This document shows, piece by piece, positions 1-64,000 of a stretch of DNA of 64,000 nt; position 1 is the first letter of the stretch, and each line of letters starts with the position of its first letter. Source of the DNA: Limnanthes douglasii subsp. nivea. Lineage: Eukaryota > Streptophyta > Magnoliopsida > Brassicales > Limnanthaceae. The notes beneath the pieces were generated by a model. It ran no database searches and was not told where the DNA came from. It was given only the letters and a program-made list of their open reading frames with translations. Position numbers and translations under genes: made by a program. The DNA lies in assembly GCA_036936605.1 (NCBI GenBank), contig JAUPFV010000003.1:77236273-77300272 (forward strand), read 5' to 3'.

Positions 1-206
1 TCTTTTAAATGCCATTAATGACATCAGCGCCGTCTTTTAATCATTTCCCAACTTTTCGGATTCTCCTAGGAATCAACTCCTTTTTTCACTTTTACTATAA
101 ATTCTAATTCACTTTTCACTATCTCATTATCTCTTTCAAATTTCACTCTGCCATTTTTACTCAGAGCTTTATCTCTCTAGAATCTTCAAAACTTTCTTGG
201 CTGTTT

Positions 207-3191
207 ATGTTTACAGCAAGGACAGCACTAATCAAGGGTGGCTGGCTTAACCTCTCTGAATTGGAGAAAGCTCAAAGAGTTGAGAAGGAAAAAAGACTTG
301 CAGCAGGGCTTCCAGCGTCACCTGTTGAGAAACCAGCCCCTTCAATCGAAGAATCTGACAGAGGTTCATCTTCTTCTAAAGGTACAAAACCTAAAAAACT
401 CTTTCAATCAACGCTTTCTCCAATAGTATCTGGTTCTTCAGTTCAAGAGTCGATCCCTGTTGTTGAACCGGGAGTCACTGCCACAAGTGTTAGGAAGAAA
501 TCCTCTTTCATTGCTATGGGGTCTGATTCTGACCACTCCCCGGACAAATTGATCATGAAAAGGCCAAGTAGGTTGGTTAAAGGACTTTCCACTAAAAACA
601 CACCCTCGAAATCGGGGGCAAAAAATAGTGAATCAGGGTCTGGGGCAACTATAAGGGCTCCCCGGGAGAGGCCGTCAGGATTGGAGGCCAGCAGCCCACT
701 ACCCCCCAAGGAAACTTCTACCTCAGAAACTCAAATTGAGGTAAGAAGTCGAGTATATACGGACAGCCAACAGTCCGGAGGATCAGCTCTGCCAAGCCTC
801 AATCCTCCCCGGACCATTTCTACTGAAGCTCCCCCAACGATCATGGAGGAGAGGATGGAGGACTCCACAGAGGAGGTTAGATTTGAGTCCGAGTCCTCCG
901 GACAGGCTGAAACTGCTATCGTTGTTGCCAAGAAGGGCAAAGAAGACTTGTATCTAAGACGTCCGGACCTGCCGGAGAGCCTTGAAGGGAGAGTGGGACC
1001 ATGCTTCCATAAGGTGGAGTTCAAGTATCTTTTGGCTCTGTTGAAACCCAAGTACGCGTTCATTCACACTTCAGATCTGGCCAGATTGCGCACAAAGTGG
1101 GGAATCCCTGAGAACGTAAAGATAAGGATTCCTATTGATCTGGAGACCCCGATGGACTGCAAAAGGAATGAGATAGTCTTCTTCACGAATCTATTCAACT
1201 GGGGACTCAGGTTCCCACTGGACCCGGAGATAGTGCGCTACTTCCACTTGGTCAAGCTCTGCCCGTCACAGCTAAGCCCTAACGGTTGGTTTACCTTGAT
1301 GTCATGTATTATGGCGTCTAGGTTATCTGGAATCCCTCTTCCTATGGAAGAGTTTGCAGCTGTGGCCAACTTGTGCAAACATCATCAGTTCCCCTTCTAC
1401 CATTTCAACATGGGGAACGATCTTAAAGCTGTTGACGATCTCCTGGAGTCGGAGAGCAAGTGGAGGAGCCAATTCTTATTTGTCAGTGGCTCATGGGAGA
1501 ATGGCAAGAAAATCAAGACCGGAGAGAATCCAAGCCTCCTCAGGAGTAGGTGGAGGAGTGACCGTAAACTTCTCATCTTAATTCTCTGTTCGAATTTCCC
1601 TTTTCTTTCAAGTTTATGCTAATTAGTTTCTCTTTTGTTTTATCAGAGCTGCCAAAGGAGTTCGGAGACTATCTGAAGGCCGGACAGGTCACCTGTGGCA
1701 AAATCAACGCTTGGGCCGCAGAGAACTGGGAGAATCGGTTACATAAAGCCTTCACTGCTGGGAACTTAGCAAGGTCTCACCTGTGGAACACCACAGGTCG
1801 AAGAGACCTAACTTGGGAGGAGCTCTCCACACAACCTGATGAAGACATCGTGCTGAGAAGATCTCACAAACTGGATGGGACTCTCTTCCTTCCTGCCCGG
1901 GCCAAAGCCCCAAGTAAAATGAAGGGCAAGAAGAAGAAAGGCAAGAGGGTAGCAGGTGACAATGAGAAGGAGGCCCCAACAGACACAGAAGGACTGGCAC
2001 AGGCTCAGATTGATGCAGCCCTTCTACAGGTGGTGGAACAGGAGAGCGAGAAGCAGGAAGTGAACCTCCCTAAGCCTACAAGGGCCTCTAAGAGGACTCG
2101 CAAGCACACAAGTGAGAGTGCTGACAGGGAGGCCAAGAAGAAGAAGTCTTCCCAAGGGGATGAAGTTGCTCTCCGGGACCCGGAGCCCTCTTTCCCTACT
2201 GACCCTACACTGGCTGAAGAGATCCCAAGGGACTTTCAAGAAGAGATTCCAAAGGAATTTCATACAGATGAAGTCGAGGGGGGAGAGCTCAACTTGGATG
2301 AAATGGACATCACCGGTCTGGGTGGACTTGGTGAATATTTTCTTGGCCTGCCCAGAGATGAGTTCGCAGGGCCCTACGTCCCTCCGAGCAGCTCCAACAC
2401 GGTCAACTTCAACGGTAAGACTTTCATGGTTTCTAGCGAGAAGGACATCATAGCCCACTCTTTCTTAGCAATATACAGCCAGTGCTTACTTTGGAAAGGC
2501 AAGTCTGAAGTCAGGCTGACACCATCAAAGAGCTCAAGTCTGAGAAGGAGAAGCTGTCCGATGACCTCCAGACTGCTGCCACTAAGATTGATTTGCTTAA
2601 AGAGTCGAATGAGCAGCTAAAGAAGAATCAAGATGAAGGCAAGACAAAAGTTGCTTCTCTGGAGGAAATCATAAAAGACCTCCGGGCTAAGGTGTCCGGA
2701 CTGGAGAAGGATCTGACAGCCTCAAGAGGGGAAACTGCAGCAAAGGAGAAGCTTGTCACCAACCTGACCACTGACAAACTTGCTTTAGAGAATGCAGTGA
2801 CTCAGGTTGTTGAAGAGAAAGCTGCTCTGGTGAAGGATCAAGAGGCCATGATCAAGGCCAAGATTAATGCTTATGCAAGGGAGATGATACGGAGTGAAGA
2901 ATTATGATTGAAAAAGTGAAGTCTGATATGGTCCTCCTGTTTCACGAGAAATTCCCGAAGAGGAGACTAGGGGACTTATGGCGCTATGTGGATGACGATG
3001 ATCTCCCATACTGGACCATGGTTGATGAGGGATACTCCGGTGAGTCCTCGTCTGGTGGTGAAGAGGAAACCGGAGAGAGCCCAGGTGAGGAAGAGATTGA
3101 TCCCAAGGGTAAGAAGATAGTCGAGGAGAAGAGCGACATCAAGGGCAAGAAATCAGATGAGGGTGAGCCATCTTCAAAGGCTCAACCTTAA
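207..3191 (+). pseudogene. Antisense extra gene of Tat-1 (putative gypsy-type transposon domain, coiled coil)
   Basis: Encoded opposite to gag-pol. Starts MFTARTALIKGGWLNL at 207; Tat-2 has a matching start at 17539. Regions in order: a Ser/Pro-rich acidic N-terminus; a conserved globular domain (about 960-1560; motifs LPESLEGRVGPCFHK, NWGLRFPLDPEIVRYFHL) that I recognise as the Pfam family called putative gypsy type transposon (Transposase_28); an intron at 1564-1646; a Lys-rich segment; a long coiled coil (about 2500-2890); and an acidic C-terminus ending SSKAQP. Breaks: a frameshift near 2467, an in-frame TGA near 2506 and a frameshift near 2900. Antisense extra ORFs of this kind are described in Tat retrotransposons; their function is unknown. 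Expression would need its own promoter, since the LTR reads the other strand. Confidence 0.8.
1564..1646 (+). other. Predicted 83-nt intron in the Tat-1 antisense gene
   Basis: GT at 1564-1565 and a pyrimidine-rich TTTTATCAG ending at 1646. Removal joins the globular domain to a downstream frame beginning LPKEFGDYL, in phase 1. Tat-2 has a diverged 77-nt sequence at the same place and phase (18907-18983), also GT...AG. Conservation of position and phase with divergent sequence supports real splicing. Confidence 0.7.
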
Positions 3192-3644
3192 TTTATAATT
3201 TGTTTTGTTTATTTTTTGTTTGAACAAAAGTCCTTGGAAGGCCAAGGCACTTTTTTGTGATGGTGTCCGTATTATTCGGACAGATTTTTGTACTGTGCCC
3301 AAACTTACTCAAAAAGTCCTTGGAAGGCCAAGGCAGTTTTAAATTGTTGAATGACTATCTTATTTTGCTCAACCATCCTCTTCTTTCATTGTTTGTTTAA
3401 ATAGCTGGAGTTTAAATAATTTTATTATATTGTGAGAGTGTTAAGACTTTCCGGCTAGAATTTAAGTAGCCCTTAGATCTTTTAACCCAAGTAGTATGAT
3501 AAGAGACAAAATGTCTAAAAATACTTAGAGGATTTTGAAGAAGGCACCAAATTTCATTGAAAACTCTCCGTGCCACCGAAGAGGGGAAGGTATGCCCCCA
3601 AATATTTACATGGATGTTCAAACAAGTAAATATTTACATAAGTT
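3192..3644. repeat. Spacer between the convergent genes, with a repeated 22-bp motif
   Basis: The motif AGTCCTTGGAAGGCCAAGGC occurs at about 3229 and again at 3315, 86 bp apart. Tat-2 has the same arrangement (about 20545 and 20632, 87 bp apart). A conserved block near 3560-3605 (GTGCCACC ... GTATGCCCCCAAATATT) also recurs in Tat-2 (20958-21000) and in weaker form in the two older Tat remnants. This is where the two convergent transcripts would end, so it may hold polyadenylation signals for both; that is inference. Confidence 0.6.
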
Positions 3645-6600
3645 TTATTCCAAGTACATTCGAAGGTGTTCAATATTCCAAGGGTGAGTTAAAACCCTGC
3701 CATCTTTGTCTTCCAACCAGTATGTCCCAGGCTTGATTCTTTCAACCACAGTATACGGACCCTCCCAAGTTGGGGCCAGCTTTCCGAAGAGCTTTTCCTT
3801 TGTGTGCAAGAAAACTTTCCTTAATACTTTATCTCCTGGTTGAAAATCTCTTCTTTTAACTTTAAAAGCAAACCTGCTTCTCATCAAGCCCTGATAGTGT
3901 GCCATTCTAAGATGAGCTTTAACCCGTCTTTCTTCAATTAAATCAAGCTGATTTCTAACTGCCATCTCATTAGCCTGCCCGGAGAAATTATGAACACGAA
4001 AGGAAGGGAGTGTCTTCTCTATGGGGGCTACTGCATCCATCCCATAGACCAAGGAAAAAGGGGATTCTTGTGTTGCAGCCCCAGGTGTTGTCCGGTAGGC
4101 CCATAAGACTTCTTGTAGATAACTAGGCCACTTCCCAGCATCCCCTTCCAAGTTTTTCTTTAAGCCGGAGAGAATTGTTCTATCAGCCACTTCAACTTGC
4201 CCATTGGCTTGTGGGTGAAAAGGTGAAGAAAAACAGTGCTGAATACCTCTTGAGGCACAGAAGGTCTCCATCTCTCTATTATCAAACTGTGGCCCATTGT
4301 CTGTTGTTATTTTCTGGGGGACACCAAATCTGCAACATATATTGGATAGAATGAATTTTATAACAGCTTTTGAGGTTGTCCCTGCCAAAGGGGCTGCTTC
4401 TATCCACTTCGAGAAGTAGTCAATGGCTACAATTATGGTTTTACGCCCTCTGGACGCCATAGGGAGAGGCCCAACCAAGTCTAATCCCCATCGAGCAAAA
4501 AGGATGGGCTCAGAAATTGATTCCAAAGGAATGGCTGGTACATGAATTTCATTGCTGTACCTCTGGCATGGGTCACACCTTCTCACCAGCTCCTTAGCAT
4601 CTTTCATAATCGATGGCCAATAGTATCCGGAGAGTAGTACTCTTCTTGTCAAAGCTCTAAATCCACAATGGGCTGATCCCTCACCATCATGCAATTCAGA
4701 GAGAACCATTTGTGACTCATGATCCCCTAAACAACGCAGGAGAGGTTTGCTGTAGGATTTTTTGTACAAGACTTCTCTAATCATAATAAAACCACGAGCC
4801 CTGTGTTTCAATGTTTTGGCTTGTGATTTATCCAAGGGTACGATGCCATCGGATAGATACTGTATAAGAGGAGACCTCCAATCTTGAGGCCGATCCACTT
4901 GTATTTCAAAGACTTCCTCTTTTATACCTTCATTGAGTTGAATAGAAGGGCTTTCAAGCACATGGATCCATGGGTAGGACTCTGAATATGCTATTGTTGC
5001 CAATGAATCCGCTAGTTCATTTTCTGCCCGGGGGATGTGCTCATAGACAACAACTTTAAATTTTAACGCTTCATTTTTGAGGAGGTGTAAATACTTGACC
5101 AATTGCTCCTTTCTAGCTTCTGATAGGCCCAAGGCATGGTGGACTAGCAACTGGGAGTCACTTAGTAGCTTGACCCTTTTAGCTCCACAAATGTAGGCCA
5201 ATTTCAACCCAGCTATCGCTGCTTCGTATTCGGACTCATTATTGGATGCTCTGAAAGCAAAACAAATAGCCTGGAACATGTTGTCCCCATATGGGGAAGT
5301 GAGACATATTCCTGCCCCAGATCCCATGGTACTGGATCCTCCGTCTGTTCGGACAATCCACACTTTCTTGTCTTTTGAATCAGTAGGCTGCTCCGAATCC
5401 CTGTCAGAATGGAATTCAACCAGAAAGTCAGCCACAGCTTGAGCTTTTACTGCTGTTCGGGGAGCAAAGTCTATGTCAAAGTCCCCCAACTCTACTGACC
5501 ACTTTGTCATTCTGCTCGAAATATCTGCTTTTTGAAGGACATTTTTTAAAGGGAAGGACGTTCGGACAATGATAGGATGAGCCTGGAAGTAGGGCCTCAT
5601 TTTTCTTGCAGCTATCACCAAGGCCAATGCCAGTTTCTCGAGTTTCAAGTAACGCCTTTCAGCATCAATCAAGCTTTTGCTGATGTAATACACCGGGTGA
5701 GGATGCCCATCAACCTCCCTCACTAGCACAGCACTGACGGCACAACTTGAAACAGCCAGATATACAAAGAGAGTCTCCCCATCAACTGGTTTGAACAAAG
5801 TCTTGGGAGAGGAAAGATGTTTCTTGATTTCATTAAATGCTTCATTACACTGGGGTGTCCATTCAAACCCATTTGCACCCTTCAAGGTCTGAAAAAATGG
5901 AGCACACCTGTCCGAAGACCTGGAGATGAATCTGTTCAAGGCAGCCAATCTCCCCGTTAATCGCTGTACTTCTTTAATGTTTCGAGGAGGCTCCATTTGG
6001 AACAAAGCATTGAGTTGGTCCGGGTCGGGCTGTATTCCATGCTCACTTATGATATACCCTAAGAACTTCCCGGACTGCACTCCGAACACACACTTTTCAG
6101 GGTTTAGTTTCAAATTTACTTTGGCCAAGTTGGCAAAAGTCTCCTGGAGGTCGGACAAGTGCAGCTGCTCATCCATGCTTTTCACCATCATATCATCTAT
6201 GTAAACCTCCATATTTCTTCCAATTTGATCAGCAAATGCCTTGTTGACTAACCTTTGATAAGTAGCCCCAACATTTTTCAAGCCAAAGGGCATCACCTTG
6301 TAGCAGTGTAAACCTCTATCAGTGACGAATGTGGTATGCTCTTGATCTTTTGGATCCACTTGGATCTGATTGTACCCGGAGAAGGCATCCATGAAGGAGA
6401 GTAGCTTGTTCCCAGAAGTTGAATCTACTAACTGATCTATCCGAGGAACCGGATACAAATCTTTTGGACAAGATCGATTGAGGTCTGTGAAGTCAATGCA
6501 CATACGCCATTTGCCATTCTTCTTTTTTACCAAGACAGGATTGGCAGTCCACAAAGGGTACTGAGATTCTTTAATGTGCCCCATCTTTGTGAGTCTTTCA

Positions 6601-6932
6601 ACCTCTTGTACAATGACATCAGCCTTTTCTTTTGAGAAGGCTCTCCTTTTTTGTACCACTGGTGCCACATCTCTCCGGACAGACAGGTGATGGGAAATCA
6701 CCTCTGATGGAACTCCAGTAACATCAGCATTGCACCAAGCAAAAACGTGCTGATGGTCTTTCAAGAACTTCAACATTTTTTCTTTCAATATCTGTGGCAT
6801 TTTGGACCCTATCTTGACGTGTTTTCCTTCTTCCAAGCAGTGTGTTTCAATCTCCTCTATTGGAATCAGCACTCCAGGGGTCTCTCTGGGGTCATCAATT
6901 TCACCCTCACCCCCAAAAAGGCCCTCAAACTG
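3645..6932 (-). CDS. pol: Tat-1 pol: reverse transcriptase, RNase H, second RNase H, integrase
   Basis: Open from the codon after the UAG at 6933-6935 to a TAA at 3645. Numbering residues from the GTG codon at 6872: reverse transcriptase about 80-330, with LDLY-type fingers, FMDAFSGYNQI and active site YIDDMM (224-229); native RNase H about 365-450, in which the usual first Asp is replaced (FVYLAVSSCAVS), so probably inactive; a second RNase H from about 505, with Asp510, the YEAAIAGL block near 549, Asp572 in SDSQLL and Asp622; integrase from about 720, with zinc-finger His728, His735, Cys766 and Cys769 and catalytic Asp798, Asp858 and Glu894. The second RNase H is the archaeal-type domain known in Tat elements. 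No chromodomain follows. This is the longest intact frame in the window. It is in the same frame as protease, separated only by the UAG. Confidence 0.92.
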   Translation of the reverse strand, partial: QFEGLFGGEGEIDDPRETPGVLIPIEEIETHCLEEGKHVKIGSKMPQILKEKMLKFLKDHQHVFAWCNADVTGVPSEVISHHLSVRRDVAPVVQKRRAFSKEKADVIVQEVERLTKMGHIKESQYPLWTANPVLVKKKNGKWRMCIDFTDLNRSCPKDLYPVPRIDQLVDSTSGNKLLSFMDAFSGYNQIQVDPKDQEHTTFVTDRGLHCYKVMPFGLKNVGATYQRLVNKAFADQIGRNMEVYIDDMMVKSMDEQLHLSDLQETFANLAKVNLKLNPEKCVFGVQSGKFLGYIISEHGIQPDPDQLNALFQMEPPRNIKEVQRLTGRLAALNRFISRSSDRCAPFFQTLKGANGFEWTPQCNEAFNEIKKHLSSPKTLFKPVDGETLFVYLAVSSCAVSAVLVREVDGHPHPVYYISKSLIDAERRYLKLEKLALALVIAARKMRPYFQAHPIIVRTSFPLKNVLQKADISSRMTKWSVELGDFDIDFAPRTAVKAQAVADFLVEFHSDRDSEQPTDSKDKKVWIVRTDGGSSTMGSGAGICLTSPYGDNMFQAICFAFRASNNESEYEAAIAGLKLAYICGAKRVKLLSDSQLLVHHALGLSEARKEQLVKYLHLLKNEALKFKVVVYEHIPRAENELADSLATIAYSESYPWIHVLESPSIQLNEGIKEEVFEIQVDRPQDWRSPLIQYLSDGIVPLDKSQAKTLKHRARGFIMIREVLYKKSYSKPLLRCLGDHESQMVLSELHDGEGSAHCGFRALTRRVLLSGYYWPSIMKDAKELVRRCDPCQRYSNEIHVPAIPLESISEPILFARWGLDLVGPLPMASRGRKTIIVAIDYFSKWIEAAPLAGTTSKAVIKFILSNICCRFGVPQKITTDNGPQFDNREMETFCASRGIQHCFSSPFHPQANGQVEVADRTILSGLKKNLEGDAGKWPSYLQEVLWAYRTTPGAATQESPFSLVYGMDAVAPIEKTLPSFRVHNFSGQANEMAVRNQLDLIEERRVKAHLRMAHYQGLMRSRFAFKVKRRDFQPGDKVLRKVFLHTKEKLFGKLAPTWEGPYTVVERIKPGTYWLEDKDGRVLTHPWNIEHLRMYLE

Positions 6933-6935
6933 CTA
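6933..6935 (-). promoter_or_regulatory. Candidate readthrough stop codon between protease and reverse transcriptase (Tat-1)
   Basis: Minus-strand context is CAA TAG CAG TTT GAG. Frames before and after are identical, so a single UAG separates protease from pol. UAG followed by CAR-UU resembles the UAG-CAR-YYA context known to permit stop readthrough in plant RNA viruses; the last base differs (U for A). The diverged Tat-2 copy keeps UAG at the same codon, followed by CAA TTT GAG. Regulated readthrough is inference. Confidence 0.5.
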
Positions 6936-7376
6936 TTGGTCGTTTATACGGACTGCCCCCAGCGTTCGTGGAGCAAAGGCAGTGGCATAACATTCTCTTG
7001 CAATCTTTTGACTGCTCCGGACAACCCCAACCTGCCCCTGAACAGCATACTTTAAACACTGATGGACTGTCGAAGCCACTGCATGCATCCTAGAGAGCCA
7101 AGATCTCCCTAGAATAGCATTATAGCAGGTGGGACAATCCACCACAATGAAGAGTATTCTAACCACTTTCTTGAAAGGGCCCCTGCCCAATAACACTTCT
7201 TCTTCAAACTCCCCGATCACATCGGCCGAGCTGCCCGTAAAACCCACAATCGACCTGTCCGACTTTTGAATCACAGCTGGATTTCTCATTTTCTTGTAAG
7301 TGTTTAGAAAAAGGATATTGGCAGAGCTTCCAGTATCCACCAGAATTCGCCTTATCTCATTGCCCCCTATAGATGC
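6936..7376 (-). pseudogene. Tat-1 aspartic protease
   Basis: A retroviral-type aspartic protease that would cut the Gag-Pol polyprotein. It shows the catalytic triad in ILVDTGSSANIL and the downstream ILGRSWL motif, spaced as in Ty3/gypsy proteases. The frame is continuous from the TGA at 7377-7379 to the UAG at 6933-6935. That TGA lies 13 codons before the catalytic DTG, where Tat-2 has a Gly codon, so this copy would not be made as part of Gag without suppression. Called a pseudogene for that reason; the catalytic core itself is intact. Confidence 0.8.
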
Positions 7377-7964
7377 TCATATGACAACAACATCCTCATG
7401 AGGGCCAGCAATATCTCTCAACTCATCCTCATCAAAGACTATGAATGGGAACGAGTTTGGAGATTGATAGGATGTCATGCCTCCTTCTAGTTGGGAGGCC
7501 AAATTATGAACATGTCTTTTTCTTGAAGAAGTAGTAGGAGCCGTCATAGTGTCCCCTCCGAAAATTGTCAGTGACTCGAAGAATTTAATGAGCCCGGAGA
7601 CTGATCTAGAACGCTCCTCTATAGCACCTACTCTGTTTCGTGTTGGATTAGGATCCAGGTATTCAGACTCCACATCAAACCTTTCAACTATTACCATAGC
7701 CCCCTCCAGGGCAGCATTACTCGGACCAACCCGGTGAGTGTTGTCAGGCCGGTTGCCTCTTTTTCTCTTAACGTACGCACCCAGCTTCCCCCTTTCAATC
7801 AAATTTTGTACCTCTTGTTTCAATGCTATGAAATCATTAGTGGTATGGCCAATATCATTGTGGTATTGGCAAAAGGAGTTATTACGATGCTCTCTGGGAG
7901 ACTGCAAGGTTGCCGGTCTCCGGTAGTGTACTTCATCTTTTGTTTTATCAAAAATGGTGGCCAC
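7377..7964 (-). pseudogene. Tat-1 gag C-terminal region with zinc-knuckle-like motif
   Basis: Continues gag after the frameshift near 8090. It has the CQYHNDIGHTTNDFIALK segment typical of Tat gag (a single CX2H...H-like knuckle), a basic GAYVKRKRGNR patch and an acidic run FDEDELRDIAGPHED just before protease. Tat-2 has a colinear counterpart at 24678-25361. In Tat-1 it ends in TGA (7377-7379) instead of joining protease. It is likely the nucleic-acid-binding part of the capsid protein. Confidence 0.75.
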
Positions 7965-9274
7965 GCTTTCTTTAAGTTCTGCGAACCACTCTGGTTGGAC
8001 CCATGGCCCTCTTTTGTTTCTAGACTGTTGACTTTGAGCAGGAGCAGCTGGCTGGGACTGAGCTTTTCCCCTACCATGCCCTGTCTGGTTTCTCTTGCTC
8101 TATTCCCGGACTGGTTTTGATTTGGAGTTGGTGCCACAAGGGTGGATCTCACTTGTCTGTGCACCCTGGTCTTTTTCGTTTCATCAACATTTATTTGCTT
8201 GCCAACTTGGTTTAGCAATCCTCCCCAGGTCATGGCTTTCTTCCTGGTCACCGAATCGGCCAGGTTGCCTGGGTTCAAACCTTGTCTAAGGGATGCTATT
8301 GCTACCTGTTCAAAGCAATCAGCCAACCCATTTTTTGTGTTTACAAAACGACTTATGTACTCCTTTAACGACTCATTTGGTTCCTGGGCACAATGGATTA
8401 TGGTATCTCCGTTGCCCTTCAGCTCCTTACTCCCCACAAACTGCCTTCGAAAGGCCACCCAAAAAGTATCAAAGTCTTTAATACAACCCTGAGGCAGGCT
8501 GTTGTACCATTTCAGAGCACTCCCCGTAAAAGACTGGGAGAATGCCCTACAGAGTAGTTTATCATCATCATCAAAGTTCATCATGAAGTTCTTGAATTGC
8601 TCTAGATGATTGTCCGGATCAGTACTACCATCATACTTCTCCATCTTGGTGCTGTCAAACCTCTTGGGGAGGTTCCCGGACAGGATTTTAGAAGGCAGTG
8701 GAGACTGCCTCCAATTCCTTCCACGACTGAACACGGTATCCTCATTAGAAGTTGCAAAGATACCTGGCTCATCATGGAAGGCAAAAGGATCCATCAGCAT
8801 CCGGTCTACATGCCTCCGGTTGTGAGATGACCCTTTTCCAATATGCCTCTTCATTCTTCCATGGTGATCTCTTTTTCTGGAATACTTTTTAACTTGCTTT
8901 TGTTTCTTCTTAGTTCGTCCCTCATCACTGCTAGAGGACAAGGACTTTTCATTTCCCTCACTGTCCGAAGAGCTGTCCGAAGACTCTGAGCTCGAGTCAG
9001 AACTCTCCACAGGCTTGGACCGGTGAGACTTTTTAGAGCTGGCATGCGTCTTCTTAGTGCTCACATGAGTTTTGGAAACCTCATGCTCTCTCGGGTTATC
9101 GGTGTGGTGAGCAGCTGATGCTTTGGATTTTTCTTTCACGCCCATCTTGGCCTTTTCAGCCCTCAGAGCTTCTATCTCAAGTTTTAATCTGTCGCGCTCT
9201 TGGACAGTATACTCATCGTTCTCTTCCACCACTTCGAGCAAAGCTGGTGGAAGCTCTGGATTATCCGGATTCAT
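7826..9274 (-). pseudogene. gag: Tat-1 gag (capsid)
   Basis: Starts at ATG 9274 (MNPDNPELPP), about 50 nt after the primer binding site. It has an N-terminal coiled coil, a Ser/Asp-rich and Lys-rich linker, then the retrotransposon gag capsid domain (KRFDSTKMEKYDGSTDPDNH, FSQSFTGSALKWYNSLP, FVNTKNGLADCFEQ). After about 8100 the frame departs from that of Tat-2, and the expected continuation is found in another frame, so a one-base indel lies near 8090. The last ~80 codons of this frame are out-of-frame sequence. The protein would otherwise assemble the virus-like particle. Confidence 0.8.
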
Positions 9275-9327
9275 TCGGACAGAATATCTTTACTTGGTTT
9301 CGAATACTTGATTCAGGCACCGTCGCC

Positions 9328-9344
9328 TCCCACTGTGGTCGCCA
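9328..9344 (-). promoter_or_regulatory. Primer binding site, Tat-1
   Basis: Minus-strand TGGCGACCACAGTGGGA lies 6 nt from the LTR boundary. TGGCGACNNNNNTGGGGA-like sites complementary to tRNA-Arg are known in Tat elements (from memory). Tat-2 has the identical 17-mer at 26731-26747. Confidence 0.65.
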
Positions 9345-9350
9345 ATTTGG

Positions 9351-9847
9351 TGGGGATAAAAACAGCCTAGGGGTAGACTAGTAATTTTAAGTTGAGTTTC
9401 AAGATGGTGTAAAGGTGTTTCAGGGTGGTGTGAGGGTATTTCGGGGCGGTGTGAGGGTGTTTCAGGGCGGTGTGAGGGTGTTTCAGGGCGGTGTGAGGGT
9501 GTTTCAAGGTGGAGAGAGAATTAAGCAGCTTGGCAGCAGTTAATTTTCATTACCAGAAGTTAATGCTGGTGGTTGAGTATTTATAGCATGTTATTTGGGC
9601 CCTTATGGGCTTTCGGGTCAAGTTTAATGGACCCGGGTCATGTTTAAAGACCCATGAGTTCTAAGCAGGAGGACACGCAGCTTAGTCAAGAAGTGTTTAA
9701 GTTTTTTAGTACTTTAGTCATAGTTCGAACTGCCTTAGGCTCACATTGGTTTGAAGAGATCTGTCCGGTCCAAAAGTTCTGTCCGATTTACGGAGAGAAT
9801 TACACTGATCTGCCCTTCCGGGGAGCACTCCGAATTCGGACTCATCA
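9351..9847 (-). repeat. LTR of Tat-1 (the gag-side, 5' LTR)
   Basis: Begins TGGGGATAAAAA next to the primer binding site and ends TTCGGACTCATCA. The Tat-2 LTRs end TCCGGACTCATCA, which fixes the boundary. Length about 497 bp against 373 bp in Tat-2; the difference includes an internal tandem array. A minus-strand TATA box TATAAATA (9578-9585) would drive gag-pol. The partner LTR is outside the window, so age cannot be estimated. Confidence 0.8.
9404..9512. repeat. 21-bp tandem repeat inside the Tat-1 LTR
   Basis: About five copies of a unit near GGTGTGAGGGTGTTTCAGGG; the central copies are nearly identical and the edges diverge. Tat-2 LTRs hold only one or two related units (AGGTGTTTCAAAGG). 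The array lies downstream of the minus-strand TATA box, in the transcribed R/U5 part of the LTR. Confidence 0.85.
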
Positions 9848-10481
9848 ACCAATACCTACCAAAATATGATTTTATTTATCTATTAGTCCAAATATAAATT
9901 TTAAATATAATTTTATCCTTAATGAATTTGATAATATGAAAAAGAAAGTTTGATGAGAAATAATTGATTTTGAAATTGTGGTTAAATATTTTGATTTGGG
10001 GATGTAATTGTTTTTTTAATAGATAATTGAGTCTTTTCTTAAATGAGCTGGATCTATTTGTAAAATGGATCTGTTTGAAATTAAAATTTATATTTTTAAC
10101 TGATACTTTTGCTATAAAAATAGTGGGTATTATAAAACCATTTTGGTATTGTCCATACGTGAAGGATGAATGTATTATCTTTTTAATAATATATATTTAT
10201 TGTCATTTACTTAAATATATTAACAACATGTATAACCTTTATAAAATATTTTAAAATATTAAATTAAACACCAAAACTTTTAAATAAAAATAGCAGACAA
10301 TTAATATTGTCACAAAATGTTTGAAAATATATAAAGAAATAGACTTATCATTTAAGACCCATCCAACAAACCTATTACAGATGAAGGTCTAATTTTTTTT
10401 TTAAAGATTTTATATCTTAAATACCCTCCTATATAAAATTCAGTAACCAACTTCTCTTTTTCTTTTTTAAATTTTAATTTT
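9848..10481. other. AT-rich DNA without recognisable feature
   Basis: Low-complexity AT-rich sequence between the Tat-1 LTR and the minisatellite module. Short frames here have no recognisable protein similarity. The five bases after the LTR (ACCAA) would be the right target duplication of Tat-1, but the left partner is out of view. Confidence 0.5.
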
Positions 10482-11352
10482 TGAAGGTCCGTATCTTTTA
10501 AACCGTAACTCGGAAAAAGAATCTGAAAATGTCATATAAAACCGCAGTCTTTTTTTCTTGAGACGAACAAAACTAGTACCACTCATGATATGTTTTGAAT
10601 TTTTTTTCTTAAAAAAATATTTTACACATGTTTCTCAGTTATATGGTTTCGCATCTAGTGGACTGGTTTCGCATCTCGTGGACTGGTTTCGCATGTAGTG
10701 GGGTTGTTTCGCATCTAGCATCTAGCATCTATCATAGTGACCCTCAATTCACATCTAGCTGTACACAATTTAAAACAAGTTTATCATCTAGCAAAACAAA
10801 GAAGGTTTCGCATCTAGCAAAACAAAGAAGGTTTCGTATCAATCCAAACAAAGAAGGTTTCACGTCTATTGAAATAAAGAATGTTTCACATGTAACAAAA
10901 TAAAGAAGGTTTCGCATCTAGCAAAATAAAGAAGGTTTCGCATCTAGCAAAATAAAGAAGGTTTTTCATCTAACAAAATAAAGAAGGTTTCGCATCTAGC
11001 AAAATAAAGAAGTTTCGCATCTTCAAAAATAAAGAAGGTTTCGCATCTAACAAAATAAAGAAGGTTTCGCATCTAGCAAAATAAAGAAGGTTTCACATCT
11101 AGCAAAATAAAGAAGGTTTCGCATCTTGCAAAATAAAGAAGGTTTCGCATCTAACAAAACAAAGAAGTTTTCGCATCTATCAGAACAAAGAAGGTTTTCG
11201 CATCTTCTTCTTTAAACCTTTATAAATTTTAAAGCTTCAAAAGTCTGTATCTTTTAAACCGTAACTCGGAAAAATATAAATCCAAAAAATACCGTTGGTT
11301 TTGTTTTTTTAAGACGAACAAAACTGGTACCACTCATGATATGTTTTGATTT
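10482..11352. repeat. Repeat module: 26-bp minisatellite between two ~118-bp direct repeats
   Basis: Direct repeats at 10482-10600 and 11236-11352 share TATCTTTTAAACCGTAACTCGG and GACGAACAAAACT.GTACC, then ACTCATGATATGTTTTGA. Between them, a looser array with GGTTTCGCATCTAGTGG-like units (10646-10720) passes into a 26-bp minisatellite with unit GGTTTCGCATCTAGCAAAAT plus AAAGAA (10803-11205, about 15 copies). A related module with inverted flanks lies at 62560-63190. This may be an unnamed non-autonomous element or a tandem-repeat family; no coding capacity is seen. Confidence 0.75.
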
Positions 11353-12500
11353 TTTTTTTAAAGAATAAGTATTGATGTAAACACGCTGCCTCAAGAGTGT
11401 TTCGTATGCACAACTAATACAAACGCAACGTGCCTGCCTACAATATCAAATCCAGTTAGGAAGATTAGTTTGCTCATAGTTAGAACAATCTAGATCATGA
11501 TAGAACAAATGAAAATAAGGGATCGTGGACAAGAGAAACATTTTCCATAAATCTACAACCAAATCAATGAAGACGAAACGTAGACAAAACTAATCTAATG
11601 AAGATGAAACATAGACAAAACTAATTCAATGAAGATAAATATTTTAGACAATACAATGATGCATACATACCATTTGGTTTGATCGAATTAATGAAGCAGT
11701 TTCTACAAAAAAAACAAAAAAAAAAGGTAGATTTTGTTTAAAGAGAGTTTAGTGTTTCGCTTATGGCGAGAACCAATAAGAAATGCTTATAAGATTACAC
11801 GTAATGAACAAGGTATTTAGGGAATTAATGGGTCTTCAATGGTAAATATTTGACTAAAACGGACTTCCTTATAGAAATATAAAAATATGGATCTTAAGTA
11901 GATAATAATTAGGATTTTCGGTCTTAAATGGTACTCAACCCTATAAAGAAACACTTGAATAAACAAATCTTATGAATTTTTGGGTAATATTTTTTTTTGA
12001 GTTTGTTTAGAATTAATTTATAAACCAAATTTTGTTTTCAAACATATATCATAAATGTTCACACCTATAAATTTTGTTATATTGATACTTTTATTTTTAA
12101 AATTTATTTAAAAACTTTTTTTTAATTATTTTGTATTTCTAGAATTAATCAATACAATTTAGATATATTATTAAATATTTAAATGGCTACTTTATAGTTT
12201 TGTTTAATATTTAAAATCTGTTGAAAAGTAAATATTTATGTTTACCAACTATTGCGAAATAGTTTTTTTTTTTTTAAAAAAAACCACCTTAATGTTTTAA
12301 TAATATTGCATATTAGTCTTTTTCCTGTGATTAACCGGATTTAAAACTACAATTTTGTTGAAAAATGAAAAACTATTTGGTGACATTGGATAAATATGAG
12401 GATTATTTGGTGACATTTGATAAATACAGAGAGACGATTATTAAAATATTAGAGATGATTTTGATGCAAAAGTGAGCATGAAAGACTATTGCGTGACAAT
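11353..12500. other. AT-rich intergenic DNA, nothing recognised
   Basis: Homopolymer-rich A/T sequence up to the copia LTR. A few short tandem words (GACGAAACGTAGACAAAACTAAT near 11570-11625) repeat twice. No gene, RNA or element end was recognised. Confidence 0.5.
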
Positions 12501-13113
12501 TGTTAGGCTCCAGCTCAATTAATCCCAACTTATAACCTAGGGTTTTCATCTCCTTTGGATTATATATAAGGGGATAGAGATAAGAGACGGAGACACCCAA
12601 AAAGATACACAAAAACAAATAGAGAGAAAGATTTTCGAGAATACAAATAGAAAGAGTATTTTTCGATTTTTGGTTTTCGGATCTGTTCAGCGCAGTCACT
12701 GTAAAGAGGTTGGATCGAGGGGAAAACGACATCCATTTGTGCTGAAATTTTGACAGTGTGTTTAGGACATCAAGGGCTTCAATCGAACAGGTTGTATTGT
12801 GAATTGGTGCTACAGATCGGGTGAAATCAGTGCTGGAACAGACCTGTATTTTTGGTGATATTTTCCCCCTTTTGTGCTTCTCTTTTGTTATTTATTATTC
12901 TGTGTAATTGTTGGTGGGTTTGTAGATCTATGTGAAACTCATTCTTACTACTCTTACCATCAACTAAAATAATAGAATTGTTTAGGGTGGACTCCTAATT
13001 CGTCCCATGATTTTTTACTCTTCACATTGAAGGGGTTTTTCCACCTATAAATCTTGCGTGTCGTTTTGTTTTTCCGCTGATTATTTTTTACCGTTGTTGA
13101 ATTGGGATCTTCA
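12501..13113 (+). repeat. 5' LTR of the copia element
   Basis: Starts TGTTAGGCTCC and ends ATCTTCA, one base before the primer binding site: 613 bp. It contains a TATA box at about 12561-12568 (GGATTATATATAAGG). With no second LTR in the window, the left boundary rests on the TG start and the family style rather than on a pair comparison. Confidence 0.6.
12561..12568 (+). promoter_or_regulatory. TATA box in the copia LTR
   Basis: TATATATAAGG about 60 nt into the LTR, followed by a purine-rich leader; the expected promoter of the genomic RNA. Confidence 0.5.
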
Positions 13114-13114
13114 G

Positions 13115-13126
13115 TGGTATCAAAGC
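13115..13126 (+). promoter_or_regulatory. Primer binding site of the copia element
   Basis: TGGTATCAAAGC, complementary to the 3' end of initiator tRNA-Met with one change from the usual TGGTATCAGAGC. Confidence 0.8.
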
Positions 13127-13146
13127 TATTGTTGTTTTTAGTGAAT

Positions 13147-13755
13147 ATGGATTACAGTCATGGTAAATCCATGATTACATTAACATCAACAAAGTATTTT
13201 ATCTGAAGACCAATGATGGATAACTTACTATGCTGCAAGAATTTGTTTGATCCAATTGAGTCAGTTAAAGATGTTAATGGTAACTCTGCTAAACCGGTAA
13301 AACGGCAAGACAAGCAAGAAAAATATTGGGAGAAGTTGAAAAGAAAAGCCTTGGGAACTATTCGACAATGGGTTGATCTTAACATCTTCAGCCATGTTTC
13401 TCAAAAGTCTAACCCGTATGATCTTTGGAAGAAATTACAAGGTCTTTATGAAGGAAATACATCTCATAACAAAGCTTTTTTTATTAAAATACTTGTCAAC
13501 CTAAAGTTAAAAAGTGGTAAGTCAGTTTCTGAACACCTTAGTGATTTTCAAGATATCATTAACAAATTGACTACTATGAAGATTGCTTTTGATGATGAGC
13601 TACAGGCTTTATTTCTATTGAGTTCGTTACCGGATAGTTGGGAGACTATGGTTGTGACTATTAGCAACTCTGCTCCAGATGGTGTTCTATCTCTAAACTT
13701 TATCAAAGAAAGTAAAGAGATTAGAAGAAAAGAGATGGGAGTTGACAATTCATAA
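13147..13755 (+). pseudogene. gag: copia gag
   Basis: Starts at ATG 13147 (MDYSHGKSMI). An in-frame TGA at 13204-13206 sits where copia gag usually has Trp (YFI-stop-RPMMDNLL). Downstream it matches the UBN2/copia gag family: DLWKKLQGLYEG, KLKSGKSVSEHLSDFQ, LLSSLPDSWETMV. It ends at a TAA at 13753 followed by a basic stretch (GRSKRKGSKFC) that would precede the zinc knuckle, which is not recognisable. It would encode the capsid protein; here non-functional. Confidence 0.85.
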
Positions 13756-13959
13756 GCTCTTGTTACTGCGAATAGAGGAAGAAGCAAGAGAAAAGGTTCC
13801 AAATTTTGTGGTAACTCAAAGGGAAGATACAAAAGTTTTGTTACAAATGGAAGAAAGAACAAGGTAACAATTTAGATTCACAAATGGAAGTTATAATAAA
13901 AATACTGCAACTTGTGCTTCTACTAGTAATGATGATGCATCATTAATTTGTGCTATTGG

Positions 13960-15783
13960 TGAGTGTTATCATATTGGTGGTTCAGATTCAGAATGGCTTG
14001 TAGATACAGGTGCTTTATATCATTGTGTTCCGAATAGCGAATATTTTTTGAACTACAAAGGTGGCGATTTTTGTAGTGTCAAGATGGGAAATCAAAGCTC
14101 GACTAGTATTGTTGGGTTGGGTGATATTCGTGTGAAGACTTTTGTTGGGTACATACTTACACTAAAGGATGTGCGCCATATTCCTGATCTACATCTGAAT
14201 TTGTTGTCTGCAAATGTACTTGATCAAGAAGGTTTCCGTCACACTTTTGGTGCTGGTAAGTTAAAGTTGTCCAAAGGTTCAATGATAGTTGCTCGGGGTA
14301 ATTTGTGTTGCTCTTTGTATAAGACATATTTGGGTATATGTTCTAGTGAGCTGAATGTAGTTGAGGAAAATAATTCCCCTAACTTGTGGCATCAAAGACT
14401 AGGATGCATGAGTGATAAGAAGATGAAAACCTTGGAAAGTAATTCACTCATTCCTATTGATAAATCTAATATTATTTCTTTAATGTGACTATTGTTTGGC
14501 AGGAAAGCAACATAAAGCTTCGTTTTCAAAAAGGTCCACTAGAAAACAAGAAAAGCTGGAGTTAGTATACTCTGATGTTTGTGGTCCAATGGAAGTGGAT
14601 TATATTGGAGGTAACAAGTATTTTATTAGATTTATTGATGATACTACTGGAAAAACTTGGGTATACATGTTGTAGAGAAAAAGCCAAGTATTCGAGATTT
14701 CTTAGAAATTTTATGTTATGGTAAAAAAGGAGACACGAAGAAAGCTGAAATGTCTTCGATCCGATAATGGTGGTGAGTATATTTTGAATGATTTTAAAAA
14801 TTATAACTCACGCTATGGTATTAGACATGAAAGGACAACACCAGGCACACCACAACACAATGGAATTGTAGAGAGAATGAACCGAACCATTGTAGAGAAG
14901 GTGAGATATATGTAAGAAATGTATAAACTTCCTAAGACATTTTCGGTTGAAGGAGTTAATTGTGTTGTATACTTGATTAATAGAGCTCCATCAACAACTC
15001 TTGATTTTGATATTCCTGAAAGAGTATGGAAAGGAAATGATCCCATATATTCACATTTTAGAGTTTTTGGATGCAAGACATACATGCATGCTCCAAGAAA
15101 AAAAGATCGAAAATTGATTCAAAAAGTAATCCTTATGTTTTTGTTGGATATGGTGATGAAGAGTATGGCTTCAGACTTTATGATCCCGAGAAGAAGAAAG
15201 TAGTGAGAAGCAAAGATGTGGTATTCTTTGAGCACGAGAAGGGTGAAAATCTTTTGAGTACAAGGTTAACTTGTACTTTTGATGTATTTTTTAATACTAC
15301 TAATGATATTCCTTATTATATTTTTCCTTATGTAAATCACAAAACAAATGATAATACTGAAGTGGTTCCTAATGATATTGAGGATGTTCCATCTGGTGGT
15401 GATTTACAAGATCATGTTGTTATCGATGATTCTGATGAGACCATACTTAATGAAGAAGTTCATGAGCAGGGAGAGCAACCTATCCCTCATGTGGAGGATA
15501 TACAGGTTCGAAGGTCAACTAGAGAGAGAAAACCTTCAACAAAGTATCCAAGCTCAAAGTTTATTCTAGTCACTGAAGACATCGAGTCAGAAAATTATCC
15601 AGAAGTGTTATCTTATTAAGAGAAACATCTTTGACTTGAGGCAATGAAGGAAGAGATGGTGAGAAAATTTCAAGCGGAAAGCTAAACTTGTAGTAAAAGG
15701 ACGCAACCAGAAAAAAGGAATTGATTTTGATGAAATATTTTCTCCTGTTGTCAAGATGACTTTTATCAGAACTGTATTGGGTT
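13960..15783 (+). pseudogene. pol: copia protease, integrase and start of reverse transcriptase
   Basis: Protease motif EWLVDTGALYHCVP near 13993, with Leu where copia has Ser after DTGA. Integrase: zinc-finger residues in LWHQRLGCMSDKKM and CDYCLAGKQHK (14386-14515), then LVYSDVCGPM (14560), RSDNGGEY (14757) and HNGIVERMNRT (14858), giving D, D and E. The C-terminal GKGF-type region is FRVFGCKTYMH...FVGYGDEEYGFRLYDPEKKK. Breaks: a stop at about 14486, stops near 14672 and 14913, and a frameshift near 15115. After a linker ending about 15620, the sequence jumps to [19 protein letters not shown], the start of reverse transcriptase, and ends in Ns. Confidence 0.85.
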
Positions 15784-15883
15784 NNNNNNNNNNNNNNNNN
15801 NNNNNNNNNNNNNNNNNNNNNNNNNNNNNNNNNNNNNNNNNNNNNNNNNNNNNNNNNNNNNNNNNNNNNNNNNNNNNNNNNNN
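15784..15883. other. Assembly gap of exactly 100 N
   Basis: Exactly 100 Ns, the customary placeholder for a gap of unknown size. The sequence changes from copia reverse transcriptase to unrelated CT-rich DNA across it, so the true distance and even the adjacency are uncertain. Confidence 0.98.
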
Positions 15884-16725
15884 CTCTCTCTCATCCTAGC
15901 AGCCCATTCACTAGTCTCTCTTGAAACTAAACCGCATCTTCTACGTCGAGATCCCTCCCCACCCCTCTTGCATGCTCGACCTTCCCTTTTTCGTTCACTT
16001 CTGTCCCCCTTTATCAAACCCTGTCCAACTTTCTGCTGCTAGCCAAAGGATTTTGAAGGGATTTCGCAAAGATATGAAGACCTCGCCTCTATCCCTTTCG
16101 CCACCTTCAGCCAAAGATAACATGAAACACCTCTCTGACAAGGAAGACCCGTCGTGGATCGATTCTTCTGTCTCTGCTTCGAAGGTGGAGCATCTCCAAT
16201 CGATCCTCGACGAGAACGAGCACCTTCTTTGTACCCTGGCGTTCATGGACACTCTTGATCCATCACTGGAAATATCCCCTAGATCATCCTCCAAGTATGC
16301 TCTTCTGCATGATAGTAACATGGCTCCCATCCCGGGCCACGTCTACAATCCTTATACTCTGATGACTCAGTCCCTGGTAAGTAAGCTGCAAGGCATTTTC
16401 CCTGTTTCTTGTTGTCACTACCTTTTTAATATCAAGCTATCCCTTCCTTCCCGATGTCTCAAACTCGTCCTCTCTTTTGCATGCCTCGCAAAATTCATCC
16501 ACTATCCTCATACAGGTTGATGAAAGACCCACCCCTGTGCCCATGCAAACCGGGAACCATCAACCCACCCTCCCCATGCAAACTCTAGTCACTATTCTCT
16601 CTCTGGAAACTACATGTAACTACCGACATCTATTACCAATAACTTCATCTGTAATCCCGCTTCGCTTTAGTCTACTCTACCCCCGCTTCCTCACTCCATT
16701 CCACTCTCCCCCTTGCGTCATTTTC
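15884..16725 (+). other. Possible 5' part of the interrupted LINE, or first exons of an unknown gene
   Basis: A CT-rich leader, then an open frame with a possible start at 16074 (MKTSPLSLSPPSAKDN) and an acidic stretch WIDSSVSASKVEHLQSIL. A good splice donor (CTG|GTAAGTAAG near 16378) and an acceptor-like CATACAG (near 16515) are present. I recognise no domain. It ends where the Tat-2 LTR begins. Because LINE ORF1 sequence follows on the far side of Tat-2 (27127 onward), it may be the upstream part of that LINE; the donor-acceptor pair instead hints at a host gene. Undecided. Confidence 0.35.
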
Positions 16726-17097
16726 TGTGAATTATTTTCGACTAAGGGTAATTTTATCAAGTGTTTGAAGGTGTTTCAAAGGAATTTAATGTTTGGGTGT
16801 TTTGTAGTGAGAGATTAGAGTTGTCTTGTTGTATTAAATGTTCATTACCCTCATTTATGAAAGTTGTTGGGTATTTATACCCTTAATTATGGGCCACATG
16901 GTCTTTCGGGTCATACTTATGAAACCAGGTCGAGTTCAAAAACCCATTAATTTATTAAGTAGATTAGCAACTAGCTTAGTCAAAAGTGATTAGCTTTTAA
17001 TAATTTAGTCCAGTTCGGATTGTTCAGTGGGTGGTTTTTATCCGAATTTCCCTTGTCTGGTTTCCACAGTGAGTGGTGAAAATTTCCGGACTCATCA
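16726..17097 (-). repeat. Left (3') LTR of Tat-2
   Basis: TGTGAATTATTTTCG to TCCGGACTCATCA. Next to it inside the element, the minus strand reads AAAAAAAGGCTAC, a candidate polypurine tract (about 17098-17110). It matches the right LTR over its whole length with about 29 differences and one indel. Confidence 0.92.
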
Positions 17098-17538
17098 GTA
17101 GCCTTTTTTTAGGTTTTGTTCGAAGTCCTTCAGCAAGACTTTAAAAAATCGCTTTTGAGCACTTGTGACATATTCCAAACGGATTTCAAACTGAGTAAAG
17201 GACTTATCCGGACTCGAAGACTCTTCAGAAGTTCAAAGGTTTTGCAATGGATCATGGGACACGTATCTCCCTCTGATTCGCCTCACCAGCCGTTTTTCTC
17301 CTAGAACGGCACTCCCACTAATCCAAAAAATAACCTCTTCAATCAATGCTTGTGACGTTAGCGCTGTCTTTAATCATTACTTCCAACTTTTTGTATTCTC
17401 CTAGGTTTCTAGGTATCTTTTTGTCTCTTTAGTATAAATTATCTCATTTTTCACTGTTTTACCATCTTCATCACTCTTTCACTCCTTTCCTTCAAAGCTT
17501 TCATCTCTCTTTTCAAAACCCTTTTTTGGTGTAAGTTT

Positions 17539-20497
17539 ATGTTTACAGCAAGAAACGTACTTGTAAAAGGTGGGTGGCTTAATCTTTCGGAGTTAGAGAA
17601 AGCGCAAAGAGTCGAACGAGAAAGGCGCATTGCTGCAGGCCTTCCTGTTTCTCCAATCGATAAATCAGAAACACCAAGCTCAGAGCCTGATCGCGGTTCG
17701 TCTTCTGCCAGAAGCTCCAAACCTAGAAGGTTATTTCAACCTAGTCTTTCACCAATCATCTCAGGCCCATCGGTTCAGGAGTCACAGCCTACTGTTGAAC
17801 AGGAAAAGGCTGTTACAAGCACAAAGAGACCCTCTCCATTCATTGCCATGGGATCAGACGACGATAACTCCCCAGAAAAGTTGACACTTAAATGAAGAGG
17901 CCGCTTAGTAAAAGGTCAGGCTGTTGCTCCACAATCTAAATCTCCGAAGTCAGGGCCCTCTAAGTCTGGGGCTAAGGACAAAGCTGCAAGGTCAGAGGCA
18001 CCCATCAAAGCTCCTAAGGACAAGTTATCTGGTCCAGAGGCCACCGTAACAAGTTTTCGAAGTGAACCCTCCGGATCTGAGCCCCAGCTAGACACTAGAC
18101 CACAAAGGGAAAGCGATGCTCAGCCATCCAGACAGCTCACTGAGCCGACTACCAGCACTTCTCTACCAAAGAAAACTGACAACCCTTCCATGGTGATGGA
18201 AGATGTTATGGAGGATAGTGTTGAAGAAGCCCCTTTTGAGACTGACGTCTCCGGATAAACGGGGGAAGCTGCCATTGTTAAGAAAAACAAGGGTAAAGAG
18301 AAGTTGTGTTTAAAACATCCGGACCTGCCGGAGTCCCTTGAAGGTAGAGTGGGACCTTGCTTCCACAAGGTGAGTGTGAAGTATCTGCTGGCCATGCAGA
18401 ATATTAACTATGCCTTCATTCATACTGCTGAACTAGGCCGGATCCGGACGAAGTGGGGGATCCTAGAATCTGTTAAAGTAAGGATATCGGTCGATCCGGA
18501 GACGCCAATGGACTGTAAGCTAAGCGAGGTAGTCTTCTACATAGAGTTGTTCAACTGGGGGCTGAGATTTCCCTTGGACCCAGAGATCGTCAGATATTTT
18601 CATCTGATAAAGTTCTGCCCAAGCCAATTGAGCCCCAACGCTTGGTACACACTCATGGCCTCTAGGCTCTCTAGAATCCCGTTTCCGATGGAGCAGTTTG
18701 CTGCTGTGGCCAGCGTTTGCAAAAACCATATCATCCCTTTCTACAATTTCAACACGGGTGACAATTATAAAGTGGTGGATAACCTGCATGAATCGGAGAA
18801 GAACTGAATGACCCAATTCTTGTTCATCAGTGGTTCTTGGGAGAATGGGAAGAAGATAAGGCTGGTGACAACCCAAGCATGCTTACCAGCAGATGGAAAA
18901 GCACAGGTTAATAATTCATCATGTTTGTTTTTCTTTCCTTAAAAAGTTTGTTTACTTAAATATTCTTATTATTCTTTTGGTAGTGCTGCCGAAGGAGTTC
19001 ACCGACTACTTGGAGGAGGAGCAGACTACTTCTGCTAAGCTGAATACTTGAGCTGCTGAAAAATGGGGAAATTGCTTCCACAATTGTTTTACTGGTGGCA
19101 ACCTGGTGAGATCCCATCTCTGGAACACAACCGGCCGGAGAGACTTATCTTGGGAGGAATTAACCACACTGCCTCCTCCGGGTGTCATTCTAGAGAGGAC
19201 AGATGCAAATGATGGGAAGCTAGCCTTGCCGGGCAGAGCTAAAGCCCCAAGTAAAATGAAGGGCAAGAAAGGAAAGAAAAACCCAGATGTAGTTGAGGTC
19301 AACCAAGGTGGTGTTGAGGAGACTGTCCCAGCAAACCAGGAGGTACACGACCAAGGAGGGATTGATGCTGCTCTGCTCCAAGTGGTGGGAAATGAGAGTA
19401 CCAAAGAGGAAGTTGGACTTCCAAAACCCTCAAAGGCTCCCAAGAAAGACCGAAAACGGGGATCAAAAGGTGGAGATAGGGAAGCCAAGAAAAAGAAAAC
19501 CTCCAAGGGAGATGAAGTTGCTCTCTGGCCTCCGGAGTCTCTTCCTCTGGTCGACCCAACACAGGCAGAGCAAATCCCAAGTGACTTTTACACCGGAGAG
19601 GGCGCCAGAGGGGATATCAACATTGATGGTGTAGACATCAGTGACCTTCAAGGGATTGGCCTTTACTTTGAAGACCTTGAGAAGGACGACTTTGCTGGCC
19701 CTTATCTCCCCCCAAGCTCTTCGAACATTGTTACTTTCAATGGTAAATCTTTTTATGTTTTAGGAGAGAAGGACATGGTGACCCATTCCTTATTGAGCAA
19801 TATTCAACCGGTGCTCAACTTGGAGAAGCAAGTGCGAAACCAATCAGCCCTCATCAACACACTCAACTCAGATAAAGAGAGTTTGTCTAACGACCTCCTT
19901 ATTTCCAACCAGAATGTTGAGGCATTAAAGAGAGAGATTGAGGAGTTGAATAAAGGGAAAGAGGATTTGGCCACCAAGCTGGCCACTTCGGAGGGGGCTA
20001 TCAAAGAACTCCAATACAAGTGCTCTGACTTGGAGAAGGGTCATTCTACTTCAAAAGAGGAGATGAAGGCCAAAGACAACGTCATTCAGACCCTAACCAG
20101 TGACAAAATTTCGCTCGAAGGTGCTGTGTCGAGGGTTAACCAAGAAAATGATGACTTGATAAAGGAGCAGGAGAAGAAAATCCAAGCCAGGATCGATGCA
20201 TACACCAACTAGGTGATAGACTCTCAAGAGGAAAGGTTTGCTGTAGTTAAATCAGACATGGTCTTGCTCTTTCATGAAAAATTCCCGAAGAGGACACTAG
20301 GAGATCTATGACGATTTGTGGAATATGAAGACCTTCCTCACCATACTATGACTGATGGTGATAAGCACAGTTACTCCAGTGGTTGGGATGATACTACCGA
20401 TGAAGATGAACGAACCGGGGAGAGCCCCACCGAGGAACCTAAAGACCCTAAGAAGAAACCAGATGAGGCTGGACCATCTAAGGAAGCTCAACCTTAG
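17539..20497 (+). pseudogene. Antisense extra gene of Tat-2
   Basis: Colinear with the Tat-1 antisense gene: MFTARNVLVKGGWLNL start, Ser-rich N-terminus, the Transposase_28-like domain (18310-18800; LPESLEGRVGPCFHK, NWGLRFPLDPEIVRYFHL), intron at 18907-18983, Lys-rich segment, coiled coil (19800-20200), then KSDMVLLFHEKFPKR and an acidic tail ending EAQP. In-frame stops at 17893, near 18256, near 18805, near 19050, near 20210 and near 20309. The 368-codon coiled-coil part (19106-20212) is still open. Sequence in the globular domain is better preserved than in the linkers, which points to past selection on the protein. Confidence 0.8.
18907..18983 (+). other. Predicted 77-nt intron in the Tat-2 antisense gene
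   Basis: Starts GTTAAT and ends TTTGGTAG; same position and phase 1 as the 83-nt intron of Tat-1. The intron bodies share little beyond being T-rich. Confidence 0.65.
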
Positions 20498-21044
20498 AAT
20501 TTTTAACTATCTTTTTATTTTTCTTTAATTTTTGTGTTAGACTAAATTCCTTGGATGACCAAGCCATTTTTGTAACCGTGTCCGGCTCTTGTTCGGATAA
20601 ACCCTTTCTTTTAAAACTTCAAATTCCTTGGATGGCCAAGGCACTTTACATATTTTAATATCACTCCCCGGTGTTAGCCGGGAAATTTTATCTTACACAA
20701 TCCTTGCATTGTCTTATAGTTACCTAATTTTGATGGCTAATGTTTAAATAGCCCTTAGTTATTTTACAAGAATTTTAAGGTGAATGTGTTTAAATTCTCC
20801 GATGACAAATGTTTAAATGGTTATCATTCTACTAATTCAATCCGGTCTGCCAATAATACTTTAATTCTTTTTAAAGAAGCCATTAATCGAAACACTTCGA
20901 ATTTTTCAAGAAGGCAACAAATTTTATTAAAAAGCACGGACACCTCATTAAAACCTCCCCGCGCCACCAGGGTAGGAAAGAGTATGCCCCCAAATATTTA
21001 CATGGACTTTAAATAAGTAAATATTTGTATAATTTTATTCTAGA
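20498..21044. repeat. Tat-2 spacer between convergent genes
   Basis: Carries the motif AATTCCTTGGATGACCAAG at 20545 and AATTCCTTGGATGGCCAAGG at 20632, 87 bp apart, as in Tat-1. The block CCTCCCCGCGCCACCAGGG followed by GTATGCCCCCAAATATT (20955-21000) is the most conserved non-coding part between the two elements. Confidence 0.6.
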
Positions 21045-24000
21045 TACAACCAGAGGTGTTCAATGTTCCAGGGGTGATTCAAGGTCCTTTCATCTTTATT
21101 TTGAAGCCTGTACGTGCCAGGCTTAAGCCTTTCACTGACTATATAGGGTCCTTCCCAAGTTGGAGCTAATTTGGCGAACTACTTCTCGTTAGTATCTATG
21201 AAGACTTTACTCAACACTTTATCCCCTGGTTGAAAATCCCTCCTTCTGACTTTGGAAGCAAACCTGCTTCTCATCAAACCATGATAATGTGTGGCTCTAA
21301 GATGAGCCTTAATCCTTTTTTCTTCTATCAGGTCAAGTTGACTTCTAACTGCCCCTTCATTAGCCTGTTCGGAAAAATTGTGGACTTTGAATGAAGGAAG
21401 AGTTGATTCTATAGGAGCTATTGCATCCGTACCATATACCAAGGAAAATGGGGATTCCTGTATAGCAGCCCCATGAGTAGTCCAGTAGGCTCATAATACT
21501 TCTTGTAGATAACTTGGCCACTTTCCAGCAGCCTTTTCTAAATTCTTTTTAAGACCGGACAGGATGGTTTTGTTTGCCACTTCAACCTGACCATTCGCCT
21601 GTGGGTGGAAAGGAGAAGAAAAGCAATGCTAAATGCCTCTAAAAACACAAAATCTATCCATATCCTTATTATCGAATTGTGGTCCATTGTCCGTGGTTAT
21701 CTTTTGTGGAACCCCAAACCTGCAGCAAATATTAGATACGATAAATTTTATGACAGTTTTTGAAGTAGTTCCTGCCAATGGGGCTGCTTCTATCCACTTT
21801 GAGAAATAATCGATGAAAACTATGATAGTTCTGCATCCCCCGGACGCCATAGGTAGAGGTCCCACCAGAACTATGCCCCAACGAGCAAAAGGTATTGGCT
21901 CAGAAATTAACTCTAAAGGGACAGCTGGGATATGAATTTCATTACTGTATCTTTGGCATGGATCACACTTTTTCACCAATTCTTTGGCATCTTCCATTAT
22001 AGAGGGACAGTAGTATCCGGCCAACAAGACTCTTCATGTTAAAGCTCTATAACCACAGTGTGCTGATCCCTCACCATCATGTAGTTCGGACAGCACCACT
22101 TGGGACTCTTCAAACCCCAAACATCGCAATAGAGGTTTTCTAAAAGAATTCTTGTAAAGAACGTCTCTTACGTGAAAAAATCTACGAGCCTTATACTTTA
22201 CTTTCCTTGCCACTACTCTTTCCGGAGTCAAAACACCATCTGAGATATATTGAAAGAGAGAACACCTCCAATCTTGAGGCTGATTTACTTGTATGTTTAA
22301 ACTTTATTCTCCTTATTTACTCTGATTGAGGTGAATGGATGGGCATTCCTGCACATGAATTCATACGTAGGACTCATAGTAAGCTATAGTTTCCAAGGAG
22401 TCTGCTAGAGTATTTTCTGTTCGGGGTATGTGCTCATAGGTAATATCTTTGAAGTTAAGTGCCACTTCTTTAAGAACGAACAAGTATCTAATCATTTGCT
22501 CCTTTTTTACCTCAGATTGACCTTGTGCATAATGGATAAGAAGTTGAGAATCGCTCATTAACCTAACCTTTTTGGCTCCACAAGTTAGGGCTATTTTCAA
22601 GCCAGCTATAGCAGCTTCATATTCGGACTCATTATTGGAAGCCCTGAAAGCAAAATATATAGCCTGGTACATTTTGTCGTCGTACAGAGAGGTTAAACAT
22701 ATCCCAGCACCACAACCCATGGTACTTGATCCACCATCAGTCCGGACAACCCATACTTTTTTAGTTTTTTCACCTGTTGCTTGCTTAGTGTCTCTGTCCG
22801 AATGAAATTCAACTAGGAAATCAGCAACATACTGAGATTTGACTGCGGTTCGAGGGGCAAAATCAATATCAAAGTCTCCCAACTCCACTGACCATTTGGT
22901 CATCCTGCTTGAAACGTATACCTTTTGAAGAACGTTTTTCAAGGGAAAAGACGTCCAGACAATGATAGAATGAGACTGAAAGTAGGGCCTCATTTTCCTA
23001 GCAGCAATTACGAAGGATAGTGCTAATTTTCAAGTTTTAAATACCGTTTTTCTGCATCTATCAAGCTCTTGCTGATATAGTACATCGGACGAGGATAATT
23101 GTCCACCTCCCTTACTAGCACTGTACTTATGGCACAATCAGAAAATGATAAGTATATATAGAGTGTTTCTCCATCTAATGGTTTAAACAAAGTTTTAGGG
23201 GAGGATAAGTGCTTCTTAATTTCATCGAAGGCCTGGTCGCACTATGGAGACCAGTTAAATTCTCTTGCACCCTTTAAAGTTTGAAAAAACGGAGCACACC
23301 TATCCGAATACTTTGAGATAAAACGGTTTAGAGCAGCCAACCTCCCTGTCAATCTTTGCACTTCTTTAATATTCCGAGGAGGCTCCATCTGCAATAAAGC
23401 ACTAAGTTGGTGTGGATCAGGCTGTATCCCTTTCTCACTTATCACATACCTTAAAAAATTTCCGGACTTTACCCCAAAAACACATTTTTCTGGATTTAGC
23501 TTTAAATTCACCTTCATCGAATTGGCAAAGGTTTCTTGGACATCTGCTAAGTGTAGTTCTTCTTCCATACTTTTTACCATCATTTCATCGATGTAGACTT
23601 CCATGTTTCTTCCAATATGATTAGCAAAAGTCTTGTTAATCTCTGATAAGTAGCCTCAACATTCTTTAACCCAAATGGCATCACTTTGTAACAATCAAGA
23701 CCCCTATCAGTAACAAATGTAGTGTGTTCTTGATCCTTCGGATCCACTTGAATCTGATTATGCCCGGAGAAGGCATCCATAAAGGACAATAGCTTGTTCC
23801 CAGATGTGGAGTCCACCAATTGATCAATTTGGGGGACCAGATATAGGTCTTTTGGGCAAGCTCTATTGAGATCAGTAAGATCGATGCACATACGCCACTT
23901 CCCATTTTTATTCTTTACCAAGACTGGATTGGTTGTCCATAAAGGGTACTGAGATTCCTTTATGTACCCCATCTTAGTAAGCCGGTCAACCTATTGAATT

Positions 24001-24320
24001 ATGACATCAGCTTTCTCATTAGAAAAATATCTCCTCCTTTGTACAACTGGTGTTATATCTCTTCGGATGGATAGCTGGTATCATATGATACTTGCAGGCA
24101 CTCCGGTCACATCAGCATTGCACCAAGCAAAAACATGCTGATGGTTTGTTAAAAAAGACAACATTTTACTCTTTAGTTCCGATGTCATCTTAGATCCGAT
24201 CTTGACATTTGTTCCTTCAGCCAGAGAGTGAGTTTCAACTTCTTCAATTGGTATTAAAACACCAGGGGTCTCTCTGGGGTCATCAATTTCACCCTCCCCC
24301 CCAGAAGGCCCCTCAAATTG
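21045..24320 (-). pseudogene. pol: Tat-2 pol (reverse transcriptase, RNase H pair, integrase)
   Basis: The same domain order as Tat-1, broken by stops and frameshifts into pieces: integrase C-terminus 21179-21442, integrase core 21629-22027 (with DLVGPLPMA changed to VLVGPLPMA, losing the first catalytic Asp, and TTDNGPQFD kept), zinc finger 22034-22231, second RNase H 22361-22993 (TDGGSSTMG, SDSQLL kept), and reverse transcriptase 23242-23972 (YIDEMM in place of YIDDMM, so the second catalytic Asp is lost). Non-functional. Confidence 0.9.
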
Positions 24321-24323
24321 CTA
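24321..24323 (-). promoter_or_regulatory. In-frame UAG between protease and reverse transcriptase (Tat-2)
   Basis: Minus-strand context AAT TAG CAA TTT GAG, at the codon equivalent to the Tat-1 UAG. The flanking protein aligns without gaps on both sides (RECYA...stop...QFEG in Tat-1). Confidence 0.5.
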
Positions 24324-26723
24324 ATTCTCACTGATCCAAACTGCCTCCAAAGTTTGAGGGGCCAATATTATTGCATAACACTCCCTTGCTACCTTTTGAC
24401 TACTTCGGACAACTCCCACTTGTCCTTGCACAACGTATTTTAAACATTGGTGGACTGTTTAAGCCACAACATGCATCCTGGAGAGCCAAGATCTCCCCAA
24501 AATGGCATTGTAACATGTGGGATAATCCACCACAAAGAAAAGTATTCTGACCATTTTCTTAAAAGGGCCTTTTCCCATAGAAACCTCATCTTCAAACTCC
24601 CCAATTACATCAGCTGAGCTTCCAGTGAAACCCACTATTGACCTGTTCGAACGCTGAATCACTGTCGGATTCTTCATTTATTTATAAGAAGTTAAAATGA
24701 GAATATTGGCTGAATTTCCGGTGTCCACCAAAATTCGTCTAATGTCATTGCCCCCAATGGATGCTCCTATCACAACTGCATCTTCATGGGGACCATCTAT
24801 GTCCCTCAAGTCATCTTCATCGAAAACAATGAAAGAAAAAGGAATTTGTGATTGATAGGAAGTCATACTTCCTTCCAGTTGGGTAGCTAGAGTATCAACA
24901 TGCCTCTTTCTCAAATAAGCAGTTGGTGCAGTCATGGTATCTCCCCCAAATATTGTAAGTGACTCAAAAAAACTAATGAGTCCGGGCACCGTCTTCCAAT
25001 GTTCTGTAATAACGTCCACCTTATTCCGGGTTGGATCAGGATCCAAATATTCTGACTCCACATCAAACCTTTCAATTATCACCATAGCCCCATCCGGAGT
25101 CGATGTCCCTACATTGTTTGGGCCTGTTCGATGAGCATTATCAGACCTGTTTCCACTTATTCTTTTAACATAAGCCCCCAACTTTCCTCTTTCGATCAAA
25201 TTTTTCACCTCTTGCTTCAAAGCGATGTAATACTCTGTGTTATGACCAATATCTTTATGGTATAGGCAGAAACAATTATTACGACTTTGCCTGGGAGATT
25301 GAAGCGCAACTGGCTTCCTAAAGTGTACTTTATCTTTGGTTTTATCATAGATGGTTTCCACATTTTCTTTCAGCTCGGCAAACCACTCCGGTTGAACCCA
25401 AGGCCCTCGCTTATTTCTAGATTGTTCTCTGAGCTGGTGCTGGGTGGGATTGAGCCTTGGCTTTGCAGGGACCTTGTCCGACTTCTTTAGCCTTATACCC
25501 GGATTGATTCTGATTCGGTGCAGCTGGGGCCGATCTCACCTGCCTATGCACCCTGGTCTTCTTTGTTTCATTTACATTGATTTGTTTCCCAACCTGATTC
25601 AGTTACCACCCCACGTCATGGCCTTCTTTCTGGTTATCGAATCATCCAAATTGCCAGGGTTCAAACCCTGCCTCAGAGAAGCTGTTGCTACTTGTTCAAA
25701 GTAATCAGCTAATCCATTCTTGGTGTTCACAAAGCGACTTATATATTCTTTCAAGGATTCATTTGGCTCTTGGGCAAAATGGATGATAGTGTCTACATTG
25801 CCCTTTACTTCTTTACTTCCAATGAACTGCCTCCGGAAGGCCACCCAAAAAGTATCAAAATTTCTGATGCAGCCCTGTGGCAGACTATTGTACCACTTCA
25901 GAGCACTCCCCGTAAAAGACTGGGAGAACGCTCGACAAAGTAACTTATCATCATCATCAAAATTCATCATAAATTTTTTGAATTGCTCCAGATGGTTATC
26001 TGGATCTTTACTCCCATCGTATTTTTCCATCTTTGTGCTGTCAAACCTCTTAGGAAGGTTTCCGAACAGTATCTTGGAAGACAATGGAGATTGTCTCCAA
26101 TTCCGGCCACGACTAAACACAGTATCTTCATTGGGAGTTGCAAAGATACTTGGTTCATCATGAAAGGCAAAAGGATCCATCAACAATCGGTCTACATGTC
26201 TCCGGCCCTGGCTGTGACCATGAGATGAACATTTTCCTAGATGCCTTTTCAACTTTCCATGCATGTCCCTCTTTCTTGAATATTTTTTAACCGACTTCTA
26301 CTTCTTTTTACAACGACCTTCATCGCTGCTGGATGACAGGGACTCCTCCAGTCCATCTTCGTTCGAGGAGCTACTAGAGGATTCTGAATCTGAATCTGAT
26401 CTCTCCACCAGTTTAGACCGGTGAGACTTCTTAGAGCTAGCATGAGTCTTTTTAGTACTTACATGGGTTTTTGCTGATGGGTTATGCTCCCTAGGATTGT
26501 GAGTGTAGTGAACGGCTGACACTTTTGATTTTTCTTTTAAACCCATCTCCACCCTTTTAGCAGCCCTCAAGACTTCTATCTCAGCTTTCAATCTATCTTG
26601 CTCTTCAATTGTGTATTCGTCATTTTCTCCCACCACTTCTGCCAAAGTTGGTGGTACTGTCTGCTCGTCCGGATTCATCCGAACTCGCCTTTCGTGATGG
26701 TTTTGAATGCTAAATTCGGGCAC
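24324..26723 (-). pseudogene. gag: Tat-2 gag and protease
   Basis: gag starts near 26723-26680 (MNPDEQTVPP), with the coiled coil, Ser/Asp linker and capsid domain (KRFDSTKMEKYDGSKDPDNH, SFTGSALKWYNSLP). Frame breaks occur at about 26299, 25600 and 25400. The C-terminal knuckle-like segment (CLYHKDIGHNTEYY) and protease (RRILVDTGNSANIL; NS where Tat-1 has SS) are continuous to 24678, where a TAA interrupts; the rest of protease (VGFTGSSADVIGEF, ILGRSWL) follows in frame to the stop at 24321, with another stop near 24460. Confidence 0.85.
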
Positions 26724-26730
26724 CTTCTTC

Positions 26731-26747
26731 TCCCACTGTGGTCGCCA
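26731..26747 (-). promoter_or_regulatory. Primer binding site, Tat-2
   Basis: The same 17-mer as in Tat-1 (minus TGGCGACCACAGTGGGA), 6 nt inside the LTR boundary. Confidence 0.65.
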
Positions 26748-26753
26748 ATTTGG

Positions 26754-27126
26754 TGTGGATTATTTTCGACTGAGGGTAATTTTGTCAAGTGGTTGAATGT
26801 GTTTCAAAGGAATTTAATGTTTGGGTATTTTGTAGTGAGAGATTAGAGCTGTCTGGTTGTATTAAATGTTCATTACCCTCGTTAATGAAAGTGGTTGGGT
26901 ATTTATACCCTTATTTATGGGCCACATGGGCTTTCGAGTCATACTTATGAAACCGGGTCGAGTTCAAAAACCCATTAGTTTATTAAGTAGATTAGCAACT
27001 ATCTTAGTCAAAAAGTGATTAGCTTTTAATACTTTAGTCCAGTTCGGATGGTTCAGTGGGTGTTTTTTGTCTGAATTGCCCCTGTCTGGTTTCTATAGTG
27101 AGTGGTAAAAACTTCCGGACTCATCA
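26754..27126 (-). repeat. Right (5') LTR of Tat-2
   Basis: TGTGGATTATTTTCG to TCCGGACTCATCA. Minus-strand TATA box TATAAATA at 26900-26907, lying inside the short palindrome GGGTATTTATACCC (26897-26910). About 8% divergent from the left LTR. Confidence 0.92.
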
Positions 27127-28370
27127 GTTGCCTCCCTCCAGTATCTTATCAACTGTCGTCCAGATTCTTCAAAACCCCCCAATCATACCTTCTAGCTCTC
27201 ATTCCCACCCTCAGACGCAACAACCCCATTTCTCCACTGTTGTTCACACCTCAGGCCCTCCGCCTTCATCCGCCTCTACCCTTAACCCGATTCATGCGCT
27301 TGGTGCCTTCCCTCAATCCCTTCTGGGAAGGAACAACAAAGTTTATGTCATTTCGCGAGCATTTCAGCCCCACCATGCTCTTGGTGACCGTGTCGATCCT
27401 CATATTACTGGTGTGCTAGCCTCAAGAGCTAGAACGAACTTTCGATACCACTGATCCTCAGATTTCTCTTCTATTCTTTAAACATCAATTCCTCATTGGT
27501 TAATATTTTCCCTAAACCCACTGTCTATGGACCGCCGCTAACAAATCCCTCTCTATTCAAACTGCTCAACCAAACCTGGGCCAGCGTGGTATCTCAATCC
27601 CAAGACTCTCGATCTTCCTTGTCGATCGAAAAAGTTGATACAATAAACTTTGATAATTGTGTCCTTATTTTTCCGGAAGATGCGATTGTTGGTGACAAAT
27701 AAGAGTGAGCACGATACCTTTCAAGATATTTTATATCCAAAAAATATGTTGCCGCCCATATCTAGTCGTTAGCTAACCAAGTTTGGGGGATCCATGGTCT
27801 CCAAGAATGAAAACCGACGCCATCGGGCTATTTATTTTTCAAGTTCTCAATCGCCGAAAATGTCATGCAAGTACTCGAAATGGCTCAATGGTTTTTCAGT
27901 AGCCATCCCATATAGATGGGAGCATATGGAAACGTTCGAGAATGAATCTTGAAGGAAATCCTTTTATGGGTAAAATTTCAGGGCTAGCTCGACGAGCTGT
28001 GGTCAGAAAAGAGGCTAAGAATTCTCAAAAGCTACTTAGAAATAATGATTTATGTTGACAGTCATATCGTCAGCCGTTCGAGACTTAAAATTTTCCAAGA
28101 TCTGTATTATCATGCAAGCATCAGCCTTGTTCCCATCAACCATCAATGTCAGGTGCATCGAAAAAGAGCACACCATCAAGGTGGAATTTGAAGGCATACC
28201 TACCATCTACACTCATTGCACATCTTTTGGGAATTCGACATCTATGTGCTTGCTAGCCATCGATTCCTCCCATGTGATCCCCCCACAATGTAGACCACAA
28301 AAGGATCCTATGATCGAACCCACTATGGTCGCCCTCTCCGACTCAAGTGATAGTGACTCCCCCCGCTAGA
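27127..28370 (+). pseudogene. LINE ORF1 remnant (DUF4283-like domain and zinc-knuckle-like motif)
   Basis: A proline-rich start, then TWASVVSQ and CVLIFPEDAIVGDK (27590-27700), which open the DUF4283-type ORF1 domain of plant L1 elements. A decayed segment retains SPKMSCKYSKWLNGFSVAIPYRW. The end is KVEFEGIPTIYTHC followed by a CTSFGNSTSMC knuckle (28150-28260), equivalent to the CX2CX4HX4C of intact elements, with changed ligands. Frameshifts separate the parts. ORF1 protein binds the LINE RNA; this copy is dead. Confidence 0.7.
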
Positions 28371-28589
28371 CTATGAAAACATGCGTCCCTCGATTGAAAA
28401 TACCAAAATCCTATTAATCGCCAGTAATAGCACCGCTGCTGGCCAGATAGGACACAAAAAAGAGAACCATCCATCAACAAAATTACCTCACCTCGTATGC
28501 AAGCCGACAAAACTACTCCACCAGTTAGTTCAAGTATGTTTGGGAACTTCCTCACGATTTATTTCTAAACTTTAATTCAAATCGATTTA

Positions 28590-30785
28590 TTATTAAATGC
28601 GTGTTGCTAGTTGAAATGTAACGGGTCTAAATGACCTTGTGTGTCAAAAAAACGTCTGAAACTTTATTTTTTCAAATAACATCAATGATATATGCTTGCT
28701 CGAAACCAAGGTCAATGTTGACAATGTTCCCCATATAATGTCATTTATGTTTCTTTGGTGGGATTTCAATACAAACCATGAATTCCACCATTATGGGCAG
28801 AATTTGGATCGCATGGAAACCTAGTGTTTGTAACATCACCATGAGCTTGACCCCTCCCCTCAATTTAATATGTGGCGTTTCACCCATCCTTCCATAGTAT
28901 TATATCCACAAGTTTGAATCTCCCTTACGGTAAGAAACCCATAATATCCATTATTACTAAGCTAGCCCGCATTGCCCTCTCCCTTATCTCGCTAAATAAG
29001 ATGGAGTTTAGCTATATCAGTCTTAGAGTTGAAGAGGCTCAATCTTCCCTCGTCTAGGCCCAGATATCGTCGCCTCTAATCCTTTTAAGAGCTCTCTCAT
29101 CTCTATAGAGCATGAGGCCGCGAAAGCCTATAACTTCTGCAACTGTGCTGAGGAATATTTCCTTAAGTAGAAAATCGAGGGAAACCTAGCTCAAGTTGGG
29201 GGACAAAAATTTCAAATTCTTCCATAATAATATTTGTGCTCTTAGGGCCAAAAACAAAATCTTGTCTATTTTCAATCATGATGGATCCTAGAGTTCCAAC
29301 CCTAGAGTAATTTCCCCCTCCTTCTCTAAGCACTTCGAAAACCTCATTGGCACCCCAAGCCTTGACAACTACCGGGGGCTGGATAGAATTAGAAGCCTCA
29401 TCAAATCTTCGATCTCTTATTCCGAAAAATCTAGTATGTTCAAGCCAATTTCGAATGAAGAAATTAGAAAATATTTATCTGACATTAATAGTGACAAAGT
29501 CCCGGGCCCAAATGGCTTTAGCGCGGGATTTTTCAAAACTTGTTGGCCAGTTGTGGGCCCAGATATTTGTTTGTGTATTAAACATTTCTTTTGAAAAATG
29601 AAAATGGACATGGGCTGGAACAAAACCCTCATTGTTCTTATCCCAAAAATCGACTTTCCCTCCTCCCTTTCAGGTTATATGACCATTTCGTGCTGCAATG
29701 TTATTTACAAAATCATCTCCAAAATCATCTCTAAGATCATTTCCTAGACCTCTCTATCTCGGATAATATCCTCCTCACCTAGGACCTAATACAAGGATAT
29801 CAGACCAACCGCAAGTCCCCCGTTGTGCCCTAAATATTGATCTCACGAAGGCTTTTAACAATATATGTTGGCGGCTTGTTATAATATCCTTTATGTAATA
29901 AACTTTCCCATCGAATGATTAATTGGATTCTCCAATGCATTATCACCCCATCTTTTGCGGTTTTTATTAGCGAAAATCCCACTAGTCCTTCTAGGGTTTG
30001 AAGATTCTCCGCTAAGGAGACCCCCTCTCCCCATATATTTTTGTAATTGTCATGCATGTCGTCTCAAGTATTCTTCAGGAAAAAATCCAAGACCCATATT
30101 TTGGCTTCAATTGGAAATTCCACTAGCTCCAAATCATCAAACTCTACTTCGTGGATGACCTCATGATCGTTTTTCATGGAAATACATCTTAAATCAAGCT
30201 TATAAAGGAAAGCCTTAATAAATTCCACCTTCTCTCGGGCCTTCAGCTCAACCCGAAAAAAAATTAAAGTCTACCTCTTTGGGACTTCATATAGCGCTAG
30301 AATTTATATCTTAGATATCCTTGGATTCAATGAAGCTTCCCTCCACCAGTCAAGTACTTCGAAGTCTCGCTTATCACCTCCAGGATTTCCTATAATGATT
30401 GCAGACCCCTCTTCCTCAAGATCACCAACTGTATCAACTCTTGGACCTCTAAGCATCTTTTGTACGCGGGTAGACTCTAGCTAATCAAGTTTATTCTTTT
30501 CCCCAACCAAGTCTATTGGTCTTTTATCTTCATCCTCCCGATTAGAATCCTAAATAGGCTATCCCAATTGTTCCACTATTCCCTTTAGTCTGGTTTGGAG
30601 ATGAAGACTACGAGGGCTAAAAATATTATGGAACAAGCTTACCTTGTCCGCAGATGAGGGAAACTTTGGGGATGATTCCATACAAGCTGTCCCTTTTTAA
30701 AGTAAGTTTTCCAGCGTTTCTATCCTTGGCTCCGTGGAAAAAAAAAATTCACGATGAGGCCATCTTCTGCCAGTGTCCTAGGTTT
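28590..30785 (+). pseudogene. LINE ORF2 remnant (endonuclease and reverse transcriptase)
   Basis: Endonuclease start NVTGLNDLVCQKNV and ICLLETKV (28610-28710). Reverse transcriptase: SDKVPGPNGFSAGFFKTCWP (29490-29550), LIVLIPKIDFPSSLSGY then ISCCNVIYKII (29620-29720), a decayed RCALNIDLTKAFNN-like block (29830-29860), and the active site FVDDLM at 30148-30165. Tail similarity (NCINSWTSKHL near 30428) continues to about 30780. Dense stops and frameshifts mark an old L1-type insertion. No poly-A tail or target duplication is seen; the right end meets Tat sequence directly. Confidence 0.8.
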
Positions 30786-31300
30786 GAGTTGTGAATCGAA
30801 TCAACAATTCATTATGATTTTATAATGTGTTGCTCGTACCCGAGCCTGATCTTTTCATTCATTGATTAAGTCGATGGCTACCAAGCACTTGTCATTGTTA
30901 TATTTTTATGAGTAATGGGTGATTCAATGATTGGTGATGATAAGATCTGCAAGAATGACGACCTGTATACCATAGACGAGGGAGAAATGGATTTCTCCAG
31001 TATTTGTTGTGGGTGTTGTTCGATAAACCGAAAGTAACTCGGTTAACTTGTCTAACCATTTTAATTTTGCTTCTTCAAGATTCTTGTTTAAGTCGTTAGG
31101 GATTGTTCAATTTGTCACCTCTGATTTTCCGTTCATCTGGGAATACTAAGGAGTCGAGAAGTGTTGTTCAATCATATAGTGCTTGCAAAAATTTGTTAAC
31201 ATGACATTTTAAAATTATGGCCCCTTTCAGTCATCAGATATCTGAGAATCTCAAAACTTGATAAAATTTGAATTTGTAGTAAATCACTCTTCTCCTAAAG
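30786..31300 (-). pseudogene. Fragment of a Tat integrase, minus strand
   Basis: Reading the minus strand, blocks match the Tat-1 integrase in order: a decayed TDNGPQF region (31215-31260), NGKSEVTN (31120), LNKNLEEAKLKW (31080), VYRTTPTTNTGE (31010), HFSLVYGIQ (30985), and RVRATHYKIIMN (30840). Many stops. The fragment is cut on the left by LINE sequence and on the right by a Tat fragment of opposite orientation. Confidence 0.75.
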
Positions 31301-31304
31301 AGTC

Positions 31305-33553
31305 TTTAACGATTTCGAAAAAAATAAATACTTCGAAGAAATATTCAATAATTTAAGAGTCATTAACTTAAAGTTGAATCTAGAGAAAAGTGCCTTTGGG
31401 GTTTGGTCCGATAAGTTCTTAGGTTACCTAGTCAGTAAATTGGGTATATAGGCAGATCCATCACAAGTGTAATCCTTTGCATTCATGCACCCACCCAATC
31501 CGGTCAAAGAAGTTTGAATATTGGTCGATAAGTTATTAGTTTTGATTAGGTTCATATATAATATCTCTTATAATTTTTTTTTTATTTCTTCTTAGTTTGA
31601 AGAAGACTAATTATTTTCATTGGTCCGAAGAATGTAACCAACATTTTAAAATCATACAAAAGTATTTTTTCTTCTCCAGAGGTTCTTTTAAATTCCATTT
31701 AAGGCGATACATAATCTATATACCTAGCAATCACAAATTATGTCATCTGTACAATACTAGTCAAGGAAGTAGATGAAGAGCCAATGCCAATATATTATGT
31801 AAGAAAAATTCTCATGGATGCAGAGACATAGTAGCTAAATTTAGAGAAGCTGGTCCTTTCATTGGATGCGGCAACAAGAGAAATGAAGTCGTACTTCATG
31901 ACCATTCATGATTTTTGGATGCAGCAACAAGAAAAATAAAGTCGTACTTCATGACCATTCATGATTTTCTAGAATTATCTCCTACTTGAGAATGTAGTGT
32001 AAAGACAAGACGTCTTTGGCCACCTAACTTGTTAATCATTAGAGTTAGTAGACTATGACATAATTTTTACTTAATTTGGCTTACATTTATAGAGTGGAGA
32101 TGGTAAAGTTACTTAACCACTCACAACTAGTTGGTAATAATGAAATCGGACATGCAGAGGAAATGAATGACACTCTCATACAATAATTAAAGGTATTGAT
32201 AAATCTAGCAAACGAATTTGAGGAAGTACACTTTGATAGAGTATCCAAGGTTGAGAACTTCTTAGTCGCACCATAGCTTCAGTGACATGTTTGGATGCAA
32301 ACCCATGGATTATATTGTAGGAATGCTCATCAATAATAGAAGTGTCTGACCCCCTAAGGACGGCACAACTAAAGTCAATGCCACTAAAACTGAAATGGAC
32401 GAGTGCTTACCAATCCGAGAGTATCTCCTAATCTGGCCCTTTCTAGTGATAAATTCAAAACATCTAATAAAGAAATCTAGCAAGTATCTATTAATAAGAG
32501 AATGAATATATCATTAAGGTTTTTCTAAACCTCTACTAGGATATCTAGGATTTGATGAGTCTTGTTTCGTGTTAGATGAACTACATGACGGGGAAGGGTC
32601 GACTCATTATGGTTGTAGATCCCAATTAAGAATGTAATTGGTTGTAGGATATTTTTGTCTTATTTTGACTACCGAGACTAAAGAAATGGTCAAGAAATAT
32701 GATACTTTTCATTTTGTTAATGAGATACATAGGACGACAATAGCTTTCGTAACAACTTATGAACATCTTTAATTTAAAGTTGAGGGCTAGATTTAATCGG
32801 ATTCATTCCTAAGGCTTCAGGGTGCCGAAAATATGTTTTGGTAAGGGTAGACTAATTTTCTAAATGATTCGAACCATAAAGCCTAACACATATCAGAGCG
32901 AAAGAGGTAATCAAGTTTATTAAAATAACAATTGTTACCGGTTTCGAATGCCAAAAGTGATTACCACAAAAAACTGTACAAGGTTTCAAATGTTGAAGCT
33001 TCTTATCTTTTCCTTAGAAGTGACGTCCAACAATATGTTTTAGCTTTTTTCCACCCCATTTGATAACGATAGGTCAAAGTTACAAATTGAAGCATAATAG
33101 AGGGCTTGAAAAAGACCATGAAGGGTTTGACTGCCAAGTGGCCTGAGTTCTTTCAACATGTGTTATGAGCTTATCGAATTATTCCTAAGAAAACTATAAG
33201 AGAGATACAATTTTCCTCAGTCTATGACATGAATGTAGTCATCCCAACACAAACGATGCTCCATTTTTTTCAGGGTGGCAAACTATACCAAATATAAAAA
33301 TGTTGAAGGAATAAGATCTGAGCTTTATATAATAGCAGAAAATATCACTAAGAATGCTTACATGTTCAACGCTACCAGACGTTTATCACAATCTGATATA
33401 ACTCAAAAGTGTATGGTCAAAACTTCCATGTAGGTGATAAGCCTCCGGGACCTATTTTTTTGCGGAAACGGTTACATCTATAATTTATAAGTTGACCGAA
33501 GATGAAGGCATACAACTTTCACACCCTTAGAACATAGAGCATTTGAAATTATA
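31305..33553 (+). pseudogene. Tat-3: degenerate Tat pol, plus strand
   Basis: Reverse-transcriptase tail (INLKLNLEKSAFGVWSDKFLGYLV, given here as separate blocks KLNLEKSAFGV and KFLGYLVSK near 31370-31430), RNase H (MPIYYVRKILMDAE, 31780), second RNase H traces (LVGNNEIGHAEEMND, 32130), integrase (DLIGFIPKASGCRKYVLV near 32790; VIKFI near 32910), and an end NIEHLKLYLT (33535), which equals the end of Tat-1 pol. Stops in every few dozen codons. It starts abruptly in mid reverse transcriptase. Confidence 0.75.
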
Positions 33554-33739
33554 TTTAACTTAAAGAAGATTAGTTGTGGATATTCTATCATTTTATTGTA
33601 ACTCTTTGTAATTATTCAAACCTCCTCATAGTGTGTTCATTCTTACCCTGGTGGCACAATAAGATTTTAATGAGGAAAATACATAGACAGACCCATAAAG
33701 AGTTTTGTCATTAAAATCCATATATTCGATGATTGTACA

Positions 33740-34262
33740 ATGACATAGGGGTCTGATATCCGACCTCTATTAGTAGTGCCTAATGGAGGTTCAACACCAT
33801 GTCACTCATGGGTCATGTTAGAAATTTAAGAGATTGAAGTCCAACAAATGACTTCTGCTGGCATGGCCTTTAAGGAGGTTTGAGAACATTTCACTCGTAG
33901 TCATGTCAAGTTTTCAAAAAATTGAAGTCTAACAAATAACTTATGATAGCATGACCCTTATGAAGGTTTACTATCATGCCACTTCTAGGTCTCGATGAGC
34001 TATTAAGAATTTAAGTCTCAACAATGATTTCTAATAGACAAACTTTTACGGGGGTTCGTCACCGTACCACTTCTAGGCTATGTTATGTTGTAAAAAAATT
34101 AAGTCCAACAAAATAATTATGTTGACATGAATTATGGGGAGGTTCGGAACCATGCCACTCATATATCATGTTATGCCATCAAAAATTTGAAGTCTAATAG
34201 AGGACTTCTGTTGGTAGGCATCTAAGAGAGACTTAGCATTATGCCATGATCTAACATACATT
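33740..34262 (+). repeat. ~88-bp degenerate tandem repeat downstream of Tat-3 pol
   Basis: The word TTGAAGTCCAACA-like recurs at about 33835, 33924, 34012, 34100 and 34189, giving an 88-89 bp period; each unit also has GGTT..(A/C)CCATGCCACTC and a GGCATG/CATGACC-like box. About five to six copies. Position matches the 86-87 bp duplicated spacer motif of Tat-1 and Tat-2. Before it (33560-33735), CCTGGTGGCACAATAAGATTTTAATGAGG is the reverse complement of the conserved spacer block of the other Tat elements. Confidence 0.75.
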
Positions 34263-34419
34263 ATAATATAAAATTATATAAATTTACCTCGGGCTCCTAA
34301 GGACTTTTGGTTTAAAAAGAAAAGATAACAAATCAACAACCATCACATTTGCATTCAAAGAGTAAAGTGCAAAACCATGAAACAAAATAAAATAAAATAG
34401 GGTAGCCAAACTGGATCAC

Positions 34420-35300
34420 ATCATTCTTCTCGCTGACCCTAATGTTGTCTTTCTTCTCATCTACATTACTCAATGTTTTATTTTCTTAAATAATGGATGG
34501 TCAGGAAAATAATGGTAGAGGTATTGTTCATTGTATTTAGTACCTCGAGCTCGATAATAGAAGGGTAGACATAAATGTACAAGACAAGGCTATACAGTGG
34601 ATTTTTCTGGACATCAACATGGATATCCTCAACATTGTCATCTTGTTTCTTCATCTTTTTATTTGCCACATAATCCACTTTGACCTTTTCTGGCTGATCC
34701 CCTTTGGGAGAAAAAATTCAAAACCTTTATAAAGGAAAGTTAGGAAATGACTATTGGAAATTAAGAACCATCTCATTTCGGATCTGCTTGACCTAATCCT
34801 GAGCTAACACCAATGAAAACTATGTAGCATATTTGACCACCTTAGCATTGGATTCATCACTCTTATTTAACTTGTACTCTTGAATAACATTATTCTCTTT
34901 CAATTATTTTTTATTTTTTAAAAATAGGTAAGCCTCAGTTAGATAAGTTTTTTTCATATTGGTGGTTGAGTTCTTTCAAGCATCCTTATTCTTATCCCGT
35001 TTTATTTTAAGAGTGACCATAGTTGCCCTCAACCTAGTGAAATTGGCCTAAATCTTTTCCACGTCCTTGGGTTTATTCAATGACGTTTTCAAGAGATTAG
35101 AAGTTGGGCATAACCACATTGTCTATTCAGACATAGTTTTTATAGCCTTGAACATATTTCTCATTATCAATAAAAGTGAGAGGGCCAAGTTAAAGAAACA
35201 AGTAATGAACTTATCAAATTAACCAAAGTAAAAAAAATATAGAGCCACATGCCCAACTTAGACATCGACCAACCCCTTTTAGTAGATTTTTCATACCTAG
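34420..35300 (-). pseudogene. Probable remnant of the Tat-3 antisense gene
   Basis: Expected position and strand: it converges on Tat-3 pol across the tandem repeat. Near 34760 the minus strand reads IRNEMVLNFQ-stop-SFPNF, resembling VKSDMVLLFHEKFPKR of Tat-1; acidic/Lys-rich traces follow (34430-34680) and coiled-coil-like traces precede. Too decayed for a firm call. Confidence 0.4.
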
Positions 35301-38300
35301 AGATGACGTATTTGATATTTTGGATCACAATGTGACCAACCTTAAACTTTTTCTTATCTCCTAAACTACCTCAAACTCAATAAGTATATGTCGAGCCAGT
35401 CTGTCTTCCGACGTGCGTCTTACCTTCAGTATCTGCCAAGGTTCCATGACCATTCCGCTTGTCAAATAGGGTTGACTCCCGATGACACCCTCATGGCTTA
35501 TGAAGAGTTTGGAACCCACTGATCCATTTTTACTCCTCTTAGATTATTCAAACCCTATGCATTTAGACCATTCCACCTATGGACACTTCAGAGGTGTAGT
35601 AACCGAACACGCCTTATGATGTTTCACATACTAGGTATTGGATGGGAAAGAAAGTTTGGCCAAATATTGAGCTATGGAAGCCATGACCTAGCCCGCACAA
35701 GCTATTGATTCAACAACATTTAGCTCAAATCATTATGATTTTCTATAACCCAAAATCCATACATGAATAAATTATAAGATGTAAATATTTTGGTGTAGAT
35801 CTTCTCTCATTACAAGTTGTGTATGTACTAGGTTCAGTAAGTGTTTATTTCATTTTAAGATCAGAGGCCAATGAAATATTCTCGAAATCTGCAAGATAAA
35901 GAAGTATTATATCTAACAATGTAAAAACGAAATCTTATAAGTGAAAAATAAAACAAGCACAAGTAATAGTATAACATAAAAATAGAACAATAAAGAAGGG
36001 TGGGAGTAGGGTTGCCTTCAACTATGAAAGTTAGACCTTACTTTTGTATTTCCAACCACTTCTTGTTTGGCTCCCACCCTTTCTAATTCTGGACTTCCAC
36101 TACTCACTTATAAAGTGAAAGTGCTTATTCCATCATTTAATTTTCTCTAACAAGTAATCCACCACCTTATACTGGCCCATAATGGTCAGGTAATAGAAGG
36201 AAAATGTGTTACAAAGGGTCATTCGTCAAATCTTTATGAGTTCCTCTATATTGAATTTAGATAATCCAAAAAAATATTATGATTTCCATAACATTCTTTA
36301 AAAGGTTCAACGTCCTCTGGCGAGGGTGTAGGTCTAACAGCTCAGAACGTTTACCAGATTGAGGTTCAGAGATAACCGGACTCCTTAGTCAAGTATATCA
36401 AAGTAAATCACTACCTCATCTTCTTTGGCTGAGATAACAGTCTCGTGAAACACTGGTAGTCGGACCTCAACAGAAGCAAGAATCCAGTATTTGAAATGAA
36501 GCATAAGGATAAAATCAGGGGTCAAAATACTTGTAACAGATGTTCATCAAGTAATCTATCAAAGCCCGGTTAACTTGAATGAGTATATTATATATTGTCT
36601 CATGCTTATCTAAACTCATATTATATTTCATAAACCTTTTATCCTTTCAATGTCAACGAATCATAAAGTTGGAGTGGCTGATCCAGTCTATTGTACCTTG
36701 GCTACAATGACCTATACATGTATGCCTTACAGTAAAAGAATACATTTAACAATTAGATTGTCAAAACGGTCAACCTTATACTGATTATCGTTGTGGGATC
36801 CATGAGATTTAGGCTTATGCTTCTAATTTTGATGAGGGTATGACCAGTGGATGATCAGACAATATCGATTGGTTGGTCGACTATCAAAATATTTCTCTCA
36901 TCCTCATCTTCCATAGGGGATATTATGTTATTTAGTCGTTCGACCGAAGAGTCATAGATTTAATCTCTTTGACATTATAAAAACTTTTTATCGTTATCTA
37001 CCTCATGCCTACCTTCGTGAATATGTATGCTTACTACAACAATAAGATGTGTATTACCTAAACTAGTCTGGAGGATGAAAAGACTGAGTGACAAGAGTCT
37101 GAGACTGCTTGGCATGCTCAGACGTGTTCAAAAACTAGGTAAGGAAGAACAGTATAATTGGCGCTGACAATAGTAGTAGCATAAAAAAAATCACAACGGC
37201 CAATAATGTTGAACTATCAAAATAATATTTTTATCTCTAAAAACTTAAGAGTAAAATATGAATATAAATAGGATGTCAAGTACATAGACTAACTTATGAC
37301 ACTTAGTCTTTATACTTTTAAATCATTGCAACATGTAATGAGGTAAATGTTTACACGTTTGGAGATATATAAGCAAATGTAACACCACCAGTAATTATGA
37401 GTCCTCACAAAACCAATCCAACATAGACAAGTATCCATATATGAGCGACCTCGATAGTAGGACGATAAAAAAACAAAACTATCAGCCAATATTTTTCAAT
37501 TTGGACCTCCGATCGGATATTACAGTTCTACGCCGTTATAAAGCCGAAATAGCTCGACCAATAAAGAAACTAAATGTCATACTATGCTTCTGAAATCAAT
37601 GCAGACACATGAAATGGACCTCAACAACATTGGTTCATCAATCAGAACCTCGCTAAAACTCTTATGAAGTCACGCAAATCGAGACAACATGATAGCTTCC
37701 GGACTCCTTATCAAGTGAAGAACAACTTAATGCATCCTTTTAGTATTTAAATCTAGACTATAGCACCTTCCAACCGACCAAGTCCCCTCCATTTATGAAA
37801 AATCTCATTTCAGCTATAGCCAAAACTTAAAAACACTAAAAAATAATCAGAATCTAGACCATATCAACACAAACCTTTCTCAAACTTAGAAATATAAATA
37901 AGTTACTCATATATTTTTTCATGACGAGACAATTGTCAAGAAAAATATCATGATGTCATTATACGAATTATATTTAAACATATATAATATGGATAAAAAA
38001 TAATAACATATGTAAATTGATCTAATATTTTGATTATATTTTCAAAAAATTAAATTTAAAAGAACATTCTTTACCTGTTTTGAAAATAATAAACAAATTA
38101 TATTTAATTTATTAATTTAAAACTTTTTTAAATGTCTTTTGATTTGATGGGTTGGTTATTCCAATTAAAATAGATTCCTATTAATTTTATAACGATATTG
38201 AAACCTAAATATTAGTCCCAATAAAAGTTAAGTACATATAAAAACTATTAATTTTCAGAAAATAGGAAAAAAACTTCATAATTTATATAGAAAGTTTTGT

Positions 38301-39106
38301 CAAATCTTAGAAAATTTCTTATTTCCGAAATGAGAGCAAAATATAAGTCTGAATAGACTTCATTTCCATTTTTTATTCATCTAAAGTGAAAATCGGCCAT
38401 CTAAACTTTAAAAAGGAACACAATTCTAAATTCTGTACGCGTAGAATTTGACTTAGATTTAATTTAAAGTTATTTAAGATTGTTTTTGTTTATGATTTGT
38501 TCAATTTTGACGGTTATTTGGCTCTTAGCTGACCAATAATCGTTATCATTCGTAATTATTGTTCACTACAAAATAGTTTCCCGTCAAATCATAATAGTGA
38601 CGAAAATACTTTATTTTACATTGAATTATAGTCGGCTTTTGATACATTTGTATAAAATTATTTATGTCCGCCAAAATCTGTTGAAATCATTTTTCATATA
38701 AACCAAAACGCTAATGATCAAAAATAAAAAATTAATTTTTTTAAGAACAAATTAAATCAACTAAACACTATAAAAATTAAAATATTTATAAATTAATGGG
38801 TGGGAAATACAGTTATGTTGGAATTGAAAAAAGTAAAAAAAATTGATGGCACACTAAATGTGTGGGTGTGGTCCATGTGGAGCACATGAGCATGTGATCG
38901 ATAGGGGCCATAGGGCCACAACCCAATCCCTGTCCCCTGACAAAAGTCAATATTTTCTGTGTTCGAACAGGTTATAACTTATACTAAAACCACACCATCT
39001 ATGTGTCCGATACGTACCTTGTTTCCAATAATATATACTTGTTCTTTTGGTAATAGAATAATATATTTTTGTTTAAACTTATTATAACTTTATTATATAT
39101 ATATAT
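35301..39106. other. 3.8 kb without a recognisable gene or element
   Basis: The first ~2.5 kb has intermediate base composition and may be further Tat-3 debris; a stretch around 37156 (TTGGCGCTGACAATAGTAG) looks like a gypsy primer binding site but has no partner structure. 37900-39100 is plain AT-rich DNA ending in a short (TA)n. No frame longer than 60 codons and no recognisable domain. Confidence 0.4.
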
Positions 39107-39532
39107 GGCTTTGAACAGTACATCGTCCTTCGACTATCGCATTTGGTGGCAGATAGTCTCTTGACTTTCAAATGTCCGTTGACGGTCCCTGGACTATTGC
39201 GTTTGGATAAAGTTAGTCCACCAAATCCTCTGATCCATGAGAGGCTGCCATCTGTCACCATAGTCCCCAGATTTTTGTATCACCACTAGTCCCTCGAGTT
39301 TAGTTATCCGTAATATTCTACATTTTGGGTTTGACCTAAACTCAAGAGACTAATGGTGATACAAAAATATGGGGACTATGGTGACAGGTGGCAGCCTCTC
39401 ATGGATCAAAGGATCTGGTGGACTAACTTTATCCAAACGCGATAGTCCAGGGACTGTCAACGGACATTTGAAAGTCAAGAGACTATCTGCCACCAAACGC
39501 GATAGTCGAGGGACGATGTACTGTTCAATACC
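39107..39532. mobile_element. Foldback MITE copy 1, Mutator type, 426 bp
   Basis: Two 196-bp inverted arms (39107-39302 and 39337-39532) around a 34-nt loop, nearly perfect along their whole length. Ends are GGCTTTGAACAGTAC and, on the right, GTACTGTTCAATACC. Flanked on both sides by (TA)n with TTATATATAT, so the target duplication cannot be sized here; copy 2 shows 10 bp. The element has no coding capacity and would form one long hairpin if transcribed. Confidence 0.9.
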
Positions 39533-39620
39533 TTATATATATATATAAAAATAACTATCGGTTGGGTTTAGATATTGTTTTGGATCGAATTTTGTTACAT
39601 TAACTAATTATTATAAATTA

Positions 39621-40046
39621 GGCATTGAACAGTGAATCGTCTTTCGACTATCGCGTTTGGTGGCATATAGTCCTTTGACTTTCAAATGTCCGTTGACAGT
39701 CCCTGGACTCTCGCGTTTGGATAAAGTTAGTCCACCAGATCCTCTGATCTATGAGAGGCTGCCACCTGTCACCATAGTCCCTAGATTTTTATATCACCAC
39801 TAGTCCCTTGAGTTTAGGTCAAACCCAAAATGTAGATTATTACAGAAAACTAAACTCAAAGGACTAATGGTGATACAAAAATCTGGGGACTATGGTGACA
39901 GGTGGCAGCCTCTCATGAATCAGAGGATCTGGTGGACTAACTTTATCCAAACGCGATAGTCCAGGGACTACCAACGGACATTTGAAAGTCAAAGGACTAT
40001 TTGTCACCAAACGCGATAGTCGAGGGACGATGTACTATTCAAAGCC
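39621..40046. mobile_element. Foldback MITE copy 2, Mutator type, 426 bp
   Basis: The same length and design as copy 1: arms 39621-39816 and 39851-40046, loop 39817-39850. The loop matches the reverse complement of the copy 1 loop, so the copies are in opposite orientation. A perfect 10-bp duplication TTATAAATTA flanks it (39611-39620 and 40047-40056). A 9-11 bp duplication is the signature of the Mutator superfamily (established knowledge). Confidence 0.93.
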
Positions 40047-40056
40047 TTATAAATTA

Positions 40057-40568
40057 TTATGGAGTCTAATTTCAATAGAGATTTTATATGTAATTATAAA
40101 TATTATTTGTTACTTTTTTTTAGAGTAATAAAGAATTCAAAATACTCTTAAATTTGAAGTTTTATATATTCAAACCACATTTTAGTTTGAGATACAAGCC
40201 GTGACGGAGAGATTTCATTTCCTTCCATTGAATAAATGTTAGCGGGAGCTTAAATATGATACAATTTTTTTCTTTCTTCTTCCTCTGCTCGAAGTTATAA
40301 TGTGCTTTCAATTGATTTCATATGATTTTGGATCCATTGATTCGGTTTATTCTTCAACTGATATATTGTGATTCTCTTCAACTTATTCGTGAGAAATATT
40401 TGATTTAAGAGATTAAACATGCCTATGTAGCTGTCATCTGATCATTACATCTTCTTGCGTTCATCGAAGCGAATAGGGGATGGATATATATAAACTTACA
40501 TCTGACCATTACATATTATTTGTTATCATGTTTGATTAGAGTAAAGAAAATAGTGCGTTTTCACTCGA

Positions 40569-40603
<35 letters not shown>

Positions 40604-40995
40604 TTTCCAATCTTAGCGTATCGTCGAGATTTGCTCTTTTAATAAGTAAGACAAAATCAGCTCGTTTAATAAGTAATTGAGTTATTCCGAAACAAAATCA
40701 GATATTGGAAGTAAAAATTATAAAATTTAGCACAAATTATTGGATAATTGAGTTTGTCCGAAACAAAATAAGATATTCAAAGTAAAAATTATAAACTTTA
40801 GCACAAATTGTTGTGTAGTCCAAGACCGATCACCTTCAAAAAGTATTAACCACGACATGTTAATAAAAAGGTTACAAATAAAAAGTGTGATTTCACATTT
40901 AAGATAAAGATAAAAACAAACATATTACAAAATGTCTGGGCTATCTGATAACTTCCATGGTTCGACGAGATATGAAAATAAAACACATTACCTAG

Positions 40996-40999
<4 letters not shown>
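40057..40999. other. AT-rich DNA, nothing recognised apart from a short (TA)n
   Basis: (TA)n at about 40570-40600. Two near-repeats of about 100 bp (40625-40715 and 40735-40805) share GAAACAAAATCAGATATT..AAGTAAAAATTATAAA. No gene or element end seen. Confidence 0.5.

Positions 41000-41073
<74 letters not shown>
41000..41073. repeat. (TA)n microsatellite
   Basis: About 37 uninterrupted TA units. It replaces the expected first bases of the adjoining LTR, so it probably grew at or destroyed that boundary. Confidence 0.97.
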
Positions 41074-41078
<5 letters not shown>

Positions 41079-42224
41079 ATTCAGATATCTTATACTATTC
41101 AAATCATATTTAATTTATTAAAATTTGATTTTATTTTATTTTAAAATATTTATTTTATTGTTTTATATTCTAATTTAGGTTTTGAACCGCTCTTATATAA
41201 AGTATCATATGCCTTAAATTGTTTTAAATTTTTGGAATAATATATAATTTATCTCTCAAAATGTTAGTCATTGTTACCCTTGGATTAGGGTTTCATCATG
41301 TTACCCTTGAATTAAGGTTTGATCATGTTACCCTTGAATTAGAGTTTCATCTATCGTTGTTTCTTCTTTTACTTCCACCACGTCATCAGTTTGGTATCAG
41401 AGCTTCAGTTTCTGCTATGGCGCAAACATGTTTCTGAATCTTGATTTAATTTGTTTGAAGGTCTAAAAAAAAGAACAACATTTATGGTCATGAAGATCTT
41501 GAAGATCGTTTGGTATGCGGGGACACACGAGACGTTTCGATAGACAATCGTATTGACCAATTATTTGAGGAGTTTAAAGTCGCTACCAATCGCATATCAA
41601 AGAGAAACTTACTTATCGAGATGTAATGTTAGGCTGTGAAGAGGTTTTCGAAACCAATTTTTTTCTCAACTGGACATGGTGTGTTGTTTTCAAACTAAGA
41701 AAAGGCTTTTGAAACCAAAAACCAATTCATCAACTGGATAGCTTTAGTATGATTTTGAATAAGGAACACTCGAGAAGAATTTACCTTATTCCGATAAGAT
41801 TAGCAGTTATAATTCCCAACGTAACAATTGAAAAAATAAAATAAAATAATTTTGGTTGTTGATGGTGATGGTGCTGGGAATTCGATGACGAATTTTTGTC
41901 AATCAGGGAAGGATGATGTAACCTAGAAGCCCAAATAAAAATCTTTTTAATACTATTTTATTTTATTCAAATATTTAATATTATTCAAATAAAATATTAT
42001 TGTATTAATATTTGATTTTATTTTATTTTAAAATATTTATTTTATTTCTTTGTATTCTAATTTAGGGGATGTAGCAACTCTTATATAAAGCCTCATATGC
42101 CTTAAATTACTTTATCTCTGAAAATCTCAATCTTTGTTACCCTTGGATTAGGGTTTCATCATGTTATCCTTGAATTATGGTTTCATCTATCGTTGTTTCT
42201 TCTTCTATTTCTACCGTGTTATTA
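41074..42224 (+). mobile_element. Short LTR element without pol (TRIM-like or deletion derivative), copy 1
   Basis: Two LTR-like repeats, about 41080-41388 and 41914-42224 (CTCTTATATAAAG...CATATGCCTTAAATT, TTACCCTTGGATTAGGG, CTATCGTTGTTTCTTC), enclose only about 525 bp. Primer binding site TGGTATCAG at 41392. The internal part starts like a gypsy gag leader (HEDLEDRLVCGDT, broken) and ends GGAATTCGATGACGAATTT...GGGAAGGATGATGTA, the same type of 3' end as the chimeric element at 46937. The right LTR has TATATAAAG at 42082-42090 and extra-degenerate end bases. Mobilisation would need another element's enzymes. Confidence 0.75.
41392..41403 (+). promoter_or_regulatory. Primer binding site, short LTR element copy 1
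   Basis: TGGTATCAGAGC, the exact complement of initiator tRNA-Met 3' end, three bases after the LTR. Confidence 0.85.
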
Positions 42225-43181
42225 TTTTATTTCAAAAAGTAAGTGAAAGAAAGGAAAAGTTATTACTGATTTTCCGGTACGAAGTGTCGGACGAGACAAC
42301 AACATAATCACTCCAGGTAGTTGGAGGGTCGTTCTGGAGGACAAGATGTGTGATGTGAACGTTAAGAATGTAGGTCTGAGCCGCGATGTTAGTGGGGTAA
42401 TCCATGTCTATGGATCTTTCGTGGTTGGTTTTTTGTCTCCTTTCTATTTCTCAAATTTATCATCATCCTCTTTGGGCTCAGTCTCAAACTCAATAGATAC
42501 CCATGATGGATGTTTTTCCTTGAGAATTTATTTCCAAAATGGTCCAAGACTAAGCGTTGGAAAGCAGGGGTGAAGATGAGGTTGAGGCTCATTCCTTATT
42601 GGTATTTTTGTAGACATCTTCCATATCATTATCTTATTTCTCATTGGCAGACCGATGAGAAGTTTCGGATGTCGCAACCTAAACATGAATATCTTAATAA
42701 TGTTCTCACCGGACTCTATAGTTCCTCAAAGTATAAAAGTAAATCGATGATAGACTTCGAGTTTATGATTGTTGATATTTTGGTTCTCAATCAAATGAGT
42801 TTCTGAGGTCCGTTTCTCAGCTGCAGCTTCTTCTCTATTGACCATGCGTTGATAGGTATCTTCATCAAACTGGACATGTCAGAACGTTTGGCCATGTGCT
42901 CATCGATAAAACTTTACAGCATTACCCCAATATTATTCAAGGTATGTAGGTAAAATACGAATAAAAGATGGGAAACATATAATCTTAGCTCGTTGAAACA
43001 TGGTCAGAAAGTTACCTCTTTTCTTTTGCAAGGCAATATGCTACGCAATTGCATTGTGCATGGACCTGTTCGTAACAACAGGGGTCGACTTTCCATCGTC
43101 GATATATTGGACCACAACTTTTAGAAGATCTTGGGGCTTCAAAATAACTACGAGGGCTTTCCCTCTAGGCTTTTACTTTGG
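42225..43181. other. 957 bp of unrecognised sequence between two LTR elements
   Basis: Higher GC than the neighbouring AT-rich DNA and two overlapping frames near 42346-42806, but no domain that I recognise. On the minus strand, VAYCLAKEKR near 43020 faintly resembles the end of a LINE RNase H (VAHCLAK); too weak to call. Confidence 0.35.
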
Positions 43182-43186
43182 GGTAA

Positions 43187-43494
43187 TGATGTAGGCGGAA
43201 GGCATCTGCAAAATAATATTTAAATATTTTATAATATTTAAATGTTTTAGTTTTAGTTTAATTTTATTTTTATATTTTAAGGACCTATTTAAGATATCAA
43301 ATTAAATCTGATTACATTCAGATTTAATATGATATTATTTTATTGCGTTTACTTTTGTTTCCATATTTTGTATTAGGGATTTGAGCGATTCTTATTTAAG
43401 GTGCCTCAAACCCTACTTTGATGGGGAGTTGTTTTGATTAATAAAATTAAGGTTTATACCTTTTTTAGCTTCTCTTGCGTTTCACTCTGAATCA
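43187..43494 (+). repeat. 5' LTR of the chimeric element
   Basis: TGATGTAGGCGG to CTGAATCA. TATA-like TATTTAAGG at 43393-43401. Related in layout to the LTRs of the short elements at 41 and 63 kb (TGATGTA start, CTTATATAAAG/CTTATTTAAGG box, GCCTCA), so probably the same broad family. Confidence 0.95.
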
Positions 43495-43497
43495 TAG

Positions 43498-43507
43498 TGG
43501 TATCAGA
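43498..43507 (+). promoter_or_regulatory. Primer binding site, chimeric element
   Basis: TGGTATCAGA, matching initiator tRNA-Met for ten bases, three bases after the LTR. Confidence 0.85.
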
Positions 43508-43525
43508 CACAGGAAATCCTGCGAG

Positions 43526-44098
43526 ATGGTGCGAGGAAGAACCAGCGGTCGCGTTGGCGCTGCAGTGACTAGAGATACAAGTGATTTCGGTGATCGTGAA
43601 GTTGCTGACCTACGCCGTCAGGTGGCTGATCTTACCCGTCAGATGGCTGATCTTAACGCCAGGCAAGAAGTTGCTGACCTACGCCGTCAGGTGGCTGATC
43701 TTACCCGTCAGATGGCTGATCTTAACGCCAGGCAACAAGGCACGGAGGTTGAAGGTATCGATAACCCTTTTGGGGAGGGGTTCGAACATAATACTTGTCA
43801 CGGCCGCCGCTGGGAGCTTGGATTTAAGGGAGACATCCCGGACTTTGATGGTGACATAGAAGGTTCGCCGATATTCGACCATCCACTCTTTGATGAGTAT
43901 GAGGCTGACAACGAAGGTGAAATTTCTGATGAAACTTGGTCGGAATTAGGAGATCCGATTTATGATGTATACGACGATGAGGATGAAGACGATTGGATAA
44001 CACCAAAAAACGTCTCATGTTCTTTCGATAAGGTAAACAATAATTCTTTCTCTAATCCTACAAAAAAAAAAGTTATGGGATTAAAAATAACGATTTAA
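43526..44098 (+). pseudogene. gag N-terminal remnant of the chimeric element
   Basis: Starts MVRGRTSGRVGAA at ATG 43526. It has a heptad-rich coiled coil in which 69 bp (23 codons, 43599-43667 and 43668-43736) are duplicated in tandem without a difference, then RRWELGFKGDIPDF, the usual entry to a gypsy capsid domain. The capsid domain itself is missing: the frame jumps to an acidic linker (DPIYDVYDDEDEDDW) of the kind that normally lies just before protease. It is the only retroviral coding sequence left in the element. Confidence 0.7.
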
Positions 44099-44379
44099 AA
44101 CCTTCGCAAAAATTAAAAATTTTAAAACCAAATTTTGGTCCAAAAGAACAAACAAAAAATTTGAAATCAAATTGTCCATCAATCATGGATTAATTTGGAA
44201 ATTTTTTACAACTGTCTTTACCACCACTCAAACCACCTGAAATTTCATCAAATAGAAGGTGTATTGTGAGACGACAGCCTCATACTATTTCAGAGACCAA
44301 TTTCCTTGATGCAATGGATAGTTTGACGAGACCCCTCTCTCACCAACTGCGGCATCAGGTTGATATGTCGAAGTTAGAA

Positions 44380-44523
44380 GACTTCAACGAGTTCATATGC
44401 AGAAAACTTGGTGCTAGTGGCCTTGATAACAACGAGTTCCTCTGCCGAAAACTCGTTCATATTTACACTTGGTGCGACTCCGTCGAAGATGCACGCAAGA
44501 CGTTCAATGAAATGTCCGAAAGA
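44380..44523 (+). pseudogene. Captured fragment of a PPR protein
   Basis: DNNEFLCRKLVHIYTWCDSVEDARKTF matches one pentatricopeptide repeat (shown by LVHIYTWCDSVEDARKTFNE at 44452-44511). The words NEFICRKL and NEFLCRKL occur 15 codons apart, a small internal duplication. The reading frame opens at 44266 with about 38 codons that I do not recognise. PPR proteins bind organellar RNA; one repeat alone would not. Confidence 0.6.
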
Positions 44524-44526
44524 GCT

Positions 44527-44610
44527 GGCAAACAAATTCTATCTGCGGATGCATCGCAATTTGATATCATTATAATTGAAGCTGCCACGAACAAGTTTTC
44601 TGATAGTATT
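44527..44610 (+). pseudogene. Captured fragment of a cysteine-rich receptor-like kinase
   Basis: QFDIIIIEAATNKFSDS is the conserved juxtamembrane start of CRK/DUF26-type kinase domains (usually QFDFSTIEAATNKFSD followed by the Gly-rich loop). Only about 28 codons are present, in the same frame as the preceding PPR piece, and the kinase domain is absent. Confidence 0.6.
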
Positions 44611-44718
44611 GAGTAAAGGGATGGTGGATCTGCATCAGTGACATCTTCTATAGATACTGCACACACTATGATTTTCTCACAATTGAGTACTTCTGATCAA
44701 GGTGAGCGAAGCCTTCAG

Positions 44719-45084
44719 ATGATATTATTGGGCGTCCATTCTGCTGATCGGATTCTTGAACTTCTATATTTGGGAAATAGGCGAAGGAAAACCGAGAGCA
44801 CAGAGGCTAAGGCAACCTCCTCAAGATCACATGCCGTTCTAGAGATTATTGTAAAAAGAAGATACAAGAACCAAAATCAAGTACGGCGAGGAAAACTTGC
44901 ACTTGTAGACCTTGCTGGGAGCGAAAGAGCAGCAGACACAAATAACAGGGAGAAGAAACTGAGAGATGGAGTTAATATTAATCGTTCTCTTCTTGCCTTA
45001 GCTAACTGCATTAATACTTTGGGTAAACAACAGAAGAAGGCTCTTGCTTATACCCCATACCGTAATAGCAAACTGACTCGTATT
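44719..45084 (+). pseudogene. Captured fragment of a kinesin-8 motor domain
   Basis: About 122 codons of motor domain: switch [10 protein letters not shown], switch [10 protein letters not shown], and [18 protein letters not shown] with YRNSKLTR. The ATP-binding P-loop and the neck are absent, so it cannot be a motor. The piece is open, with no intron. Kinesin-8 assignment rests on the [14 protein letters not shown] and RRKTESTEA words, from memory. It joins the next fragment directly after KLTRI. Confidence 0.85.
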
Positions 45085-45096
45085 TTCGTTATCTCG

Positions 45097-45375
45097 GATA
45101 TCAAACAGGATCTTGGTTATGTAGGAACATCAGGGCATAAGTCTTGGAGAAATATATGTCGGAGATTGAAAGAAGCTTGCATAGTTGAAGAGTTTGCTTC
45201 CATAGTAGATGAAAAGTTTGAGATCTGCCTTCGTTTGTTAAAGAGAATTACTGAAAAGGATTTTGAGATCATTGGATCTGGTTGTCACTTTAACAAAGAG
45301 AAGCACCTTTCATTTGGTAGGAGGATTAAAAAACTGATGAGTTCGCGGAGCTTTCATTAGATCGTCAAATATATG
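45097..45375 (+). pseudogene. Captured fragment resembling the B-block-binding subunit of TFIIIC
   Basis: [20 protein letters not shown] and [20 protein letters not shown], then after a one-base frameshift near 45330 [15 protein letters not shown]. The order and wording resemble the large TFIIIC subunit of plants (RNA polymerase III initiation), including a TDQ.VELP..HQIYD-like end. Recognised from memory, so moderate confidence. Confidence 0.5.
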
Positions 45376-45638
45376 AGCGTGGTCTTTGTATCATACTGAT
45401 TGATGAACATATGGAAATGAATACATTGAAGGACATGATTTTGGGTAAACCAGCTCCTTTAGTTAGTACTTTCAGGCTGAGTTACTATTCAATTCTGAAT
45501 TTGACGAGTCGTGCGGAAGGACAATTCACTGCTGAACATGTTTTAAGGAATTCATTCCAACAATTCCAGTATGAAAAGACCCTGCCGGATGCTGCACAGA
45601 AAGTTTTAAAGCTGGAAGAGGAAGCACCCATGCTTGAT
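45376..45638 (+). pseudogene. Captured fragment of an MTR4/HEN2-type RNA helicase
   Basis: RGLCIILIDEHMEMNTLKDM, GKPAPLVSTFRLSYYSILNL and SRAEGQFTAEHVLRNSFQQF are the conserved post-helicase (ratchet/winged-helix) region of MTR4, HEN2 and SKI2-family exosome helicases; no helicase motifs I-VI are present. About 88 codons, without intron. It opens the 509-codon fused frame at ATG 45411. Confidence 0.88.
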
Positions 45639-46940
45639 GTAGGTTTGGGTTTCAAGAAATCACAGGCTTCTGCTATCACACGCTATTGCAGGTTTTTGAT
45701 GTTTGGTTTTGAGGAGAACGAGTTTATTTTGCAACTTGAAAGTCTTCATTGCTTTAGCTACCTATCTTCGCTGCGAGATAATAAATGGTTCGTTGATTTT
45801 TTAGCTGAGTTTTCTTTTATTCTTGTTCCATTGTCTAGTGAGAACCAAGATGTTAGATTTGCTGCTATGGGTTGTGTTAAAGGGTTGCAAACTCTACGTC
45901 AACGTGTTGACTTCTCTCGTACAAAAAATGCACATACTGCTGTTTGGAGTTTTTTTTTGTATGATCTTCTGGTCTTAATTGTTCAAACTAGCCACCTCGT
46001 GTTGTCAGTTAAATTTGTGTCGCAGGCTTCCCTCGGAGCTGTTGGCATAGGCCTCGCATTTGGTATTGCATCTGTTTTCTGTCTTGGGTTTATATTTAAC
46101 GACACAGTAATAGAGGTTTCGCTGACACTAGCTGTGAGCTATGTGGCGTACTTCGCCGCACAAGAAATTATTCAGGTATCTGGTGTTCTGACTGTGATGA
46201 CTTTAGGACTGTTTTATGCAGCAGTTGGTAGGACAGCCTTTAAGGGTGATAGTCAACTAAGTTTGCATCATTTTTGGGAAATGGTTGCTTATATTGCTAA
46301 TACATTAATTATTATCTTAAGTGGTGTGGTTATAGCTGAAGGTGTTCTTGGCAGTCATGGTGTATTTAACCATGGGAATTCATGGAGTCTCTTATTTCTT
46401 CACTACTCTTTTGTGCTACTGTCTCGCGGTGTTGTGGTTGGAATTCTGTTTCCATTTTTACGTTATTTTGGATATGGTTTGGACTGGAAGGAATCTATAA
46501 TCCTCATGTGGTCGGGGTTGAGAGGGGCTGTGGCGCTATCACTGTCACTATCTGTCAAGCAATCAAGTACCACTTCAGTGCACCTAAGTCCTGAGACAGG
46601 AACATTGTTTGTTTTCTTCACTGGTGGAATCGTGTTCTTGACTCTGATTATTAATGGATCTACTACACAGTTCATGTTACGTCTTCTACATTTGGATAAC
46701 TTATCAGTTACTAAGAAGTGTATATTGGACTACACAAAGTATGACATGTTAAACAAAGCATTAGAGGCTTTTCAAGTTCTTGGAGATGATGAGGAACTAG
46801 GACCTGCTGATTGGCCCACTGTTAAGAGATATATTGCAAGTTTGAATAATATAGAGGTTAAGGCGGTACGTCCGTGTGCTGTCTTGATTGGGCGTCGTTT
46901 TGAATTCGAGGTCGAATTCTTCCCAACCGGGAAAGGATGA
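45411..46940 (+). CDS. Fused 509-codon open frame: helicase piece, UTP10-like piece, SOS1 piece
   Basis: One uninterrupted frame joins residues 1-76 (MTR4/HEN2-type), about 88-200 (UTP10/HEATR1-like) and 205-482 (SOS1 antiporter), then a 27-residue tail read from the retrotransposon 3' end. An open frame across three unrelated sources by chance is unlikely unless the joins were in frame or were selected. The LTR promoter could transcribe it, but several ATGs and the gag frame lie upstream, so translation is doubtful. It would be a membrane protein with several SOS1 transmembrane helices. Whether it is expressed is unknown. Confidence 0.6.
   Translation: MEMNTLKDMILGKPAPLVSTFRLSYYSILNLTSRAEGQFTAEHVLRNSFQQFQYEKTLPDAAQKVLKLEEEAPMLDVGLGFKKSQASAITRYCRFLMFGFEENEFILQLESLHCFSYLSSLRDNKWFVDFLAEFSFILVPLSSENQDVRFAAMGCVKGLQTLRQRVDFSRTKNAHTAVWSFFLYDLLVLIVQTSHLVLSVKFVSQASLGAVGIGLAFGIASVFCLGFIFNDTVIEVSLTLAVSYVAYFAAQEIIQVSGVLTVMTLGLFYAAVGRTAFKGDSQLSLHHFWEMVAYIANTLIIILSGVVIAEGVLGSHGVFNHGNSWSLLFLHYSFVLLSRGVVVGILFPFLRYFGYGLDWKESIILMWSGLRGAVALSLSLSVKQSSTTSVHLSPETGTLFVFFTGGIVFLTLIINGSTTQFMLRLLHLDNLSVTKKCILDYTKYDMLNKALEAFQVLGDDEELGPADWPTVKRYIASLNNIEVKAVRPCAVLIGRRFEFEVEFFPTGKG
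45672..46007 (+). pseudogene. Captured fragment resembling UTP10/HEATR1 (BP28)
   Basis: SLHCFSYLSSLRDNKWFVDF, VPLSSENQDVRFAAMGCVKG and LQTLRQRVDFSRTKNA have the wording of the HEAT-repeat U3 snoRNP protein UTP10 as I remember it from plants. Part of the 509-codon fused frame. Function in its source: pre-rRNA processing. The preceding dozen codons are unassigned. Confidence 0.5.
46023..46856 (+). pseudogene. SOS1: Captured fragment of the SOS1 Na+/H+ antiporter (NHX7 type)
   Basis: About 278 codons matching the second half of the SOS1 membrane domain and the start of the cytosolic tail: SLGAVGIGLAFGIASV, SLHHFWEMVAYIANTLI, WSGLRGAVALSLSLSVK, ETGTLFVFFTGGIVFLTLI, LGDDEELGPADWPTVKRYI. It spans several exons of the plant gene yet has no intron, which indicates copying from spliced RNA. 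The N-terminal half and the regulatory tail are absent, so it cannot be a complete antiporter. It ends 81 bp before the right LTR. Confidence 0.93.
46929..46937 (+). promoter_or_regulatory. Polypurine tract of the chimeric element
   Basis: GGGAAAGGA directly before the right LTR; the short element at 41 kb has GGGAAGGA at the same place. Confidence 0.75.
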
Positions 46941-47245
46941 TGTAGGCGGAAGGCATCTGCAAAATAATATTTAAATATTTTATAATATTTAAATGTTTTA
47001 GTTTTAGTTTAATTTTATTTTTATATTTTAAGGACCTATTTAAGATATCAAATTAAATCTGATTACATTCAGATTTAATATGATATTATTTTATTGCGTT
47101 TACTTTTGTTTCCATATTTTGTATTAGGGATTTAAGCGATTCTTATTTAAGGTGCCTCAAACCCTACTTTGATGGGGAGTTGTTTTGATTAATAAAATTA
47201 GGGTTTATCCCTCTTTTAGCTTCTCTTGCGTTTCACTCTGAATCA
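46938..47245 (+). repeat. 3' LTR of the chimeric element
   Basis: Identical in length to the 5' LTR with four substitutions, all in the last third. Followed by the target duplication GGTAA (47246-47250). Confidence 0.95.
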
Positions 47246-47250
47246 GGTAA

Positions 47251-48959
47251 CCCCCTAGGAGCCTCGAATCGCCACAAATACAGTATTAGCTCATTTATTA
47301 CCATATTGGTACTTTAGTCGGTTTGGCTGATTTCAAAGCACTAGAATTTGATTATGGAAAAGTTAAAAGCATTTACATGATTGTCCTGATTAGATTGTTT
47401 TCAAGGGACATTAGTCTTTACTTTTAGATGAATTTCTTGCTATGAGCTCGACCCCACTCCGGTAGCTCCATAAACGAACCTATGACAACCCGAAGCTTAA
47501 CAAGAATTTTGGCTGTGAAGCACTTATGGAATTTTAGATCTTAATTATCTCCAACCCATTGAATCAACCTCTCAAGTTTTTGTTTACCTGGCTCCCTCCA
47601 CAAATGAAATGATTTTTTATATTTAAGAAATCGGAGAGGAAATATAGGTTAGTAATAAAACAACAAAGATAAAAGTAATACAAATTTAAGCTATGGTGAA
47701 ATATTATCACTTAATAATGTATAATCAAAGGTGTTCTGACGCTTACTGGCACACTTCTAAGAGGTCCTAACCCAAGACAGATTTCTACTACTAACAAGAA
47801 TCTCCTTCTCTCAATCCCCCCCTTCGAAGATGAACCTTATCTTCTATTTTTTATTAAACTCAGGTAAATCTACGACGAACTTCAGGTTATTCCTCAATAA
47901 GAGATAATAGTCAGGATAAGTGTTATTTGTGGATATATTGATTTGCGCGATCAACCCTTCCCTTGAGGCATCTCTTGATGTGTTTGGCTTCTCGAGGTAA
48001 TCTTAGTCACAATTGGTTTGTATTTAGCCCTCTTCGTTTCATAAGGATTGACTACTAGTTAAACAATCAGAGGTTTGGTTCGAGATGAGAACAATGACTC
48101 CTCTTTAGAACTACTATATCCGACATCGAAGGTGTCAATTTTGGAGGTTCTACCTTGAGGGGTTGGTTAACTTTTAGAGGCCAATTTTTCAGATGAATAT
48201 TCTTTTTTAATATAACTAAACTAAAAATACAAGTAAAATAAAAGGGTACATTCAGTGAGGGCCGATGGTCGAAGCCAATTAGAAAAATAGAGAAAGAGAA
48301 CACAAATCAAAATGACATTTTGAGAAAAGGCATGATTTCAAAGGGTAGATTTGAGCATAGGTTTTGATGTTGGAATTTTTTTGCGATGTCTGGAGAAAAG
48401 TGAACGGTGGTTGTGTTTGGTTTTATATATCTCTAGAAGTGGAGAATTTCACTTTAAAGTTCTTTTTAGAACTGAACTGAGGAAATCAACTTATTTATAG
48501 AATAAAAACTACTCATGCGTTACTAAATTGACATGTATCATATAATATGTCATTATGTCAATTAATAACTGTGAAAAAATAGCAGCACCGCTTCATATCC
48601 TCAATACAAGTCTAACCATCAGTGACATTTTAATCTAACAGTCTCTATTTACCAACAACTTAATTGTCCACCCTTTTACTAATAAATAAACTTCTTATAA
48701 TACTTACTATTCTTCCCTATCATTTTATCTCTCAAGACAAACACTTGCTTCGCTCATAGTGAATTAGCTTCGACCCTTCTTTTAAACAAGTAACTACTAT
48801 TTTTAATCTATTTTTTATTGTTTTATATTTTTCAATCTAAACGTTTACTTCCGTAAAATTTACCCGCTAGGTTTTAAAAGAAGAAACTACATGTATTTCA
48901 AAGTTATATTAGTGAAAATCTAACACAACTTCATCTTTATATTCTCATGAAACTTCTTG
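47251..48959. other. Unassigned DNA, possibly the LTR-side end of Tat-4
   Basis: No gene recognised. It lies where the 3' LTR and leader of the decayed Tat-4 element would be expected. A frame at 48067-48303 (minus) has no recognisable content. Confidence 0.35.
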
Positions 48960-51538
48960 ATACTTCTCTCTTCTTTTCTATAGGTACTAAGAGAAAATAT
49001 ACCGAAAAAACCTTCCTCAAATATTACCCCCAAAGAAAACTCTATAGACTTGGAACCTAAAGAGTTGCCAACAAATATTTTTGAAGACCCAAACATCTAA
49101 TAAGAGTTCTTTAATAATCAAATTAAATCAAACCAAACCCTATAAACATATGTATAAAAAAACCATTATATTTGAATACAGTGTCCTTAGATTACATAGT
49201 AACTTGTTATCCCAATTTGGTGATCTACCCCACTATACTGAATAAGACAAATTAAATTTCTTTCTTTATTTGAATAAGGCATTCGATTACACGTTCACCC
49301 TTACATTGCCAACTTATTTAAACATGTTCAAATCAGTCCCACCCAACTAATAACTAATGCGTTTTGAATATTACTTAGTGTGTTACTAAGTTCAATTTTT
49401 TCTTTCCAATGTTAAAATTGAAAACATTCAGGGAAACCCTTTTTTATTTCTTTTCTAGAAAAACAAGCTTTACATATGTGACCATAATTTTGGGAGTCTA
49501 AAAATTCTTTTGATGGTTTTGGTCAGATAGAAGGAAGACTGATGCAAACACGTAAGATAGGGTCTATATTTTTCAATTATATCATTTAATCCAATCTACC
49601 ATTTTACTTATCTAACCATTTTTTTTATTTCTTACTTATTTTCTAGACCCGTACAAGGTTCTTAAATCCTTCAATAAATTCTACCATGATGACAAGCCCT
49701 TAAAGATCTTCTCTTTAACTGCCCAACTCATCTACCTATTAGACTTCCACTACCTTTTCACACCATAAATATTTATCCAAGCTGGGATATGGCCATTACC
49801 ATAAATTGACATGACTGTCGATGGTAAACAAACGATGCACAAAACCAGGGAACCAACGAGTATAATATCTTAATCAACAAAGAGTCGACTTGGGTGTTCC
49901 AAAAAAATGATAAAATACTCAAAGAATACCACTACTATTGATGTTTCTTAAATAAACATTCCCCAAAAAAGAAAAAAAAAACTTCATATCGGCTCAAAAC
50001 CTACTTCTTCAAGTTATGTCCTTCTCGTTAGAAAAGAGAAAAGTTTGACCATGAAGAAGATGTCGACTCTTTCTCGAACATCGAAGCACTACAGAAAAAA
50101 CAAAAACTCAAACCAATAAAAAACACTGCCAACTATACAGATGCCAACCGTAATTTCACAAAAAATCATACCCCCGTTCCAATGCTGAAGATCTTAATAA
50201 CAAGAATTCTAACAAAAACTTGTTCCCTCTTTGTGACCAATATAAAGAAGAATCAAACAAAAGAAAACTGCAATTATAGATGAAGACCCTCTATCGGTTC
50301 AAAACTGAAACAAAATTACCGAACAACCACCAAGATCAATGGAAATATTTCCTACACTGGAAACCCAACTTAAACCAAGTAACAACAACCCATCCTCTCG
50401 GTGGTTCACCAATCTTAGTATCTATTCAGACTCCAAATTTAATCATATCTCGTCAACTCTCACACTGTCCTTACATAGACCAATGTAATAATATGAGTAC
50501 AACTGATATCATGGACATGCAATTTGAACTTCAACTGGAGGTTTTCTTTCAATATGAAATTTTCTTTTTTATAAATTACCCTCCTCATTATCTCTTAATA
50601 CATATTCATAACAAGTTTTACAACTTTCCACAGTATTCACAATTCAACAACGCTTGCCTACATGACAAAGAATCCTCACGAAATAAATATCATGACCAAC
50701 TTCCAACCTGAAGACATTGTGATTAAAAAAAAAAAAATAAAGAAGTGATTTAAAAGCTTTTTAACAAGGATTGCAAAATATGAAACTAGTTCACGAGAAA
50801 CTGTAAATGATAAAAAAATTATTCATAACGCGGTTGTTAACCTTGAAGCCAAAATAAATGTCATTATTATCGATAAAGAAGAATTACTCACTCAAAATAT
50901 AGCACTCATCAAACAAGGGACCATTTTGACAAATTTAAACACAGACTTGATCTCTCAAAACACTACTCTCTCAAATCAAAACAAAGGCTTAAGTGCTGAA
51001 ATCGAAACTGTAACTACTCAAGCCTCTGTTTTAAATTTGGAAATTAAAAATGCTTCAAAAAATTACTTGATGTCAAGAAAGATAAAGACAAACAAATTCA
51101 AAATATTATAGAAGATCCCAACAGTAACACTTTCAAATTTATAACCGAAAGATAAGAAACTACATGTGTTGCGGGTGAGGTTTTAATCAAGGAAACTAAA
51201 AAAGTAATTATCTTGTTAATTTTGAATGTAAATCCTAATATTTATCTAGGATAAATAAATGAGTTATTACCAAAATACAAACATCCTTACCATGCCCAAA
51301 AAAACAAAGATGAAAATATAAACAAGAATGACGAGCTTACTAAAAACTTTATTCCATAACCCATACTGATAAAAATAAAAATAAAGAATATATCGATGCA
51401 GAATTACAATCCAACAATAGAAAAAAGATTGAGACCAGGAATGACGAGACCCCTCCCAAGAAACCCGAGGCCAAGGACGGCGAAGCCTTTCCCACTACAA
51501 GCTCTTCACCTACCAAAGTTATTGATCAACAAAAATGA
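48960..51538 (+). pseudogene. Probable remnant of the Tat-4 antisense gene
   Basis: Position, strand and tail fit the Tat antisense gene: a coiled-coil stretch at 50926-51111 (NTDLISQNTTLSNQNKGLSA) and an acidic/Lys-rich, Ser/Pro-rich end (NDETPPKKPEAKDGEAF, TSSSPTKVIDQQK, stop near 51537) like the tail of Tat-1. The globular domain is too decayed to show motifs; a 143-codon frame at 50280-50711 is unassigned. Convergent with the Tat-4 pol to its right. Confidence 0.45.
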
Positions 51539-51824
51539 TGAGGCGAATACATGATTACGTATTTCATATGTTAAACGTTGTACTTTAAATTGTATAACTC
51601 TGTTTTATTTTTTATTGAACCATGAATATTTTGTTTTTATTCTCATTCCAAATCTTTTACTTTATCAAAATATTTATCTTTTTTCTTATGTTTCATATAC
51701 TTGATGATACTTTTTAACATATAACTAATTTTATGCTTTTGAAAAAAACATTATTTCTAAAATGAATTTGTTTCCTCATACTTATTAATATGATAAATTA
51801 ACAAAAAAAATATTTGTACTCATC

Positions 51825-52140
51825 TTAAATTTGGATTTTCAACTATAATCACTAATTTGACTATAACTTGAGATTAGAACATAGCCACTTGCGTAACCTT
51901 TTGCCTTTTCTATTTTAGGCTTGGTTTTTCAATCATAGTCACTCATTTGACTATTAAGTCATGGCACAATATGAAAACTTAAATAAACTTTAAGATTTTG
52001 AACCTTAAGCTTGGTTTATTAAGCATAATCACTAATATGACTATTACGAAATGATACCGTACGACCAGTTGCATAATATTTTGGTATTTAAACCTTGGGC
52101 TTTATTTATTAACCATAATCACTTATTCATTATTTGATCT
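51825..52140. repeat. ~88-bp degenerate tandem repeat, four units, between Tat-4 genes
   Basis: The word CATAATCACTNATTTGACTAT with leading GGCTTGGTTT recurs at about 51832, 51923, 52009 and 52095 (period 86-91). It sits between antisense gene and pol, the same place as the repeats of Tat-1, Tat-2 and Tat-3. Confidence 0.65.
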
Positions 52141-52229
52141 GACCCCTCATTGTATGTCTTTATTTTATGTATTAAACTTGTGATGTTACCGACCAATTCA
52201 AATATCTTGATTTCATTGGTGAACTAGCT

Positions 52230-53600
52230 TTATAATTTACCTCGTTAAAAAACCTTCTCGCGCCATTGGAAAGAAGAAAGAGTGCACATCCATTTTTTTA
52301 ATTTTTTATAATACTTCAAATGTTGAATACCCGAAGGATACTTAAACAAATTACCATTAAAATTCAACAAATTACCATTCAAATCTTGCAACCTCTATGC
52401 CCCATGATATCCTTTAGAAACGACCTTGCACAAACCCTCTCAATTTAAAGCTAACTTTTATGTGCCTTTGTCCTTTGTTCCTTAAAAAATATTCACAACT
52501 AAATCACCCTCCTTCAAAAAATTTGGTTTCATTTTCGAATTAAATATATTTTGTATCAAACTCTTGTAATGGTGTGCTCTAATTTTTTAGCCTCATTTAT
52601 ACACTCCTCAACTAGATCCACCAAGATTTTCTTCCCTTCAATATTATCTACATGTGAATAGTATTGTATTCAATGAGGTGTAATAGAACCTCTTATGGAA
52701 CAACAACATCCATCACATACTCCAAAGAGAAAAGTGTTCCCTTTGTAGCAACTCTGGGAGTTATCCTATAAACCCACAACACTTCAGATATCTTATATGG
52801 CCACTTTACCTTGGCCCATAAACTTTCTTTTTAATCTCATCAAAAATTGTTCTATTTGTTATCTCCACTTGTCCATTAGCTTGAGTATAATAAGGGATTA
52901 CAAAATATTTCTCAATTTCATAATCATTACAAAACATCATCAATGTCGTATTAAACCGAGGTCCAGCAATCATTAATATCCTTGGAACCCCAAATTGTGA
53001 TAAAATATGACTCTAAAAAAATCAAAAAAATCTTGAGCCCTTATCTTTGACAAAGCCTTCGCACTCGACCCACTTAGTAAAATAATAATAAAACTACCAC
53101 AAAAAACGGCCTTTTACTAGTAGCCATTGGCAACGGTTCCACCAAATCAATTTTTCACTTATCAAAAGGACAAGTCACCGAAATCACACGCATAGGCTCA
53201 TTTGGAAAATGACTCGTTGTAGCATACAACTGACAAGCATTACATCCTCGAACCACGACATTGCCATAATTTGCCAATTTTGGTCGATAAAAACCCGTAA
53301 GGAGAAAATACCTAATCCAACTGTTATACTCACGAAGAGCCGTGAAAACTTCTTCTTGCAATTCTCGTAAAAGCATTAGCTTGACTTACAACCAATTTTG
53401 AATATGCTCTTACCCGAATATTTTTTCTCCACAAATATGAGCTAACTTCAAACCTCCTAATATAACCTCATACTCAGCAACATTGTTAGTAACATCAAAC
53501 CCAAACTTTATCGATTGCTTAATTTATTCGTTAAACGATGTTTTCAAAATGATTCGTGCTCCATGGTCAGTAATATCAAACCCAAACCATTTTTTTTATT
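52230..53600 (-). pseudogene. Tat-4: degenerate second RNase H and integrase
   Basis: Minus-strand blocks in order: second RNase H (FGFDVTNNVAEYEVILGGLKLA near 53500, split here as FGFDVTNNVAEYE and GGLKLAHICGEK), integrase zinc region (NYGNVVVRGCNACQLYATTSH-like: CNACQLYATTSH, 53230), LVEPLPMATSKRPFFVV (53120), a decayed TDNGPQF region (52960), VLWVYRITPRVATKGT (52770), and VVLLHLIEYN traces to about 52650. Near 52240, TACCTCGTTAAAAAACCTTC with CGCGCCATTGGA is the conserved Tat spacer block. Many stops. A different subfamily from Tat-1/2 judging by wording. Confidence 0.8.
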
Positions 53601-53880
53601 TTTTAGGTTGGTTTTATGTTTATATGTGTAATAAAATTATTTATTCCTATTTATTTATATATAATATGCTTTTAATTTTCAAATAATTTACCAAATTTAA
53701 TTTATTTATACATTAACTGAGAATAAATTTTAGTTTTATGCATAAATTTTAATTAATAAATATAATCGTTTTAAATAAAAAAAAAACAGGACCATCAATA
53801 AAACAAATTTGTATTAAAATATTCATTAGGAACGCAGAGAAACAAGAGGAGCAATACTCTACTAAGGTATATATTAGTCT
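53601..53880. other. AT-rich DNA before the hAT element
   Basis: No feature recognised; ends at the target duplication of the next element. Confidence 0.5.
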
Positions 53881-54943
53881 GTTAGTGTTAGGGGTGTCAA
53901 ACGGTTTGAACCGCGAACCATTGGAACCGTTTAAATCCGAACCACGGTTTGCGGTCTTGCCGGGTTGCGGTCATGTCGGTTTACTTTTTATGTGGTCCTG
54001 CCGGTTTGCGGTCCTAATGGGCTAGTTTCGCAGTTAAGCCAAATTCAAACCACCAGACAAACCATTTAGGAACCGTTTATAAAAATATTTTATAATGTTA
54101 TTTAAAATTAATTTGTAAGTGTTAATTGAATCTAATTTCAATAATTGAGATATGTACCATATAAATGAGTTAATTATGCTATTTCATGTATTTTAATTTA
54201 AATATGTTATCATTTTAATTGAAATTTTATAATCAAGCAATTACATTCTAAAAATAATAATTTTAATTTGATTTTCAAATGTTTGATTATATTTATATAT
54301 TTAAGATATTTTATTTAATATTAGGTACATATTAAATAAAATATATACATCTAATTGTATTTTGATTACAACTTTCAATATTTGTAAAAATATAAAAATA
54401 AAAATTTGATTGTCTTAAACAAGATATCGTAAACAATATAATTGTAAAATGATTTGTGTATTGTTTGTATTTAAGATGTTATATTTAATATTAGGTACAT
54501 ATTAAATAATATATACCTATTAGACATATAATTGTATTCTGATTTTAAATTATTAAGTGATTGTTTAGATTCTTTCAAGCTTGAAGTGTTTATGGTTAGA
54601 TGAATTATATAGTTTATTGTATTTTCGAACTATTCAATATTAGAAGTTTAAATTTAAATTTTTTAGAATTGTATAATTGTATGCATAAACTTAAATTACT
54701 TGTAAATAACAAAATAAAAATTGAAAGTGAAAGTTATTTAAATAAAATTTAATAAAAAAAGAAGCAAAACAAACACTTCTTGAAACATAGTTGTTAAAAG
54801 AAAATTAATAAAATTTCTAAAAAAAAACAAAAAAGTCAAAAGTTCTAATATTTTATTAAATTTAAAAATATGGCCCGAATTTTCAGTCCGGACGTCCGGA
54901 GATTTGTCCGGATTTATTTTTTTCGTTTTTAAAATTTTTTGTT

Positions 54944-54971
54944 GGGTCTCCTCTATAAATAGAGGAGACCC
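54944..54971 (+). promoter_or_regulatory. TATA box inside a perfect 12-bp inverted repeat
   Basis: GGGTCTCCTCTA - TAAA - TAGAGGAGACCC: the TATAAATA core occupies the loop and inner stem of a perfect hairpin. CT-rich leader-like sequence (CTCTCTATGTCTCTCTAAATC) follows, as in many plant 5' leaders. Probably the relic promoter of the lost transposase gene. Just upstream lies a perfect palindrome TCCGGACGTCCGGA (54887-54900). Confidence 0.6.
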
Positions 54972-55544
54972 CAAATCCAAACTCATAAATTCATATACTC
55001 CTCTCTATGTCTCTCTAAATCTCTCTACTTGTTCTAAATATTCTAGAAAAATCAAATTTCTTATTTTACATATTGTAGTCTTACTTTCCGAATTGTTTGA
55101 TTTTTTTTTCGTAAATTGTTTCTATTTGATAAAAACACTTAAATAACGTTGGGATAACATTATAATAGCTCATTTAAGAGTTTCATATAATTTATTAAGT
55201 TATTTAATTGTTATAGTAATTTAAATTAGTTCTTTTAATTCTAATTTTATTAGTTGTTGTTAGTTGTTATTGCTTGTTATTAGTTGATATTAGTTGGTAT
55301 TAGTCTAAATTTAGTTTTTATTATTTGCGATATTAATTAGTTTCGATTAGTATTTTATTGCATATTTAAAAAAAAACGTTGTTTTAAGTTTTAAAATGCC
55401 TATAAATCGTAGACTTACTAATACTCACCAATCCGCTAATTTTCACTTGTTATGAATGATGTTTCTGATAACCAAAACAAATTAATACTAACCAAAATGT
55501 AATAATAATTTTATAATCATTATTAAAATTACAATAATAAAATT

Positions 55545-56105
55545 CAAAACTTAATATTAAAATTATAACAATATAACTTGTAATCTTTTACCATGATAAA
55601 ATATGATTTTGGTTTAAAAAATAATAAATAACATTTGTAATATTTAAAACCAAATCACAATAATAATATTCAAAATGTAATATTAAAATTATAACAATAT
55701 AACTTAAAAATAATAAATAACACTTGTAATATTTGAAACCAAATCACAATAATAAAATTTAAAATGTAATATTAAAATTTTAACAATATAACTTAAAAAT
55801 AATAAATAACACTTGTAATATTTGAAACCAAATCACAATAATAAAATTTAAAATGTAATATTAAAATTATAACAATATAACTTAAAAATAATAAATAACA
55901 CTTTAATATTTAAAACCTAATCACAATAATAAAATTCAAAATGTCATATTAAAATTATAACAATATAACTTGTAATATTTTTGCATGATAAAATATGATT
56001 TTGGTTTAAACTATAATAAATAACACTTGTAATATTTAAAACCAAATCACAATAATAAAATTTAAAATGTAATATTAAAATTATAACCATAAAATTTGTA
56101 ATATT
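55545..56105. repeat. ~89-bp AT-rich tandem repeat in hAT element A
   Basis: The unit starting TAATATTAAAATTATAAC and containing AATAATAAATAACACTTGTAA recurs with an 88-90 bp spacing in the middle (about 55679, 55767, 55856, 55946) and longer spacing at the edges. The same units in reverse orientation appear in element B (57185-57510 and 59005-59340). Confidence 0.8.
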
Positions 56106-56637
56106 TTAACATGATAAGATATACTTTTGGTTTGTAATATTAAAATCAACACTACTAATATTAGATCTAAAAACATAATAATAATATTCAAAATATGATA
56201 ATATTTAAAATTTTGGACTATATAATAGTTAAAACACTTAAAATATTAATAACCAAAACAAATTAATACTAACCAAAATGTAATAATAATTTTATAATAA
56301 TATGCAATATCTCAATATTTTTTAAATATAACATTTTGGTTATAAAATAAATAAAACATTTATAATATTTACAAATAAACCGCAGTTTTTTACAAATAAA
56401 CCGTGGTTTCGCAGTCCAGCGGTTTGCAGTCCTAATGGTTTGTGGTCCTGCCGGTTTACTCCTTCTGTGGTCCTGCCGGTTTGCGGTCCTAATGGTTTAC
56501 GGTCCTGCCGGTTTGCGGTCCTGCCGGTTTGCAGTCCTAATGGGCCAGTTTCGTAGTTAAACCGCCAGTCATAAACAGATTGCCAGCTTTGAACCGCGGT
56601 TCTTGAACCATTTGCCACCCCTAGTTAGTGTTATTAC

Positions 56638-59600
56638 TAGAGGTGGCAAATGGTTCAGGAACCGCGGTTCAAAGCTGGCAATCTGTTTATGAACTCGCGG
56701 TTTAACTGTGAAACTGACCCATTAGGACTGCAAACCGCAAGGACCGCAAACCGTTAGGACCGCAAACCGGTAGGACCGTATAAGGAGTAAACCGGCAGGA
56801 CCGCAAACCATTAGGACTGCAAACCGCCAGGACTGCGAAACCACGGTTTATTTGTAAAAAACCGCGGTTTATTTGTAAATATTATAAATGTTTTATTTAT
56901 TTTATAACCAAAATCATATGTTAAGTTATATTTAAAAATATTGAGATATTGCATATTATTATAAAATTATTATTACATTTTGGTTAGTATGAATTTGTTT
57001 TGGTTATTAATATTTTAAGTGTTGTAATTATTATATAGTCCAAAATTTTAAATATTACTTATGTTATTATCACATTTTGAATACTATTATTATGTTTTTG
57101 GATCTAATATTAGTAGTGTTGATACTATGTTACAAACCAAAACTATATCTTATCATGTTAAAATATTACAAATTCTATTGTTATAATTTTAATATTACAT
57201 TTTGAATTTTATTATTGTGATTTGGTTTTAAATATACCAAGTGTTATTTATTATTTTTAAGTTATATGGTTATAATTTTAATATTACATTTTGAATTTTA
57301 TTATTGTGATTTGGTTTTAAATATAACAAGTGTTATTTATTATTTTTAAGTTATATTGTTATAATTTTAATATTACATTTTGAATTTTATTATTGTGATT
57401 TGGTTTTAAATATTACAAGTGTTATTTATTATGTTTTAAACCAAAATCATATTTTATCATGCTAAAATTTTACAAGTTATATTGTTATAATTTTAATATT
57501 ACATTTTGAATTTTATTATTGTAATTTTAATAATGATTATAAAATTATTATTACATTTTGGTTAGTATTAATTTGTTTTGGTTATCACAAACATCATTCA
57601 TAACAAGTGAAAATTAGCGGGTGGGTGAGCATTAGTAAGTCTACGTTTTAGAGGCATTTTAAAACTTAAAACAACGTTTTTTTTTAAATATGCAATAAAA
57701 TATTAATCGAAACTAATTAATATCGCAAATAATAAAAACTAAATTTAGACTAATACCAACTAATATCAACTAATAACAAGCAATAACAACTAATAACAAC
57801 TAATAAAATTAGAATTAAAAGAACTAATTCAAATAACTATAACAAGTAAATAACTTGATAAATTATACGAAGCTCTTAATTGAGCTATTATAATGTTATC
57901 CCAACGTTATATAAGTGTTTCTATCAAATAGAAATAATTTGCGGAAAAAAAATCAAACAATTCTGAAAGTAGAACTACAATATGTAAAATAAGAAATTTG
58001 AGTTTTCTAGAATATTTAGAACAAGTAAAGAAATTTAGAGAGATATAGGGAGGAGTATATGAGTTTGAAAAAATAAAAAAAAACGAAAAAAAATTGTCCG
58101 GACCATCCGGATGTAATTTTCGGATACCCCGGACACCTCACGGCTAGTTTTATTTAACTAGCCATTTGTCCGGATGCCCCGGAACCTCATGATTTCCAAT
58201 GTAATGCTCGTTCTCATAGTCTTTATAACAATATAACTATGTAAATATGACTTGTAAATTGTAATGCTTTGTAAATTGTAATCACCCATATTTCTTGCTT
58301 TTATGATAGAGTAGTGGATTATTTAATAACAATATTTTATTAGTAATTAAATTGTAATGCTTTGATTTTATTTTATTACTAATAAAATATAAAACTAGTT
58401 TTTTCCGTGGTGGATTCAAACTTTCTATAGATCGATTTTAGCCTTTTTACTATTATACATTTCATCTTTTATTTTTTTTTACTATTAAAATCACAATTTT
58501 TGGATTTTAGTTATATTACTGAAAGTTTAAATTTTATTTGAATTTTGTAAAATTATTTACGATTATATAATTTACGATATCTTGTTTAAAACAATCAAAT
58601 TATTATTTTTATAATCTAAAAAATATTTTAAATAATATTGAAAATTGTAATCAAAATACAATTAGATGTATATATTTTATTTAATATCTACCTAATATTA
58701 AATAAAATATCTTAAATACATAAATATAATCAAAATTATTATGTTAAGTTATATTTAAAAATATTGAGATATTGCATATTATTATAAAATTATTATTACA
58801 TTTTGGTTAGTATGAATTTGTTTTGGTTATTAATATTTTAAGTGTTGTAATTATTATATAGTCCAAAATTTTAAATATTACTTAGGTTATTATCACATTT
58901 TGAATACTATTATTATGTTTTTGGATCTAATATTAGTAGTGTTGATACTATGTTACAAACCAAAACTATATCTTATCATGTTAAAATATTACAAATTCTA
59001 TGGTTATAATTTTAATATTACATTTTGAATTTTATTATTGTGATTTGGTTTTAAATATACCAAGTGTTATTTATTATTTTTAAGTTATATGGTTATAATT
59101 TTAATATTACATTTTGAATTTTATTATTGTGATTTGGTTTTAAATATAACAAGTGTTATTTATTATTTTTAAGTTATATTGTTATAATTTTAATATTACA
59201 TTTTGAATTTTATTATTGTGATTTGGTTTTAAATATTACAAGTGTTATTTATTATATTTTAAACCAAAATCATATTTTATCATGCTAAAATATTACAAGT
59301 TATATTGTTATAATTTTAATATTACATTTTGAATTTTATTATTGTAATTTTAATAATGATTATAAAATTATTATTACATTTTGGTTAGTATTAATTTGTT
59401 TTGGTTATCACAAACATCATTCATAACAAGTGAAAATCAGCGGGTGGGTGAGCATTAGTAAGTCTACGTTTTAGAGGCATTTTAAAACTTAAAACAACGT
59501 TTTTTTTAAATATGCAATAAAATATTAATCGAAACTAATTAATATCGCAAATAATAAAAACTAAATTTAGACTAATACCAACTAATATCAACTAATAACA

Positions 59601-60984
59601 AGCAATAACAACTAATAACAACTAATAAAATTAGAATTAAAAGAACTAATTCAAATAACTATAACAAGTAAATAACTTGATAAATTATACGAAGCTCTTA
59701 ATTGAGCTATTATAATGTTATCCCAACGTTATATAAGTGTTTCTATCAAATAGAAATAATTTGCGGAAAAAAAATCAAACAATTCTGAAAGTAGAACTAC
59801 AATATGTAAAATAAGAAATTTGAGTTTTCTAGAATATTTAGAACAAGTAAAGAAATTTAGAGAGATATAGGGAGGAGTATATGAGTTTGAAAAAATAAAA
59901 AAAACGAAAAAAAATTGTCCGGACCATCCGGATGTAATTTTCGGATACCCCGGACACCTCACGACTAGTTTTATTTAACTAGCCATTTGTCCGGATGCCC
60001 CGGAACCTCATGATTTCCAATGTAATGCTCGTTCTCATAGTCTTTATAACAATATAACTATGTAAATATGACTTGTAAATTGTAATGCTTTGTAAATTGT
60101 AATCACCCATATTTCTTGCTTTTATGATAGAGTAGTGGATTATTTAATAACAATATTTTATTAGTAATTAAATTGTAATGCTTTGATTTTATTTTATTAC
60201 TAATAAAATATAAAACTAGTTTTTTCCGTGGTGGATTCAAACTTTCTATAGATCGATTTTAGCCTTTTTACTATTATACATTTCATCTTTTATTTTTTTT
60301 ACTATTAAAATCACAATTTTTGGATTTTAGTTATATTACTGAAAGTTTAAATTTTATTTGAATTTTGTAAAATTATTTACGATTATATAATTTACGATAT
60401 CTTGTTTAAAACAATCAAATTATTATTTTTATAATCTAAAAAATATTTTAAATAATATTGAAAATTGTAATCAAAATACAATTAGATGTATATATTTTAT
60501 TTAATATCTACCTAATATTAAATAAAATATCTTAAATACATAAATATAATCAAAATTATATAATGATACGATTATATCAAAATTAAAATACAATTATTTT
60601 TTTAGAATGTAATTTCTTTATTATAGAATTTCGATTAAAATGATAACATATTTAAATTAAAATACATTAAATAGCATAATTAACTCGTATATATGCTACA
60701 TATCTCAATTATTGAAATTAGATTCAATTAACACTTACAAATTAATTTTAAATAACATTATAAAATATTTTAATAAACGGTGGTTTGAACTGGCGGTTTA
60801 ACTGCGAAACTGGCCCATTAGAACTGCAAACCGGCAGCACCGTATAAGGAGTAAACCGGTAGAACCGCAAACCGGCAAAACTGCAACCGCAAACCGATAG
60901 GACCGCAACCCGCCAGGACCGCAAACCGTGGTTCTGATTTAAACGATTCTGATGGTTCGCGGTTCAAATAGTTTGACACCCCTA
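56638..60984. mobile_element. Non-autonomous hAT element B (4,347 bp), inverted relative to A
   Basis: Starts TAGAGGTGGCAAATGG and ends TTTGACACCCCTA, flanked by a perfect 8-bp duplication GTTATTAC (56630-56637 and 60985-60992). Its left end resembles the right end of A, its right end the left end of A, and the interior is the reverse complement of A. Subterminal GGACCGCAAACCG words lie at 56700-56860 and 60790-60940. The duplications of A and B overlap by two bases (GT at 56630-56631). No transposase frame. Contains a 1.8-kb tandem duplication; without it B would be about 2.5 kb, close to A. Confidence 0.92.
56919..60558. repeat. Tandem direct duplication of ~1,820 bp inside hAT element B
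   Basis: 56919-58740 and 58741 to about 60558 both begin ATGTTAAGTTATATTTAAAA and run in register to CATAAATATAATCAAAATTAT. The copies differ at only a handful of bases and homopolymer lengths by eye (for example TTACTTATG/TTACTTAGG, CTATTG/CTATGG). Either a very recent duplication or an assembly artefact. Confidence 0.9.
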
Positions 60985-60992
60985 GTTATTAC

Positions 60993-62559
60993 CCTACTGG
61001 TCCTTCGGAGTGGCAGGTGTTTTAGTCCTTTTACCCGGGTTCAAAGTGCCTTCCAATTCTTTCTCAATATTAGTTTATATTCATCTTGTCATCTAAAATC
61101 ACCCAAATATTTTTATTCACTCTCATCCAAATTTTAAACTCATCTAAAATGGAAATAATTTATTCATTTTTATGCCAAAATATATTTTTATTAGTATTAA
61201 AGTGTTTTTATTTTTTTTCATCTCTACAAGGATAAAAAATCATAAATCTTATATATATTTTTTACTTTCTTTCTACACTTTTTGAGCTCTTTAAAATCCG
61301 GCCACCAAAATTCAGGTGTGTTTTTAGGTTAGGTTTTAGTGGTTTGGATTGTTTGATGCGTGAATTTGATGTGTTATATTTAAGGATTAAATTTAGGGTC
61401 AAATTTAAGAGTTTATGATGGATTGAGGAAGAAGATTTTTACTAGTTTTAGGCGCATTTTTTTCGTCAGAATCGGTTTAAAATGGCCAGCACCGATGGTG
61501 CGCAAAGCTGGCACAATCGATGCGCCATGACTGCATGTATGGGGCACAACACTTAGCACCATATGTGCAGGTGTTTTTTTAATTAGTTCCGAAAAATTAT
61601 CATTCTATTTTTTTGTTTATATATTAACATAGTGTACTTAATTGTTTATTTAGTTAATACTGTTTTTGTTTTTTTATGTATTTTAGTTATTAATAAATAT
61701 TTCGTGTTTAATTCAATACATGAGAAGTTTGTAGAAACTACACACCATTGTTTTTAATAAAAATAAAAATCTTTTACTTTTTTTTGACGATATAACCTCA
61801 TTCTCTGGCGAAAGTAGCTCCTCCATGAAAATTACGTCTTTTGGTTGAGTAATGTCTAAGCTTGTGCTTTTTAAAAAAACTTGGAAAACATTTGAAAAAC
61901 AAGTTTGAAGTTGATGAAAAAAAGTTTGAATGTTGAAGAACTACTAAACAACTTGTAAGAGCACCACAAATTATAGAAAAAAACAAGTTCAATTTCATAC
62001 TCGAAATTACTTTTCATGAGTGAGGTTAGTAAATAAGGTTGATTTTAAAAGTGGGTGAGAATGATTCACTTAGTGTTTTATTTTCATTAATGCCAGCCTC
62101 GTAGATAAATCCAATTTGGTATTCAGAAAGTCAAACCTTAGTCAAAAACGAATTTTGGGTGAGGATAAATGCGATTTGGGTGATTTTAGTCTGACCCTTT
62201 ATTATTTCCATCACTTTTATAAAGGAGAATTATTCATGATAATTGGGGATAAATTCAAAATTTCGATAATCATTCTGATTTTAAAATTTATTAAAACTCA
62301 TATACAAGATAAAATCTCTCATTAATGTTCTTTGGATATGTAAAAAAATAAAAACCTCTTTTTTGTCTGCGAACCAACTCTTTTTTAATCGAAATTCATA
62401 AATCTATTAAGTTAAAAAAATTGCAACAAACTTAAGTGAAATCTCAAATATTTCAGTATAAATCAACTACTAAATGAGATTTTCACGAATAAATTACTTT
62501 ATTTCGTCTTTAATTTTGCAATCGTTGCGTTCTTAGTTATTTTTAACCTTCAAAACTTC
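60993..62559. other. AT-rich intergenic DNA, nothing recognised
   Basis: One less AT-rich island (61480-61560, GCACCGATGGTGCGC...GCACAATCGATGCGCC) with short inverted words, but no gene, RNA fold or element end that I can support. Confidence 0.5.
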
Positions 62560-63190
62560 ATATATTTCAAACCTTAACTCATCTTGTTTCTAAAAATACA
62601 CATATTTTAATTTTTTTAAAGACGAACAAATAAAATCTATGAGTGATATTTTTGCAGATTGTTTTATTTACTTTTCTTATTTTCGTACTCAAATAACACT
62701 TAATTACATAGTTCGAATACGTTTTCTTTTTAGCAACCAAATTACATATCATTCCATAACTGGAACATAGTTATTTTTTTGGACTTATCACAACTAAAAT
62801 CCTATTTACGCATCTTTTGTTTTCATTTTTACACAAAATTTATGTTTTTTTCACAACCGAAGTCCTATTCACGAAACTCTTTTATTCTTATTTACACAAC
62901 TCATTTGCACATAGTTTTGCAACTCAAAATAGTTATTTTGTCGCAACCGAACAATACGTAATTACACAATAGAACACACTTGCTTCTTCCAACCAAATTA
63001 CACGTAATTTTGTAACTGGAAAACAATTGCTTTTTGCAGACTAAATTTGCAATCCAAGTACTCTTATTAGCACAACCACATGCAGTCTAAAAAAATTCAA
63101 AAATATATATATTTTATGGATTTAACTTTGTTCGTCTTAAAAAAACTAATGGTATTTTTAGGTTTTTTAAAGCTATGGTTTGAAAGATAT
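62560..63190. repeat. Repeat module related to 10482-11352, with inverted flanks
   Basis: The left flank (62560-62650; ATATTTCAAACCTTAACTC, AAAGACGAACAAATAAAATC) and the right flank (63110-63190; inverted, GGATTTAACTTTGTTCGTC... to GGTTTGAAAGATAT) are versions of the ~118-bp repeat that flanks the 26-bp minisatellite at 10.5-11.35 kb. The interior has loosely repeated words (CACAACTAAAATCCTATTTACGC, CACAACCGAAGTCCTATTCACG, GCAACCGAACAATACG) instead of the minisatellite. It abuts the LTR that starts at 63191. Confidence 0.6.
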
Positions 63191-63526
63191 TGATGTAGCC
63201 CCGAAAGTCCAAACACGACCCTTTTTTATTTTATTTTATTTTATTCAATTATCTTATATTATTCAAATCAAATCTAATTATATTAAGATTTTATTTTATT
63301 TTATATTAGAATATTTATTTTATTTCTTTGTATTTTAATTTAGGATTTTGAGAAGCTCTTATATAAAGCCTCATATGCCTTAATTATTTTAAGTTTTTGG
63401 AATAATATATTTTTTATCTCTGAAAATTTTAATATTTGTTACCATTAGATTAGTGTTTCATCATGTTACCCTTGAATTAGGGTTTCATCTATCGTTGCTT
63501 CTTCTTCTATTTCTGTCGCGTTATCA
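63191..63526 (+). repeat. 5' LTR of short LTR element copy 2
   Basis: TGATGTAGCCCCG to GTTATCA. TATA box TATATAAAG at 63360-63368. Aligns with both LTRs of copy 1. Confidence 0.8.
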
Positions 63527-63529
63527 GTT

Positions 63530-63541
63530 TGGTATCAGAGC
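63530..63541 (+). promoter_or_regulatory. Primer binding site, short LTR element copy 2
   Basis: TGGTATCAGAGC, initiator tRNA-Met type, three bases after the LTR. Confidence 0.9.
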
Positions 63542-64000
63542 CTCAGTTCCTGCAACGGGGCAAGTATGTTTCTGAATCCTGATTTCATTTGATTCAAGGT
63601 CTAAAGAAGAGAACAACATTTATGGTCATGAAGATCTCGGAGATCGTTTGGTATGCGGGGACACACCAGGAGTTTCGATAGACGGTCGTATTGACCAGTT
63701 ACAGAAAGAGTTTAAATTAGCTACCAATCGTAGGATCAAGGTAAAACTTGATTATCGAGATATTGTCTCAGACTATGAAGAGGTTTTCAAAACCATTTTT
63801 TTCATCAACTAGACATGATGATGTTGTCTTCAGGCTATGAAAAAGTTTTGGAAACTATTTTTTTTCATCAACTGGATGGCTTTAATGTGACTTCGAATAA
63901 AGAACACTCAAGCAGAATTTATCTTATTCCGATAAGGCCAACAATTATAATTTCCAATGTAATAATTGAAATTAATAAAATAAAATAATTTTGGTTGTTG

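Follow-up and report, generated by a model that had tools for sequence, protein, structure and literature searches.

Reshuffled, spliced pieces of dispersed host genes in a non-autonomous LTR-retrotransposon family of Limnanthes douglasii subsp. nivea

How does a retrotransposon come to hold intronless pieces of several host genes, and does such a cargo record the history of one element or of many? The question is raised by a locus of Limnanthes douglasii subsp. nivea within a stretch of 64,000 nucleotides (contig JAUPFV010000003.1), which is referred to here as the window. The initial annotation described the locus as a young LTR retrotransposon that had collected its cargo by serial template switching between packaged mRNAs. 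The element itself has the proposed structure. It occupies positions 43187 to 47245 (4059 bp), is flanked by the target-site duplication (TSD) GGTAA (43182-43186 and 47246-47250), and possesses plus-strand LTRs of 308 bp (43187-43494 and 46938-47245) that differ by four substitutions. Positions 43498-43507 (+) read TGGTATCAGA and resemble a primer binding site (PBS); a polypurine tract, GGGAAAGGA, covers 46929-46937 (+). The former, which we take to be of the initiator-Met tRNA type, is equally placed in 17 other LTR pairs examined, with point changes in some of them, and tracts resembling the latter are present in most relatives with LTR pairs. The LTRs are not unrelated repeats, but part of a repeat family with at least 40 near-full matches to the 5' LTR in the same genome. 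Paired LTRs, a 5-bp TSD, a PBS with a presumed tRNA match and a polypurine tract are the features of Ty3/gypsy LTR elements.

Next to the PBS-like site, a gag remnant of 190 aa is encoded (43526-44095, +). Its N-terminal part, with a perfect 69-bp tandem duplication (43598-43735), continues into a later portion of gag, the sequence between them having been lost in an internal deletion at about 43847. Relatives of the gag N-terminus were not detected at E 0.001 among 1138 candidates. The copy is broken into four frames. A profile search of four window frames revealed no pol domain. Affinity to Ty3/gypsy is seen in relatives (copies carry L numbers): L055 matches Retrotrans_gag (9e-13) and, below cut-off, Ty3_capsid, and L028 matches SH3_Tf2-1 (3e-17). 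The window copy retains only a gag remnant; a more complete gag in a relative belongs to the Retrotrans_gag type. The family, to which the window copy was added recently, is thus a large group of non-autonomous Ty3/gypsy LTR retrotransposons, and its complete cargo copies with LTR pairs measure about 3.3-4.8 kb.

The cargo lies on the plus strand throughout. An open frame at 44194-44613, within a block aligned to 23 other copies, includes a PPR piece (about 44413-44526), which matched a synthetic PPR protein with 8.6e-16, repeats summed, and gave no PPR match in the Pfam search of the window frames. A putative CRK-like piece of about 70 nt (about 44542-44610) was recognized by eye and is below the length range of the tools. 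It is followed by a kinesin-8 motor piece (44734-45086; Pfam kinesin motor 7.9e-37, kinesin-8 protein 2.3e-29), with parent exons from C441:179992775 on and two introns removed, and by a TFIIIC (GTF3C1) piece (45083-45376; Pfam DUF7599 1.7e-22), with its parent at C223:167036294-167038577 and two introns removed in the window part. The HEN2/MTR4 helicase piece (45375-45640; Pfam MTR4 stalk 1.3e-5, MTR4 protein 6.9e-9) derives from C334:50894380-50896012 (minus strand), again with two introns removed in the window part. A short piece without assigned source (about 45641-45729) separates it from a piece at 45730-46007 which we take to be from UTP10; this piece is supported by its alignment to three exons of the same genome (C1:275972535-275973003), from which the two introns are removed. 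The last piece, SOS1 (Na+/H+ antiporter; 46008-46884; Pfam Na/H exchanger 1.1e-22, SOS1 protein 4.8e-130), begins in the middle of an exon of its parent (C1:280254287-280261306) and lacks nine introns. An open frame of 536 aa (45330-46937, +) starts inside the TFIIIC piece and reaches the polypurine tract after crossing HEN2, UTP10 and SOS1.

Parents for SOS1, HEN2/MTR4, UTP10, TFIIIC and kinesin-8 were thus found in the window's own genome. These five are distant from each other, spread over four contigs, and do not form a neighbouring gene cluster. None of the 22 parental introns examined, with boundaries read as GT-AG and in one case as GC-AG, is retained in the copies; the window copy accounts for 17. 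The tested window pieces are all in plus orientation and intronless. As the initial annotation had claimed, the pieces are spliced, sense-strand copies of host genes, which for the five parents tested are dispersed. A parent search with the cargo of L011 yielded contiguous copies only, and no recognizable parent exons among 40 scored candidates. A comparison based on BCKDH-E2 yielded at least 120 relatives with 59-68% identity, most of them spread over many eudicot families.

Many other LTR-matched copies carry host pieces as well, but the sets differ from copy to copy; they are nested and reshuffled. About 20 recognized host families occur in the cargo in varying combinations, and partial arrays are also present. 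Examples are HEN2-TFIIIC in L077, CAF1B-UTP10 in L079, kinesin-glucan synthase-GH3 in L040 and sucrose synthase-trehalose phosphatase in L016. Several Pfam matches among the copies, those for TBC, DEAD, protein kinase, CAF1B and, in L011, trehalose phosphatase, are under the curated cut-off (that for trehalose phosphatase in L016 is above). The frames of L012, L054, L049, L048 and L050 gave no Pfam match, and in the PDB the second L018 frame had no match and L012 no convincing one. Pieces of relatives presumed by eye to represent midasin, sacsin, tomosyn, CYP707A and H+-ATPase are not counted as evidence. Partial copies may reach past the element ends. L009 and L010 are not two insertions; they were counted once because their flanks, compared over 1500 bp on each side, agree at 98% and 94%.

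In the window copy, two blocks, 43495-45376 (about 95% identity) and 45375-46937 (about 96%), are each common to different copies. Three divergence points, 44735, 45086 and 45376, fall on the edges of pieces, and relatives continue the genes that are cut there in the window copy: L040 has more of kinesin, L014 more of TFIIIC and L010 more of HEN2 on the upstream side. Since each block occurs in other copies with other neighbours, two pre-existing cargo lineages are joined here: the window copy is a kinesin-TFIIIC carrier fused to a HEN2-UTP10-SOS1 carrier. The joint at 45373-45376 (+) has GA in common with L010 or ATGA in common with L036/L055, and that between kinesin and TFIIIC lies over TTTT. 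Most joints have 0-5 nt common to both sides and sit at arbitrary places, in line with the template switching already proposed. The age of about 0.5 million years deduced earlier from the LTRs holds, at the assumed rate, for this insertion alone; the cargo predates it, being common to copies that differ by about 4-5%.

The arrangement of reading frames, like the family, had been overlooked. Succeeding pieces are in frame in 58 of 66 joint contexts, compared with 42.7% expected from a random-half model (P 3e-14), where not all divergence points are true joints and joints may share ancestry. A stricter test, restricted to pairs that include one or more true joints, still gave 24 of 32 pairs in frame against 42.7% (P 2e-4); the other eight failed it. 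Frames across several pieces reach 974 aa in L012, 795 aa in L018, 759 aa in L036 and 729 aa in L034. The gag frame extends into the cargo in only two of 35 cargo-bearing interiors, from the gag start to 626 aa in L054 and from gag to kinesin over 465 aa in L041. In part it is shown that pieces, and in these two copies gag and pieces, share one frame beyond chance. The pattern could be an artefact of joint finding and clustering, for which the named properties of the joints and the random-half control speak. We consider this unlikely, in view of the stricter test and of domain models from different genes that share one frame in L034, L036, L018, L040, L016 and L077.

The common frame could also have arisen because chimeric proteins were useful and were selected, an idea put forward for maize Bs1, without any filter acting on the RNA. 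That open frames span several genes would fit. Yet summed over 12 blocks, synonymous (271 versus 247 expected) and nonsynonymous changes (717 versus 722) are near the neutral expectation, and pairwise dN/dS is 0.57-1.01 in the HEN2-UTP10-SOS1 block and scattered from 0.27 to 7.5, with few changes, in the other two. There is little sign of constraint on amino acids, and we consider selection for proteins as unlikely as an artefact. Nonsense changes were rarer than expected in the PPR/CRK block (one of 160 unique changes versus 7.3, P 0.0035) and the TFIIIC block (0 of 140 versus 5.8, P 0.002), counts which are lowered by the choice of reference copies for openness. Six were found in the kinesin block versus 4.7 expected, and taken singly, ten of the 12 blocks were without significant depletion. 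Among distinct indels, 24 of 29 summed over the blocks shift the frame.

Taken from sequence comparisons, the most probable explanation, and one in which we place considerable confidence, is a non-autonomous family that captures spliced mRNAs, shuffles them between element RNAs by template switching and is subject to an open-frame filter. Particles and polymerase would be supplied by an autonomous relative. During reverse transcription, capture would result when the polymerase leaves the element RNA for a host mRNA packaged with it, and shuffling when it moves to the RNA of another element; the chimeric product would then insert like a normal element. Recombinants with far-translatable RNA would be favoured, other RNAs possibly being lost to nonsense-mediated decay or left out of packaging. 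For the window copy, a switch at 45373-45376 between the two carriers would have preceded insertion.

Alternatively, only the first capture may have involved reverse transcription, and shuffling may have occurred by recombination or gene conversion between integrated copies. The copies are numerous and similar, L009/L010 represent a copy duplicated along with its flanks, and four of 11 cargo-bearing LTR pairs (L012, L013, L022, L023) are without exact 5-bp TSD. However, the joints connect unlike sequences with few common bases, and exact 5-bp TSDs were found for the other seven pairs and the window copy, the LTR pairs differing at 2-17 sites; we regard shuffling at the DNA level as unlikely. 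Gathering of all pieces by the element itself in one or few rounds, the history initially assumed, would agree with the spliced sense pieces, the short joints and the young LTR pair, but is improbable and was rejected because the blocks are shared with other copies, at about 4-5% divergence and with other neighbours; copies with only part of the array also exist. Least likely is capture of genomic fragments between the LTRs, by illegitimate recombination or in the manner of Pack-MULEs and Helitrons, for which multi-gene cargo is known: it was rejected because the introns are removed, which contradicts it for the five parents, and LTRs, TSD, PBS-like site and polypurine tract are all there. In addition, Pfam domains were detected in sense frames but in none of ten hand-picked long antisense frames.

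Capture and shuffling of RNA, if combined with the frame filter, might make the family a natural open-reading-frame trap, in which pieces are joined at random and mainly chimeras keeping a long translatable frame are recopied; we rate such a trap about as probable as not. Selection would then act on translation of the RNA, not on the protein made, and in-frame fusions derived from many host genes would be scattered through the genome. The frame rule, should it hold, would provide an RNA-level reason for numerous in-frame chimeric proteins without protein selection and would bear on the origin of chimeric genes. One genome keeps source genes, captured pieces, truncations and reshuffled descendants, and shows directly in which order pieces were captured, how they were joined and what became of the chimeras. 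The family thereby offers a close view of chimeric gene building.

Among known systems, TRIMs are very short elements without coding capacity, and a 4059-bp element with gag remnant and 536-aa frame is not one of them. The soybean TRIM GmaRetroS15 is an LTR element with intronless exon fragments of three host genes and 5-bp TSDs (PMC4717578). The gene-carrying TRIMs of that report measure 1172-1449 bp (PMC4717578), below the size range of the family described here, which in addition retains part of gag and has long open frames. Pack-MULEs and Helitrons form chimeras of host gene fragments (PMC13317346, PMC4717578), but have no LTRs, and Pack-MULE captures contain exons and introns (PMC4717578); the LTR structure and the intronless pieces of five parents place the element outside both groups. 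Composite elements of Triticeae, VejuL and BARE2 being named, are explained by a template switch between co-packaged element RNAs and have a single TSD (PMC1950507); they are composed of element sequences, whereas the family described here takes host mRNAs. Many host genes are captured inside LTR elements of rice and sorghum (PMC3726574) and of pepper (PMC5664825); in the passages on rice and sorghum, annotated genes are counted, and multi-piece chains or a reading frame are not described. In the literature searched, as far as its text was accessible, gene capture by LTR elements is given as single cases or as counts of captured genes, and a family of such scale with a frame rule was not found. 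Closest is Bs1 of maize, an LTR retroelement likewise with exon-only pieces of several host genes, three in this case, which form a chimeric gene (PMC13317346, PMC4717578, PMC7264820), as against about 20 reshuffled families with partial arrays. By these sources, the element is of the known kind represented by Bs1 and GmaRetroS15, and the scale of the reshuffled cargo and the frame rule are apparently new.

The LTR element at 43187-47245 of the window is bounded by two 308-bp LTRs with four differing sites, and GGTAA is present on both flanks, as the initial annotation had stated for the LTR pair and the target duplication. A primer-binding-site-like stretch, TGGTATCAGA, was read after the 5' LTR and a polypurine tract, GGGAAAGGA, before the 3' LTR. 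The interior consists of a gag remnant and a row of host-gene pieces. Among the pieces named initially, kinesin-8, the TFIIIC-type domain, MTR4/HEN2, and SOS1 were strongly supported by Pfam and PDB comparisons, the PPR piece more weakly. Elsewhere in the window, two stretches (3554-9357 and 20945-26760) are about 75% alike, and a 1095-aa frame on the minus strand (3645-6932) appears retroelement-like by eye. A tandem array seen as overlapping self-matches (10464-11358), a run of 100 N representing an assembly gap (15784-15883), a large inverted repeat (39099-40054, of which 962 bp are 87% like the reverse complement), and complex direct and inverted repeats (53900-61000) are also present; the complex repeats include two 1.8-kb stretches, 56903-58739 and 58725-60559, that are 99.3% alike.

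To find the parental genes, DNA of the captured pieces, the cargo, of related copies was searched against the same genome, and parents were recovered exon by exon; exon edges were examined, for UTP10 and kinesin also short surrounding stretches. The parents of SOS1 and UTP10 are located on contig C1 (ten and three exons in the matched stretches), those of HEN2 on C334 (six exons), TFIIIC on C223 (five exons), and kinesin-8 on C441. All introns concerned are absent from the copies (SOS1 9/9, HEN2 5/5, UTP10 2/2, TFIIIC 4/4, kinesin 2/2), and splice signals are present at their boundaries in the parents. The pieces of these five genes are therefore intronless, as had been claimed. Counting unbroken matches, 17 introns are missing in the window copy alone (SOS1 9, HEN2 2, UTP10 2, TFIIIC 2, kinesin 2), the others falling in parts kept by relatives only. 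Cargo of two copies fetched from the genome, L010 and L014, is 87-100% identical to the parents per exon. SOS1 at its start and HEN2 and UTP10 at their ends have edges within exons, as expected if a polymerase enters or leaves an mRNA at any point.

The 1.78-Gb assembly, in which the window lies on C223, yielded at least 40 near-full LTR matches, including the two of the window element (best 40 of 1954 candidates), and all family counts from this search are lower bounds. An LTR pair in one orientation was detected at 17 of 20 fetched places, with interiors of 2.1-4.1 kb. L009 and L010 derive from a single insertion that was duplicated together with its flanks; they lie about 0.7 Mb apart, and a stretch of about 690 bp of cargo, reaching from upstream of HEN2 into it, is missing from L009. 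In six of the 17 pairs (L017, L019, L024, and L026-L028), which are alike in DNA, no host cargo was recognised; L028 carries an integrase end. The LTRs of these six are about 81 bp longer on the 5' side, starting with TGATGCAGATA, and 5-bp target duplications fit this longer start in all except L027. In the cargo-bearing lines the LTR begins at a second TGATG, and the polypurine tract thus seems to have moved.

The search for LTR-matched copies suggested initially revealed piece sets partly shared with the window element and partly different. Interior positions 1-1882 of the window copy match L014 (94.9%) and positions 1881-3443 match L010 (96.2%). When the genome was searched with the interior, copies followed the window to 44735, 45086, 45203, or 45376 and then diverged; window piece edges lie at 44735, 45086, and 45376. 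Three places, one being the duplicate, share gag and the part from 45375 on without kinesin and TFIIIC, and L036/L055, also missing these two, additionally share the PPR block. Genes cut in the window copy continue in relatives, kinesin in L040 and TFIIIC in L014, and HEN2 starts further upstream in L010. Break points at piece edges and continuing genes indicate that the array was assembled stepwise and that the window copy is a recombinant. Of the interpretation proposed initially, template switching on spliced mRNA was supported, but not a separate history of the window copy.

Further host pieces were supported by the tools in other copies: a TGS domain (threonyl-tRNA synthetase, judged by eye), sucrose synthase, trehalose phosphatase, G6PDH, TBC, myosin, glucan synthase, GH3, BCKDH-E2, Noc2, DEAD helicase, LRR receptor, CAF1B propeller, and protein kinase, with the TBC, DEAD, CAF1B, and protein kinase matches under the Pfam cut-offs. 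Including the six of the window (PPR, kinesin, TFIIIC, HEN2, UTP10, SOS1), 20 host families are represented. For the BCKDH-E2 piece, identity to the relatives listed did not exceed 68%, and most of these came from eudicots. HEN2 is joined to TFIIIC in L077 and CAF1B to UTP10 in L079. Intronless UTP10 and HEN2 stretches also occur in other contexts at L078, L079, and L080; no LTR of this family was found in the 1-1.6 kb fetched there (1 kb for L079), and other elements may therefore carry the same pieces. Ten hand-picked long antisense frames of the copies gave no Pfam match; transduced genes are mostly in gag/pol sense orientation according to PMC7264820.

Overlaps at the joints are short: TTTT at kinesin/TFIIIC, at least GT where kinesin begins, either GA or ATGA at TFIIIC/HEN2, A at UTP10/SOS1, and -1 to 3 in five other cargo joints between copies. 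L012 has -9 with unclear edges, an internal deletion in L015 has 9, and gag deletions have 3-5. Overlaps of a few bases fit strand transfer by reverse transcriptase and argue against homologous recombination.

Several pieces share one continuous frame in the copies that are less broken. It is open from the gag start in L054 (626 aa) and from gag to kinesin in L041 (465 aa), the only two of 35 cargo-bearing interiors with gag open into cargo. Frames over several pieces reach 759 aa in L036 (helicase, MTR4 stalk, and Na/H exchanger models all in frame), 729 aa in L034 (kinesin and GTF3C1), 795 aa in L018 (TGS and GTF3C1), and 974 aa in L012; no domain model was detected in the long frames of L054 and L012. 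Three breaks interrupt the frame of the window copy: one separates gag from PPR, the second is a stop at 44614, and the third falls inside TFIIIC near 45330-45357. To avoid selection by frame, the test used the points in the cargo region at which aligned copies diverge; the duplicate L009, the six copies in which no cargo was recognised, L021, and L025 were left out of it. Both sides were open over 90 bp in 66 of 82 joint contexts, and 58 of these 66 were open across the joint, versus 42.7% when random halves were joined in random phase. A divergent pair may include an uninterrupted cDNA, and a stricter test therefore required both members to be open, as was the case in 24 of 32 informative pairs (of 51; P 2e-4). 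An initial, more permissive run, which covered a longer stretch and took in the gag end, found at least one open copy for 75 of 121 contexts; at the copy level, 209 of 324 contexts were open versus 33.6%, and 209 of 242 versus 45% with both halves open.

Summed for 12 blocks, the counts of synonymous and of nonsynonymous changes were near the neutral expectation, and pairwise dN/dS was 0.57-1.01 in the HEN2-UTP10-SOS1 block. Nonsense changes summed to 25 versus 43.9 expected, one block containing another being left out and a few overlapping over short stretches; reference copies picked as open lower this count, least where copies are many. The deficit was significant only in TFIIIC and the PPR/CRK block, of which the CRK part is a candidate. 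An earlier count made copy by copy, uncorrected for shared ancestry, gave 1 versus 15.7 expected for PPR/CRK, 2 versus 8.6 for kinesin-TFIIIC, 3 versus 4.5 for HEN2-UTP10-SOS1, and 8 versus 14.2 for gag. Many indels shift the frame, 24 of the 29 distinct ones.

Capture would occur by a template switch from element RNA to a packaged mRNA and shuffling by switches between element RNAs, and element RNAs staying translatable would survive. For Ty1, translated and packaged RNA were suggested to share a single pool (PMC3945221), which makes a link between translation and packaging plausible; nonsense-mediated decay is another candidate route to such a filter. A literature search of open-licence papers turned up no family described as combining reshuffled arrays with a frame rule. 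The nearest cases found there are Bs1, which has three genes, and GmaRetroS15, which carries three fragments.
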